Shown: piece after piece, positions 1 through 64,000 of the stretch | Numbering within the stretch: the stretch's first letter is position 1 | Layout: each line of letters begins with the position of its first letter | Assembly: GCA_017591395.1 (NCBI GenBank) | Contig: WEDG01004929.1 | Coordinates: forward strand, 1-64,000 | Source of the DNA: Schistocephalus solidus | Taxonomy: Eukaryota; Platyhelminthes; Cestoda; Diphyllobothriidea; Diphyllobothriidae | Direction of reading: 5' to 3' | DNA: 64,000 bases | The notes under the pieces: generated by a model | Database searches by the model: none | The model's input: the letters and a program-made list of their open reading frames with translations, nothing else | What the model was told of the DNA's origin: nothing | Position numbers and translations under genes: made by a program

Positions 1-3000
1 GATCACGTTAGATCATTACTCAGTCAGTGGCTAAACCATGGAACTCACTTCCAAAAGAAATAATGACGTCAAATACCGGACACATGCTCAAACGACAGTT
101 AGACTATTTAATTTTTGCTAATCGATGACTCTCCCTGCAGGATTATCTTCAGCCAAACCTTTAGCTCTACTTCATGATTTCAATTTATGTGTATCGGGCT
201 ATTACACGTTTGATGTTAAATTTTTAACTGTATTTTATGTTTTCTGTATATACTTGCATTTATAATTCCGGTTATACACAGATAGGGTCAACAAAAATAC
301 ACAATATACAACCAATTTCCGAAGTCATCCATTAAAACTGTGCGTTCAGCAGACCAGACTGGATATGAGCATTTTCTCCTTTTCTGTCAGAGTGATCAAA
401 TCATAGACTGGCCACCCGAAGATGTTAAAATATTGTCGAAATGTTGAGGTCGACAACACGAAGATTTCCCAAATTAGATGTCAGGGAAGACAGGTTAGTT
501 AAGACAAGCTTTTGCTGAGGCAAACAAGGGGCTTTGCACACAGTTGTCACTAGCGGTCATCTCAGGACAGTTGTTGTTTTCGTCTCCGCTGTTGAGACTA
601 TTTGACCCCAGGGTGTCCGTTTTTTGCCTGCAGCCAATCAGTAAAATTATACACTTTGATCGTGTTCAAGCACTCCTGGGACTAGTGCCAAGGCTCGGGT
701 AGTCCCAACAGGAGCGTTAGACGGATGGTGTGAGTCAGAATCTGCACCGGCCATCAGGTGAACCGACTATCTCAACGAAGAGCGGTGAACAAAGCAGCGC
801 GTATGGGAACGGACTGACAAAGTGTCAACATCAATGGAAAGTAGAACCCTTGACAGATTTATGATCTCACTGAGCTGGAGCGATGAGGGATTTAACTTCA
901 ACCTTGAGATTCACGCCCAATGTTCACACTTATTATCGCTTTTGAACAATTGCAACCCACACGGTCTCTGTACACCACACTGAATTGTACGGTGCAAATA
1001 GGGTACCGAAAGGCTCAGGCCTATTTCCATCAATAAACCAAATTGATATAAACTGAATAAGAATAGGTTACTCCTGATTGTTTGTTTCACTCCAACACTT
1101 TAATCCTCCGATGACGTCTTAGAACTTTAACCAACCCCAAATGAAGACAAAAGGGCAGAAAACCTGTAAATTATGCTGCTTGGCAATCCAATTGCTGTCT
1201 GTATATTTTCGTTCCTGTGTACATTGTCTGATCCCTCACAAGATTGAACTTATCAAGCAGCAGATACATACTTTATATATCCTGCACGGTTTTGCAAACA
1301 AATTTCTCTGTTTGAAGTTAAAAACTTTTTGCTTTACTGTTTTTGTTACGTCTTATACCCAGTGAAAGATATCCAGCGTCATTATTTGCCAACTTGTTTT
1401 GGGAACACTCTGCACTTCTCGGATTTGTGATTTATATGCTTTTTTTACAGAGCCGCGCCTGCCTTTACTCTGTCTAGTTGCCATGTTTACACATTTCACC
1501 AGTTTAATTTTTGATTTTTATCTAATTCTAAGGCTCATGAACCCTTAAAGCCATTGCTATTTAACGGAATATTTGCGTTCAACCCTACTTGTTCATTCCA
1601 TAAATTCCCTTTCCGAAGTCTTCTGGAAGTTATGAAGCATTGTCTGAGCTAATTTTACGTGAGTTTCGAGGAAAAAACAAATAATTATCAAAATTTGTAC
1701 ACTTTTTTCACAACACAAACGCCTTTTTCTTTTAATAACACTTATGCTTAAGTCATGGGTGAGCACTCGGGCGCCCTGAGGTTATCAACCTGCACCTCAC
1801 TAGCCAAGAGCGCTCCTAAGGACCCCAAACTCTTTACCTACGAGCTATCTCAGAGACGCTCTATACAGTTTAGCTCCATCATCCATGCCAGCTCTTGTAG
1901 ATGAGTCACCGATTTTTTAGGAAACAGGGTATTGCATACCTTCGCAAATGTGAGCAGCTAAATCAAATTGATTGGTTGTTTGAGTCTCCTGTTCGTCGAG
2001 CTTTTCACCAGTAGTTTCTGTAAGTCTGTTTTGCTTTGCCGCCCGTTTTTTCAACATTTTTGGGGTCGGTCAAAAAAAGAATTTTTTAGTCTTGTTGAAT
2101 CATCAATTTATAAGATTGTTCTAGAGGCGGCCACTGAAGCAGGACAGTCTTACATGCTGTGAAAATATAACATTAGTATCGTTTTACGGCATGCTAGGTT
2201 CACTTGATGACTTCATCCAGAAGTCTCTGTGTATGTGTTGTGCGTTCTTCTGTATTCTAATACTATACCCATACAAAGTCGTCCTTCAAAATAGTATTTT
2301 GGAGCTCATTTCCTATAGTGATTATGCAGGAGGCTGTTTATTTGAAGATTAGTAGTCTGTATACCACTTTATGGCGACTTGATCATGCCCAAAATATATT
2401 CCTTTTAAAAAGAGACTGACTTGATCGTTGTTGTTGCAGCGTTTAGGCAACTTCAGTCCGTGTGGACTGGCGTTGTAAGCAGCCGTTTGATGGGCCGCTC
2501 CACAGTCGCCGTTCACTGAACATGGATCGCTTGTATTCGTAATCCGTGGAATACATTCTGAACCACTTTGTTCGAGTGGTTAATCATTCACCCCTATTCG
2601 TCTTTGTTGGGAAATTTCGTGATGGTGCCATGGTTGTCTTGATCTGTATTAACTCGGAACGTTGGAAATGCGAAAACACTGACCGTTTTCCAGTAAGTTT
2701 ACAATGCACGCACATTTCCCAAGTAAAACACGATCCTGGACAACTCAAAAAACCATGTGTTTACGGGATTTTTACCGAAACGATTTGAATGTATATACTA
2801 GGAATAGGGATCAGATTTAATTTAGGAATTTCACACAGTCCTTTATAATTTTCCCTAAGATTGGTTGTTGAGCTCGAAATATTCAAAACAAGATTTGCGG
2901 AAAATCTGCCGTTAAATGAGCGTTCAAGCGTAATTACTAGTGATTTTTACTTTTATAGAGACCCCGAAACGATCAAGTATTCCCATGAGCCCAGAAGGTC

Positions 3001-4550
3001 CATAAAACACGACTCTGTACTATATAGGCGAGCCTGCATGTTCCGTCACAACATATTCACTCTCCAAAACTACTTCTGACAATCTGCGTGCTTAAAATGC
3101 GTCCTCGGTTATGAATGTCATGCCGATCTGTAAATTGATTAATCCGCTACAAAAATACTCGCGGCAGCAGTATATGACTTCCTTTAACAACTCTAACATA
3201 ATTTTCTGCGTTAAAATCCCACAGATGATACTCATTTACCCTGCCATGGAAACCAACTATGTCCCTTATTACATTGAAAACTGACTGTAATCCCACTGCC
3301 TTCATACGATCACAAGCGGCATTGATGCAGTCATGGCTCCCACTGTGTCTCGACTCTACACTCATTGCAATCTAAAGGGTGCAATTTACTGATATCACAA
3401 AGAATTTGTCTTCGAACGAAACCATGATTGTACTAAGGGGTTGAAACCTGGGCCCTAGAAAAGCCACGAATTGGCCTGCCGCATTGGAATTTTTGCCGTC
3501 CATAATCGATGCTAACATATTGTTCGCGAACTCATTCTTACCGAAATCGAATTTTCAGCGTTCTGAACAAGTTGAATTGATATTAAAATAGCACAAGAAC
3601 CGCCTCATAAATTAATCGTTCTTTTTGACAAACCCTGTTCGACCTGTTGCCCAATACGAAAAGCAGGGACTGGCAGTAAGCCTTACTTAAACCAAAAACT
3701 CACGAGGGCGCAAATACGCCTGAATCTCTAGGTTGTATTAAAAAACAGGTTAAAAATACCTAGATCTCACGAACCTTGAGGAAGCAAACCAATAATTTCC
3801 CCTTGTAATATCTCCTCTGCTGAAGAGATGTTGAATATATTCAGGCCTACCGTCATCGAGTTAAAGCAGGTTGTCGAACATCAGCTAAGACATTTAGCTT
3901 CGTGCATGAAGCGCGGGTGCCATAATCGCCAGAAACGCAGGTTGTATCGTCAAGTTACGCGACTCTCGAGAACCAACCGATGGCAATACTTGCAAGGAAT
4001 TGCCTTTGAATCGGGGCACTCCTCTTCCTGTGGCAACGTAAGGAATCTGCCTTACGAGCATTGGGTTAAACTTAATAGAGCAGTTGTTCGGACGGTCGAA
4101 GCCGAAGGGATTTTTTGAAACAACTCACTATCAAGCCAATTACTTCGCTTTCAAGAGTAGCCCGGCACTTCTAAAATTCACATCCTTTGCTTCTATACTA
4201 CTCGTGAGTTCGTTGTCATGCCAAAGCCTAAAGCCATGAAAAACAATTTTGATGGTCTGCATGCTCCTTCCTGTCGTCACGGAAAGTGGGCAAACTGATC
4301 ATTTTGGAGACCATTCGAGAAGAAAAAAAAATGCAATATCTGGGAGGTGGTCGGTCATTGGACGGAAATCTGCATAATTGGTGGTCAGTTATTACTGAAT
4401 ATATTCGCAGAGTATTCTGTTCGCCTCCCAGATCGGAAAACTACACGGGTGCACCCTTACTCTTCACGGAAAATTACCGGACATGCTAGTTTTTAGGTGC
4501 AACTGTTCTGAAGCGATTGTAAAAAAGCACTGTTTTGACGAATTTTGGGC
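1..4550. other. Gene-poor AT-rich stretch
   Basis: I see no supported gene. Open frames are short and lack splice or family evidence. The longest is a 96-codon basic frame at 3828-4118 (+), Arg/His-rich with four Cys, preceded by a weak pyrimidine tract; I do not recognise it and it may be chance or an old exon. Confidence 0.5.
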
Positions 4551-4589
4551 TGCTCACTGCCTAGCCCTCTAAAGAGTTAGCTTACAGAT

Positions 4590-5215
4590 CCAACCACGAA
4601 AAACTGAACACTGCAGTACTGAGCGACCTTGCGCAGAGAGGATCCCACCGGCAGACCAAATGCAATCCTCACCTGGAGCAAACTGCATGACGCCGTCCAC
4701 GCCACTACCACCGATGCATTTGAAATTGCACGCCTACAAAGCCAAGAATGGTTCAATAAAGGCAACGCAGAAATCCAACGCGTATACTAAGCGTAATCAG
4801 TTTCACGAGGCTTAAACAAACAACGGTATCACCGTAAACAAAGGGCTTTATACTGGTGCCAACTTTACTTGAAATCAAGGCTGCAGCAGATGCGAAACCA
4901 CAGGTTGGCTCACAAATCAAAGCCTCTGGTGAAGTGAAGAACTCATTTGCGAATATCAGAGTAGTCTGACCCCAACCGGTGCCAAATGAGTCGCTGCTCA
5001 GGTCAGACAGAACGAACCTACTATCAGAAAAGTTGCATATTCCAGAATGTTTGGTCAAGTGCTTCCGAACCGCTTCCTTCCGTCCGCGAGAAAGCCCAAA
5101 GCGCACTCTCAAGTTGAATTCGACGGTTGATCTTACCGTTCGCAGTCCCTTTTAGGAGACAGTGAGTACTATATAGCAGATGACCGCTTGTAAGCCCTGG
5201 TTGCTGCATCGATTC
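4590..5215 (+). mobile_element. LINE fragment: linker between endonuclease and RT
   Basis: Conceptual translation on the plus strand, with several frame changes and stops, recovers landmarks of the segment between endonuclease and reverse transcriptase: QSQEWFNKGNAEIQ, then TKRNQFHEA, then QLYLKSRLQQMRNHRLAHKS, then LLRSDRTNLLSEK. They align in order with the same segment of the better-preserved LINE at 22-27 kb (QDWFDDNDADI, AEKNRLHKAY, LLSSDGTTRLTEK). The sequence differs enough to be another subfamily. The fragment is dead. Its matching endonuclease piece lies next to it in opposite orientation. Confidence 0.65.
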
Positions 5216-5329
5216 CAGTAAGTGTATGAATGTAGTGACGTTCTATTTCAGGATAAATGTTGACTCCAGCACTGTATTGATGAATCAAACGGTGCATCGA
5301 GACCACTGCTCACCTCCACAGACGAAAAG

Positions 5330-6040
5330 GCAACCGATAAGTCTATGACTATCATCAGTCTTTTTCAGACTGTATTCCTGCCAGAATATTGGCTCACATT
5401 CTCCTCAATTACCTGACTGCACACTCGTACTTGACTGTTAGTGGAGTCACCATGTCCAGCCCGGCAATTCCAGTCCCCAGCAACAATTAACAGATCGTGG
5501 TGCGGGAGTCTTTCAACTAACGCTTGCAGTTGCGATTAAAACGTCTCTTTATCGCGCTGTTCGGCAGCGGAAGTTGGTGCGTACACGGAGACTATATGTT
5601 TTTGAAGTGAACTTTCAGTCGCACATAGGCCATCCGTTCATTGACTGGTTCCCAAGCAAGCTGTGCACGGTTCGCTTGTTGCGAGAGGGCAATTGCTACA
5701 CCATGTCTACCAGAAAAATCGCGAGGGCCACTGTGGTACAGGGTGAAGTGTGAGTTGGTTCCCGGGATCTTTATTTCCAGAGAGCCTGAGGTATTCGAAT
5801 TTCTGACAGGCAGCACACATCTAAGTTTTACTGATAAAGGCTGTGCACTGTCAGAATTTTGATGCCAGGGTCCAGGAACGTTCGCATATTCCAACATCCA
5901 ATACCAAGGGTCCGATTCCGATTGAGTAGTCCAGCTCGCATACTATTCGCCAGCACCACTGGACTAGTGTTGCGGAGCGCGTCGGTTCCCACAGACGCCG
6001 TAGCATGGATCGTAGTACTATATTCGGACATATTTTAATG
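5330..6040 (-). mobile_element. LINE fragment: endonuclease domain remnant
   Basis: Minus-strand translation gives an apurinic-endonuclease-like LINE N-terminus in two frames: an opening GIGCWNMRTFLDPGIKIL, a central GRHGVAIALSQQANRAQLAW and RMAYVRLKVH. Then the frame breaks, and the GDWN-type catalytic motif is not intact. It is a pseudogene fragment. It faces away from the 4590-5215 piece, so the element was inverted or two copies recombined. Confidence 0.6.
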
Positions 6041-7730
6041 AGGTGTCTTGGGGATTGTGAGTACGGGTAGGTCCCCAACAGCCGCTCGGATTGTTTTTTC
6101 GAGGTTGTCTCCTCTAGCGCTTTGGATTAAGAGCCTACCCACAAGGCAGCGGGGGCGATCAAACTTATTTAATGGCGGTTCACACTCACCATGTCACAGT
6201 ATCGTCATCGGGCTTTGGGGCTTTTTTTAAGGCTTTTGGTGTCAGACCTCATCCCGTCGCACCCTGGTAGCACTCGTTGCTGGTCGGCGACTGCTTATTC
6301 GCCAGACGCGAGTCTGCTTATTTCTCAGCTAACCTTCACTGAAGGCCTTTCCACTATCCGCCATGTGTGGACGCGCCGGATAGCCAGGAGTAATCAATCG
6401 TACCGAGTCGGGAACTTCGACCCACCCTCTTCTCTAGTGACGGAGACTGGATACCGAATCTCCGAAACCATTCGACAAAGGATTATGGGACAACGGCAGT
6501 TAAGTACCTACAGTATTCATACCTACTCCACATGCACAAGGTATCATTCACAATTATATGATAACTGATCGGGCTTTTGTGATGAGGCTGATCATGGTGG
6601 CGAATTTGGATTCCCGAAGATGCAGGCACATGGTCATCAGTTGTTCGCTGGTGCCCTGCGATAGACGGGGCAGTCGTCCCCACCAACCATGTATTGAGAA
6701 GAACGGACTCCGGGTACTAATGGCGTGAAATTGGCTGCCACGCTCAGCGTATTTACAAGGCTGAACAATTTGTAACGTCGTGAGAATGAATGGTGGGCGT
6801 CTGTCGAAACAAATTTTTTAAGGTGCTCTGCCGCTACCGTTCGTTATCAAGGCGGCAAAAATGACGTTAAAAAGGCACCTAGGATAACTCACCGAAATCC
6901 ATTGGGGTAAATCAAGACAGCCGGAAGCCTTACGCGGGGTTGGCAAACTGGGAAATCTGTTGTTAAATCGTGAGAATCAACGTCCAAAGCCAATGACATA
7001 CAAGCAGCTGAGATGAAAGGCAGACATGCGAATCGGAATCTCCTAGAAACAATCTTTACCAATATGCCCTCACTGCCAGTACGCCGTCAGGACTCACATT
7101 GGGCATATTCGCGTGTGTTGCATCACTGCTAGCAGAAACAGCAGCAGCTATTGTTCGCTCGATGAAAAACGCAGATGCCGCTAATTATTCCGCGCCGGCC
7201 TAAATTTTGAACACACAGAATCGCATCCTGGTTAGACATCTGTCGGTGATTAAACTATTCAAACTCCTGAACCTACGCAAACCCAACTCATGTACCTACC
7301 AAACAACTATGAGGTTGCATGGACTTGCCTATCCTGGGGCGTCGGGGCTCTCAATGTGAAATCCGGTGTGTAGAGCGTTTGGTGTAACAGCTATGAAATC
7401 TGGACCCAAGCGCACTCCTTGATACAACTGCACTCATGAACCTGCGGCACCTCTTTGACAGCCAACTAAACTATCCACCCGCAGTTAATGTTTCCGGTAC
7501 GCTTAAAACAGCTGTTACACCATTCAGATCAACCTCAAATTTTAGCACTTCAAACTAGTGATAACATCTCCATCTACCCTTTAACCCAGTCTACCAGATC
7601 TCCATGTGCAGTCGAAACCATAAGCTCAGTGTAATTAAGATGGCTGTTGTACATTGCTGTGCGCGAATTACTTGGCGCCTGCCTACTTTGAGACAACGCT
7701 AGAAAACTCAAAGGGCCATTTCTCACTTAC
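6041..7730. other. Stretch without recognisable gene
   Basis: There are open frames up to 125 codons at 6191-6568 (+), but without family motifs or convincing splice context. I see no RNA gene and no tandem repeat. Confidence 0.4.
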
Positions 7731-7900
7731 TTGTCGTATGGAGCCAGGCTGATAGAGCATGCGCCTCCGGACACAAGTGAGAACATTAGTTCCGATAAAA
7801 AACCGAGCCCGGCGTGGTAGGTTGATAACGGTTAATAGTTCGGAAATATTGAAGATGTCATATTCGGTCAACGTACGTTTTAAATTATCTATCATCCGGC
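7731..7900 (-). CDS. Candidate exon of unrecognised gene (downstream of 8603-8768)
   Basis: On the minus strand a pyrimidine-rich acceptor ending TTCGCAG precedes position 7900, and a consensus donor CAA|GTAAGT follows 7731. The 170-nt interval is 2 nt plus 56 open codons, reading RMIDNLKRTLTEYDIFNISE and ending RMLYQPGSIRQ in phase 0. It needs one preceding base, exactly what the 8603-8768 exon supplies (G|GC = Gly). The mixed hydrophobic/basic composition looks protein-like. I do not recognise a family, and no following exon is evident below 7731. It could be an old mobile-element ORF or chance. Confidence 0.35.
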
Positions 7901-8602
7901 CTGCGAAGTGATATACTTCATGGTAGGACAGGGGAAAACGAAAAACACCCAATGAACAAGGCTGATAGGGAAACAAAGGGTTGAGGGTGTCTAGACACGT
8001 CAAAATAAGCGGAAGGAATTAGTGTAGTTCTGCCACGGGCAATTGGAGGGTGTCAATTAGTTGCGTTTTGTCTCGTCGCTGTTACGTACACGACGTGGTA
8101 GGATGTGAACAAGAACTTTCTAGGAATGGCCTTCCCGTCTCCTCTAGTTTTTGTCGGTAATACCGCCCGTTCATCCATTGTTGATCGAGGTGCGGCGTTA
8201 CCTGGGAGGAGGACCGTGAGACACAGCCCCGAGACAAAACCAAACGTGATTAGTTACTGTTGCAATCGAATTACATTGCTTAGTGCCAAACCTGAGTCCC
8301 TTATAATTATGGAACATGTCAGACCGGATCACAAACCGTAGCCAGCTAATTCAAACGTTGAAGTTTCCCTACAACCATCCAACTCACTAGTTTATGGTGC
8401 CGAACGGCGACGGGTGAACCTTTATTCCAGGGCAGAAATCTTTGCTGGGACGTAACATCGCTGGGGTTCGTGGTCTTTTACTAAGAAATATATTTTCCAG
8501 ATTAAGGTCCAAAGTCGCGTGAAAGCATTGTCGCCATACCGATCCCGGAATGGAGTGTTCGCTTACTTTGTAGCCAGTCCTAACTGAGGGTTGTTCCTTT
8601 AC

Positions 8603-8768
8603 CCGCTACATGTTGACGCACCATGTAACCCACTTTTAAGCCAACGGGTGGGCACCGTCTTCTAGTGCTTCCTGGTTTTTCCAAGATTGCATTTGCTGAC
8701 ACCAACCGAATCTGCACTATCGGTGGACTGCCCAATAAATGACTTTGAAGGGCAAAACCTCGTGTCAC
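8603..8768 (-). CDS. Candidate exon of unrecognised gene
   Basis: A minus-strand exon of 166 nt lies between acceptor GAGCCACAG|GTG (upstream edge 8768) and donor GCGG|GTAAAG (after 8603). It starts in phase 0 and ends in phase 1, with 55 open codons including LLGSPPIVQIRLVSANAILE and VGLKVGYMVRQHVA. It joins in frame to 7731-7900. The upstream edge is only about 320 bp from the CASC3 5' exon on the other strand, so any earlier exon or promoter would overlap CASC3 or share its upstream region. Product unknown. Confidence 0.35.
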
Positions 8769-9091
8769 CTGTGGCTCATACGTCTTTCAGGATGTAGACA
8801 GCAATGTTTGTAATACATACATAAGTGCATCTTCGAGGATTCATAGTGTCATCCCCAACCCTTCCACAGGCCTAGCGCGATATCTAGTTAAACGTGCTAA
8901 GTAAAATGGCTGTATCGCAACCGAGTTTTCCTCTCCCCCGTGCGCATGTCTTCGAGACCTTTCTTCCACCTCACTATGTCACTTTTGGTCCCTTCTTGCA
9001 CACCTCATGGCTTCTTGTAGGCTTAAAATAGGATCAAACTTGCACTTCGTGGTAGTAGCCTAATGCCTTAATACTTTCCCTTTCATTTCAG

Positions 9092-9132
9092 CACCAAAGT
9101 GAATAACCATCACAAACCTTCCTTTCTCAAAC
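9092..9132 (+). other. CASC3: 5' leader of the CASC3 exon after a splice acceptor
   Basis: A pyrimidine-rich acceptor, CCCTTTCATTTCAG, ends at 9091, so the CASC3 coding exon begins at 9092 with a 41-nt leader before the ATG at 9133. The upstream partner could be a cis 5' UTR exon or a trans-spliced leader; flatworms use both, and the sequence alone does not decide. Confidence 0.55.
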
Positions 9133-12100
9133 ATGATTAGCTGCGATAGCAAGGTTCAACCACCAGCTGAGCCGAAACCCCCAAATTCCGTCGAAAGCGA
9201 GCCCTCAAATTGTGGGGATTCAAAAAAAGACGCGGAGGACATTGTTCCTCCGTACTCCAAGGAAGTAAAATCAGGCGACTGTCAAAGCGACGACGCAGGC
9301 AACGACCCTACTGTCTGCCCGCCTGAGGCAAAAAATGATGAAAAGGGTCAAAACATTGCAGCGGAAAACGAAACAATTGTTTCACATAAGTCGTTAAATT
9401 TGGATTCCGATGAGCCCATCCCCCGCCAAATCTGCTGAAACCGAGCGCAAGGAAGCCGCAGCTGACTCGGTTGATGTTTCGGCCGAACCAGAGGTGCCTC
9501 GGGCTAAAACAGAATCAAGAGACGACAACAATGCCTCTGAGGTCTTTGGCAGTAATACTCAACCAAACTCGCCTCTCGGATCGCAGTCTAAGCCCCAACC
9601 TGACGGTACTGCTGTGATCGAGGCCGCTACGATAGATTCCTCTCCCCAGAAGACCCTGCCCGAAGTCAAGGACAAGAGCGCGGCTAAAGTAGCAAGCGAT
9701 GCAAGTTCTCCACCTCTCTCCGTCCAAGACGATTTTGAAGGATCTGATGACGATTCCTTTTCTGACGATGATGAGGACATCCACGTGGGACGTCTACGCC
9801 GAAGATCCAGTGTGTCCGAAGAAGAGGAGGAAGTAGACGAATATGAAGATGATTTTACGGACGAGGGTGATTATAGTGAAGAGGAGACTATGGAGGACGA
9901 GTTTGAGGATGAAGAGGAGGAAGGCCAGGGGGGAGCGTTGAGCGAATTAGATGAGCAGGCAAAGATTGATGATGAAAAAGTTCAGGATGATTCTGATCAG
10001 TCCATAAAGCAAAAGGATATGGACTTATCGCCCCCAGCTCATACAGTCACGTTTTCGGCTGCCATTGATGCGGCAGAGAAGGAAGGACGCATAGTTGATG
10101 AGAACAAGCCGGAAGCAAGAGAACAGGGGGCGATAGAGGAGGAGAAGGAAGAGGAAAATAAAAAGAACCCAGCTTACGTTCCTCGTTCAGGTGCCTACTA
10201 TATGCATGACGTACGTAATGATGGCTCCGCATCCGACGAAGAAGGGAATGCTGCTCAAAACACCACCAAGCGAGTTGATCGCCGTCCAGGCATCATGGCT
10301 GACCGATGGCAACATGACCGGTTCGACGCTCGCCTACAAGCTCCACCAACGGAAGAAGAGCTCATCTATCGGTACGGATACAATATTCGCAAGCATGGCT
10401 TCGATGAAGTGCCTGACACGAAGCCTGCAACAGAGGCGACTACCAGTGACGCGCCAGACACTAAAACTGGCTGTTCGAAGCTGGGAACATCTCGGTCTGG
10501 TCGCACGCCCCGAAAGACGGTGTCGAGGGGCGGTACAGCGAGATCTTCGGGTTCTGGTGGACACAAGAACGTCCCAGTGGATTCTACTCCGACAGATGTC
10601 ATGCAAGCGCCCGCAGAGCAACGGTCTAAAGTAGCCTCACGTGAAACTGAAACTACAAGGAATCGAGGTGTCCGTGAAGGAACCCGATCCGATCGTGGCA
10701 AAGATCTGGATGTTTATCCCTCGGCTCCTCGAAGTGGTAATTTGCGTGCGAGCTTCACACGTTCTAGTACTGCTGAGGATGGCTGCCAAGTGCAGGTTGC
10801 CACTAATAATCAAAGAACACGCACTAGGCAAATGGACAATTACGAAGACCGTTCTGCTCCACGCTACAATTGGGGTGCAGTTTCTCATCGTGAGAAGCGG
10901 TCCGGAGAACAGTACGACGGAAACGATGTTAACCATACCGCTTTAAGGGATGAAACTTGCCGCGGACCAGTTGACGGATCCACGTATTACAGGACACCCC
11001 CGGGTAGCGAGCGGCGTCAAAATCGGCGGCGTAGCCAACGGTACGACGATGCGTCCCATCAAAAACGCAGATGATAGGCGCTTAAATCACGACACTACTT
11101 ACCGTGCTTATCCCAACAACAATCGGGCTGTAGGTCCCTTGCGGTATCAAAACTATCCTGGGCGTTATAGCAGTGGTGAGGATGTTAACCCTAAAGATCG
11201 TGGTAGTGCTATTGCCCAGAGCTCGAGCAACCGGCATCTGGGCTATTACGATGACTACAATGCTCCTCCTCCGAGTCAGCACCGAACCTCCGATCTTCGG
11301 TGTGACCTGCGCTATGAGCAACGAAACCAAACCTCCGCCAACTTCCGTAATGAGCCAGATGATTCTCAAGGCCATTCCGGCAGACGGTTTAATCAGTCGG
11401 CCAAATTCGGTGACGAAATTCGCCATGGCTCAGGCTACCGACAGGATCGCCACCAGCCCCTAGCCCAGGCGTCTAGAGGAGATGGTCAGCCTTCTGATGA
11501 CTCTTACAACCGCAAGCCAGGCTACCGGCCTGGTAGGTATGGGTCACGCAGCCAGCCGTCCGAAGTCAAAAAATCACACCACAATGAAAATTCCGACAGA
11601 GATAATGATCGTGGGTTTGATTACCGATCTGAGCGCTATCAACCTCGCATCGTGGCATCTGAAGTAATAGGGTCGTCACAAGCCTCGGGCAGGATTGGAC
11701 ATCAAGATAGAAATGCAGGACGTGTCGCTGGACGCCATTCGAGTAACCAAAGCTCAGACCTTCCTTCGAACCACCGTTTCCAGCATGGACGTACCGAAGA
11801 ACAACTGCAGGCTCCAACACAAAGAGCAAAGCGGTACTCTACAATCCGTCAAACTCCTAAGTCCAGTGGACCTGGTGGTCAGGATTTAGAGCCAAGTGAG
11901 TCTCACCGCCCTCCCCAGACTTCCTCATCTCCCACCGACCGAATGCCTCCCCTTGCACAGAAGACAGTCTTGCCCGAGCCTCAATCAACTGCCACCACCA
12001 GCCCATCAAAACCCACGGTAAGATCAACACCAACTCCCGATAGTACACTGACTACGGAAAAGGCCTCCAACTCTACATCGAAACCGCCACCTACATCACC

Positions 12101-12486
12101 TGCTGCCTCTAAGGACGTGCATCTCTTGACCAGTTCCATGAATGCGGTGAGGTTAGGACAGCCCAACCATTCAATAACTTACTCACCGGTTGGCCTCGGT
12201 GGCTCCTTCCCCGCCCCCGCAGGTGCCCAGTTCTCTGCCGGCGATCCCGAGATACCGCCGCTTGATTACTATAGGTCCATTGACCCTGCACTCGTGGCCG
12301 CGGTTCTCAATCAGCAGCACGCCCTGGCTCAGGCCGTTAATAATGCCGCTATGAATCGTGGTCCAACGCTCACTCCACCGCACTCACTACCTGCCCAGCC
12401 TGCTCCTCCCTCCACCATGGGTGGCTTTCCGATGTCGCCCGCGGGCGATGCCTACTACGGTGTTGCCACAATGCCGGTCGATGCAC
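9133..12486 (+). CDS. CASC3: CASC3 / Barentsz, exon junction complex core component (long exon, two frame breaks)
   Basis: CASC3 (MLN51/Barentsz) stabilises eIF4A3 on spliced mRNA as part of the exon junction complex. The diagnostic SELOR core is present: NPAYVPRSGAYYMHD (about 10168-10212), then a basic stretch, DRWQHDRFD (about 10303) and EELIYRYGYNIRKHG (about 10357-10400). A second family signature, RAKRYSTIRQ (about 11824-11853), matches the RAKRYS motif of animal CASC3. The N-terminus is acidic with Glu/Asp runs, the middle is Arg/Ser/Tyr-rich and the C-terminus is Pro-rich. The frame moves at about 9420-9424 (run of five C) and 11061-11065 (run of five A); one base too many in each explains both. 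The exon ends at donor GCAC|GTGAGT and continues at 16560. The joined product would be about 1,185 residues, longer than the roughly 700 of human CASC3. Whether the breaks are assembly errors or real cannot be decided here. Confidence 0.9.
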
Positions 12487-14504
12487 GTGAGTTCCAGGCT
12501 TACTGATATGTCCGCCCACTCCTCCCTTCCCTTCTTACCACACTTCTATCTTATTTGCCAGACTGGGGGAGGGGTATTATGGCCGATGTGGCACGTTAGA
12601 TAGACCAGATAGCAAAGGCTGGGAGGGAGGGTCAGCGCTAAGGATACCGCGACGACCAACACTGCACCAGTGGCGCTGAGCTGCCGTCTGCAACATTGAC
12701 CTCACATAATATCCCAAGCAATGTCGTGTTCCAGTGTCAAGACTAGGTCAGGACGGAAGACGATTAATCCGCGCACAGTAGCCCGCTCGTTCTAAAGCCC
12801 TCTGTTTACGTGCGACTTCTCCTTCCACATCTATCTTAAAGATACGATGAATTTCTGCAGTGCATTTCCTTTCATCGAGATCCAACTCTGTGTAAGATTC
12901 ATCGTGTCGTATGAGTGTTTGCAAAGTACGTCACTGTGGTGGTGGCTGTATTGTTCTGTTGAGCTCCCTTTCAGCTCAGTTGGGGTTCTTCGGGCTTTTC
13001 TTCGGCGCATGAAGCATCCGAGACCAGAGAAATGCGTTGTCAACTTTTCCCTAATCAGGCGGGCATCCTGTCTACCCCAGAGGTTGCAGCTCTGCGTGAA
13101 CATTGCTCATCCTTAGTCGTCACCCGCCCCCACCTTCCCAACAGTAATACGTTCGTCTGAAACAAGTGGTGATGGCAAGGCAGGACTAACATGCCTGAAG
13201 AGAAGCGTGGTTGCCATGGTTGGCAGCTTGGTCTCTATTCTGTACTTGCCAGGTTTCAATTTCAAATAAACGTGGCTACGTTATTATAAAGACACTTCAG
13301 TCCCTGCTATCCCCAATCCTTATAAGAATCTAGATTCCCCTTCAGTTGACAATCTTTCCAGACAGGACGTATTGTGGTGTTTTTTAAGTGTGCTTGGTTG
13401 TTTATTGTATGAAACTAAGCTCTGAACCCGTCTACCATGACCTCACTCCTTTTTCCATGGCAGTAACAAACCCGAGACGAGTTTGGGCGCAACAGCTTGT
13501 GGGACATTAAGCCGTTGCCTCACGCCTGCCATACGCAAATCTCTGCGCATATGACATATCGCTGGTCATTACTAACGGTGGAAAACTTCATCACATAATG
13601 AGTTATGAGTGACATCACAACGCTCGCCTTTGTGTATGCGCATTCAACCACAAATTCCCGTAAAATAAAGGAATGTGCGTTCACAGTTTGGTCGCATATG
13701 ACCGACGAAGGGTATTGGTCGGCGCCCCTCCCCCCGTATGGGGCGCTACAGTCCTGCCGTGACGATTTTCCGGGTAACGGACCTGGCCTATGTGCAGCAG
13801 CAGTGGACTGTCATAACAGCGACAATGCGGTATGGATGTTGAGTACGTATGATCACGAATAAATTTTGTACTTGTGTTTTGGCTGTAACACGAGCTATGG
13901 TGTTTTAGTGATAGTTGCAGTGTGTGTGCGTAGACCCATGCGACATATAAATGCACGGACTGAACCGACGGGTATCGGTTCATTTGCAGGTGTGCGATCA
14001 AGCCAATGATGTTTTTTAGCGGATGACTTTCTCTACATACGGCATTAACGAAAGCACCGAAGAAATCCGTGCGTAACGACCATATTGTCGCTCTTGCTGC
14101 ATCATGCACTGAAATCACTGCATCCTACCTCGAGGAATCCACGGACGCCACCAAGATAAGCAAGCCGGCTCGTTACTAGAATGAATTTCGATCCGGTAGT
14201 GTTTTGTAGCGAGTAAATGGAATGGTCATGTTGGTTGTGTAGTTGTTCTAAGCGTGTCCAATAAGGCCAACACTGTTCCTTGAAGGGCTCGTCCACGTCA
14301 GTTGTGATGTCCAATCTGTCGTTGTCCATAGAGCAAAGGCATGCACCCCAGCTTCGAAGGTCTTAATGACGGTGTTCATTATTTTCCCGCCGGTTTGATA
14401 GGAAACCTCAGGGTTCTGATTGATTCTCTCAGCATTTTGGAGAACATGGGGAATTTGTAAAGCCGCGAGTGACTCAACTGGACTTAAAATATATGCAATA
14501 AAAT

Positions 14505-14660
14505 TGCCGGAAAAGACAAGGGCGACTAGAATGACCATCCTTGGCTTATTAGGCGTCATCAGCCAGCCACATCCAACCCCAGGGTTTGTAACCCCTAAGG
14601 CTCAAACCCGCAACCTGTTGGTTATCAGTCAACACACTAACCGTTGAGCCAGGAACCCGT
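14505..14660 (-). repeat. tRNA-like SINE copy
   Basis: The minus-strand reading has a tRNA-like head (GGCTCAACGGTTAGTG with B-box-like GGGTTTGAGCC). It is followed by a body shared with copies at 27970-28225, 44690-45110, 56390-56745 and 57240-57365: a GGCTGATGACG-like core, then ATGGTCATTCTAGTCGCCC. The shared body identifies a Pol III-type SINE family. Confidence 0.6.
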
Positions 14661-15329
14661 TGTCCTGTCAGGTTCGACATGCACAGAGAAAAAGGAGGTT
14701 CTTCAGAAGGGAATCGAGTTGTAGTCGTAGGAATAAGGACTGAGGGCTGGTACGCACACCGACAGCTACCAATATACTGTCCAACCGGAGAAGGGATTAG
14801 GGAGTTGTAATATCGTCCTTGCTGGCAGGCAGTATTCTCTTCTTTGTGGATAGGGTTATTCCTCGGAGTTTCTAAGGCATCTGTTAATCAGCATACAACT
14901 TTAAGCAGAAAAGTCAACCTAATAAATTACGGGGTCATTGATAGACAATTTCGAAAGTTCATTGGATAGAATTGAGTTTATGTACGGAGAAACAGACATC
15001 TCAAAATAATTGATTTGAAAGAGGCAAAATTATTTGGGAATGGAATAAACTTTATTGTTTCGGTTTTTGAGGCTGGTTCCCCAGCTTGTCGCCAGACGTC
15101 TGGGTTATCCACGAAAACAGTTAGCTCATGACTTCGCCCTTCTGAGCATAAGTAGCCGCGATCGCGTGAGCAAGAGCTTTATTAGCCTAACATTTTGGAT
15201 TCATACTCGAATCCAGTATTGGAGACGGGATCAGAAGCGAGTAATTCGTGCACAAGGGTTCGCAGTATTTAAAGGACGCAGTCATTATGCCACTACATAC
15301 GTGTGAAAATTAACGCCCTCATCCTTTAA

Positions 15330-15500
15330 TCAGGGGGTGGTTGCTCTTGGTGCGATAACTGTTTCATGGCCGGTCTTCGGGTTGCCAATCGTTAAATGTT
15401 CATCACCGTTCGTTGATGAACGCTCACCGATCGTTGATGGAATTCACTCGTCCCGCTCTGCCTTGCGGCTCATTCTAGAGCGTTCATCAACGAATGGCCC
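15330..15500. repeat. SINE-related segment with perfect 17-bp inverted repeat
   Basis: TTCGTTGATGAACGCTC at 15409-15425 is repeated as its exact reverse complement at 15478-15494 with a 52-bp loop. The loop (ACTCGTCCCGCTCTGCCTTG) is shared with the flanks of the SINE copies near 27990 and 44710. This looks like the distal end of the SINE family with a secondary inversion. Confidence 0.6.
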
Positions 15501-16559
15501 TATTACCGAGCTAAACCGGCATGACAACGAGCCGGTTCTTTTGTACCGTCAACTTCCCCTTTATCTCGTCTGCCCTCAAGAAATTGGCGATTTACGAGCC
15601 GTAATGAGCTGCATTCTTGATTTTTACTGTTTTTTCAATTTCATTTTAACTGAAATGAAGTTGGAAAGTAGCAAAATTCGCTCGTATGGTCCACGTTGAC
15701 GTTAAATTAGCTTAAACGTTGTTCTAGGTCATCCACCAGTCATCATATAATGTGGAGTTCATTAATACGTTAGAGGTAGAAATTATTAAAGCATCGAAAC
15801 TGTTTTCGGTTTGAGCCCAACTTACGCGTATTCTTCACGAACTCTAAGCTTGAGAGGTAAAAACCGATTCTCGTTGAAGGTCTAATCGATGTAAATTTAC
15901 TCACTTGCTCCTGAAGAGTAGGATACCATGGCGATACAGCGAAATGATTGGAAAGAACGGTACGTGAACACACCTGCCTGGCTAAACAGAGATGAAAACA
16001 GATTGCTTTAGAGTTCTATTCTCGCACACCTGGTCGATACTAATCACCGAGTCGATCTAAAAGGAACCTTTCAGCTTGTCCACCGGACGCCAGCCAACCC
16101 TTCTAAAGGGTGCACCAACGTGTGCTAGCAGCAGCCGAAGCAGTGGCTATATGGCTAGGGAATCCAGCACCGTGTTCTCAGAAGATGCTAGTGCAGGCGC
16201 TCTCCCTTCGGTGGCCGACTTCAGGTGGTGATCACACGCCGCCCCAACTCCCTGATGACAGTGATGTTCACTCGACCTACAAACCTCGCTCACACCCTGT
16301 CTTACCTTTCCTCTCCCTCGGTCTCATTAACCTCAGAACGCCGACCTCACCATGCAGGCGGCCTGTGAATGATTAGTGTTGACCATAAGACACGAATAGA
16401 CCCTGTAAATCTATAATATTTCAATTATCTGTGTATGCCCGATTATGAATTACGGAAAACACGTGTTTGCCGAATTGACTTTTCTTGTTGAGCATGGGAA
16501 GGTTCACAGAACTTAAACCCATATTGTTAACCCCACATCCCCTTTTGCTGTCCTTCTAG

Positions 16560-16765
16560 GTGCCATAGGGCAACTGTACAGTGTACCACCTCCCCTTGTC
16601 GGAACTACACCGCCTTTCAGACAGGAACTGCAACCGACAAATGCTACCGGTATCCCTGGTGGTCGGCCGATTCTCGGCAACCGTCCGAAACGCTCGCTAG
16701 AGGTGAAAGATCCCTCCTCCGGCACCACCACGCCTCCCTCCAGTTCGCAGGTGAAAGCTGTCTAG
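16560..16765 (+). CDS. CASC3: CASC3 terminal exon
   Basis: A strong acceptor ends at 16559 and the exon opens with two bases that complete the split codon left at 12486 (C|GT, Arg). It then reads 67 codons to TAG at 16763-16765: AIGQLYSVPPPLVGTTPP, IPGGRPILGNRPKRSLEVKD, then a Thr/Pro/Ser tail. The composition continues the Pro-rich C-terminus of the long exon, and the phase fits exactly. The assignment is inferred from splice signals, phase, composition and a poly(A) signal 276 nt downstream; there is no transcript evidence. Confidence 0.7.
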
Positions 16766-17040
16766 GTCATGTGGTTTCCGATCTGCCTCCCACGCTGCTC
16801 CTCCCTTTGTTTTGCTTCCTCCACTCCTTCCCCCCTTACACTGAAGACAAATATTTGTCATTTTTAAACTCTTATCCGTTGCAGTTCTGCCAGTATATCA
16901 TCATGTCCAGTAGTCTGTTAACTTGTACTTATTTTTTTCTCCTAACTTTGCGAAAATCTCCGCACACGTACACCACTCGAGTTTTATGTCTAGAAAACCG
17001 CGTTTACAGTTACATAATTATCTCATACTACGATTTGCGA

Positions 17041-17046
17041 AATAAA
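17041..17046 (+). terminator. CASC3: CASC3 poly(A) signal
   Basis: A canonical AATAAA lies 276 nt after the stop of the inferred CASC3 terminal exon. The intervening UTR is pyrimidine-rich then AT-rich with no other gene signal. Confidence 0.6.
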
Positions 17047-18060
17047 GCTTTTAATTGAAAAACCGAGTAGCTGATCTGACTACTTCTTTTGTTCCACCGA
17101 GAGGGTGGAGTTCCAGTTAGCTACAGAAAAAACGCGTGACTTTTGGAACGGAGGCCTTTTTCGTCTGATACCTCCAGTTTTTATTCCAAACCACCATCAG
17201 ATAGGGGAAGGAAGGTAGCCATAGGCGAACAGGGGCTGCTGTGTTTGGAGAATTGGTTTGCAGGTCGCTGATGCTCCAGTAGTACTTACAAAAGTGCTCG
17301 CCTCACCCTAAAATGGAATTAAGTGGTTTTAAAGCGCTTCTCGACACCACTTTTCAATACGTGCAATTGACGCTGTGTGACGGAGGGGGCAACGGGATGA
17401 CATCACTTGGTATCCTGCTTGTCTGCCGCAAAGTTTGTGGCAGCCTAAGACTTAAGGTGTTGAGAAAAAGAAGAGGCGATCAGTAGAACCTGGTGTTTAT
17501 TGGCCTGACATTTCAGATTCTCTCTCGAACACGTCGTGAGGGACAGGCGTTGCTGAATGCGCTAGAACGCCCGAGTGCCGAACTTTGACAGCATGCAGTT
17601 AAACACAGGACCAACTCTGAAAAAACGGGGACCTCGTACAGTCCAAAGACATGTCCCCAGACAGTCAGACAACTGATCTCTTCACCGAAGAGTTTGCTCT
17701 GCACAGTTCACCTTATAGGACACCACTGAGGCATGCCTCTCTGTTCCAAACGTCTGGGTCAAGAATAGGGTGGCAGTATATTCCGTTGACTACCTGACCA
17801 CTGGGTCTTGTTGGGCACCATCCGTCGACATCGCTCACCCGTTGGATTGCAGGCAAATTCATCCCTGCGTCACCACCATGGGTGGCATCTGCTCGATCGC
17901 AGGTCACGCTTCCCCCGTCCTCGTCATTGAGTTGTAGGTAATAACCTGGGTAGTGGTATGTCTACTGCCCTTGTTCATGTGGTAACGCAGGTGCGCGTAG
18001 TTTACCGGCAGTTCGATGTGGCAGCGGATTGGTGGTTGGACTGCATTCCCTTTTCAATAG

Positions 18061-18333
18061 CGTTGTGTTGACAACATTTCACTCGATAACCGAGACAGTC
18101 AAGTTTTGCATGCCCGCCTGGACGTCATGTATCGCCGCTTGCAACTTAAATTGGTACACGTGCACTCGTGTCTACAGCTGCTAGCGGATTGGGAATGGGG
18201 TTCTTGGGATGAATTGGCTTTCGCCCGAATGTTGGTCCAGGCACTAGAGCGACCTCTATTTCCAATAGAGTCTAGAGACCAGCCGCGGTTTTATCAGTAC
18301 CTCTCACGTACCGCATCCAGTGCCAGGAGCTGA
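18061..18333 (+). CDS. Candidate 3'-terminal exon, unrecognised gene
   Basis: The acceptor CTGCATTCCCTTTTCAATAG ends at 18060. It is followed by 90 open codons and TGA at 18331-18333: RCVDNISLDNRDSQVLHARL, then LQLKLVHVHSCLQLLADWEW, then ELAFARMLVQALERPLFPIE. The charge pattern is that of an amphipathic helical protein tail. Upstream, 17622-17935 (+) is open in another frame apart from one TGA, and could hold a further exon or its decayed copy. I do not recognise the family. It may be a pseudogene. Confidence 0.35.
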   Translation, partial: RCVDNISLDNRDSQVLHARLDVMYRRLQLKLVHVHSCLQLLADWEWGSWDELAFARMLVQALERPLFPIESRDQPRFYQYLSRTASSARS

Positions 18334-20150
18334 ACTAATTCGCTTCTTAAAGCTCTCGAAGACTGCTTTTGACCCCAAGAGCTCGCGGAGGTGATCCAAC
18401 CGTCCTTAATGCTGACGTGCCTACTAACCGCAAAGTAATTTGTTTCTGCCGGTGATTTTAGTAGTAGATAAGTGTGGGCGGCCGCAGATGATCCCCGAGC
18501 TTTTTGGCCTGAGTTCTCTGTCTGGGCATAGTGGGCGATAAGATATTTTAGCTACTGGACAGCACTCGCCACCTTAAGCCGAGCGTTTTCGCCATGTGTA
18601 CACGTTAATTATGCAATAGAGCTTTTGATAGCTTGGTCCCTTCAAGACCTAGAAAAAACTGTTGCGTCCAGTCTAACCCTAGTCACACGTAGTATGAGAG
18701 AAGTGGTAGTGGTCAGCTCAACTCCACTAAAGAAACTTTTTTAAATCGAGAACACGTTTCAGAATTTCAATTAACATTTCATGATATGGCACAGCTGCTG
18801 TAAAAAAAAATTGATAGAAGACGCGTTTGACAGAGGTTCAGGTCAGGACAGCCAGTGTTCCATCTCATCTCCAGTCGGCTGGTAGAGCTACACACACACT
18901 GGCATATGAGAGACGAAAGAATTCGGTCGAACCTGACATACTCTTGACAGCGGACTTACTGCGGGCACTTGTTGTAACGTTGCACCTCTAGCGAGAACTT
19001 GCACGCGCGCATCACTGGTGGTCTAGCTCTCGGCCAATCAGGACTGTCCAAACCGGCCAGTCATCATCAAGGCGACACTTTCTCGCGGCAGTTCAAAAAA
19101 TTCCTATCTGCGATAAATCTTGCGCGCTTGAGCTTATCATGACGCTATAAGGGTCGTGGTTTTGAAGTTTGCCAGTGGATGGGCCAACTAGGCCCCCCTC
19201 AGAAATGACGGCCAGACCGCAATATGTCCCTCTCAGCGTGGCCTTTATTGCGGCTCTCCTGTATATTAAATAAGGGCCTGTGTGTGCCCTACATTAGACG
19301 GTGACAGCGTCACATCAACCATTGACCACAGCGTCGAGGTCATACGGGAACATCCGAGGTCGATCCTGTGTTTCTTTCATCGCAATTCGCGTTTCCCGTG
19401 ATCGAGCTCAGTTGTTCCTTCCAAAGCTCAATCTTGTTGTGCTTCCTGTTGGTACAGTTGTCGATGTTATAGTGCCCCCGAAACCTGGATCGATATATCT
19501 AGATCACCATTTTATTTGTAAGGTTGGAAAATACCCTCGTTGATTAACCCTGGGGACATAGGCAGATTAATGGCTGCCTTCGGCAATCGGATGACGGGAA
19601 AAACCCCAATGCTCTTAATTAACCCATCATCATCCTTTATCAGCATTCCTACTGATCTTGGACATCAACGGAGTTCTGTGGAGTCAGAACATTACCTGAC
19701 GAGCTTACGTTTGTTTTCGACAGATTTTTGTAAGACCTGTTCACTTGTATGGTTGGAGGCCAATTAAAACATGTTTTCATCCTTCCTCTAGAGCTTCACC
19801 GTGCTGACAGCGGAAAATATAAATTTATTCCTAAAATTTTCCTTTCAGGGAGGCGCTCCAAGTGGACTGAGAAAACGCCTCAAATAAATTGTTCCATGGA
19901 ACTTCTCAGCATCTAAATTCCTGGTGTTATTCCCTACAGCCCCATTCTGCACGAAGACGTCAAGAATCACTTGCCAGCTAAACCTTACGACATTTGCTCT
20001 CCTTCTTGTTCATGTAGAACAAGAGTCGGCGCCAATCGAAGAGGACACGTGGACACCTTCCAGCGCGACCGAGAAGGGAGGAATTTAGGGATGTATGCGA
20101 CAGTTCAACTGCCGTAGTCTGACGAGGTCTACCGTGTGCTCTATAACATG
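18334..20150. other. Gene-poor stretch with dispersed repeats
   Basis: Two blocks have second copies elsewhere in the window: about 18650-18750 (TTGCGTCCAGTCTAACC) matches about 29785-29880, and about 18990-19080 (CTCGGCCAATCAGGACTGTC) matches about 28800-28895. They mark parts of an interspersed element. The open frame at 19301-19543 has no supporting splice or family evidence. Confidence 0.45.
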
Positions 20151-22275
20151 TTAGTGCAACAGCGGTGACTTGTGGGTGAATTAGTTTGAAGTCATAATAG
20201 ACTTACACAGCATCTACCGCACTCTCCTCCCTCCCCACCTGTTCGCGGTGTCAAGACAGAGTCCAGAAGACCGGAGGCGGGGTCGGACGCAGGTGGCTGA
20301 TGCGGAGTGAGCCTGCACCTACGCATGCCAGAGCGCAACCAGAATAAAGCCTGCTGTGCCCTCATCTAGCCCCCGTGTTGGTCCAGCGCATCTACCACGC
20401 GACCCGCTTAGGGTATGGCGTGGACTCCAACGAAGCCTTTCAGGTAAGTTAGAAGGTCCCACTGGACTATCTAAAATACGAGCTGGTCTTGTGCGCACAT
20501 GACGGCTCAACCGCGTGCTCCACATCAGACTGGAAGCAAGCGCGGTGACTTGCGCGGGAATTAGATCGTAGCGGCAGTAAACTTGTGCTGCATCGCCCGC
20601 ACACTCTGCCCCTCCCCCACCTGGGCCCGATGTCAGGGGGCGGGAGACGGCGCACATAATTACTTTGTGAACGTTAAGCATTTGCTGTTGTCGAGTGCCG
20701 AGTAATCTGTTAACCGCAGGCAAATTGCTGCGCCTATCTCGATGCCGCTCAGCCCAGCTCCCCCACCCGCGCAACTTATTTCCCTCCCATATTTCATACC
20801 TTGTGCAGACCAGGGTTTCACAGGAAAGGTGGTGGGTGGTTCGGGTCTGGCATGCGTGAGATCGCCATGGAGGCCACATAAGCAGAGAGCCACCGCCGTC
20901 GTCATGTCAATCCCCTAGTTGGCCTTTTCACGTAACCACACAATGGGCTGAGTATGAGGCCCGACTTCTCCCGTCAATTGGCGAGCTTTCAAGTCACGGT
21001 TTTTAGTGAACCTTGGTAGTCTCGGCCGCGGCAGGTTTTTTCTTGCTGCGAGACAATCTCACTCCCTCTTTGCACTTTCCTATATGCCAGTCGATTGTCC
21101 CAGCCGCTCGGCTAATTGATGCTGCGATTGGAAGAGGTAACTGAGAGAGAGGGAGATGTGAACAGCCCTTCTGCGCTTGCCACACACACACACACACTAG
21201 TTCGACCGTCGTGTTTGACTATGTCCACCGTATGTTGTTCAGGGACGGTGACTCCCACTGGATTATAGTGAGAATAGACTTGCGTTGCATCTACCTCACT
21301 CGCTGTTCCACTCTCCCCCCCCCACTTACACCTGGTGTCAAGACAGAGTTAAAAAGACCGGATATGGGAGAGGGCGCAGGCGCACGCACTGTGGTACAAC
21401 TCCAAACATGAACCCAACAACAGAAGAGAGGGGCGGCTCGGATCCCAACTGAGTGGGAGTGTCATAAAGGCCACCATAAGAAGGAACCATCGCAGGCTAA
21501 TTCTCAGTCTGCCAGTCGTCCATGGCGCATAAACGTACGCATTGGGCCGACCACGTGGTCTGAGTTATCCCGTCAGTTGGAAACCTTCCAAGCCACGGCT
21601 TTTAGCGCACCATGATAGTTTCAAGCGCGTCAGATTGTTTATGGTGAGGAACATGCGCTGAGCCGTCGACCTCACTCTCTCCCTCACCCCCACAATCAGA
21701 CCACCATCCGAGCCAGTCAGTATTCGAAAACGACAGACTGGTACACAACCTGAGCCGTCGACCGCACTCCCCCTCGACCTCCACAATCAGCTCACTGTCC
21801 AAGCCTGTCGGTTGTCTGATGTGGGAGTGGGCACATTGGCTGACCGTCGGGCGAACCCGTCTTCGCGCACCACGGCACGACCTGGCCCCTATAACACACA
21901 CAACGATTCACTAAACCAGGTGCTATAAAAGAGCCATCGCCGTCTGACTCCCAGTCCACTGGCCAGCCACTCACCGCACAAGACACACTGGGCCGACGGC
22001 GTGGCCTGGTGTACGCGTCAGATTGGCAGCCTTCCAAGCCACGATTTCTATGAAACCGTGATATTCTCAGGTGCATGATGTTGTTGAGGGTGTTGTGTAT
22101 GTAATGGTGAAGGTAGTGTAGGCTGATGTGGCTAAGCCTCCGGTGGTTTACCACAGGTTGCCGTGCTGGTGCATGTTTCCTAGTAGGCCATTGAGGTGTG
22201 TTAATGTGTGGGAGCAGTGATACCAGTGGAGGTGGGTGTGGCGACTGTATTTGGAGTCCCAGGCACTGGTTCATC
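20150..22275 (-). mobile_element. Cluster of 5'-truncated LINE 3' ends
   Basis: Several partial copies of the sequence that follows the LINE coding region at 22276-23078 are piled up here. From about 22050 to 22275 the minus strand still encodes the degenerate last zinc-finger segment. Below that are 3'-UTR blocks recurring at 36.5, 38.8-39.6, 41.3-41.7, 50.6-51.2 and 56.8-57.0 kb. Marker strings include TTGGCAGCCTTCCAAGCCACG and TGTCAAGACAGAGTC; orientation of the small blocks varies. Confidence 0.6.
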
Positions 22276-23078
22276 AGCCTCGCATCACATAATAATAACG
22301 CCTACCGCACCCTGTTTCCCCCGGCGTTTGTCCAGCTCATTTACCACGCCACCCGTTTAAGGGGCACACGGCAGTTCGACCGTCGATTTCGACGATGTCC
22401 ACCGTATGCTCCATGGAAGGGTGGAGCAGGGACGGTGACTTGCGCGTGAATTAGTTTTAAGTGATAGTAGCCTTGCGCTGCAGCTACCGCACTCTCTCCT
22501 GCTCCCCCACCTGAGCCCGGTGTCAAGACAGAGTCAAGAAGACCGGAGATGGGAGAGGGCGCAGGTGGCTGGCGCGGCTGGAGTCGCCCTGGGCGTACCA
22601 CCACACCTGGCTCGGATCCCACGGAGTGGGAGTGCCATAAAGGCCAGATTGTTTATAGTGAGGAAAATACGCTGAGCTCTCGACCTCACTCTCTCCCCCC
22701 GCCCCCACAGTCAGACTAATGTCCGAGCCGGTCAGTTGCCTGATGTGGGAGTGGGCGCATTGGCTGACGGATCGGCGTACCCGTCTTTCGCGCGCCACAG
22801 CACGACCTGGCCCCCATAACGCACACACCAGGATTCACAAACTCTGGGGATATGGAGCAGCCATCGCCGTCTGACTCCCAGTCCACTGGTCAGCCACTCG
22901 ACACACACAGCACATACACTGAGCCGACGGCGTGGTCTGGTCGAAGAGTCAGATTGGCAGACTTCCCAGCCACGGTTTCTAGGAAACCGTGATATACTCT
23001 GGTAAATGGTGATTGTGAGGGTGTTGTCGATGTATTGGTGTAGGTAGTGTGCGCTGATGTAGCTTAGCCTCCGGTGGT

Positions 23079-24656
23079 TTACCGGAGGTTGTCGTGGAGG
23101 TGCATGTGTCCTAATAGGCCCATGCGGTGTGTAAATGTGCGGGAGCAGTGATGGCAGTGAAGGCGGGCGCGTCGACTGTATGTCAGATCCCCAGGCACTG
23201 GTTCACCAGACTCCGTGCGATGGATTTGCAAATGACCGACCAGGCCGATGCGTGAGTTGAAGGTGCGGGCGCAGTGTGGGCAGGAGAAATCGGTAGAGGC
23301 TGGGGGGATGTTATTCATGGTAGTGGGGGTTTCAGGGGCGCTAAGAATGGCAGGAGCGGAGGGTGTGCATGGTGTATCGGTGTTGTCGGTATTGTGGTGT
23401 ATTCCGCTGTCATGGATGCGCATGTGACCGAATAGGCCCATGCGATGAGTGAATGCGCGAGGACAGTGAGGGCAGTGGAGGCAACGATCTCTGCTGTGTG
23501 ATGGTGTTCCAGGCACTGGCTCACCGGTCTCTGTACGATGTATTCGCAAGTGACCGACCAGGCCGATGCGTGAGAAGAATGTGCGGTCGCAATGAGTACA
23601 GCTTAGGAGAGATTCCCCATCGCTGATGGTGGTGGTGGTGGAGGTAGTGAAGGCGAAGGCGGTGGTGGTTGCGGTGGTGGGGGTAGCAGGCGATGAGTAG
23701 ATGGATGTGGTCTCTATGATGGTGGGAGTAATGGAATTGATTCCAGGAGTGAGGGTGGGAGAGTCAGAAGGAGGGTTGGCCGAATATGACATAGAAATTG
23801 GAATTGTCGGATTGTTGGTGCATTGCGTCCGAAGATGTCCAACAAGGCCGATTCGCGCGCGGAAGATGCGTTGACAGCGCGGGCATGTTGGCAGGGCCTG
23901 GGCATTGGCGGTGTTGGTCCGGGGCGCTGGTGACTTTCGTGCCGCTCTTTTGGCCTTGGCGGCGGCGATCCGGTTGGCCTCATAGATTGCTGAACCAGTC
24001 TTCACTGATCTTCTCCATGCCGGTCTATCCTGGGCGAGGTCCTTCCAGGTCGCCGAGTTGATTTGCAGTTGCTTCAGCGATTTCTTCAAAGTGTCCTTGT
24101 AGCGTCGTTTTTGACCTCCCTGCCGGCGAGAACCCGTAGCGACATTTCCGTAGAAAAGTCGTTTGGGTAGTCGCTCGTCGTCCATTCTTACCAGGTGGCC
24201 GCTCCATCGCAGTTGCACTTGCCTCAGCATGGCATGGATGCTGAGGATTCCGGTCCGCTCCAGGACTTCCGTGTCCGGGATCCTGTCTTGCCATCTCAGC
24301 TTCAGTATTCTGCGGAGGCAGCTGAGATGAAAGTGATTCAGCTTCCTGGCTTGGTTCGAGTAGACGGTCCAGGTTTCCGCTCCGTAAAGGAGTGTCGTCA
24401 AGACGACGGCCTTGTACATCTTCAGTTTGGTGTTCAGGTGAATACCGTGGCGATTCCACACGGAGGCCTGCAGCCGGCCGAAGGCCTGACTAGCTTTGGA
24501 GATCCGTTCGGCAACCTCGTCATCGATTCTCGTGTTGCGCGACATCGTGCTTCCTAGATAAGCGAAAGGTTTCCACGTTTTTTTGGAGTTGAGCACCGTT
24601 GACATTGATTCGAGGAGCATTGTATTCCGTGCTGGGTGGCGGCTGGTGCATGACAA
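23079..24656 (-). pseudogene. LINE C-terminal region: RT thumb/connection plus five C2H2 fingers
   Basis: This is a 525-codon open frame on the minus strand. The first 240 residues carry the post-catalytic RT signature ([60 protein letters not shown]). About residues 260-525 hold five fingers of the form C-x2-C-x12-H-x4-H/C. They alternate between an RIGLVGHL and an RMGLxGHM helix and are separated by Thr/Pro/Ser linkers and EPVPG repeats. The first finger ends in Cys, not His. The frame is separated from the catalytic RT by a stop and frameshifts in A-runs near 24590-24680, so it cannot be made as one protein. Confidence 0.8.
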
Positions 24657-24682
24657 CCGTTTTTGGCTGTACTGATTGTTAA

Positions 24683-26170
24683 TCAGAAATCGGCGCAGCC
24701 TTCGGCGAAGAGGTCCATGCTCCTTTGCATGTCCTCCTCCGTCACGATGTTAAGGGCGCAGTCGTCCGCGAAGAGCAAGTCATGGACTGTAGTCGTAGAC
24801 ACGCGCGTTGGAGCCTGCATACGCCGACTGTTGAGAAGGTGCCCGTCAGTTCTGTAAGCGATGCGTATAACAGGCTGCTCATCACGGTAGGCGTCCATCA
24901 GCATAGCCGAGAACATGAGACTGAAGAGGATGGGGGCCAGTACGCAGCCCTGCTTCACTCCGTTGGTCACTGCGAATGCTTCGGATACCGTCCCGTTGTC
25001 AGTGACGCGCGCCGTCATCCCGTCATGAAACTGACGCACCATGTGCGTGAACCGCTCAGGACAACCAAATTTCTGCATGACTTTCCACAGTCCGTCGCGA
25101 TTCACCGTGTCAAAGGCTTTCGTTAGATCCACGAAGGTAGTGTATAGGTGAGTTCGCATCTCCTGACACTTCTCTTGTAGCTGGCGGGCGGCAAAGATCA
25201 TATCGGTTGTTCCGCGGTGTCGGCGGAAGCCACATTGGCTTTCTGGGAGCAGGCCCTGCTCTAGGTGACCGTTAAGACGATTGAGAAGGATACGGGCGAA
25301 GATCTTCCCGGTGCTGTTGAGCAACGAGATGCCTCTGTGATTATCACAGAGTTGCCGGTTCCCCTTCCGTTTGTAGAGATGGACGATGGTCGCGTCTTTG
25401 AAATTCTGAGGAACTTGTCCTTGGCGCCACATCTCCTGGAAGAGTGTTGTGAGTTCTGCCATCAGCCGGGGCCCACCGTGCTTGTAGACTTCCGGTGGGA
25501 TTGCGTCGGATCCCGGTGCTTTACCGCTGGAAATCTGCTGCACGGCCTGGATGGTTTCTGGTAGGGAAGGCGGCAGATTCAGGTCATTGTTCGTGTCCAC
25601 TTGAGGGAGCTGGTCAATGGCAGCATAGGAGATGGCTGATGAGCAATTAAGGACACTTCTGAAGTGCTCGGGCCAGCGCTTCAGAATTTGCGATTTCTCT
25701 GTCAGCCGTGTTGTGCCGTCAGAGCTGAGCAGCGGTGCGGACCCCTTGATACACGGGCCGTAGATGGCCTTGATGGCTTTGAAAAAGTTTTTCATTTCAT
25801 TGCGGTTCACATACCCCTGGATTTCCTCAGCCTTTCGGATCATCCAGGCATCCTGCATCTCCCGCAGCCGTTGTTGTACAAGGCGCCGGCCTCTGAAAAA
25901 GGCTGCTTTGGTGGCGTCAGTCCACAGGTCCATGTAGGCTTTGTGTAGTCTATTCTTCTCCGCGAGTAAGTTGGTGATGTCGGCGTCATTGTCGTCAAAC
26001 CAGTCCTGGTGTCGACGGTGTGCGCGTCCGAGTACATCGAGGGCGGTGGACTGGATGACACTTCGCAGTTGACACCATCGTGTCTCCACGGTAGCGTTAT
26101 CCTCTGGAGCATGCAGGTCCTCCAGTTTCTCGGTTATTTGGTTGCTGAAATCAAAACAGTGAGCAGGCAA
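24683..26170 (-). pseudogene. LINE reverse transcriptase catalytic region
   Basis: About 490 open codons on the minus strand. Recognisable blocks in order: QDWFDDNDADI linker, GKAPGSDAIPPEVYK, HRGISLLNSTGKIFARILLN, QCGFRRHRGTTDMIFA, FVDLTKAFDTVNRDGLW, GVKQGCVLAPILFSLMFSAM and the catalytic [10 protein letters not shown]. It ends at a TGA (24683-24685) where the family continues, so it is truncated relative to the C-terminal region. Confidence 0.85.
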
Positions 26171-27026
26171 ATTTAATAAAAAGAGTATTTAACTTACATG
26201 GCGGCCTCTTACCTTGGGGCCTTCGTCGGGGTTGCAGTCGGAGCCTCATCTGGGAGATGACGAGGCGGTGATCTGTCCAACCATCGGCATCGCGGATCGC
26301 CTTGGTTACCAGCACGTCCTGTCGATCTCGCCTCTGGACGAGAACATAGTCCAGTAGATGCCAGCGCCGCGACCGAGGGTGCATCCACGTGGCCTTCTCC
26401 CGCGTCGGAAGGCGGAAGAAGGTGTTGGACAGCAGGAGACGGTGTTCCGCACACGTGCGCAGAAGAAGGAGGCCGTTAGCGTTGCAGCTACCGAGACCGT
26501 GGGGACCCAGCACTCCCTGTCAGGCAGCGTGGTTCGTCCCGACGCGGGCATTGAAGTCACCAAGGACAATTAACTTGTCCTCTTTCGGCACAGTCGCCAG
26601 CAAGGCGTGCAGGTCCTCGTAGAATTTGTCCTTCGCCGCATCAGAGCTCGTCATTGGGGGAGCGTAGGCGCTGATGATGGTGGCGAACTGGTCTCCCCGA
26701 AGAGGCAGGCGGAGGCTCATCAGGCGATCATTGATACCCTGCGGCAGACAGGAGAGACGTCCAACAATGTCGTTCCGGATGGCAAAGGCAACACCAGCGT
26801 CGCGTCACTCTGCCTTTTGCCGGCCGCTCCAGAAGAAGGTGTATCCGGCACCCACCTCCTCCAGCTGACCCTGCTCAGAGAATCGGGTCTCGCTGAGAGC
26901 AGCAATGTCCACCTTGTAGCGCGCCAGTTCCCGAGCGACTAGCGCCGTCCTCCGTTCCGGCCGGTTGCTCCTAGGATTGTCTAAAAGGGAGCGAACATTC
27001 CATGCTGCTAGTGTGAGTGGACTCAC
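26151..27026 (-). pseudogene. LINE apurinic-like endonuclease domain
   Basis: One minus-strand frame is broken by two TGA codons (26805-26807 and 26520-26522). It carries LAAWNVRSL at the start, ALSETRF (catalytic Glu), [10 protein letters not shown] and [12 protein letters not shown] near the end, in the order of the exonuclease-endonuclease-phosphatase fold used by LINEs to nick DNA. A one-base shift near 26160-26170 separates it from the RT frame. Confidence 0.8.
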
Positions 27027-27030
27027 CCGA

Positions 27031-27969
27031 GCAGCCTGGAGAGTATGGCGAGGGGGATGGGGACGGGGGGTATTGTTGTTTGTTTGAGTTTTACGACCGC
27101 GTAGTTTTCGATCTGCGAGCCGCGGCCGGCTGCAGAAGACGTGAGACCCAGCATTTTTTTAGGGCACATTTTCTAGCCCCTTCCTCCGTGAGGAGGCAAG
27201 CAGTGCTATCCCTAAATAGGGCTGCTCGGACATCCCAGGCGGCTGCCGAACTCCACTATGGGTCACGGATTGTTTTAGTGGGAGAACGACCCGAGTTATT
27301 CTGGGCCACCTACGGGGTTGCTGTCGCCCCCACCGTACGACTTTTTGAGAGGGGGGAGGTGGGAAGTTCGGGAGTCAGACATACCGAGTGTGGAGGCACA
27401 CACAACACCGGAGACCCTCACCTGGTTTAGCCCGCCAGTCGTGACGGTTGCCCGGGTTGTGGCCGCTGGGAAGAACCCAACTTCGAGGAGCCACAGGTGA
27501 GAGTTGGGTACCAGTTAGAGGTGGCCACAGGAGCATTCACCACCTGTACGAGACAAATGGAGCGACCAAATGCAAGCTGTGTGGTGCTGCCCCTAACTAG
27601 TACCCCTACACCCCAAGGGGCACACACACTCTCCGTGGACACCATGTTCACTTTTGCGACCGTTTGGATTCGCATATTTTTTTAGACATGAACAATTCCT
27701 TCAGCGTCTTAATGCGCCTCCTATGGTCAAACTGAGGAAACTGTGGCAGTACGGCCGCTCCACCATGCCGCCTTCAGTCCGTCTAACGTCCCCTGTCAGT
27801 TGACTGCTTGAGCCGCGCGTTACTTGGCGCCAAAGTGGTGAGATCTCGAGATCGATCAACGTTGCATCCACCGCCGATTGGTTGTAGGTGGACAAAACCT
27901 AGGCGCACACAAGCCCCCCCGCACCGGGGCTAACAACTTAAACGTTTGTCACTCGCCTGATGAGAAGAC
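27031..27969. other. Possible LINE 5' region and unique sequence
   Basis: Immediately upstream (minus sense) of the endonuclease start there is GC-rich sequence to about 27500 that may be the LINE 5' UTR. I cannot place its boundary without a second full copy. No other gene is evident. Confidence 0.35.
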
Positions 27970-28225
27970 CGGTTGCATAGGTGGATGGGCACTCACCGAT
28001 TGGTTGAAGGACTCACTCGTCCCGTACTGCCTTGCCGCTAACTCTCTAGTCCCGCCAGCAGCTGCACAGCCGCTAATATTTTGCACAGAATACCATAACC
28101 GACAAGGACAAGGGAGACTGGTATGACCATTTCTGGCCTATTAGTCGTCATTAGCCAGCCATACACAACCTCGAATCCGCAACCTGTCCCCTGCCACTGC
28201 TGAGGAGTTGCGTTCAGTCGGTCCA
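27970..28225 (-). repeat. tRNA-like SINE copy
   Basis: The minus-strand reading starts near a B-box-like GGATTCGAGG. It continues with TATGGCTGGCTAATGACGAC and ATGGTCATACCAGTCTCCCT, the family body, and ends with CAGTACGGGACGAGTGAGTC, also present near 15450 and 44720. Confidence 0.65.
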
Positions 28226-29049
28226 ATAAATTTGCCTACCTGTCCTCCAATTTCGGAACTATCGAGTTGAACACCATCGCATCTTGAAACCGGAAACAAA
28301 CTGGTATTGACCAATATTTGTCGATTTTAATCTTCGCGAGAGCTGCAGGAAAGAGAGGAATGAAAAGCAATTCCTTCGGAGACAACTTACCAATAGTGGA
28401 TATCTGAAGGCAGTCATTTTCATCAGTGAAAGGGTAAGCACGAGGACTGAGGACAGATCGAGCAGAAAATATGTTCCTCCGTTTCAAGGCTCTTCGTTTC
28501 CAACCTTAGTTACACAGTACGGAGAGTTTTTAACTCGACTGGTGTTACAGAGTGGCCCTTAGTACCTCCATCACTATCCAGTAAAACCTCAAGAGTACGA
28601 AATACCCCATTGATGGTGACCGCAACTGTATCTTTGTTTAAGTGTTAGCCTGTATCGAAGGTTATAGTGTTTACTATGACTCCCATAACAGGATGCGCTG
28701 CATATGGGTCCAGTCCAGACGGACTCCGATTATCTTACGGCAGGGAGATGGAGGAGAGTGTGTGATGGCTCTGCTCCACGCGATTTTTGCAACGCTGCGT
28801 CTCTCGCGATTACTTTCACGTGAGCACCAGCGGCAGTCTAGTTCTCGACCAATCACGGCCGTCCAAACCGACCAATCATCGTCAAGGCCGATTCAGCAGA
28901 CGTGCTCTGGCTGCAGGCATTGTGAAGACTCCTTCGCTCTCTCGCACGTGTACCCTCATCCGGCTGCCACATGGCCAACGAAAAAGCCGATACATACTGA
29001 ACGATGGATAGATGGTTATATCCATGTCACTCCACAGGGCATTTTAGAA
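28226..29049. other. Stretch without supported gene
   Basis: It contains the second copy (about 28800-28895) of a block also found near 19000. The 138-codon frame at 28642-29058 (+) runs through that repeat and has no family support. Confidence 0.4.
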
Positions 29050-29600
29050 AATAATTAGGGGCTTTTGACAGATTTGGATAATTAATTTGACCCAATTGTG
29101 AAAAAACTCGGTGGGATTCGAACCCGTGACAGTAAGCGGAAGGTTCTAGTACAGCCAATGCTCTAGCCACTTGAGCTCCGAGGGCCCACCGAGAGGGGAG
29201 AGTTTAATCACAGTTGGGCGGTACTAAAGCCTTCCCCTTGCTGTCGTGGGTTGGAATCCTATCAAGGTCGCCGAGTTTTTCACGATTGGGTCAAATGCAT
29301 TATTCAAATCTGTTAAAAATCTCAACTGGTTGTCATCTGGTGGATTCTAGATCGATTACTTGGAAACTCCCGCTTGGATAGCCAGCTTACTGTATCAAAA
29401 TTGGCGGATTTCCTACGTTTTAGTAGGTTTGGCGGGTAACTTGACCCAAGTGTGACTAAACTCACGGCTACTGGTGGGGCCTCGCAGCTGGAGTGGCTAG
29501 TACTTTGGTTGTACTAAGGTCTTCCCCTTGGTGTCGTGGGTTCGAATTCCACCGCGGCCGCCGAGATTTTCACAATTTGGTCAAATAACTTAGAAGATAG
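29050..29600. repeat. Cluster of a second tRNA-like SINE family, partly palindromic
   Basis: Three units. The first (29050-29190) is inverted; its minus strand reads GAGCTCAAGTGGCTAGAGCA (A-box-like) and GGGTTCGAATCCCACC (B-box). The second (about 29206-29340) is direct but lacks its head. The third (about 29430-29600) is direct with head GCAGCTGGAGTGGCTAGTAC and B-box GGGTTCGAATTCCACC. All share the tail CGAGTTTTTCACRATTGGGTC. These are SINE units, not tRNA genes: the acceptor and anticodon stems do not close well. Confidence 0.65.
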
Positions 29601-29959
29601 GGTTACTGAAAGAAGACAGTAGCATGTTTTGTTACATGTAACCCCGGGAGGATTATACAAGGGGATATATGTGCTAGTTTCTGATGGCCTGGTGGCACGT
29701 AGGGCTTTACTGGTCAAACTTCCTCATATACGAATGGGGACGAGACGATATTTGCAGGCAGAGCATTCCATGTCTGAACCACCCTGTTGCGTCCAGTCTG
29801 CCAGTCACATGTAGTTTGAGAGGATGTCCTCTGAAAGTAGGGGTAGTGGTCAGCTCTACGGAAATATATTTTTCAAATCACCCCGTCTCTCTTCCAGCAA
29901 ACGATGAACGCACTGCTCTCAGGCCTCTCGAGTACGGCTGGGTACCTGAAAGACCTCAT

Positions 29960-31740
29960 CCACATGGGTTGCTCCCCTGTTGAGCTCAAAAGTCTGAGTG
30001 TGCGCAGTAATCAAATGCGTGCAGGAAGATGGCTTCCACCTGAGGTTTGACAAATACCCATTCTTCCTCGAGTCAAGCAAGTACCTCGGAATCCTCTTAA
30101 ACACCCCTGGGAGTCATCTAGACTCCGAAAATATACGTTCCATCCAATGAGTGCCTGTAACCGAGGATTTACCACAACTTCGTTCGTTCCTTGGCCTGAT
30201 CAGCAACTATAGCGCCTTGCTACCGTCGCTGCACGGCTCAACCATCTGCTGTAGAAGGATGCTTCCTGGTGCTGGTCCTCCAACAGTGTAAAAATCTTTG
30301 TGTAGCTGAATTCGATGTTGAGTTTGAATCAGCTGTTCACACACTATGGCCTGACTCTGCCGACGCATCCAACCATGAAGTTGGTGCTGTCATCTCGCAC
30401 ACTTTTCCCGACGGGCCTGAAAAGGCGATCATGTAGGCAACCCGCACGCTAACTCCTATGGAGAATAATTATGGCCAAATCTATATAGAGGCAGTAACCA
30501 TCACCTTTGCCGTCTATAAATTCTACAAGCTACTGTACGGTCGTCATTTGACGGTTTTGGCAAACCATAAACAATTACTGTCAATATTCGGTTCGAAGAA
30601 GGGCATTCCCGTTTATTCAGCCGGCTGATTTCAACAACGGACAAGTATTCTTCTCGATTACGATTTCAATATCCGCTACTACCACACTACCGACTTTGAT
30701 GAGACTGACGCCCTTTCCCACCTCAACTGTAGGCATCAGGAACCTGAGGAAGACATCGTGGTTGCTTCCATTTCGATTGAGGACGATGTACGCTGTCAGG
30801 TTTTCGACACCATATTAGGCATACCTGTCGCTACCGCTGACACCCGGCGCATACCGAACTGTATCCCGTTCTTAGCCAAGCAATCGCTTACGTGCACACC
30901 AGCTGGCCAACCACTGCTCACACTGACGAGGTTCACCAGCTTTTCCTGTGCCGAGCATCCTTATCGGTGGTTGATTACTGTTCCATGTTTGCTGAGCGCG
31001 TGGTCATTAATTATTCACTTCGACTTGTTGTACTACGCATCCTGGTGCCAGTCAAACGAAGTCCATAACTCGCAGTTTCGTCTACTGGGTGGGTATTGAT
31101 AACGACATAAACGACCTCGTTCGACACTGTTCCCGTTGTCAGCACGCGACTAAGATGCCGTATCGTCAACCGCTAGGGCCATAGCAACCGCCTTGTTAAC
31201 GTGTGCTTATCGATTTCATTGGCCCACATGATGGAGCCTCATACTTAATCTTGTTCGACGCCTAATCAAAGTGGCCCGAGATTGCACCGCTGAATTTTGT
31301 AACTAGATCTGCCTCGCATCACTTCCCTACGACGCAACTTCAACCAGCATGGTCTACCAGATGTTCTGATTTCGGATACTGGCTCCCAATTATCTCATCG
31401 GCGTTTGAGGATTTCTGCCGTCAACAGTACATCCAACATCTTCGCTCCCCACCCTACCACCCTCAAACTAATGGTCAGGCGAAGCATTTTGTCGACACAT
31501 TCAAAAGAACCCTCTTAAAAGCTCGTGGGGAGGGGACCAAGGACCAGATAATCAAGACATTCCTGTTTTCTTAATGGACCACTCCGAACCCGGCTTCCCC
31601 TGATGCTCACATTCCCAAGATGAGTAATCTCACAGAAAAGCACGTGCGCGCATTTCTCATGCTGCATGTCATTAACGATACTCAACAATGTTCCGCGTTG
31701 ACTGTGGCCACAAAACTCTCGTCAGATCTGATCGATCCAT
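29960..31740 (+). pseudogene. Ty3/gypsy LTR retrotransposon pol remnant
   Basis: Fragments in changing frames with many stops follow pol order. The end of reverse transcriptase (SKYLGILLNTPG; QLRSFLGLISNYS) lies about 30070-30215. RNase H (DASNHEVGAVIS; NYGQIYIEAVTITFAVYKFY; YGRHLTVLANHK) lies about 30360-30570. Integrase pieces (RHCSRCQHATKMPYRQPLGP; VLIDFIGPHDGASYLILF; YHPQTNGQAKHFVDTFKRTL) lie about 31115-31520. No gag, protease or flanking LTRs could be identified. It is long dead and makes no product. Confidence 0.8.
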
Positions 31741-32434
31741 GGCCGCGAGAATGTTACTCAGCTCTTCTCTAACTTTCTCTTGAAGCGGATTGGACAGAAT
31801 ATGACCAATCTGAACGGGATGCTATAAATACACGCAAATTTGCAGTGAGGATGACTTGTAGGTTTGAAATGAACTTTCTCGCGGCCGATCGTGTCCTCTC
31901 TTTCTCTACCGTTTTGAGATTGGAGACAACTTTTGAGCATGCATACGCTTCGTGCGAGTTTTAAGTACCAGGCTGGGTCATACCAGTTCTCTTGCAGAGC
32001 GTAAAGAAAAATAGGAAAAGACAATTTGAAGGCCTATGGCATTTTCGCTGTTCCAGGGCTTTTCAATAAGCCCTAGTTTGCCTTACTCTATCCCTGTCTA
32101 GACAGCCGCTATCGTCTATAAACTGGGGTTGTCTACCTAAACAAGCTGCCCATTTCCGCCACCAAATCGATGTCAATTGTCAGACATGGAAAGTGAGCGT
32201 GTGTGACAGCCCTTCGTGCGATGCCGATCGATATCTTGCCTGTCGCTGATTGGCTGCAAGCGGACGCGTTCAGGTGCACAAACGCGCTCCCCACTACGAA
32301 ACATGGCAGCGGCGGCTGACTCTCGGCGTGGTTGGCCAAAGGCTTAGGCTAATTTCTGAGTTACTGCTAAGCACACTGTTATATTAAAGAATATTATAGT
32401 ATTTTTGCCGGTTGGATGACTTATATGACCGTCT

Positions 32435-32760
32435 AAGCAGGGCACGGGAATAGGAACGCCCCGTCCACTTAAAATAGGTGGCCTTGCTATATATGTCAGG
32501 AAGGATATATATTCCTGTGTCTTAACCCTAAAACTTACCTAAAAACCTAAATTTAAAACTATCTTTGCCATAGCCTTAGCATAAACATAAACCCTACAGT
32601 TAACACGAACCCAAGCCTTAACTTTTACATAATCCTGACCCCAACCCATACTCTGACCTTAACCCTAACTTTAAACCCAACCCTAACCCTCACCTTAAAC
32701 CTAATTTCTCCGAAATTTGGCGCAAAGCCACCTGTATTGCGGGCGCTTCCTGTCCCCATG
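32435..32760. repeat. Element with imperfect terminal inverted repeats and telomere-like interior
   Basis: The left end (about 32435-32495: GGAACGCCCCGTCC ... ATAGGTGGCCTTGC) is matched in reverse complement by the right end (about 32715-32760: GCGCAAAGCCACCTGTATTG ... GCGCTTCCTGTCCCC). Between them are degenerate CCCTAA-like units (AACCCTAACCCTCACC, TAACCCTAACTTTAAACCC). A second copy with the same ends and interior is at 43175-43430. This suggests a small non-autonomous DNA element, not a chromosome end. Confidence 0.55.
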
Positions 32761-33479
32761 TCCCGTTTGGGCGGCCATCATCCTTACCTTTCTTGCCTCG
32801 TTGACATTTGACCTTGGGAAATCTATTGCCAATCCTCACACATCGCCAAATTACTCCGCCTCAGAGCTGAGAAAGGGTCAAGGTAAGCGGCAAGGCTCTG
32901 AGCTTAGGGGAAGTTCGCTATAGCGCTCTCTGGCGCCCACGCCGTGCAAGAGATCACGTGGTCACACATCACCACCCGTCTCTGGGCCAGTCAATCACAA
33001 GCACCCACAAACTGCTATCGGCCCATCAACCGAACAAGCGGACACCGGCGGACGGGTGCACGCAGGTCCCGAGTTTACCGCGCGTCGGGGCCTCTGATCA
33101 CCGTGAGTGTCTGTACAGGATACGCTTCTCCCCAAAAACGGAACTGGGCATTATGATTGTAGTACTTTGAGTACAAACACTGCTTAGACCCCTTACATCA
33201 CCACTGTACTCCAACTGAAAGTGGTCAAAACAACTGAATGAAGACCTGTATGTTTAAATGGAGGAGGATACAGTCAGCACATTTATCCTCTCTATGCTTG
33301 GCACCCCTCAGGTAACTCAAAAAAGGAACATTTGAGGTAATTCGCATTTGATTTTAATCGAGGATCACTGGACAAAATGGATCCAGTTACATGCTCATAT
33401 AGTAGAAATTGCAGTGAAAATTAGATTGAAAAAGTTGACCTCGTGGACAACAAACAGAGTCACCTGCCGATTGTGTGGT
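32761..33479. other. Downstream flank of the 33480 gene
   Basis: No gene is recognised. A possible weak poly(A) signal for the minus-strand gene, ATTAAA, lies at 33353-33358 (minus), about 125 nt past its stop codon. Confidence 0.35.
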
Positions 33480-35345
33480 TCAGATTTTCGTCGGTATCGT
33501 GACGTCCATGGCCGGCCAGATGGTAGCTAGCTGGGGTCTACGTTCAGTGTACCTCCGAATAGCTTTCATGGCCTCCTTGGCTGCTGTCCTCGAAAGGGGG
33601 TTCTGCCAGGCGGAATCGAGAATATTTAGCAGACGATGTTCACTTATCTTAAATTCCACCACCCTCAGGTGGTCCCAGTAAGTGTACATGAAAGCGATCA
33701 ACCGAGGCCAGTGACGGGTTATCGAGAGAGAGCGTACCTGTGGACCGCGATCCAGGACGCACCTAAGTAGGACCTGTTTCTGGTGGCAGTGCAGAATAAA
33801 TGCCATAACCACAAAGAACGCCGGAAAACTGTCATCAAAGGTGTCCGCCGCCCTTATCAGGGTCGCCATGATATCATAGAGGAGGGGCGGCGATCCGATG
33901 TTGCCGATCGCTTTCATCAGTTTATGATTACTGACCACGGCAATCAAGGTGATTGCGGCCTCTAGGCGACAGGAGACGAAGGTGCTGTTGCAGGACCTCA
34001 ACAACTGATCCAGCCAGTTGCCATGCTGAGCCGCTAAGTGGCAGAGCTGGTTGTGCAGCACGGGATTCCTCTTAGAGGTCTCCAAAACTGCCAGCATCTT
34101 AAAACGAATGCAGTGTCCCGCTACGTGCCTGTAGGCGAGAAGATCGACGGCGAGTTGACTGAGCGCCATACCCACCAGCTCCTCATCTCTCTCTTGCTGC
34201 CAGGCTTCGTTCGGCAGAGCGCTCAGCGCGATCTTGGACATGAGACTGAGCAGACAGGGCTCATCCTTCTCCAACAGCTGACCCACAGCCTTCAGCACGT
34301 TTTTTGCTTGATCCTTTGGCTGTGGCAAGAAGAGGAGACTGGTAACTGGGCCCATTCCGGTCACTTTCTGCGTCTGGTCTGTAATAGGTTTCCTCAGGCG
34401 TGGCAGACCCTCAAGTTCAGAAAGACCGAGAGCGGCGGAAGAACAGCGAAATGTCGACCTGCGCATAACTCTGCTTTGTCTTTTTAAAACAATCGGGGCA
34501 GCGGCGGCGGCTGCCACAACAGAGGAGTTATTGGTTTGTTTCAGGAAGTCGCTGAATATTTCGCTCCTCGTTACCGACTCACTGGGCAGGTCTGAATTGA
34601 GACGTTCAATGAAAGAGGCCCCTGAAAGCTCAGATAGGCTGGTTTCGCTGGAGGATTCCTTGGGTGGAGCACCAACGGTAACGGGCACTACAGTCTGCAT
34701 CATGTACTTCTGATAGTTTACCCGTAGTTTTTTACTGCGTGGTGCGAGGGTGAAACGGGCTTCCTTATTGCGCGCCTTCCGTTGTTCTTGCACTGAGGGC
34801 AGGTCGTTGACGCCGGCGACACAGGGAATCACCTCGCGATGGGGTGGTAAATTGGTGTGGCATTTTCGAAGCAGAACAGTGTCCAGACCGGGAGCATTGA
34901 TAAGTGTGGCCTCCGTAATTGCCTCCACAGCGTCGGAATCGACCCCACCATCGGAGAGATCGGGAGACTCATAGTCCGAGTCATTGGAGTGGTCCACTGG
35001 AATTTTCTTGATAACTTCGCGGGTCAGTCTATGCAAAGGTATTGGACTCTCGGGAACAAACTTTCCGGCGGCATTTTTGATCATAATGGTCGCTGTGGGC
35101 AGACGAAACTGTCGTCGTTGTCGTTCAATTTTGCCTGAGAGTATGACGTCTGGGTCCCTTGATTGGACCTCGTCTAGGAGGAGGTTCTTAACCAGAGCCT
35201 CGGTAATAGAAACGCCTCTTCGTCTGCTGGGTGGAAGGAACATTTGTCCCTCATCGAAGATATCAGCAAAGTCGTCTGTTGAGGTTGAACTGGCCCTTGC
35301 CGAAACGTTCTGTTTCGTCATTTTCTGTCCTACGGCAGCTGAAAA
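33480..35345 (-). CDS. Unrecognised protein with helical-repeat C-terminus, main exon
   Basis: About 620 open codons on the minus strand, far longer than any chance frame here, ending at TGA 33480-33482. The first 300 residues are polar (FADIFDEGQMFLPPSRRRGV; VDHSNDSDYESPDLSDGGVD) and likely disordered, with an alanine run near AAAAAAP. From about residue 345 the sequence becomes Leu/Ala-rich amphipathic helices (ALSQLAVDLLAYRHVAGHC; RLEAAITLIAVVSNHKLM; AAKEAMKAIRRYTERRPQLA), typical of ARM/HEAT-like solenoids. An internal Met (MTKQNVSARASS) could be a start, but an acceptor (GCATCCACAG) at the upstream edge joins in phase 0 to 35402-35494, so the protein probably begins further upstream. No signal peptide or membrane segment is seen. 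I cannot name it. Confidence 0.8.
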   Translation of the reverse strand, partial: FSAAVGQKMTKQNVSARASSTSTDDFADIFDEGQMFLPPSRRRGVSITEALVKNLLLDEVQSRDPDVILSGKIERQRRQFRLPTATIMIKNAAGKFVPESPIPLHRLTREVIKKIPVDHSNDSDYESPDLSDGGVDSDAVEAITEATLINAPGLDTVLLRKCHTNLPPHREVIPCVAGVNDLPSVQEQRKARNKEARFTLAPRSKKLRVNYQKYMMQTVVPVTVGAPPKESSSETSLSELSGASFIERLNSDLPSESVTRSEIFSDFLKQTNNSSVVAAAAAAPIVLKRQSRVMRRSTFRCSSAALGLSELEGLPRLRKPITDQTQKVTGMGPVTSLLFLPQPKDQAKNVLKAVGQLLEKDEPCLLSLMSKIALSALPNEAWQQERDEELVGMALSQLAVDLLAYRHVAGHCIRFKMLAVLETSKRNPVLHNQLCHLAAQHGNWLDQLLRSCNSTFVSCRLEAAITLIAVVSNHKLMKAIGNIGSPPLLYDIMATLIRAADTFDDSFPAFFVVMAFILHCHQKQVLLRCVLDRGPQVRSLSITRHWPRLIAFMYTYWDHLRVVEFKISEHRLLNILDSAWQNPLSRTAAKEAMKAIRRYTERRPQLATIWPAMDVTIPTKI

Positions 35346-35401
35346 CTGTGGATGCAATAAATCAGGAAAGCCTAAAAGATGGCTAACTTTAAGATATTTA
35401 C

Positions 35402-35494
35402 ATTGAGACCTGCAGTCGAGCCCCTCAGCCTAACCAGCTCAGAGGACGACAAGTTTTCGTTCTCTCCGAATTCCAGTAGATACGCTGATGCGTC
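35402..35494 (-). CDS. Upstream exon of the helical-repeat gene
   Basis: A 93-nt minus-strand exon between acceptor CTTCCTTTCCAG|GAC (edge 35494) and donor AAT|GTAAAT (edge 35402). It holds 31 open codons, phase 0 to phase 0 (YLLEFGENENLSSSELVRLR). The intron to the main exon is only 56 nt (35346-35401) and both sides keep frame. The codon before it must end in phase 0; the nearest upstream exon I found (38020-38551) ends in phase 2, so at least one exon is missing between them or they are different genes. Confidence 0.6.
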
Positions 35495-36459
35495 CTGGAA
35501 AGGAAGTTAGCAATGAAAACTATGCAACTATGGCAAAATTTGTCTCGTAAAATTTAAAAACAGCAGTTAAGGGATGTCCCCGCCACCAATTGGGGATGTT
35601 TATTTTATATCGTTTCGCTGAGCCATGGCGCAAGACTCATCATGCCATGTCACATGCGCGCGCCTGAACGCTTCACTTCTCCAGGCGAGTGCCTGTCTAC
35701 CAGGTCAAATGAAGAACTGCATCGTTTCCAAACATATCGATAGGGAGCAAGTTTTAACATACAAGTAATACATTTAAGAATTTTGGATTTGAAGGCCACC
35801 AGTTGACTAAATAACAAAGTTCTTCTCAGGTTTAATATGCAGGTTGTAAAGGCTCCTTCTCAATGTGACCTTTATGGCATTCTCACCCTTGTGAGGTCCG
35901 AGGCGCCCTTAGTTCGGCAGTGTAGACGAGGTCATGCGTGACACGGGCAGACGGGATATTTAGTTTTTTCAGCCGCTGCGCCCTAACCAATCTCCTGTCA
36001 TCTTGACATTTTCCTGTCGTCGTAGTAAGGTAGGTAATGGATAGGAGATGATGAGATACATGCGGCACAAGTCCATCGCTCTATAAACTAATCTATTCGT
36101 TAGGCACTGATGCTGCGCAAACGCTGAGGGGCACTCGGCAGTCAAAATTTCGTCGTGTCCGGAAGCCTTTGGAACATGAGCACACATGAGGGTTTCACTC
36201 TCCCGGTCCAATAGTCAGGTCAACGTTTGCTATGTGTGTGATCATGGCAGTTCGTCACTTTTGTGTCAAATCCTGGTGTGCTGTGTTCGTCATGTGCAGA
36301 TAAGCTGTCCCTAGCTCTATCAGCCACCTCTCCCAATCTCAGCATTAATTTATTGACCGGCTCAAACAATCGACTGGTGTATGGGAAAGGGCAGAAAGTA
36401 AGATCGCCTCTCAAAGCTTGTTTTTCGTTATAAATAATCTGATGTACCTAAAACTATCC
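35495..36459. other. Intron or intergenic stretch with a repeat copy
   Basis: About 36230-36420 matches (in reverse) the block at about 21070-21190: the shared reading is CCAGTCGATTGTxxxAGCCG followed by ATTGGGAGAGGTGGCTGA. The 64-codon minus-strand frame there is therefore repeat, not gene. Confidence 0.45.
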
Positions 36460-36850
36460 CGGTGAACCAAAAGCCATGGTTTGGAAGGTTTCAGACCTCA
36501 CAGCCACCCAGAGGGCATTTGTGTGGAGTGCGCAACTGGTGGACTGCGAGTCAGGATGCCGGGGTTCCTTCTTACTGTGGTCTCTATGGCACTGCCACTC
36601 CGTGGGATACGAGCTGGTTTGGTGGTACTTTTATTGTTGTTTCTCACCGTGCCAGCTACACGCGCCCTCGCTCGCCTCGGGTCTTCCGGACTTAGTCATG
36701 ACAACTGGATCATTTAGGAGAGGAGGATAGAGTGCATAAGATGTAGCGCAGTCTACTCTCACTATAAACCGAATCCTGCGCGGGTCACCATCTCTCCGCC
36801 ACACGGGACACATGGCGGACATTGTCGGGAATGACGGTTGAACGGTCATC
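36460..36850 (+). repeat. LINE 3'-UTR fragment
   Basis: It shares GCACTCCCACTCCGTGGGAT-type sequence, the TAGATGTAGCGCAGTCTACT block and CACTATAAAC with the copies at 22.3-22.7, 38.8-39.2, 50.8-51.1 and 56.8-57.0 kb. Confidence 0.6.
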
Positions 36851-37619
36851 ACGGTAGCGCCTAGACATCGCCATGGGAATCGATAAGTGAACAGTTTTCG
36901 CTATCAACTTCCAGTAGTCAGCTAATTTTCTGTGATTGCCTACCGTTAACAATGGCTCAGCTAGCTGAGATGGAGATTGACAACAAGGCACAGATGATAA
37001 CAGTGGAGTAACGGAAAATGTTTGCGAACGGATGCATCTCATGATTTAGTGGGAGGCTAAAAATCATGCAATTCAGCTGCTGAGATGAGTAATCGTGAGG
37101 TTTTTGATTACAGGGCAGTCCAAAATAGAACTTGCATTGTCTTGTCAAAAAATGTGGCAATGGACTATATGAAGCCCGCCCCCTCCTACCAAAAAATAAT
37201 TAGACGAACCTCTATTCACTCCGTACAAGTTCTAGTACAGCAATTCAAACTACCCAATACAAATTAGTAGCAACATTCTACACGTGAATCACAAGAGTGT
37301 GGATCTTATACCTCGGATGTGCCTTTCACACAATTTTAAGGAAATTGGGTTATCGTTCATACCGGGCAACTTGACTGCAAGAACTTTGCTTTAATGACTT
37401 CAAAAACGAGAGGAATTATGTGCATAAATTTTGACGGCGGCATAATTCCCTACAGAATGAGAAAAGAAAAAAATCACAGAGTTTCCTGGAAATGTGACAG
37501 AATTTGAGCACGTGGCGAAAAGCGATGACATAAGGTTATTAACCGACGTAGAGTTATACGTGGGGATAGCGAAAAATCAACATGCTGCCTTTTATGCATT
37601 AGTGTGGGATTCTACATTG

Positions 37620-37830
37620 TTTAATTTCCGAGGAAATTAGTGCGCTAATTTGCAGTAAATCCTTAGGAACAAACTTTTTCAGGCTCGGTCCAAATGTTTA
37701 TTTGAACCTCTTAGCTAAAATTCTCCAACCACTGCGGAGTATACGCATAATATTCACAAGCTGCCAAAAGGCTGTCAGTAGTATCGAACTATATAATTAT
37801 TTACTGGTAAGTCCAGAAACGCGTGTCGCA
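37620..37830 (+). repeat. Unclassified interspersed repeat, copy 1
   Basis: The blocks GAGGAAATTAGTGCGC, TTTTTCAGGCTCGGTCCAAA, CACAAGCTGCCAAAAGGC and TAATTATTTACTGG recur in the same order at 49840-50050 and, more diverged, at 57660-57870. It has no coding capacity. Confidence 0.65.
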
Positions 37831-38019
37831 CTGAGCTTTTGCCACTGCATGATGAAGTGTTGCTTTCAGCGCCAATCAGCCTCGCTTTACTTAAAAGCTC
37901 TTACTCTTTCAAAGGCATATTGGAGGCTTCCTGTTAATGGTTCATGATACACGCTTTGTCCTAATATGCGAACCCAATGATAAATAATAGAAATCCAATA
38001 TTTTCGTGGGTTGACTTAC

Positions 38020-38551
38020 CCACCATGAGCATTTTCATAGATAAAAAAGGTACTTTCGTTTACCCGGAATTTACTTGATTGCGTCCGGGTTTTCTTAGAG
38101 GAATCACCCGACCCGACAGATCCAGTCTCTACCATCGCATCCACTCTTGTCCTCATCTTGAAGTCAGAGCTGATCCTCAGGTACCGTTGAATTGGTTCCA
38201 CAGCCAGCAGTTCGGGTTTCACCTCAAAGCGACTGGAAACTAGCCACAACTCCACAGGTTTCGCTCTCCGAGCGCGACGACCGCTGGTGTTTTTTGTGAT
38301 TGGCGCCGGAACATAACTATCGCGTGAGTGCAGATCCTCTAGCTGTTCTTTCACCTTTTTCCACAGATAAGCCAACCCGCCGGAGCTCACGGGTATTCGG
38401 TGAACCCCAATCTCTAAGCCAAAGGGGTCACAAACAATTGATGTGAAGAGATTGCTGAGGAGAGCAAGACGTTCTTCTGGAGTCAGCAATTTGTCTACCG
38501 CTCTGTTTGACAAAAGACTGGCACGGCGTGATGGCGTAAAGGCTGGCTGTC
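38020..38551 (-). CDS. Exon of unrecognised gene (follows 42183 exon in phase)
   Basis: A 532-nt minus-strand exon with strong signals: acceptor CCCCCCACCCACAG|GAC (edge 38551) and donor GGTGG|GTAAGT (edge 38020). It encodes about 177 residues, including KLLTPEERLALLSNLFTSIV, GGLAYLWKKVKEQLEDLHSR and PVELWLVSSRFEVKPELLAV, with a basic GRRARRAK patch. It starts with two bases that complete the Gly codon left open by 42183 (G|GA). Mixed helical/polar composition; no known domain recognised. It may belong to the same gene as 33480-35494, but the phases do not meet directly. Confidence 0.65.
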
Positions 38552-38799
38552 CTGTGGGTGGGGGGAGAGGAAATGAAACTAGGAGTCAGCTTCGGGGAAT
38601 GGATCATGGTTCAGCTGAATATTAGTAGGCTCGTTGTCACAATATAGGCATTATATGGAAGATTAACTGACGGGTTGAGACTAAACCATGAGAGTGAGCA
38701 AGATTGTGTCATATTTTGCCCCCCCCCAGATCTGGAGTTTATTCCATTTATTTTGGGAGGGTTACAGACCACACGTGTTGAGAACTCTACTGTTTAAAT

Positions 38800-39870
38800 G
38801 CCGGTGTGCCACATGCGCCCTCTCACATCTCCGGTCTTCTTGGCTCTGTCTCGACACAGGGTCCAGGTGGGGGAGTGGAACAGAGAGTGGGGTAGATGCA
38901 TCGCAAGTCTATTCTCACTATAATCCAGCGCAAGCCACCGTCCCTGCACCACCCTGCTGTGGTGCACGCGGTGAACATAATCGAAAACGACGGCCGAACT
39001 ACCTGGCTATGTACGAAATCCGAATAGGAGTGCCATAAAGGCCACATTGAGAAGGAGCTATTGCCGCCTGACTCCCAGTCCGCCATTTGTCCATTGCACA
39101 CAAACGCATGCACTGGGCTGACTCCGTGTTCCAAGTTATCCCATCAGTTAGCAACCTTCCAAGCCACGGCTTTTAGCGCATCGTGATAGTTTTAAGTACG
39201 TCCGATTGTTTATAGTGAGGAAAAGTGCGCTGAGCCGTCGACTTCACTCTCTCTCCAACCCCCACAATCAGACCACCATCCGAGCTGGTCAGTTATCTGA
39301 TGCGGGAGTGGACGCAGCGGCTAACATGGTATGCGAACCCGTCGACGCGTGCCACAGCACGACCTGGTCCCCACAACGCACACACCCGAATCCACTAAAT
39401 CAGGGGATATGGAGGAGCCATCGTCGTCTGATTCTCAGTCCACTGGTCAGCCCCACAACATACAACGCAAATTGGGCTGACCGCGTGGTCTGGTGTAAGC
39501 ATCGGTTGGCAGCCTTCCAAGCCACGGCTTTTAGTAAGCCATGATAGTCTCAAGCGATGATCACGCATGCAGCGGAGAGACCAGGAGGAAAAGAATTCGA
39601 GGTTAATGCTGCCCTCTCAATAAGAGGCGCTGGTTGAAAACACTTTTTTGTGTGTAGTGTGTGATCGTGCATGCTGTAGAGGCTGGTGGAGCGAGATGTG
39701 TTGGTGTTCTAACGCAAATTTAAATGGAGACGCATCTGGTCTAATGGGCCCATGTGGTTAGTGAATGTGTGCGGACAGTTGAGGCATGTGTGGTAACAAA
39801 GAAGACAGGATAGATCGGTAATTGCTGAGTCTGGGGGGCTCTGCTGCTGGTACTAGTGCTGATGCACTCA
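38800..39870 (-). mobile_element. 5'-truncated LINE copy (last zinc finger and 3' UTR)
   Basis: About 39720-39870, read on the minus strand, encodes a single C2H2-like finger (CLNCPHTFTNHMGP) with the RMGL-type helix of the LINE at 23 kb. Then 3'-UTR sequence continues to about 38800 with the shared CACGACCTGGTCCCCACAAC and AAGCCACGGCTTTTAG blocks. It lies in the interval between the 38020 and 42183 exons. Confidence 0.65.
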
Positions 39871-41279
39871 GTTTGCCATATACATCGGTACACACACCTA
39901 AAACTTTCCACTATTAAATTTGTATTCCTAAAATATAAGTAGGAATTTAGTATGGATTCCGGTTGAGGGAAAACTATGGTTGTCTGACGCCGGCTCATAG
40001 CCCAGAAATGATCCTCAAAATACAACGAGACGGGCAGGCCCATTAATACGACTGTTAAAAGTACTTTCAGTAAAGTTACTATTTTTTGATGGCAATAACC
40101 AAAAAACCGAGTTAAAATACCAGGTGCCCCAAGCCTGGGATGGGGAAAGGCTTGCCAGAAATCGCTATCGCAGTCTCCCTCGCCTTTGTCGGTAATCTCC
40201 TTCTACCTATAAAAGTGTTTGCTGTACGATCGTATGCAGTTATCACGATCGAGCACCAAAACACAACCGTTTGCGCATAGCCCATATCCCGATCGGTGAA
40301 CATGCATCCAACACAGAAAATACATAAATACGTTGAAACTACGCCAACCGATTTGGTTACGGAATATGCTATTTTCGCTGTGTTTTGGGCTTCGAACTTG
40401 AACCCTCACAGGCGGTTATGAAGCGATGAAGAATATAAACAAAGATAAAGGAGGCCAAAATGGCCGTTTCTGACTTAACAAATCTCGTCAGTCAGCCTAA
40501 ACCAAACGCAGGTTTTTAGGAACAAGCCTTGAACTCGTATTCCCTACTTATTTAGTGTTATTGTATCCAACGCTCTACCAGGTTATAAGCCATCACTGAC
40601 GTCTACTGGGTGTAGCTATGGACTTTGACTCAATAAAATAGTTGCTATCGAAATTGATGTACGCGGGATAATTAAAAAAAACAGAATCTTACTGAAGAAT
40701 CCCATCAAGAAGGAAACACGTTAGGGCACATTCGATTTTACCTAAGCCTCCAAACCTAATGTTATAAGCAACACAAGTTTCTGTGTTCCTGTTCCCGCCC
40801 AATTCTTATGCCCAATCTTCGTCCTTGTGAGTTGAAAAGCTGATTTGGTGATTGGCCCACTTTGGACGTGTGTAATATTAAAACGTTTACATTGGGGTAA
40901 ACTATATTATTAACTATAAAAATATCAGCTTCTTCCTGTACGAAGCTGCTCTCCTATCATTTAATGAATTTCACTGTGTCGTATGGGGAGATATCTCAAG
41001 CTTCCTTTATAGCACAGTGAAATGTATGGGCCCAAAAATGCGCCTTTACCCCCAAAAGGCCCACACGGTCCTTACAGAGGTACACCAGATTGTCGTTTCG
41101 ATACGTCTGTCATATGACCCCTGAAACGGGCCGCGCGATAGATGCACTGGACTAACACCGGAACCAGATCAGAGTACGACAGGCGTTACTGGGATCGTGA
41201 CAGTGGATTGGTGCAGGAGGGATGGAAGAGAGGGTGAGTCCGGCTCTGGGACTCCGATCCAACATCACTTCAGGTCAGT
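39871..41279. other. Intronic or intergenic AT-rich stretch
   Basis: No gene is supported. A degenerate SINE body lies near 40440-40560 (GGCCAAAATGGCCGTTTCTG ... TCGTCAGTCAGCC). The remainder is AT-rich and unique within the window. Confidence 0.4.
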
Positions 41280-41710
41280 TCCTCACTATAAACAGTCTGA
41301 CGTGCTTTTAAAAAAGCATAATGCATGAGAAGTCGCGACTGTTAAATTATGGGCTAAGGCAGTCCTCCTCTTAGGACGGAGAGTCAAATTGCCATGGCTC
41401 CTTCTGAATGTCAACACTTCAGAACTCCCACTCATATCGATTCGAGCCGTCCCCTCGTTTCTGTGAAAACCTCGTCTATGGTGCACAGGCCAGGACTGTG
41501 TGACACGCGTAGACGAACGGTTTAGCCTTGTCAGTCACTGTTCCGTATTCTGTCTCCACTCTTCCTGGCTCTGTCTTGTCACTGGGCTCAAGTGGGGAGG
41601 GATGATAGAGTACGGTAGATGCTATGTAAGTCTCCTATCATTTTGAACTAATTCCCGCGCAAGACACCGTCCCTGCGCTCCCTACACACTGGATCACGTC
41701 GTTCGCGAGC
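41280..41710. repeat. LINE 3'-UTR fragments
   Basis: It contains TCACTATAAACAGTCTGACG and, after 41560, CTGGCTCTGTCTTGTCACTG and GATAGAGTACGGTAGATGCT, the blocks shared with the 22.4, 38.8 and 56.8 kb copies. Confidence 0.55.
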
Positions 41711-42182
41711 GTTGACCTGATATATCTTCCGCTGGTTAACAAGTTAAGGTTTTTTTAGGCCTTTACAAAGGAGCAAATATTTCTACCCTCAGTTGTAGCT
41801 CCTTCCTAAACAAGCCTTCCTAAGGTTAATATCAAATATCCAACAATCTATAGAAGCTGGTAAGGCGATACGAAATCCGTAATGTGATAATTGTTTGGTG
41901 ACAAGTCTCCTTGCGATCTGTGACATCATACTTACCAACATACCAACATTCTCATAGATAAAATTGGCTCTCTAAACATCAAGGTATTTTGCTACAAAGA
42001 GGTACCTACTCACAAAACTGTTGTGACAAAAATAAGATTTACTTTTAACTAATTCATTCTAGCAGGCTGAGCATTTTACATTTTAATACAACCCTTTTTA
42101 TCGAAGACCTAGGCGTTAGTCTATCCTTTTGTAGTCTCCGGTGTTTACAGATCACAATGAATGCTTAACAACAATGACATAC

Positions 42183-43086
42183 CCTCGGTACTCGTTTTAA
42201 GGGAGTTCCCAGTTTCCCTTTGCTTTCTGAGATGAGCATGGTGTTCTCTTGCACGGCGAACAATCTCTTTGTAAGTGCGCAGCTCCATCTCCCAGTCCTT
42301 CATTAGTTTCTTTTCATGCGCAATCGTACGCTTTCTAGTCTCCTCCAGAGTCTGGTGATAAACTACTTCATACTGGAGCCGCGACTCGGCGCATTCTACG
42401 GCGACACGTTTCTCATCGACCGCTCGACTTGTGGCCGTCGGGCCTGAGATCTTGAAGGAACCAATGGAAACATTTTTATTGCTTATCGATCCACCTTTTG
42501 GTGCCCCAGTCGCCATTTTTGTCGCCTCGGCTTCAGCGGCACTAGGAAATTTGTTATCGGATTTCCTGTGCATGGCCGTATCGTTTGCAAAGGTAGTCAG
42601 ACATTTCCGATGTGATAGGTTGCATTCTGGTGGCTGTCTGACGTCCTTTTCGCTGCCAATAAAGTTAGCCAGATTTACAAGTTCTTCCCCAATCACAAGA
42701 TTCCACCTTCCCATTGACGCCTTCTCCTCCTCCTTGAGCATCTGGTTCCAGGCTCTGTGTTGTCTGGCCAGCCCATCTTCTGGCTCAGGTTTCAATGCCA
42801 TCATCAGATTGAAATGCCATTGCCAGTCTATTCTTACTACGCGTGCGTTTATCGATTGGCAAAAACACAGTCGATACGTGTTTGCTGACAGCTGATTGGC
42901 TGCACGACACGTAAACGGGTGAATTCGAAGGCCATTGATCACAAAGAGAAGGCGCGCCTGTTTAGCTGGACGTGATGTGTAGATGTGGTAGGGTGACATG
43001 AGGAAAGCATCAACGACCACTGAAGTACTGAATGTCTCAACATTCCATGATGCCAAAGGAATAGGGAAAAGAATGACTTGATACAC
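42183..43086 (-). CDS. Exon of unrecognised gene, coiled-coil C-terminus (5' edge uncertain)
   Basis: Minus-strand open frame ending at donor ACCGAGG|GTATGT (edge 42183, phase 1) that joins in phase to 38020-38551 across a 3.6-kb intron. The convincing coding part begins near 42800 (EPEDGLARQHRAWNQMLKEE; GRWNLVIGEELVNLANFIGS). It ends in a charged helix likely to form a coiled coil (ETRKRTIAHEKKLMKDWEME; YKEIVRRAREHHAHLRKQRE). The upper part (42850-43086) is less protein-like and has several possible acceptors, so the true start of the exon is unresolved. Function unknown. Confidence 0.55.
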
Positions 43087-43174
43087 ATGGTACCATTAAC
43101 ACATTAGAAATTGCCCAGATTTTTGTCATGTTAGATGTAGGTATTAAGCCGAAGACGTATGGAAATGTAAGTTA

Positions 43175-43430
43175 AGACACGAGGAAAGGAACCTCTCCCC
43201 CTTCCCAGTACCGCAGGTGGTCTTGCGCCAACTTCAAAAAAGGATGAACATTTCTGTGTCCTAACACAAATCCTTGCACCAACTGTTAACCAAATCTTAG
43301 ACGTTACGCGAATCGTAGTTTTAACCCTAACCCTAATTTTAACCATAACCCCAAACACAATACTAGCCAGTTTCTTTCAACAAATTAGCACAAGGCTCCC
43401 CGAATAAGGGGCTCCTTAGTTCTCGAATTG
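43175..43430. repeat. Second copy of TIR element with telomere-like interior
   Basis: The left end, CCGCAGGTGGTCTTGCGCCAA, and the right end (reverse complement GGGGAGCCTTGTGCTAATTT) resemble the ends of the 32435-32760 copy. The shared phrase ATTTCTGTGTCCTAAC and the interior TTTTAACCCTAACCCTAATT confirm the relationship. Confidence 0.5.
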
Positions 43431-44689
43431 AGTTTATGTCTGCGCTCTAGGCTTACGCTTCAAGGTAATGCTTCTACGAGTTAATTTTTTCCCCGTTAGG
43501 ACAATTTCTACAGGAGTAACGACCCATTTATTCTAAATGGGAATTATTTAATAGATGAGAAGACTTGGACTAATGCGTCTACACAATGTCATTCCATTCT
43601 GATTTAGTCCATATCCTCCTTAGTGAATATCATTTACTTGTTGCCTTGGCAAGAACGTTATATGTGACCGAACCCAAGGAACAAAGGATAGGTCAGCGTG
43701 TAATACGCGACCGTACTACATGCCAACGTAACCTTAACTCTATATATCGTGCTAGTTAGTGTTAGCCTGCAGTGCCGTGTTATTAGGGTCACAAAATATT
43801 TCGTTGGCCGTTGGAAGACCGAATGATGGGGTCAAATGACAACTCTTAAAGCATCAGATATTAGGACGCCACAGTAGTTTTCAAACGCATCAGTTATACT
43901 TTGGTAATGAAAGATCGTGCAAAGCCCGCCTCATTCTTGCCCCCGTCGATGGTCCGTAAAAAGTGGGTCAGGTCAGCTAAAAATGACCGCGCATAATGGA
44001 TGGCGGGACGTAAAGCCACCGGATCTCGCAAGTCGCACAGGTTTCAGGGCAACAAACTATTGTGCGACTAATCCGACAAAGCATGCTAACCCTAACGAAA
44101 ACAATGGATAGGGTTAGGATTAGGTTGACGTTCTCCTTTCTTCATTTAGCTCCACCCATAAAACGCCTATTACCACCGGTACCGTATTACTCGCTGATCT
44201 ATCCTTTGTTCCCTGAGGTGGATCGCATATTGCGTTCGTTTATTACTACGCTTTTCTACTCTCAGTACTTCCAACCGATAATCAAACGTAGTTTTTCATT
44301 CAATACAGGCAAATGATATCACTCCTCCGACGTGATTTTTCATCGGTAACAACTCGAAGATAGTCTGTTAGCAGTGGGTGCAACTGCGCGCGCTACAGGG
44401 ACGTCAACCATCCTGTCACCAGCTTTGGTAGAAGGTAGTTCACGAAAGAAACCTCTTCCTTGCTGGATGTGGAATTGAAGCCGAAAAACCACATGGATAT
44501 TTGTGATTGTGTACTTTTATTCACAGTTATTTCGAACATTTCTTAACGCATCTACATTTATGGTTTTTACATGATTGTTCACGATTGTAACTAGAAAATT
44601 GATAGAGCCTACTCGTTAAGTGCTAAAGTCAGCAACCTTGACGAACACCGTCAACGTTCGTGCCGTTGAGGACAGTTACACTTGAACTT
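43431..44689. other. Intergenic stretch
   Basis: No gene is seen. A short TTAGGG-like motif pair (TGCTAACCCTAACG and GATAGGGTTAGGATTAGG) lies near 44084-44125. Confidence 0.4.
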
Positions 44690-45110
44690 TCGTCGATGAA
44701 CGCTCACCGATGGTTAACGGAACTCACTCGTCCCGTTCTGCCTTGAGGCCCATTCGCAAGCCCTGTCAGCAGCCGCATAGCGGCTATTAGTAGAAGAGGC
44801 AGATTACCGATACCAGCAAAGACAAAGGAGACTGGAATGGCCTTTCGTGGTTCAGTAGCCATCATCAGCCAGTCATACCCAACTCCAAGTGGTGCCCCAC
44901 CCGAGGCTCTAACCCATGACCTGTTGTCCATATTCTCGATCTACACCGGCAAGACAACGAGGCCATGGCTGAATGGTTAGAGCGTTGGGTGGGGCACCAC
45001 CTGCGGTTCGGTATAACTGTCTGATGACGGCTACTGAGCCAGAAACAGTCATTCTAGTCTCCCTTGTCTTTGTCGGCATTATTAATATGTCTCCTCCTGA
45101 ATTGATAGTG
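44690..45110. repeat. Head-to-head pair of tRNA-like SINEs
   Basis: A minus-strand copy (44690-44935) and a plus-strand copy (44955-45110) face each other through their tRNA-like heads. The plus head reads GGCCATGGCTGAATGGTTAG (A-box-like) and both share the GATGACGGCTACTGAGCCAG-type body. A perfect 14-bp inverted repeat, GTGGTGCCCCACCC at 44889-44902 and its complement at 44987-45000, lies between them. Confidence 0.7.
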
Positions 45111-45763
45111 TTTGAAATTCCTGTCAAAGTAACTGTAAGTAGGAACCCATAGCCTCTTTTCGTAAGGGTATCTTGAAAAAAAGAAGGGGAGATTATTGTA
45201 AAACAAAATGGCTGTGGCACTACTTAAATTCCATTGTCAAATAAAATAAATTATTTTTATTTCCTGCATGTCACAGCTCACTAAACGTTTGACGGGGTTC
45301 GAAAGGTTTAAAAGCGAAAAAATGAAACCACAGCCGACTGTGGTAAATTAAAGGCTGGTAATAAAAATTTTCTAGTCACAAGTGTTCCTAGAATGAATCT
45401 TATATTTCGGTGACTTTGATTCCCGGTTACCAGATTTTTGGCATATTATAATGGCTATTACTTGGTGCGGTCTTTCGTAGTCTTTTAGCAATATTTGGAA
45501 AACCCCAACAAGAAGTATGAAGTTTTGCATTTCACGAAGTCCAAAGGAGTACGCTTGAGCATGGCTAACAATAGCTATTTTACTCGTGACCAGACTGGCT
45601 CAAAACTTTCGCCTTCACAATAAATCTTCCCCTACGACAGCCGATCTATCCCGAAATGCGGGTTGCAGCACGCCACAGAGAAATGTGATTTTATCGGAAG
45701 CTCCCTCGCTTCAATCGAAAGTTTGACCCGATCATACGGGCGAGAGAGGGTGCCTTAGAGAGG

Positions 45764-45770
45764 TATAAAA
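45764..45770 (+). promoter_or_regulatory. TATA box of the cysteine-rich modular gene
   Basis: TATAAAA sits 137 bp before the signal-peptide ATG. An initiator-like TCATCC with its A at 45794 is 30 bp downstream, the usual TATA-to-start distance. The predicted leader of about 107 nt has no upstream splice acceptor requirement. Confidence 0.65.
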
Positions 45771-45900
45771 GGCGAGGCAGTGTCCTACCGATCATCCTTC
45801 GCGTCGTTCAGACGCATCCGGAAATCTAACACTCACAGTCTGCTATTCAGCTAACGAGCAGGCCAACCAGCAATTACCCATCGAGATTTCGCTGCTCTTA

Positions 45901-45995
45901 ATGGATCAGCATAGCCACCAAGGTGTCAATGCCCTGAGGTGGCTACTAGCCCTCCTGCTTCTGAGCATAGAACCCACTAGAAGCTATGCTGGAGG
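45901..45995 (+). CDS. Modular gene exon 1: signal peptide
   Basis: The ATG at 45901 opens 31 codons: a His/Gln-rich start, a hydrophobic core WLLALLLLSI and a likely cleavage region near PTRSYAGG. The donor GGAGG|GTAGGT leaves phase 2; reading on would hit TAG at once. Too short to stand out as an ORF, but the TATA box, start, signal peptide and phase all agree. Confidence 0.75.
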
Positions 45996-48900
45996 GTAGG
46001 TCTCCCTCAAAAATCGTTTGATGTACTGAGGGGGTTGGACATCTCCTGACACGGGGAATGATCACCGTGAGTTAGAGCAACCGTAACAGAAAACCTCAGA
46101 GTTGATCTCCAGTCTTCATCGATAATCCTGTGACAGACAACCTCGCAATATGAATTAATTTTTTTTCTCGAAGAATTCGGACTAACGCCAACAAGTCCTC
46201 GAAAGCTCGACCTTCAAGCAGTGTCCGCGCGGTCACTGTTCTGCGATTGGAGAGTTCACTAGCCAATTGCGTTTATGCATTTATAAGTTAGACTGAAGCG
46301 AAGGCGTTGGTGACTGAATCCTTTCGACTACCCATTAGAGGTTTTTTATAAGGGGCCTAGAAAGGCCCTTTATGCCGAAATAATTGAGCTGCTTCAAGCC
46401 TGTGGGTATTGAGGGCCCGATAAAGGCAAGGTTTAAAGCCTAGACGAAGCTTTCAGGCAGTTGACGTACATGGCTTCTTTTACAAGACGGGAACGCGCAG
46501 TTTTAGGGGCGGGGAAACTAGAAAAACTTCATATTCAGGCATCTTAAAATAGTAATACTTCATTTTTACCGTCCTCCACCCTTGCAGCGTATGCCCACCT
46601 TCGTTTTCCAAAGAAGTCTGTCACAATGGGACTCGGCTGAGAATCAGTGCCATCTACGAACAGATAGCAGGCGGAAAATGCGAACGAAGGCTCAGTTCAC
46701 ACATCCTCCCTGATCTAGGTGAGTCATGCTTTGGGGTCGCCACAACAACTGGGGGTTGAATAGGCGTGAAAATATACTTACCCATCCCAACCCCCCTTTT
46801 GAATTCCGCCCACTTCAAGAATGCCCACCGCCCAGACGCGTGGAGGTTACACCCTGCGTGAACGGCCAAACCACTGAGGTTACCGAAGCCTACCAACTTT
46901 TGGACTGCAAGTGTACGAAGATTCTGCGCAGCCAACAGAAACCCTGTCGTGAGTTTAAATGACCTTCATAAATATAATGCGCCTTTTATAGTGCGTTATT
47001 TATCTACTGTGTGGTTGCGTGTTTCATGTCCCAACTAAGGTCTGTTCAAAGACAAATTGGCCAGTATTCTGGTATATAGCCTTGATTCGGGTTCAGAGGA
47101 CTGAGCTTGTGTTTAGTGTGCCAAACTTTGATCCGTCTTCCAGAAAACAGTAGTAGGATTGGACTCTCAACTATCAGCCTATGCCCCGTTGGATTTTTCA
47201 CCGTTGATGAAACTTATGATATTTATACCATAATAATGAAAATATGTTCTCCAGGCAGCGCCTAATTTTTCGGCGTGCCACATGTGTAGTAAGGTCCTCA
47301 AGTGCGCTCATTATCGTCTCTTTTTGCCTTGTTGGCTGGTGTCACAGTAGTGCTGTACCTCTGTGGGTTTGTGGACATCAAATTACATTGATCTGAAGTG
47401 TTTCGAGTTCATAATTTGGCTTGTAGTGATCCACAGTTATAGATCAGGAGGGTCTCTCGAATTCCTCCTCTACCTGATTACAGTGTTGGACGATGAACTC
47501 CTGTTTTTGGTCGCCATAATGTCCTGACCATTACGTATTATCCTGAAATCAGGTATGCATCCAATGTTTAGCTTTACATTCTTTTGCGTTCGGCTTTGTC
47601 CACATTCCTGTTCGTTATGTAAACTTCGGTAGAACTGGTACACCCGCATTTTCTATGTGCAGACACACCTTCATAGAAGGACAGGGTATCGCCGATACCA
47701 CAGTTTCTTCAAAATCATATTCATTCCCGTACACACTTTTGGACATGGAATCCGACTAAAACAGTTCCAGACTAAACACCAACTGGCCAAGAGAGTCTTT
47801 AAAAGGGGACTGCCAATTTAATCGGCCAGTCTCAGCCGTGCTTGTCATGACTCAGGATTACGGTACACGGCGCGAACTCGTCAGGCCGAGTGGTCCTTGT
47901 CATTTCACAGCAAATATCGCGCTTTTCCTCCTTATCACTGACTGCCTCATTATAATTTCCCAGTCATTAGTCTCGTAGGACACGTAAAATGCCAATTAAT
48001 TTGCTGAAATCTAAAAATCTTTGACTTCCGAGGGAAAAACTACACGAGTACTATTGCACCCGGAATAGGGCCCAACTTTGATTAACCAACTCCCCCCCCC
48101 GTTGTCTCAGTTTCTTAGAAGGAGACGTGAAGCACACATGTGTAGAACCCGTTTGTAGAATCGTAGTATGCGCTTGGTATTCAAAGGATTGAGTGACTCC
48201 TATAATATGTTTTCTCCTTGCTATGCGCACCTATAGGCGACGAAGCCGTTTATGGTGTCTTGAATTATTAGCGGTGCAGTATGTAGACTTGGTCCTTCAG
48301 GCCCGTGGCATTTCAGTAAACGGTAGCCATTATTAAGATCTACTTAAATTATGCCCTTTTAATGTCATAAGCGAGCCAGACACCTGCAGAGAACGCTTTT
48401 GTAGCACTTCAGCATGCGCTTTGTATTCAAAGGGTCCGGTAATCATTACGATCTTTTCTCTCCTGGATATGTGCACCTATAGGCGACGAAGCGTTCTATG
48501 CTGAATTGCATTATTATTTACATCTTCCTTTTTTGCATATCGCAGCGTGCAAACCGTGCGAAGTTATCCGCAGGGAATGCGATCCAACCACCCACTCTCG
48601 CGCGATCATCACAAAATGTTATTTACACACGGCCGAGGGTGAATGCAGGCCCGACCTGAAGGTCACTTATGAGCCATGTGGAAGTAAGTTCTCCCCAAGT
48701 AGTCTCAGTGCCCCTAAAAAAATAGGCAAAACGACAACTAGCTCTTCAGGAAAATAGTCAGCTCGTTGAATCATAGTCATTTGTAAACGAATAGCTGAGT
48801 TGATAAAAAATTCACTGGGAAGTGGCGTTGCAAACTAGCTCATCACCAGTTTGTACATTTCGTGGCTTTTTACCAGAAGAAATAGTGATGTAGTGCATGC

Positions 48901-51900
48901 CGGAACCAGGGACTTGTGAACTAGAGTAGTGGAGACTGTCGTTAGGTTGAATATATTAAGCCATGCTAAGGTGACACTTACCCATTTTACATGATTGCGT
49001 GACAAAATACAAGCGGTATACCTTACCTTTGGGCTTTCGTGTAGAACGCACGCAGACAGCCACATAACGACAATCAGTAGATAATCGCGAGGTTTTAGCG
49101 ATGAAGAGAAGGAAGGAGATGCAATGACCGTTCCTGGAGAATGGAAGGGATGTGAGGGGAGTATAAGCGTCTGGATCTACAAGTAACATCTCCTGCCTGG
49201 CATCTGTTTTCTAAGTCCCACATAACACTCCAAACAAGTTAGATAGAATTTAAATGCGCTCATAATGGGGTTTAGGACACGGTCGATCAAAAATCTTAGC
49301 CTACAATCCTTTATTACAGTTTACTTGTCATTATCGCCAACAGAACTTGTGATACTTTTATCTTTACTCGAAACAAAAAAAAATAGAATGCGAGAGCAAG
49401 CTGATAAAAAGAGCTGGACCATGCGATTTCTGCAAAGGACAAAGGGAAATCCAGTTGTTTACGACTTTCCGGGAAGAAGGAGGCCAAAGAAGATGTCTGA
49501 CTGCCAAGCAGGTCATCCAGGAGCCGTGCGGTAAGTAGACATGCTCCCGCAGCACCATAAAATTCCAGGAAACTACAATCTACATTAATGTCTACTCATT
49601 TAATGTTAGTACTGTAAGTAGGAGTTCAACAGGATGTGAAATCCGCCGCCTATTCTCGCTAAATTTTGTTCTTCTGAAGAAGTGTTGTCAACCTTTAGGT
49701 TACAGAACAAGACTCTATGTATGCTGGTCTAAGGCAACTTTGAACTGTAGCCATAAGTCTACTTTTTTTAGAATAGGTAACTTCTTTCGTAGAACAGCGA
49801 ATGTAACCATGCCGGCAGTAGGTCAGCGAAGAAATATATTGCCTTGTTTAATTTACAAGGAAATTAGTGCGCGATCTCTGAGTAACTCCTTCAGAAAAAC
49901 ATTTCAGGCTTGGTCCAAAATTTGATTGAAATATTTGAGTTGAAATCAATCAGTCACTGCGGAATAACCATGCAATAGTCACAAGCTGCCAACAGGCAGT
50001 CAGTAGTATAAACTGCATAATTATTTACCACACTCACAACACGGGAAGTCATAACCCATTCTTTATTAATTTGTTTTCCTGTCCTTTTTTTACTAAAAAG
50101 CATGCAAGCAAGGTGTTTGGTCGAGGAAGGTCTGCATAAACAAAGACACGATTGTGCGAAAGCTGATTCATCGTTCCCAGATCTCCTGTTCCATTTGCCA
50201 GGCCAAGAAATTCCAGATATTCGACAAAAAAATACGTGAGTTACTGCCTCTTTGTTTTCTGTGTACGAGCCCTCGGGGAAAAAATTGGTCACCTTATTGG
50301 AAACACGATTGTTTTTCTTAGGATGCCGGGGGAGAGTTGTTGTCCGTCAACCCTGCAGACTGGACGAAACCACTGGATACTGGTATCAGATTGTTCAAGT
50401 AATCAATGAATATCCGGAGAGCTGCGAGTGCAAGAGGTCAACTCATTCAGTCCGACAGATTTGTGGTGAGTTTACTGTCACTACTGAATAAGTTTTCTGC
50501 TCTCGCTTCCTTCGGTCTGCGACCGGCCTTTCCCGCGGTTCTGTGTGTGTGCGTGTGTCTCACACACATGCGAGATGTAAGCTTTTCAACCCCCTGTTGT
50601 GTGAAATCCTGGTGCTTGTGTTTGGGGGGCCAGGTCGTGTACGTAGTACACGTAGACGAGGTCACCAGCAGCTGCGACCACTTCCGCATCAGACAACTGA
50701 CCGGCTCGGACAGCGGTTTGACTGTGGGGGTGGGGGAAAGAGTGAGGTCGACAGCTCAGCGCATGTTTCTCACTATAAACAATCTGACGCGCTTGAATCT
50801 ATCACGGTGCGCTAAATGCCGTGGCTTGGAAGGTTGCCAACTGACGGGATAACTCGGACCGCTTGGTCAGCCAAATGTGTGTTTTGTGTGGATTGGTTGA
50901 CTGGCGGACTGAGAGTCAGGCTGCAATGGCTCCTTCTTAATGTGGCCTTTATGGCACTCCCACTCCGTGGGATCCGAGTCAGGTGTTGTGGCACTCTCAG
51001 GAGCGGCTACGGCCGCGCCAGCCACCTGCGCCCTCTCCTACCTCCGCTCTTCTTGACTCTGTCATGAAACCGGGCTCAGGTGGGAGAGGCGAAGAGAGTG
51101 CGGTAACGTTAAGCGCCGCGGTTGGAAGGTTGCCAACTGACAACTACACTCAGACCTCGTAGTTAGTCCAATGTGTGTTGTGTGGAGTGGCTGACTGCTG
51201 GTCTGAGAGGCTGAGCCCCTTCTAAAGGTTCTTTTTGAATTTGCCCCTGCCCCGTTCTGCTCAGGCTGTCCACGCGAGGTGAAGCGAGAGACATCCTGCT
51301 ACGCGCAAACTCACACCCTCTTCACAAGAGTGACCAGCTACCGATTGGACAGAGACGAGGCCTCGGGGCGGGCCTTCTGCCAGCCAGTAGTGCGCATTGA
51401 ACGCAGCCCCAGTCCCCCTTGTCCACCACCAAACGCAACCACAGGGGAGCCTCGGTACACCTGCGACCACAGTACATGCGAGAGGTCAGCCACTACGAAC
51501 GAATGGCGGCTGGATGGTTGTCAGTGCAAGCAGGTCAACCTGCGTAGGCCCGTTGGATTCTGTTGTAAGCACCTTTCCTACGTCCTACTTATCTTACTCC
51601 GTGGATAATTTATCCCGTTGCTACCCTCGTCTTATTCATCAAACAAGTGAAGGTATTAGTAAGATCTCATAATGCTTTTTGATCCCTCCTTGCAATTGAA
51701 AAAAAACGTAAGTCAGAAATGAATGTTTCCAAAGTTGCACATCTTTGTGTTGCCTGAATTACCCCGTTGCATGAAAGAAATCTTTCATCAGTTTATTTGA
51801 ACAATCCTTAATTTTCCTCCATGCTTACTTATTACTATTTTTGAAAGTACGTTCATTGATCGGGTTACGGGACATGCGCATCCGTTTACGCCTTGCGGTT

Positions 51901-54900
51901 CAATCTATATTCTTTGTAGGCAGTCACATAACGCCCGAAAATAATAAAGGGCCCTAGATGAATCCCCAGGATGCAGCAGATTGGAGGACGCACTTCCCAC
52001 GATAGATAGGTAGCTCAAGGTTAGAATAGGTTAAAGATAGGGAACTTCGCGAGTTGAACGGCCATCAGCCAGTACACAGTTTGATTACGGAGACAAAATG
52101 GCAACCTACTTGTTGCTTCCTGTGCCCAAGAGACACATTTCCCAGCTGTGGAAACTTATTACCGGAATGTTTGAAACTTCAAAATAAGTGCTTCTTTATT
52201 GTTTTAAGCGGTGTAACAAGTTACATTTCTTATATTATCGTTTGCAGGCTGCCCTAAACCTCGGTCAGAAGTCTCCGAGTGCATTGACAGGTCACGCACC
52301 GTTCGCCACATCTTCTTCGAACTCTTCAATGGTCAATGTCAGCGACATGTCACGATTTCCGAAGAGGCTTGTGGTAAGTACTCGTGGTAGCTCGTGTTCC
52401 CTACTCTGCCGCTAGCGCAGAAACAGATACGCGTCTACTGAAAATGCACCTATATCTTTATAGGCGATTTGAGCTCCAAGGACAGTTTCAACTGCGACGA
52501 GACAACTGGTATGAAGATTTTTACCACTGCTCGCTGGCAACATCTGCCAAGTGGAGGGAGTGTCGAAACGATCCAGATTCGACGCATACCAACACGTGAG
52601 TCCTGAAGATATTTAATGTTGGGCTGCTGACCAGCCAAAACCATTTCTTAGAAAAAAACCTACCACAGCACTCATCTTGATGCTGAGACTATTTCTGTGG
52701 GTGTTTCACGAAACAAAGTCTGATCGAGGGAGTTTGTATAATCAGGGAAATCTCAGCCATTGCCTTTCACCTGTGTTTTAGTCTCTCCTAGGGCAGAATG
52801 GGTATCCTTCGATCAAGGGAGACATAGTATCGAGGAAAGGGGTGATCGAAAGGTCATTTATAAGACCCTAGAACGAATCTCCTATTAACCACCCGTATTC
52901 CGTCATGTAACCAACTGCAGGTAGGCCAGATCGGCAGCCACGATTTAATCCTTACGTCGAATATTTCTGCTAGCCGTTGGCAGGATATTAGCTCATAAAG
53001 CAGCGTGGAACTGGGTGATTAACAGGAAGGGAATGAAACTCCTGTCTTCCATGCTGTGGATTGGGCAGTGACTGACTAAGAGCCCCAATTAGTCAGAAAT
53101 AGTCACTCTCATTTCACTTGATTTTCTTTTTACCAGTTCATAATTACTGCTCCTTATCGTTCGACCAACTATGAAGGCTCATATCCGAAGCTTCAATAAA
53201 AAAAACCTCGGCAAATGACAGTTACTCATCCTTGCTTCTTAGTTTGGCTTTTTATACTAGAAAAACGCATTATTTCAACGTCTTGAGTATACTGGACCAG
53301 TTCAGATATCTCATGTACATTCTTCTGTCTACAGTTTGCCAGGGGGTTGAGGTGGTGTCCGTGTCCAAGTGCCGAGAAGAACCCGGCAGCAATCGTCGAT
53401 TCCGCAATATCCTGATCATCACGCGAGCTCGAGAGGGTTGTGAGTGCGGGCCGCCGGTTTCCAGAATAATCACGGAGGCCTGTAGTTGTGAAGACGTGGA
53501 CAGTGGTGAGCTTGTGGAAGCTGGAACGCAGATGAAGGTGCAGACTGGCTGTCGTCCTGAATGCAAGCCCGGCTCAGATATATGCGGTTCTCTACAGTGC
53601 AAGAACATTCAGCAATGGTTCAAGATGGAGTTCATTAATGAGGAGGAGGACGTTGCCTTATTCAAGAACAATAGTCGTCCTCCGAGGTGCCGAAGGTCCC
53701 TGATCCGACGTGAGGTCTCCGACTGCTGTAGGTTTCAAAATGTGTCTTTTTATAAAAGATTCCCACACATACTGCCTGTGTGACTTTTCTTACTTATAAA
53801 CACACACGCACACAGGCTGTCCTACGACACCGGTTATCAAAAGGGAGTGCGATGCCTCTGGGAAAAGATGGCTTGTGAGGAAAACTGAATCGTATTTTGA
53901 CAGTGGTCTCTGTTCGCAGTCCGTGGTCACCTGGAGCGAACCCGTGAACTGTTCCAACGGTTTTGTGGGACGCGAGATCGGAGAACGTCGCCCAGACGGA
54001 ATGCAGGAAGTACGTCTTATCTTCGAGGCCGTCGAAGAATGCCGTTGTGAACGCTACCTGCAGCGTATAGACTGTCCATGGCGTAAGTATGATAACCCTG
54101 CTTCCTGTTCACCAAACGCCCTGCTGGAGTCACTGAGACAGAGAGAGGGCTAATGGTTTGCTCTTTATGTCCGCGTTTCAAATAGGATGCCCGCCACCTG
54201 AGACACGGACCTACTGCGATGCTAACTTAAATGAGACAGTCTTCGAAGTCGTTAAGCACGCGCTCATCGGATGCAAGTGTCAGCGACAAGTTCAACGTGT
54301 TATAAGCAGAGCAGGTGAATCGAAAACCATGTTATCATTAAACTTACATCTGGATGATTCCGCAGGCAAATATTGACACAATTCTGTCGCCTCATTTTTT
54401 AGTCTGTCCAAACTATTCCATCGTCGTTTCGCGGGAATGCTCTAAGGAAACTGGCCTTGAAACCGTCATAACCAAATCGATCGTCCAGGAGGGCTGTGAC
54501 TGTAAGGTTGTCATGCGCAAAAAAGAAGCCAAGTGTGGTAAGTAGCTTGACTATATCTGTTTTCCTTAAGAAAATTCAATTTCGATGTACTCGTTATTAT
54601 CGAGTTTCGCCTGTAATTTACAGCCTGTCCGCCTACCGAGCGCGGTCCTATGCTCTGCAATCGGGTGACCAATCGCATGGAGCAGAAAGTCAAGCAGTGG
54701 ATTCTGATTGGAGGACGGTGTCAGCCAATCGAGGATGTTGTTGGAAGACCAACTATCTGCGCCGATGAGGCCAACGTTGAGAACAGCACCGTCGCCACAC
54801 GCATGGTTTGCAATGAGAAAACGGGCTGGGGACAACTGACGCGGCCCATTTGGAGCGTGGAGAATTGCAGATGTGTTCGAAGTGTGAAAGTCCTTCGAGA

Positions 54901-56010
54901 AGGACCTTGTCGTAAGCCGTCCATCAGGACTTGGACATCAGTTTCTCCCCTTCCACTCCAGATGTTTCCCATTCAAAGCAACCTTTCTGTCTCTAGGTTG
55001 TCCACCCCCAAAGAGGTCGATTCAGTGCGATGCCAGCAAGGGAAGATTGGTTATCCGGACTGCAGTGTTTGAGTTAAACAAAGCGACCCTCCACTGTTCT
55101 GCTCATATACAGACAACTGAACGGAAAATAAGTAAGCTCTACTTGTTCTTTTCCTCAAAATGAAAGTACTTGAAAATTTGGCTGGATTCGTAGCCTGAGT
55201 TTGAGAATCTTCATACTTCCTGCCATCTTGCTGGGCCGGCGGTTTTCAGTGGATATTTACCAGGAAGTTGATATGAGCGTGGACTTATTTATTTTAACAG
55301 ACATGTGTTTCGACTGTAGTCTTTCATTTCCTAAAAGGCTGCCCTCAACCAGAGGAAATCGTCTCACCCTGCAACACAACCCTCCGCAAACAGAAGGTCA
55401 CAAAGATTACCTACAGAGTCGAGGACTGCAGTTGCAAACGAACCGAACACACCTCAGTCCTACCATGCGGGTGCCCACCTTCCACGAAGATTATTTCCAG
55501 TTCCCCCAAATGTGACTCGGAACGAAGTGAACGCATTTTTGAGACTAGTCGGAGGGAGTGGCGCGATAATCTGCGCGCCTGCGTTGAAGTAAAACAAACC
55601 CTGCGTATTCCCGTCGGTGAGCTGACTTACAGTGTGCTGTCTTATGATCCATTTCAATTACTGCCAGGACGACACCTAACGCGAAATGCACTTTCTGATT
55701 TTATCCAGTCTGCAAACCACACGTCGCTTACCAACTCGGGAAGTGTGTTAACGGAACCAAACTCCTGAAAACACGCATACTTACCCCGGATATCAATTCT
55801 TGCAGGTGTCTGGGCAGCGTAAAAATCCAAAGAATTTCTTGTGGTAAGTCATTCTCCACGTAACTTGGATGAAAATGGCTAAGATTAAGTAGAGGGACGT
55901 CTTGGAGAGATATTCCCACAACACCCACCCTCTTCTTCTTCTTCTTCTTCTTCTTCTTCTTCTTCTTCTTCTTCTTCTTCTTCTTCTTCTTCTTCTTTTT
56001 CTTCTTCTTC

Positions 56011-56042
<32 letters not shown>

Positions 56043-56096
56043 CTTCTTCTTCTTCTTCTTCTTCTTCTTCTTCTTCTTCTTCTTCTTCTTCTTCTT

Positions 56097-56127
<31 letters not shown>

Positions 56128-59100
56128 ACCTTCCCTCCTTGTCAATTCTCTCCTTCCCCCCTTCATACATTCTCCTCCTAAATACTCTCCTTGTTATCTA
56201 GCAGCTCCTTCCCATTTGTCGCTCTCTTTATCATCGATCTACACAGTTCCTTTCTCTGCACATAATCCTCGTCTCTGCTGAACTCACTATCTTGTTACTT
56301 CGCCCACCTCTTCCTCCCCGTCCAGTTACACCCTCCTTCGTCTTCACTCTAACTCTGCGTGCATACAAAAATATCGTGGGAAGGGTAGTAACCGATCCGG
56401 TTTGTAGACATACCTGTCCCGTTTTGCCTTGGGGTTCAGTCTAGAAACTCTATAAGCAGTCGCATGATGACTAGGAATATAGGCAGGACACTAAAATGGT
56501 GAGTTCTAGCTTATTAAACATCGTCAGCCAGTTCGAGTTGTTTGGGATTCGAACCCGACTTCATCAGCCAGTCGGTGTTCGGCACTATGCTGGACCACTG
56601 GGCCACGGACCCGCTGTAATGAAGGTTGCGGTCGTGGCTCAGTGATACAGCCTAAGATTCCGGATGCGAGTCACAGGTCACCAAACTCCGAAGTTTGATA
56701 TGGCTGACTGAAAACGGCTAAAAAGCCATAAATGGCCACTTCAATCTTCTTGGTCTTCGTTCGTGCTCTGATCCAAGTTTGGCGACATGCCTATGCTCGT
56801 CTGTGGCGGCGCCAACAATCTGCGCCCTCTCCCGCCTCCCGTATTCTTGACTCGCTCATAACACCGGGCCCAGGTGCGGGGGGATAGAGAGTGCGGTAGA
56901 TGCAGCGCAATTCTACTCTCACTATAACCATATTCGTGCAAAAGTCCCCGTTTCTGGTCCACCTTACTCCGGGACACACGGTGGACCTCCTCGGATACGA
57001 CAATCGACCTAACTACATATATGAATGACCCCGAAGTCCCGTGATATTGGCGTAACGTAGATGGAAGCAGAGTGGCCGGCAATCAGGAATTGCGTGTTTG
57101 TGGGAGTTCTAGACCAGGACCTGTAAGGCGCAAGGGAAACCCCTCTGTTTCATCATGCAATTAGGATAAAATAGTGAATACCTCAATCTCCCATGCATCC
57201 ACTGTCGCAAACAACAAAGTCTGAACACAAGACTTAACCGATGGGGCCTTAAAATGACTGACCAAATGGAAGTGGGTTAAAATCTAAATCTTCTCAGTTT
57301 GGCGTCAGGATATGGTTGGCTGACGGTGGCTGATAAGCTGAAAATGTTCATCCCAGTATCCCAGGGCTAAATTTCTTTATATCCAAAGCACCTTCATGTG
57401 TTTTTTGCTACCATAAATCCATATTCTTATAGCTTGCCCCCCAAGACGTCTGATAATCGGCCGATGCGCCACCGGTGCCTCGACAGCTCTGGCAGTGATC
57501 TTCATACGGAACTGGGATGAACGCCTGGGTCGATGCATCGTGGTTGATCGCTACCAGAAAAAGGCTATTTTGCACTTGTCCCGTTGCACGAGAGGAAGCC
57601 TTCTGCAAGGCCGGCGCAATGGAAATAAAGGCATGCCCAAAACATACATTTTGCTAAGCTTTTTATTTTTCTCAGAGTGTAATGTGCAAGCTTGAGGTAA
57701 ATTCTTAGGCATAGGCCTTTTGCAGTTCGGTTCGAAAGTTCACATCAACATTTGAACTGAAACCCATTGATGGAGTTATTATGTAATATTTACAAGTTAC
57801 TAACAGAGCATCAGTAGTATACAACTATTGATTTATTCACCACACTGGCAGCACCGGTGCTAAGTGAAAGCCCGCGCACGTGTTTCACAGCTGCGAGAAA
57901 TCTGGTTTATCACTGGTTTCCTCGGCGTTTCTCGTGAATTGTCTGCTATATTCTCCCTCCAAAAATGTTAAACATTATAGTTTCTTCAATTCTTCGGAAC
58001 AAACGCCTTCAGGCTTTGTTCGAAAGCTGTTATGAATATTTTGAAGACTGTAATTGAAAGTGTTTTTTTTTTATTCTTTCGATTTAACAGAAAGTCTCCT
58101 ATGAATTGTACGCTGAAAACTATGGTTGTCGACGCAAGGAGGAGGTTTATCGAGTTCGGTCGCAATGTCGAGCACAGACGAGGGAAGAGCGTGGTGAATG
58201 CAATCGTAAAACCTGCAAGCAAACCTCGGCGGTGTATGCGCGCACGTTTGATCCGAAGACTTGCCAGTGTGTTTGGACTTTGCAGGCACGCAGGGAATGC
58301 TCCTGTTGTGGTAGGTTATTGCCCAGAGTTATTTTTTTCAGCCGACTGGGTAGACATTTTCACGATGCTGACGTCGTCTTTTTGATCACTGTCTTTCCAT
58401 ACATAGGCTGCCCAAAAAGAAGCATCAAATTCCAGTGCTTTAACAACACAATTATCTACGCAACCGTTGATTACTTCATCCCCAAACAACCGAGCTGCCA
58501 GCTTGAATGTCAGAGAATGCGGAAAGTGTTCAAGAAACATGCGGGTAGGTGCAGCAAACAGTTAAAACCTATTAATTTTTACGACCAATCACTGCTGATG
58601 GCTTGGCGACTAGAACTCAAGAAATTTACTCAACTGGAAATGATTGCAGCTCAGTGCTCTGAACCACAGCTTTTTCTCATTTATGCCCAGTCACCTGGTC
58701 TATCAGTTGCCAAATCGACTGTTACCAATAATGCGAATCAAGCAATATTCACACGCGAGGATAAATTGTCACTGTTCATTTTGACTTCGCAGTACAAATG
58801 AGCTCCAATCAATGGCTTATACTGTAAAACACTACTGAAATAAAAAATTCCGCCATTTAACTTACGATGCGATCAGAAAGTAATGGGATCTTCTGTACTC
58901 GCTTAGCTGGCAGATACTGCCACGGTATGCCAGAAGTAGACCACTTGCCCTTAAATAGCGAGAGCGTGTTTTTTTTTTCTGAGTACATAATTTCTTGATC
59001 CGTCATGGCCCGCAAGCAACTAGCATTGATCTCAGTAATTGCAGACTTGTGCAAGTTTACTTTGACATGGTCATGATTATTATATTATTACTATCTGTAT

Positions 59101-62100
59101 TATTATAAGGGTTATATAATTATTATATTATTTAAATTGTGTATAATTGTTATCAATATCATATTATTGTCACCACCACTATTATTATCACTATTATATG
59201 AATACTGTCTTAGCGTGTAAAGGGACGAAGCTGTTGGAGAAACCAACATGGTCAGAGTGCGACATGTCCACTTGCACCCAGCAACTTTCCGGAGTTGTAC
59301 CGGTTTTGGAGAATTGCCGTTGCAAATATGTGAAGAAAATATTTGCCGAACGCAAATGCTGTAAGTAACAGACAAACATAAATTCTTTTTCCTGTTCCAA
59401 GATTAATGCAAGTTGAATCAGTAAACCCACTTCCGCTATCAAACTTTTAGGCTGTCCGGCTGTAAAACAGGAAATTGAAGTCTGTCGTGATGGCAAACGA
59501 CTCAGTGAAAGAAGGACGCTGGTGTTGGACAATTTCGAGTGCAAACAAAAGATTGAATATGTACCTAAAGATCAAGGTAGGTAAAACAGGCATAACAAAT
59601 TCTGTTTTATGCATCTGAAACCTACATACAGTAAGTGGTATACCCCATCAAGCATACTAAAATTCACAAAAAACTTGCAAAACACATCCACCAAAACCTC
59701 TGAGTAAATTTTCCAAACTTGAGCAACTTGGAAATGAAAAGTATACACAAAGTAATATTTAGGCTGCATGGATATGCAATTTTTTAAATAAAGATGAAAT
59801 GCAAGCAACGTGGAAAGTTGCGCCAGATGAGGCAGCCTTATTTTGAAATGCTACCGAGTCAGTTCACAGCAAGCAGACAACTAAAGAAGACGGCAAATGT
59901 GCGGAAAAAAATTCAAAAAAACGTTTTTTTAAATAATTTCTGGGTTAAATAATATCCAATAATTAATATAGTAGGCAGTATAGTAACTAGTCGGCTGGTT
60001 GAAATTTTCCAAATTCATACGCAGAATTGCGAACGAAAACATTTTACTTCCGGACGGCTGGATAAGTGGTTTTCCGAAACTTAAATGCTTTGCTTGGATT
60101 CCCTAATTTGGGAGTTCGCCGGAATAGACGTTATAATTAGCATATATATGCATATCACGTGATTAACTACTAACTAAACAAATGACATATTGTCAACGAA
60201 GGTAACTAAAAGTATACCATTCTCCGTATATGAGAAGCATTTTCTCCTCGATAATTACCTTGTTCTTTCTGGCAACCTTGAAAGTAACCGAGACTCAAAA
60301 TGCCCCTAAGTTTCAGCATATATATGTGTTCAGATGAATTTGCTTATTACTTGGTTCTTTTCGAACAAAGACTGTCATAGGGCGCCAGAAATAAAGGCCG
60401 GAGATTGTGACCCTCAAACCTGCAAGAGAAACATCTACGAGATTTCATGGAATCGGGGGCGCAGTGACTGTAGATGTCATCCGGTTCAACGGCTTGTCAA
60501 CGAGGAGGACTGCTGTAAGTCTTACCCTTTCCACTTTGCCTCATGACAGGAAAACATGCCTGTCCAATTGTCCATAGAAGGCTTTAAAATATTGTCCAAA
60601 GCGAAGTCTGTCATTGCACAATAGTTATTTTGCCTCCCTTGGTAGACAAATTTTGCAGGTCATCGTGACCTTTGCAGGTCATCGTGACCTTTTCGCAGGT
60701 CATCGGGACCTTTATGAAAAGTAGCTGTGTCAGAGTTCTGCCAACAAAGTGTATCGTGCTGCCAGTACTGAGACTATAACCCAGACAGGCTTCACCGATT
60801 TCGTGCCGTCTCATGACAAAGCCACGGGTAGTCCGGGTCATCAGTAGTTGCCTTAGCGTGCCCTACGTTGTTTCTGGTCCGCGCTTCAATTTGTGACACC
60901 ACGTGACTCTACCTGGTGTTCAATGAACCCGAAGTTACGATTGCACGTAGACAGACGGTCGCTAACAGCGATGCACTCGATAAGACGAGTTCCAGGAATT
61001 AGTTGGCATAAAAGAGACTAAAGTGCTCGATCGGGAACGTTATCAATCTAAGACAGAAGTTACGAGCATTGCAGTGTTCATGGGATGGAGCGATTAAAAA
61101 AAGTAGCACTCACCTTCACCGCAGACGGTCTTCTGCGGTGCGATGACTGCCTGCATCCGAGTCGTTAACTGTGGCAATTTAATTGTGAACGTTTATGAAT
61201 GGTGTGATACTTACTCAGCTATTTGGCCTAGCAGGACTGTCATCTAGAGCAGTCTTTACATGTGCACTCTTCGTCTGATTAATTCCTGTGCCCGAGTAAG
61301 GGTTTGGCGTTGAATAGGGAGCGTTGAACTGGTATTGCTAAATAGACAATACTCTTTTCCAACCGTGAAAGCTCATACGTCTTAGCTAGAACAACTCAGC
61401 TAGACGCAGGGAAGCTCTGCCGTTACTAACGAAGCTTCAGAGTGGTCATAGGCGAAGCTCTGTTAAGTCGTAGTCCTTCCTTATCGAGCGACAGATCTTG
61501 GGTGTTATGAGCAGCCGCACGCCCAACTGGTTTCCAGTTTAACAATCCACCAACGAGTCCCCGGAACAGAGGTAAACAGCCAAGGCGGAATAAAATGGCA
61601 CTTGTATATAACATGCAGAAAAAAAAAGAAACTTCCAGGAATAACGGCTTACGTCCTTTGGAATGTACAAGGTCGGACTGATATTCGAACAATCAGACAT
61701 TGTCCCTTTGCGGCTAGTTTCTCAGTTGGGCTTCCAACTCATCTCATTGGTTGGGTCAACCTCAAATCGTTTCGAGAACTTGCACGTTATTAGCACGCGG
61801 ACGGCGTGTAGGCAAATCAGTTAGGGAGCAGTTTCGAATTCCAACTCTACTTCGTGAAGTTTTTGTGCGGCAAAAATAATAAAGTCTATTGTTGTTAACC
61901 TCAAAAACTGCCAGCCTCTTGGATGTCCGCATCATGACCGCGTCCTAACAAGGAGTTCAGTTTGTCTGGGGCAAGCGTTCCCGCTCCTACTGGAAGGGTA
62001 ACTTTAAGAGCCCATAAAAAGGTCTCCTTTTGATTAAAAATTATCCTCAAACATGTTACCTCATGAATTCTTAAAATTTATCTTGAACTGACAGATGTGT

Positions 62101-63946
62101 GTTCTTTTACGAAAGGTTGTCTCCCCGACCCCCGTCCCAAGTCCCTCTGCGTCGGAACATGCAAGGTGGAGATCCACACACATTCCAAATTTGACAACGA
62201 TCAGCGACGTTGCATCAAGTACCAACAGCTCTACCGAAAGTGTCCCAGTGAGTGCAGTTTCCCTTTAGTAGCATCCGGCCATTAAAAGGGCCATGTAAAC
62301 TGATCGCACTTGAAGGTACAACAGCTTTAAATTATTTTTAAATTTTATTTTATTTTATTCTATTTATTTATTTATTTTTATGTATTTATTTATTTTATTT
62401 TATTTTTAACTCTCCCTCTCCCCCCCTCACCCCCAGCATGCCCTCTAAAGTATGAGGAACCTGGCCATTGCGACAGAAAGAACACCTGCTTGCAGCCAGT
62501 CAAAGAGATCAGCTACACGATTGAAAACTGCGGATGTGTGCCACAGATCAGCTCGAAAATGAAACCTTGTTGCTGTATTGATCCGCCTCAGGAACCTCCC
62601 AGATGTCTTGAAGATGAGCATGTTCTTGTGTACAAGACTGTGACAATGGAGTAAGTGCCCAGCGAGGACATCAGGATCTGTGCACTTGCTTGTAGCAATT
62701 AACTCCATCTTCTGATCACTCTCTTTCCCGAAATCCTAGGTTTCTTCACGGCCAATGCATTCCAAAGACGCGAGAGGAATTTGTGCCAGTAGTCTGTCCT
62801 CCAAAGGATGGCTTTGAGAACGACCCGTCGTCGACACAGGTGGGGACTTGCGATCCAAACACCTGCCACAGAAAAGTCGTGGAGATTAGCTGGCATCTGA
62901 GTGCATGCAAATGCGTGCCAAGTCGTCAGGAGAGACTGGAACCCTGCTGCTGCATGCACATTCCCAGGCGGGTCAAACAAATCTGCCACAAGGACGGCAG
63001 CATGACAAAGGTGGGATTTTAAAAAAATTGCTACTTCAATTTAAAAACAGTAGTACTTGGTCCCCACTGCTCAAGTAGCTCATGGTTGTACAGCAAACAG
63101 CGTTACGTAACTGTCCTCCTTCCATTCTACCTAAACAGTTGATACGCTACTCCAGGCTGGTGGGCGACAAGTGTTTGCCAGAGATTCTGACCGAGCAGCA
63201 ACCCCGAAGCGCATGTCTTCCAGTCAGGATCCAGCCGATTGGCCCCTGCAACCAACACACCGGACGACAGCCAATTGAAATCAACCGATATGAACTCGAT
63301 CACTGCCACTGTCGTGTTGTGTCCACTCAAAGGAAGGACCGTATCTGCTGTAAGTACATATACGTATGGAATTGACGGGATAGTAAGGAAGAAGGGGGGA
63401 GTGAGGCGTGCCCATTGGTGTTAATTGGATCCTTGTTATTTTCAACAGCCTGTCCAGAAGGCGAGAAAAACAGCTCGCCCTGCAATCCATCCACCTGTCA
63501 ACAGGAAGTGACTGAGACCCGATACCTGGCCGTTAATGGTTCCTGCCTACTCCTGCCACCGGTGAAGTCTCTTCAGCCCTGTTGCTGTCGTCAAGGCGAG
63601 GTTCCCTACTCTATCAGGCGCGAATGTGACGCCGACTCGGGTTTGCTGACCGAGATCCACACCTTTGGCCGATTCGATAAGAATCTGCGTCAATGCCTGC
63701 CTACAACCCAGCGACGTGTTATCCAGCCACCAGGTACGTCCACGCCTTTCAAGCAGATCGAAAATTGTGACAATCTTTATTGCTTCCACTGTCTTCTCTC
63801 TGCAGATTGTGAGGAAAAACGGCACGTGAAACGGGGCATTTGCAATAAGCTAACCGGTTTTGCCACGGATGTGCTCTTCAAAAACCAGTTCAACAAAGGT
63901 TCCTGCTCCTGCGAAATGGTGAAGAAACTGGTGCCACGTAAATGTG
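45901..63946 (+). CDS. Giant secreted cysteine-rich modular protein (gene overview, 3' end outside window)
   Basis: Twenty-eight exons (listed separately) join into one open frame of 5,125 nt, about 1,708 residues, and continue past the right edge. A signal peptide starts the protein. Each following exon encodes one to three modules of about 42-50 residues. A typical module has Cys-Pro near the start, Cys-Asp/Asn about 10 residues on, a polar stretch with Thr, then Cys-x-Cys and a final Cys just before the donor. 24 of 27 splice junctions are phase 1, so exons can be duplicated or skipped without breaking frame. Cys-Cys pairs form at many exon joints. No protease, lectin, Kunitz or EGF signature fits. 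An extracellular matrix, tegument or secreted structural role is inference from the signal peptide and disulphide-rich repeats. Introns hold SINEs, LINE pieces and a long CTT tract. Confidence 0.8.
46588..46718 (+). CDS. Modular gene exon 2
   Basis: Acceptor CTCCACCCTTGCAG; the first base completes Gly from exon 1. It reads VCPPSFSKEVCHNGTRLRIS and GGKCERRLSS: a short three-Cys module (Cys-Pro, Cys-His-Asn-Gly, single Cys) with no Cys-x-Cys and no terminal Cys. Donor CTAG|GTGAGT, phase 1. Confidence 0.8.
46820..46948 (+). CDS. Modular gene exon 3
   Basis: A long-type module: CPPPRRVEVTPCVNGQTTEV, LLDCKCTKIL and QQKPC. Five Cys in the standard pattern, phase 1 to phase 1 (donor TGTC|GTGAGT). 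Confidence 0.85.
48120..48510 (+). repeat. Local direct duplication in intron 3
   Basis: About 48155-48265 (GTAGTATGCGCTTGGTATTCAAAGG ... CGCACCTATAGGCGACGAAG) recurs at about 48405-48495 (CAGCATGCGCTTTGTATTCAAAGG ... TGCACCTATAGGCGACGAAG). A tandem-type duplication about 240 bp apart, just upstream of exon 4; no coding function seen. Confidence 0.65.
48546..48683 (+). CDS. Modular gene exon 4
   Basis: Acceptor GCATATCGCAG. It reads CKPCEVIRRECDPTTHSRAI, then TKCYLHTAEGECRPDLKV and YEPCG. It has an extra Cys two residues after Lys-Pro and spaced single Cys instead of Cys-x-Cys. Phase 1 to phase 1. Confidence 0.85.
49387..49530 (+). CDS. Modular gene exon 5
   Basis: After a weak acceptor (AAAAAATAG) the exon reads CESKLIKRAGPCDFCKGQRE, FTTFREEGGQRRC and KQVIQEPCG, with donor GCG|GTAAGT in phase 1. 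The length is 2+141+1 nt. The reading frame differs from the longest local open frame, so the exon is only visible through module pattern, splice sites and phase. Confidence 0.75.
49840..50050 (+). repeat. Unclassified interspersed repeat, copy 2
   Basis: Shares TTTAATTTACAAGGAAATTAGTG, TTCAGGCTTGGTCCAAAATT, CACAAGCTGCCAACAGGC and GCATAATTATTTACCA with the 37620 copy. In an intron of the modular gene. Confidence 0.65.
50322..50465 (+). CDS. Modular gene exon 6
   Basis: Acceptor TTTTTCTTAG. Long-type module: GCRGRVVVRQPCRLDETTGY, NEYPESCECKRS and RQICG. Phase 1 both sides (donor GTGAGT). Confidence 0.85.
50560..51240 (+). repeat. LINE 3'-UTR fragments in intron 6
   Basis: The blocks GCATCAGACAACTGACCGGC, CACTATAAACAATCTGACGC and GCACTCCCACTCCGTGGGAT belong to the 3' UTR of the 22-27 kb LINE, here in plus orientation. 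The open frames in this stretch are repeat-derived. Confidence 0.65.
51265..51564 (+). CDS. Modular gene exon 7 (two modules)
   Basis: Acceptor CCCCGTTCTGCTCAG. A 300-nt exon fusing a short three-Cys module (GCPREVKRETSC ... GRAFCQPVV) and a long module (CPPPNATTGEPRYTCDHSTC ... GCQCKQVNLRRPVGFCC). It carries a possible N-glycosylation site (Asn-Ala-Thr). Donor GTAAGC, phase 1. Confidence 0.85.
52248..52373 (+). CDS. Modular gene exon 8
   Basis: Acceptor ATCGTTTGCAG. It reads GCPKPRSEVSECIDRSRTVR, LFNGQCQRHV and SEEACG. One Cys replaces Cys-x-Cys. Phase 1 to 1, donor GTAAGT. Confidence 0.8.
52464..52595 (+). CDS. Modular gene exon 9 (degenerate module)
   Basis: Acceptor TATATCTTTATAG and donor ACAC|GTGAGT keep phase 1 on both sides and the frame is open, but only one Cys remains (SFNCDETTGMKIFTTA). 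The Cys-Pro start, Cys-x-Cys and terminal Cys are gone. Either a relaxed module or an exon on its way out. Confidence 0.65.
53335..53727 (+). CDS. Modular gene exon 10 (three divergent modules)
   Basis: Acceptor CTTCTGTCTACAG. The largest exon, 131 codons: VCQGVEVVSVSKCREE, AREGCECGPPVSRI, EACSCEDVDSG, CRPECKPGSDICGSLQCKNI, an acidic stretch (NEEEDV), and CRRSLIRREVSDCC. Cys spacing is looser than elsewhere. Donor GACTGCT|GTAGGT, phase 1. Confidence 0.85.
53816..54082 (+). CDS. Modular gene exon 11 (two modules)
   Basis: Follows an 88-nt intron ending in a CA tract (CACACACGCACACAG). Short module CPTTPVIKRECDASGKRW ... SGLCSQS, then NCSNGFVGREIGERRPDGMQ ... EECRCERYLQRIDC. Possible glycosylation at the NCS sequon. 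Phase 1 both sides. Confidence 0.85.
54186..54314 (+). CDS. Modular gene exon 12
   Basis: CPPPETRTYCDANLNETVFE, then LIGCKCQRQVQRVISRAG. Cys-x-Cys kept, terminal Cys missing. Phase 1 both sides; donor GCAG|GTGAAT. Confidence 0.85.
54403..54537 (+). CDS. Modular gene exon 13
   Basis: Acceptor CTCATTTTTTAG. CPNYSIVVSRECSKETGLET, then QEGCDCKVVMRKKEAKCG: a clean five-Cys module. Donor GTAAGT, phase 1. Confidence 0.9.
54624..54911 (+). CDS. Modular gene exon 14 (two modules)
   Basis: Short module CPPTERGPMLCNRVTNRMEQ ... GGRCQPIED, then long module ICADEANVENSTVATRMVC ... VENCRCVRSVKVLREGPC. Phase 1 both sides; donor GTC|GTAAGC. Confidence 0.85.
54997..55131 (+). CDS. Modular gene exon 15
   Basis: Acceptor TTTCTGTCTCTAG. 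Short three-Cys module: CPPPKRSIQCDASKGRLVIR, then TLHCSAHIQTTERKI. Phase 1 both sides; donor ATAA|GTAAGC. Confidence 0.8.
55338..55616 (+). CDS. Modular gene exon 16 (two modules)
   Basis: Long module CPQPEEIVSPCNTTLRKQK ... VEDCSCKRTEHTSVLPC, directly followed by short module CPPSTKIISSSPKCDSERSE ... NLRACVEVKQ. The eight cysteines show the long/short pairing clearly. Donor GTCG|GTGAGC, phase 1. Confidence 0.85.
55709..55843 (+). CDS. Modular gene exon 17
   Basis: Acceptor TGATTTTATCCAG. CKPHVAYQLGKCVNGTKLLK, then INSCRCLGSVKIQRISCG. Five Cys, phase 1 both sides, donor GTAAGT. Confidence 0.9.
55931..56126 (+). repeat. CTT/AAG microsatellite (about 196 bp)
   Basis: Nearly uninterrupted CTT triplets with two small interruptions (CTTTTT near 55995 and CTACTT near 56010), in the intron after exon 17. 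The poly-Leu and poly-Arg frames it creates are artefacts. Confidence 0.95.
56390..57365. repeat. SINE and LINE fragments in one intron
   Basis: 56390-56620 (minus) and 56625-56745 (plus) are SINE copies facing each other through tRNA-like heads (GGGTTCGAATCCC on the minus strand; GGTCGTGGCTCAGTGATACA on the plus). 56810-57010 is a LINE 3'-UTR block (GATAGAGAGTGCGGTAGATG). 57240-57365 is a further SINE body. Confidence 0.6.
57433..57695 (+). pseudogene. Module exon without donor: skipped, dying or alternative terminal exon
   Basis: Acceptor CCATATTCTTATAG, then two bases and a module: CPPRRLIIGRCATGASTALA, DERLGRCIVV and LHLSRC. Where the donor should follow Cys the sequence is ACGAGAGG with no GT. 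The frame runs on through an AATAAA (57624-57629) to a hydrophobic tail (ILLSFLFFSECNVQA) and TGA at 57693-57695, and this tail falls in a copy of the 37620 repeat. Exons 17 and 19 are phase-compatible without it, so it may be skipped. Used as a last exon it would give a truncated protein. Confidence 0.55.
57660..58060 (+). repeat. Unclassified interspersed repeat, diverged copies 3 and 4
   Basis: 57660-57870 follows the 37620 copy in order (GAGGTAAATTCTTAGGCATAG, TTGCAGTTCGGTTCGAAAG, ATCAGTAGTATACAACTATTG). About 57955-58060 repeats part of it (TCTTCGGAACAAACGCCTTC, AGGCTTTGTTCGAAAG). It contributes the stop and tail of the 57433 exon. Confidence 0.5.
58095..58310 (+). CDS. Modular gene exon 19
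   Basis: The acceptor AACAGAAAG gives two bases then SYELYAENYGCRRKEEVYRV, SQCRAQTREERGECNRKTCK, TCQCVWTLQARRECSCC. The nearer CAG would put a stop in frame, so the second AG is chosen. Ends TGTG|GTAGGT, phase 1. Confidence 0.75.
58407..58544 (+). CDS. Modular gene exon 20
   Basis: Acceptor CTTTCCATACATAG. CPKRSIKFQCFNNTIIYATV, then PSCQLECQRMRKVFKKHAG. Terminal Cys missing. Donor GCGG|GTAGGT, phase 1. Reading through the donor stays open for about 85 more codons. Confidence 0.8.
58839..58844 (+). terminator. Possible intronic poly(A) signal after exon 20
   Basis: AATAAA lies 38 nt after the TGA (58799-58801) that ends the exon 20 read-through frame. It could define a short isoform. In AT-rich intron sequence such a hexamer can also arise by chance. 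Confidence 0.35.
59214..59360 (+). CDS. Modular gene exon 21
   Basis: Acceptor ATACTGTCTTAG. CKGTKLLEKPTWSECDMSTC, then LENCRCKYVKKIFAERKCC. Long type with the extra Cys-x4-Cys seen in later exons. Donor GCT|GTAAGT, phase 1. Confidence 0.85.
59451..59576 (+). CDS. Modular gene exon 22
   Basis: Acceptor ATCAAACTTTTAG. Short three-Cys module: CPAVKQEIEVCRDGKRLSER, then NFECKQKIEYVPKDQG. Phase 1 both sides; donor CAAG|GTAGGT. Confidence 0.85.
60371..60514 (+). CDS. Modular gene exon 23
   Basis: The acceptor TTTTCGAACAAAG is weak. CHRAPEIKAGDCDPQTCKRN, IYEISWNRG, DCRCHPVQRLVNEEDCC. First clear copy of the CDPxTC ... EISW subtype that dominates the 3' part. Donor GCT|GTAAGT, phase 1. Confidence 0.8.
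60657..60711 (+). promoter_or_regulatory. Triple inverted-repeat hormone-response-like sites
   Basis: AGGTCATCGTGACCT occurs at 60657-60671 and 60676-60690, and a one-mismatch form AGGTCATCGGGACCT at 60697-60711. Each perfect copy is the AGGTCA palindrome with a 3-bp spacer bound by steroid-type nuclear receptors. They lie in the intron after exon 23. Regulatory use is inference; a small tandem duplication could produce the same array without function. Confidence 0.45.
62116..62247 (+). CDS. Modular gene exon 24
   Basis: Acceptor GTTCTTTTACGAAAG. CLPDPRPKSLCVGTCKVEIH, then QRRCIKYQQLYRKCPS. Donor CCCA|GTGAGT, phase 1. The preceding intron (60515-62115) is long and could hide a further exon. 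Confidence 0.75.
62330..62409 (+). repeat. AT-rich TTTA/TTTTA low-complexity tract
   Basis: About 80 bp of TATTT/TTTAT units directly before the pyrimidine tract and acceptor of exon 25. Confidence 0.85.
62437..62650 (+). CDS. Modular gene exon 25
   Basis: Strong acceptor CCCCCCTCACCCCCAG. CPLKYEEPGHCDRKNTCLQP, EISYTIENCGCVPQ and MKPCCC, then the first half of a short module (CLEDEHVLVYKTVTME). The exon ends in phase 2 (GA|GTAAGT), splitting the short module across the intron. Confidence 0.85.
62740..63010 (+). CDS. Modular gene exon 26
   Basis: Completes the split Glu codon. Finishes the short module (FLHGQCIPKTREEFVPVVCP), carries a full EISW-type module (GTCDPNTCHRKVVEISWHLS; CKCVPSRQERLEPCCC) and begins another short one (QICHKDGSMTK). 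Ends in phase 0 (AAG|GTGGGA). Confidence 0.85.
63139..63349 (+). CDS. Modular gene exon 27
   Basis: Acceptor TTCTACCTAAACAG, phase 0. Finishes the short module (LIRYSRLVGDKCLPEILTEQ), then a long module (CLPVRIQPIGPCNQHTGRQP; LDHCHCRVVSTQRKDRICC). Donor GCT|GTAAGT, phase 1. Confidence 0.85.
63449..63733 (+). CDS. Modular gene exon 28 (two modules)
   Basis: Acceptor TTATTTTCAACAG. CPEGEKNSSPCNPSTCQQEV and SLQPCCC, then a short module IRRECDADSGLLTEIHTFGR ... LRQCLPTTQ. Possible glycosylation at Asn-Ser-Ser. Donor CCAG|GTACGT, phase 1. Confidence 0.85.
63806..63946 (+). CDS. Modular gene exon 29 (last in window)
   Basis: Acceptor CTTCTCTCTGCAG. CEEKRHVKRGICNKLTGFAT, then KGSCSCEMVKKLVPRKCG. 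Donor GTG|GTATGT in phase 1 shows the gene continues beyond 64000. Confidence 0.85.
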
Positions 63947-64000
63947 GTATGTCTAGCAACCTATCGGTTCGCTAAGTTTTTTTCTCATCGAAATTGTTTC

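Follow-up and report, generated by a model that had tools for sequence, protein, structure and literature searches.

The window analysed here is a stretch of 64,000 nucleotides of the Schistocephalus solidus genome. Between positions 45,901 and 63,946 of its plus strand lies a gene for a cysteine-rich modular protein, in which 30 exons can be joined into about 1,798 codons by reading of the strand and scoring of splice sites. Directly joined chain sequence comprises 28 exons, and exons 19 and 20 were placed by means of splice-site scores and a Dibothriocephalus latus protein (P0001; see below). The first-pass annotation of this DNA, with 28 exons and about 1,708 codons, was thus close. Its claim of phase-1 dominance (24 of 27 joints) holds in the 30-exon model, where on recounting 25 of the 29 joints are phase 1, and both ends are phase 1 in 23 of the 30 exons. 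The probability of this bias by chance is 6e-9 if a joint is phase 1 with probability 1/3, and 4e-7 at 0.4. The joined chain contains 173 Cys in about 1,798 codons (9.6%). A repeat scan (at least 60 bases, at least 60% alike) detected only microsatellite and intronic repeats in the window and no duplicated exon, so the module duplications are old. The exon chain as first observed is confirmed, and the cysteine-module gene is real. A TCT microsatellite of 65 copies is located at 55,931–56,126, in the intron 3' of exon 18.

At the 5' end, a TATA-box-like sequence, TATAAAAG, is present on the plus strand at 45,764–45,772, 137 bases 5' of the start codon. A TATA box had been reported before; as TATAAA occurs 20 times on each strand of the window, this sequence alone is weak evidence. 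The region 45,790–45,905 holds a single ATG, at 45,901. Exon 1 (45,901–45,995) includes this start codon and a hydrophobic leader peptide, judged by eye, in agreement with the signal-peptide exon described earlier.

Elsewhere in the window, two long open frames lie on the minus strand at 23,082–26,185, of which one encodes a reverse transcriptase domain (RVT_1, E 6e-29) and the next C2H2 zinc fingers; this element looks like a non-LTR retrotransposon, the class being a guess. An open frame at 9,398–11,071 on the plus strand has a CASC3/Barentsz eIF4AIII-binding domain (Btz, E 1e-13) and likely belongs to an exon-junction-complex gene. The minus strand also includes a 649-codon open frame at 33,483–35,429, with no Pfam match at E up to 0.01.

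Protein searches identified relatives in D. latus (P0001) and Rodentolepis nana (P0002 and P0003). The joined R. nana pieces, used as a query, retrieved Sparganum proliferum SprV_0501751100 (P0004) and SprV_0501750900 (P0005), Cichlidogyrus casuarinus Ciccas_003938 (P0006) and a JGI protein (P0007). To judge by the sources, all seven are predicted genes rather than transcripts. Six of them belong to four flatworm species, namely three cestodes and one monogenean, and the seventh, the JGI protein, is unplaced. The previous suggestion of a lineage-specific protein therefore stands only loosely: the three protein searches depend on shared 5-residue words and are restricted in length, and absence of the family elsewhere does not follow from them. 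P0007 has 2,157 residues with a leader peptide, recognized by eye, and a PAN domain, and is encoded on a 6,732-base JGI contig.

Exon-wise alignment revealed a P0001 counterpart in 10 exons (79–97%) and a P0004 counterpart in 15 of the 30 exons (73–97%), in the same order and from the same start; taken together, 23 exons have a counterpart in one or the other at 73–97%. The other 15 window exons are missing in the P0004 prediction. Exons 5, 6, 7, 13, 14, 16 and 25 are supported by R. nana alone, exons 7 and 16 only within the long P0002 alignment. Chain residues 30–1330 are colinear with P0002 residues 25–1343 (36.6%), and residues 1349–1798 with P0003 residues 2–475 (37.5%), whereas out-of-register alignments reach mostly 19–27%; this indicates that single modules have kept their positions in both R. 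nana and the window species. Judged from these sequence comparisons, the window gene is the orthologue of S. proliferum SprV_0501751100. P0004 and P0005 have close locus tags on one contig and share two long stretches that are 90–94% alike; the C-terminal end of P0005 is a lysine methyltransferase-like domain, so that a duplicate locus or a mis-joined model is possible. Relationships to P0006 and P0007 are more distant. These two align colinearly over 1,961 positions (22%) and share half-modules with the window chain according to a hidden Markov model (HMM), but align with that chain at only 19–27% with register shifts.

The HMM was seeded with seven typed half-modules and iterated over eight chains, yielding 220 aligned halves and a consensus of 44 residues. 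Two types can be distinguished. Typical A halves have three core Cys, at columns 1, 11 and 32; typical B halves have five, with additional Cys at columns 30 and 43, and long B halves also have Cys at columns 16 and 44. The window chain includes 34 matches, weak and partial ones among them, a descriptive count because the HMM was partly trained on this chain; it agrees with the earlier estimate of about 30 or more modules. In the Sparganum relative, the matches number 61. A and B half-modules tend to alternate along the aligned chain sequences: in the window, 23 of 31 neighbours differ (44 of 5000 shuffles were as good), as do 36 of 55 in P0004 and 32 of 44 in P0006, whereas alternation in P0001 (8 of 11) and P0007 (20 of 32) is within the shuffle range. 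In long B halves, the extra cysteine of the CDxxTC motif is paired in occurrence with an additional Cys of the CCC tail: the three-Cys tail is present in 25 of 27 halves with the column-16 Cys versus 1 of 107 without it, although significance is overstated here as the halves are paralogues. This co-occurrence suggests a 16–44 disulfide at one end of the sheet.

The exons that encode these modules all lie on the plus strand, and the percentages given for them are identities to the predicted proteins of D. latus (P0001), S. proliferum (P0004 and P0005) and R. nana (P0002 and P0003). Acceptors are weak at exons 3, 5, 6, 24 and 25, that of exon 24 having been set by reading. Exon 1 matches the start of P0004 at 73% over 30 amino acids. 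Exon 2 (46,588–46,718), entered through a phase-2 joint, encodes the first module (P0004 78%, P0002 35%) and is followed by a B-type module in exon 3 (46,820–46,948; P0004 90%, P0002 60% over 25 amino acids) and by single modules in exon 4 (48,546–48,683; P0004 93%, P0002 45%), exon 5 (49,387–49,530; P0002 56%), exon 6 (50,101–50,235; P0002 40%) and exon 7 (50,322–50,465), the last of which lies within the colinear P0002 alignment without an exon-wise match. An A+B pair occupies the single exon 8 (51,265–51,564; P0004 87%, P0002 37%). Exon 9 (52,248–52,373; P0004 95%) encodes an A-type module, exon 10 (52,464–52,595; P0004 97%, P0002 48%) a Cys-poor module, and the long exon 11 (53,335–53,727; P0004 91%, P0002 34%) diverged modules. 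Pairs are found in exon 12 (53,816–54,082; P0004 96%, P0002 38%) and exon 15 (54,624–54,911; P0004 83%, P0002 38%), between which exons 13 (54,186–54,314; P0002 38%) and 14 (54,403–54,537; P0002 61% over 36 amino acids) each encode a B-type module. Exon 16 (54,997–55,131), which like exon 7 has no exon-wise P0002 match, encodes an A-type module.

Further downstream, a pair in exon 17 (55,338–55,616; P0001 84%, P0004 79%) precedes a B-type module in exon 18 (55,709–55,843; P0001 84%). Exon 20 (58,091–58,310; P0001 87%, P0002 38%) has a phase-0 entry and encodes the end of one module and a B-type module. A- and B-type modules then follow in exons 21 (A; 58,407–58,544; P0001 88%), 22 (B; 59,214–59,360; P0001 85%, P0002 53%), 23 (A; 59,451–59,576; P0001 80%, P0004 75%), 24 (long B; 60,371–60,514; P0004 89%, P0003 50%) and 25 (A; 62,116–62,247; P0003 50%). 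Exon 26 (62,437–62,650; P0001 79% over 34 amino acids, P0003 34%) encodes a B half and part of an A half and is left in phase 2; exon 27 (62,740–63,010; P0001 90%, P0003 41%) encodes the rest of that A half, one B half and part of the next A half and is left in phase 0; exon 28 (63,139–63,349; P0001 94%, P0003 41%) completes this A half and adds a B half. Two half-modules are encoded by exon 29 (63,449–63,733; P0004 87%, P0005 87%) and a B-type module by exon 30 (63,806–63,946; P0004 97%, P0005 97%, P0003 45%), after which the gene runs past the window.

The weakest part of the model is the joint between exons 19 and 20. Exon 19 (57,433–57,630) encodes a module that remains in frame for about 42 codons, over which identity to P0001 is 97%; relative to D. 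latus P0001 the remainder is in another frame, and the donor implied by the P0001-based end is non-canonical. Either an assembly error or a real lesion could account for the break. A real lesion would fit a decaying copy, i.e., a pseudogene with the working copy elsewhere in the genome, and the two Sparganum models on one contig, 90–94% alike over long stretches, are likewise compatible with this. Such a history is very improbable, as all 29 remaining exons read open and are flanked on both sides by usable, if sometimes weak, splice sites, 23 exons have kept 73–97% identity to P0001 or P0004, and the exon 19 break itself might come from the assembly.

The gene is still open at the window edge, as the first-pass annotation had stated: the P0004 match to the last window exon ends at residue 992 of 4,053, and about 3,000 residues remain. 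P0004 and P0005 extend to a C-terminus with a VWA domain (residues 2650–2824 of P0004, E 2e-20, with the DxSxS metal motif at 2655; E 3e-20 in P0005), beyond what the window covers. Near the C-terminus, P0006 and P0007 have a PAN domain by Pfam (PAN_1, PF00024, cut-off 21.4; 25.8 and 22.3 bits, respectively), for which P0004 is below the cut-off at 18.5 bits. ShK (PF01549, cut-off 20.9) scores 23.8 bits in the last 48 residues of P0004 and 19.9 bits in another stretch of it; Pfam thus matches two of seven ShK-like stretches, both in P0004, and none of the four seen by eye in P0006 and P0007. PAN and ShK were found only with cut-out C-terminal pieces, and whole-protein scans at E up to 1 showed neither. 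Unlike P0004 and P0005, P0006 and P0007 have no VWA in whole-protein Pfam scans. UniRef names P0002 for VWFA, P0003 for TIL and P0006 as a ShKT protein, yet Pfam finds neither VWA nor TIL in either of the two R. nana proteins. By orthology, the window gene would also encode VWA, then PAN-like and ShK domains, towards a C-terminus beyond the window. Leader peptides can be read in the window gene and in P0002 and P0004. In P0002, the most hydrophobic stretch lies at the N-terminus; in P0004, hydrophobicity stays at or below 1.44 in every 19-residue window, and the C-terminal stretch is without a strongly hydrophobic anchor. From these features we closely infer that the protein is secreted, extracellular and about 4,000 residues long, with its leader and approximately the initial 1,800 codons falling within the window. 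Secretion, read from the sequence by eye, is in line with what had been proposed.

AlphaFold2 provides a view of the half-module fold, for which a prediction had been recommended. A four-half P0001 segment orthologous to exons 26–28 was modelled with a mean pLDDT of 90.1 and pTM of 0.53, and the exon 14 half alone with a pLDDT of 90.3; in both models each half would consist of three antiparallel strands, a short first one and two long ones. The low pTM makes the modelled orientation between halves tentative. For the modules, every Pfam family stays below its cut-off (window chain exons 1–18 and 21–30 in three pieces, whole P0001–P0007, the consensus and single halves), consistent with the earlier statement that the module matches no nameable domain; a strong match to a known family would have spoken against that statement, and the nearest family remains below its cut-off.

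This nearest family is the midkine/pleiotrophin C-domain (PTN_MK_C, PF01091), which the consensus half-module matches in register at 14.6 bits (E 0.042) and the doubled consensus at 17.3 bits, both below the gathering score of 25.3 bits; among 64 single halves, one matched at E up to 10 (best E 0.099). Two papers describe midkine/pleiotrophin C-domains as heparin-binding units of three antiparallel strands with two disulfides (PMC3267162, PMC9363672; reference structures 2n6f/8voi). The half-module may resemble them in its predicted three antiparallel strands and shares an in-register CDxxTG and a PC end; its consensus spacing, C-x9-C-x20-C-x10-C, is within one residue of C-x9-C-x21-C-x9-C in the PDB sequences, though single modules vary in length. 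Among 2000 Cys-fixed shuffles, those scoring as good or better numbered 2 for PTN, 4 for Mdk1, 17 for Mdk2 and 109 for human MK; of 4987 composition decoys, 17, 18, 32 and 271, respectively, were as good. The half-module differs from these C-domains in the extra B-type cysteines, in the fourth Cys that is missing within the A half and in its tandem arrangement inside a protein of 4,000 residues. Midkine W69 (domain position 8) corresponds to a Trp conserved across the thrombospondin superfamily (PMC3267162), and none of 142 halves has Trp at that column. A PDB profile search missed midkine, structure matches were weak and not top-ranked, and true halves scored medians of 26.1 (n = 19) and 26.8 (n = 27) with held-out HMMs, versus 4.3–9.4 for MK/PTN. 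Because of the sub-threshold scores, the absent Trp, the PDB profile miss, the weak structure matches and the far higher scores of true halves, the half-module was not filed in this family. It may nevertheless work like a midkine/pleiotrophin C-domain. More speculatively, it would represent an undescribed domain family, distant kin of that C-domain, which flatworms multiplied into a giant polyvalent glycosaminoglycan-binding filament, i.e., a basic disulfide-crosslinked layer of the matrix, the glycocalyx or hard parts; this extended proposal is rather unlikely as a whole.

Cysteine makes up 8–10% of the eight chains (7.5% in P0005), and all eight are basic (pI 8.3–9.1), with Lys/Arg at 29–44% at half-module columns 31, 34, 35, 37 and 39. 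Dozens of small sheets in one secreted, basic chain stiffened by disulfides, with binding-type domains at the distal end, point to an extracellular scaffold, and the half-module chain of about 4,000 residues probably has this role. The tegument location raised by the first-pass annotation is neither favoured nor disfavoured by these data. Disulfides would lend rigidity to a long extracellular filament or string of beads, which would act as a scaffold for matrix or glycocalyx; the third strand, rich in alternating Lys/Arg, might provide many weak sites for sulfated polysaccharides, judging from computed charge, and VWA, PAN and ShK would bind protein or sugar partners.

High Cys content together with a leader peptide might instead indicate secretion into the host and action on its cells, a role that has been suggested for P-ISF, a cysteine-rich glycoprotein of Spirometra; expanded secreted unknowns are noted, along with P-ISF, in the Sparganum genome paper (PMC8166898). 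This is an unlikely role, given that about 4,000 residues with VWA, PAN and ShK would better suit a matrix protein and that the retention of modules at their positions in both R. nana and the window species speaks against rapid change driven by the host. The Cys content would also suit the matrix of a disulfide-hardened hard part, such as larval hooks or sclerites, embryophore or eggshell. Cestodes and monogeneans, the groups in which the family was found here, both bear hooks, but trematodes and free-living flatworms may carry it too, VWA and PAN would be unusual in a sclerotin-like matrix, and the literature listed on hooks and keratin yielded nothing relevant; a hard-part function is thus quite improbable. 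Many disulfide-rich secreted arrays are inhibitors, and the UniRef name of P0003 (Trypsin Inhibitor like cysteine rich domain protein) would make the chain a multi-headed protease inhibitor. There is barely a chance of this, as Pfam finds no TIL in the window chain (exons 1–18 and 21–30, in three pieces) or whole P0001–P0007, the sole trace being a match of E 0.79, under the cut-off, in a 47-residue C-terminal piece of P0007.

Beyond what the first-pass annotation had seen are VWA, PAN and ShK further downstream, the distinction of two module types and the faint resemblance to the midkine/pleiotrophin C-domain. The family is real, old and little annotated, with a repeat that matches no library; it is solid as a gene, and its role is a proposal. 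In medically relevant tapeworms, the dozens of exons of one gene thus code for a secreted protein, about 4,000 residues long, with a main building block that matches no Pfam family and with relatives that are labelled in the sources only by stray flanking domains or as hypothetical. The half-module profile allows the family to be found and compared across flatworms, raises the question of midkine-type domains in flatworms, and makes the family a candidate constituent of the matrix or surface coat of flatworms, about which little is known.

For the proposed extracellular scaffold, the closest parallels are matrilins, hemicentins and von Willebrand factor, all of them giant extracellular proteins of modular build that contain VWA and small Cys domains. 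The flatworm family differs from them in that its own repeat matches no library and the chains scanned have no EGF, Ig, VWD or VWC match in Pfam. Like them, it would be secreted, is built from modules on phase-1 exons and combines VWA with disulfide-rich repeats.
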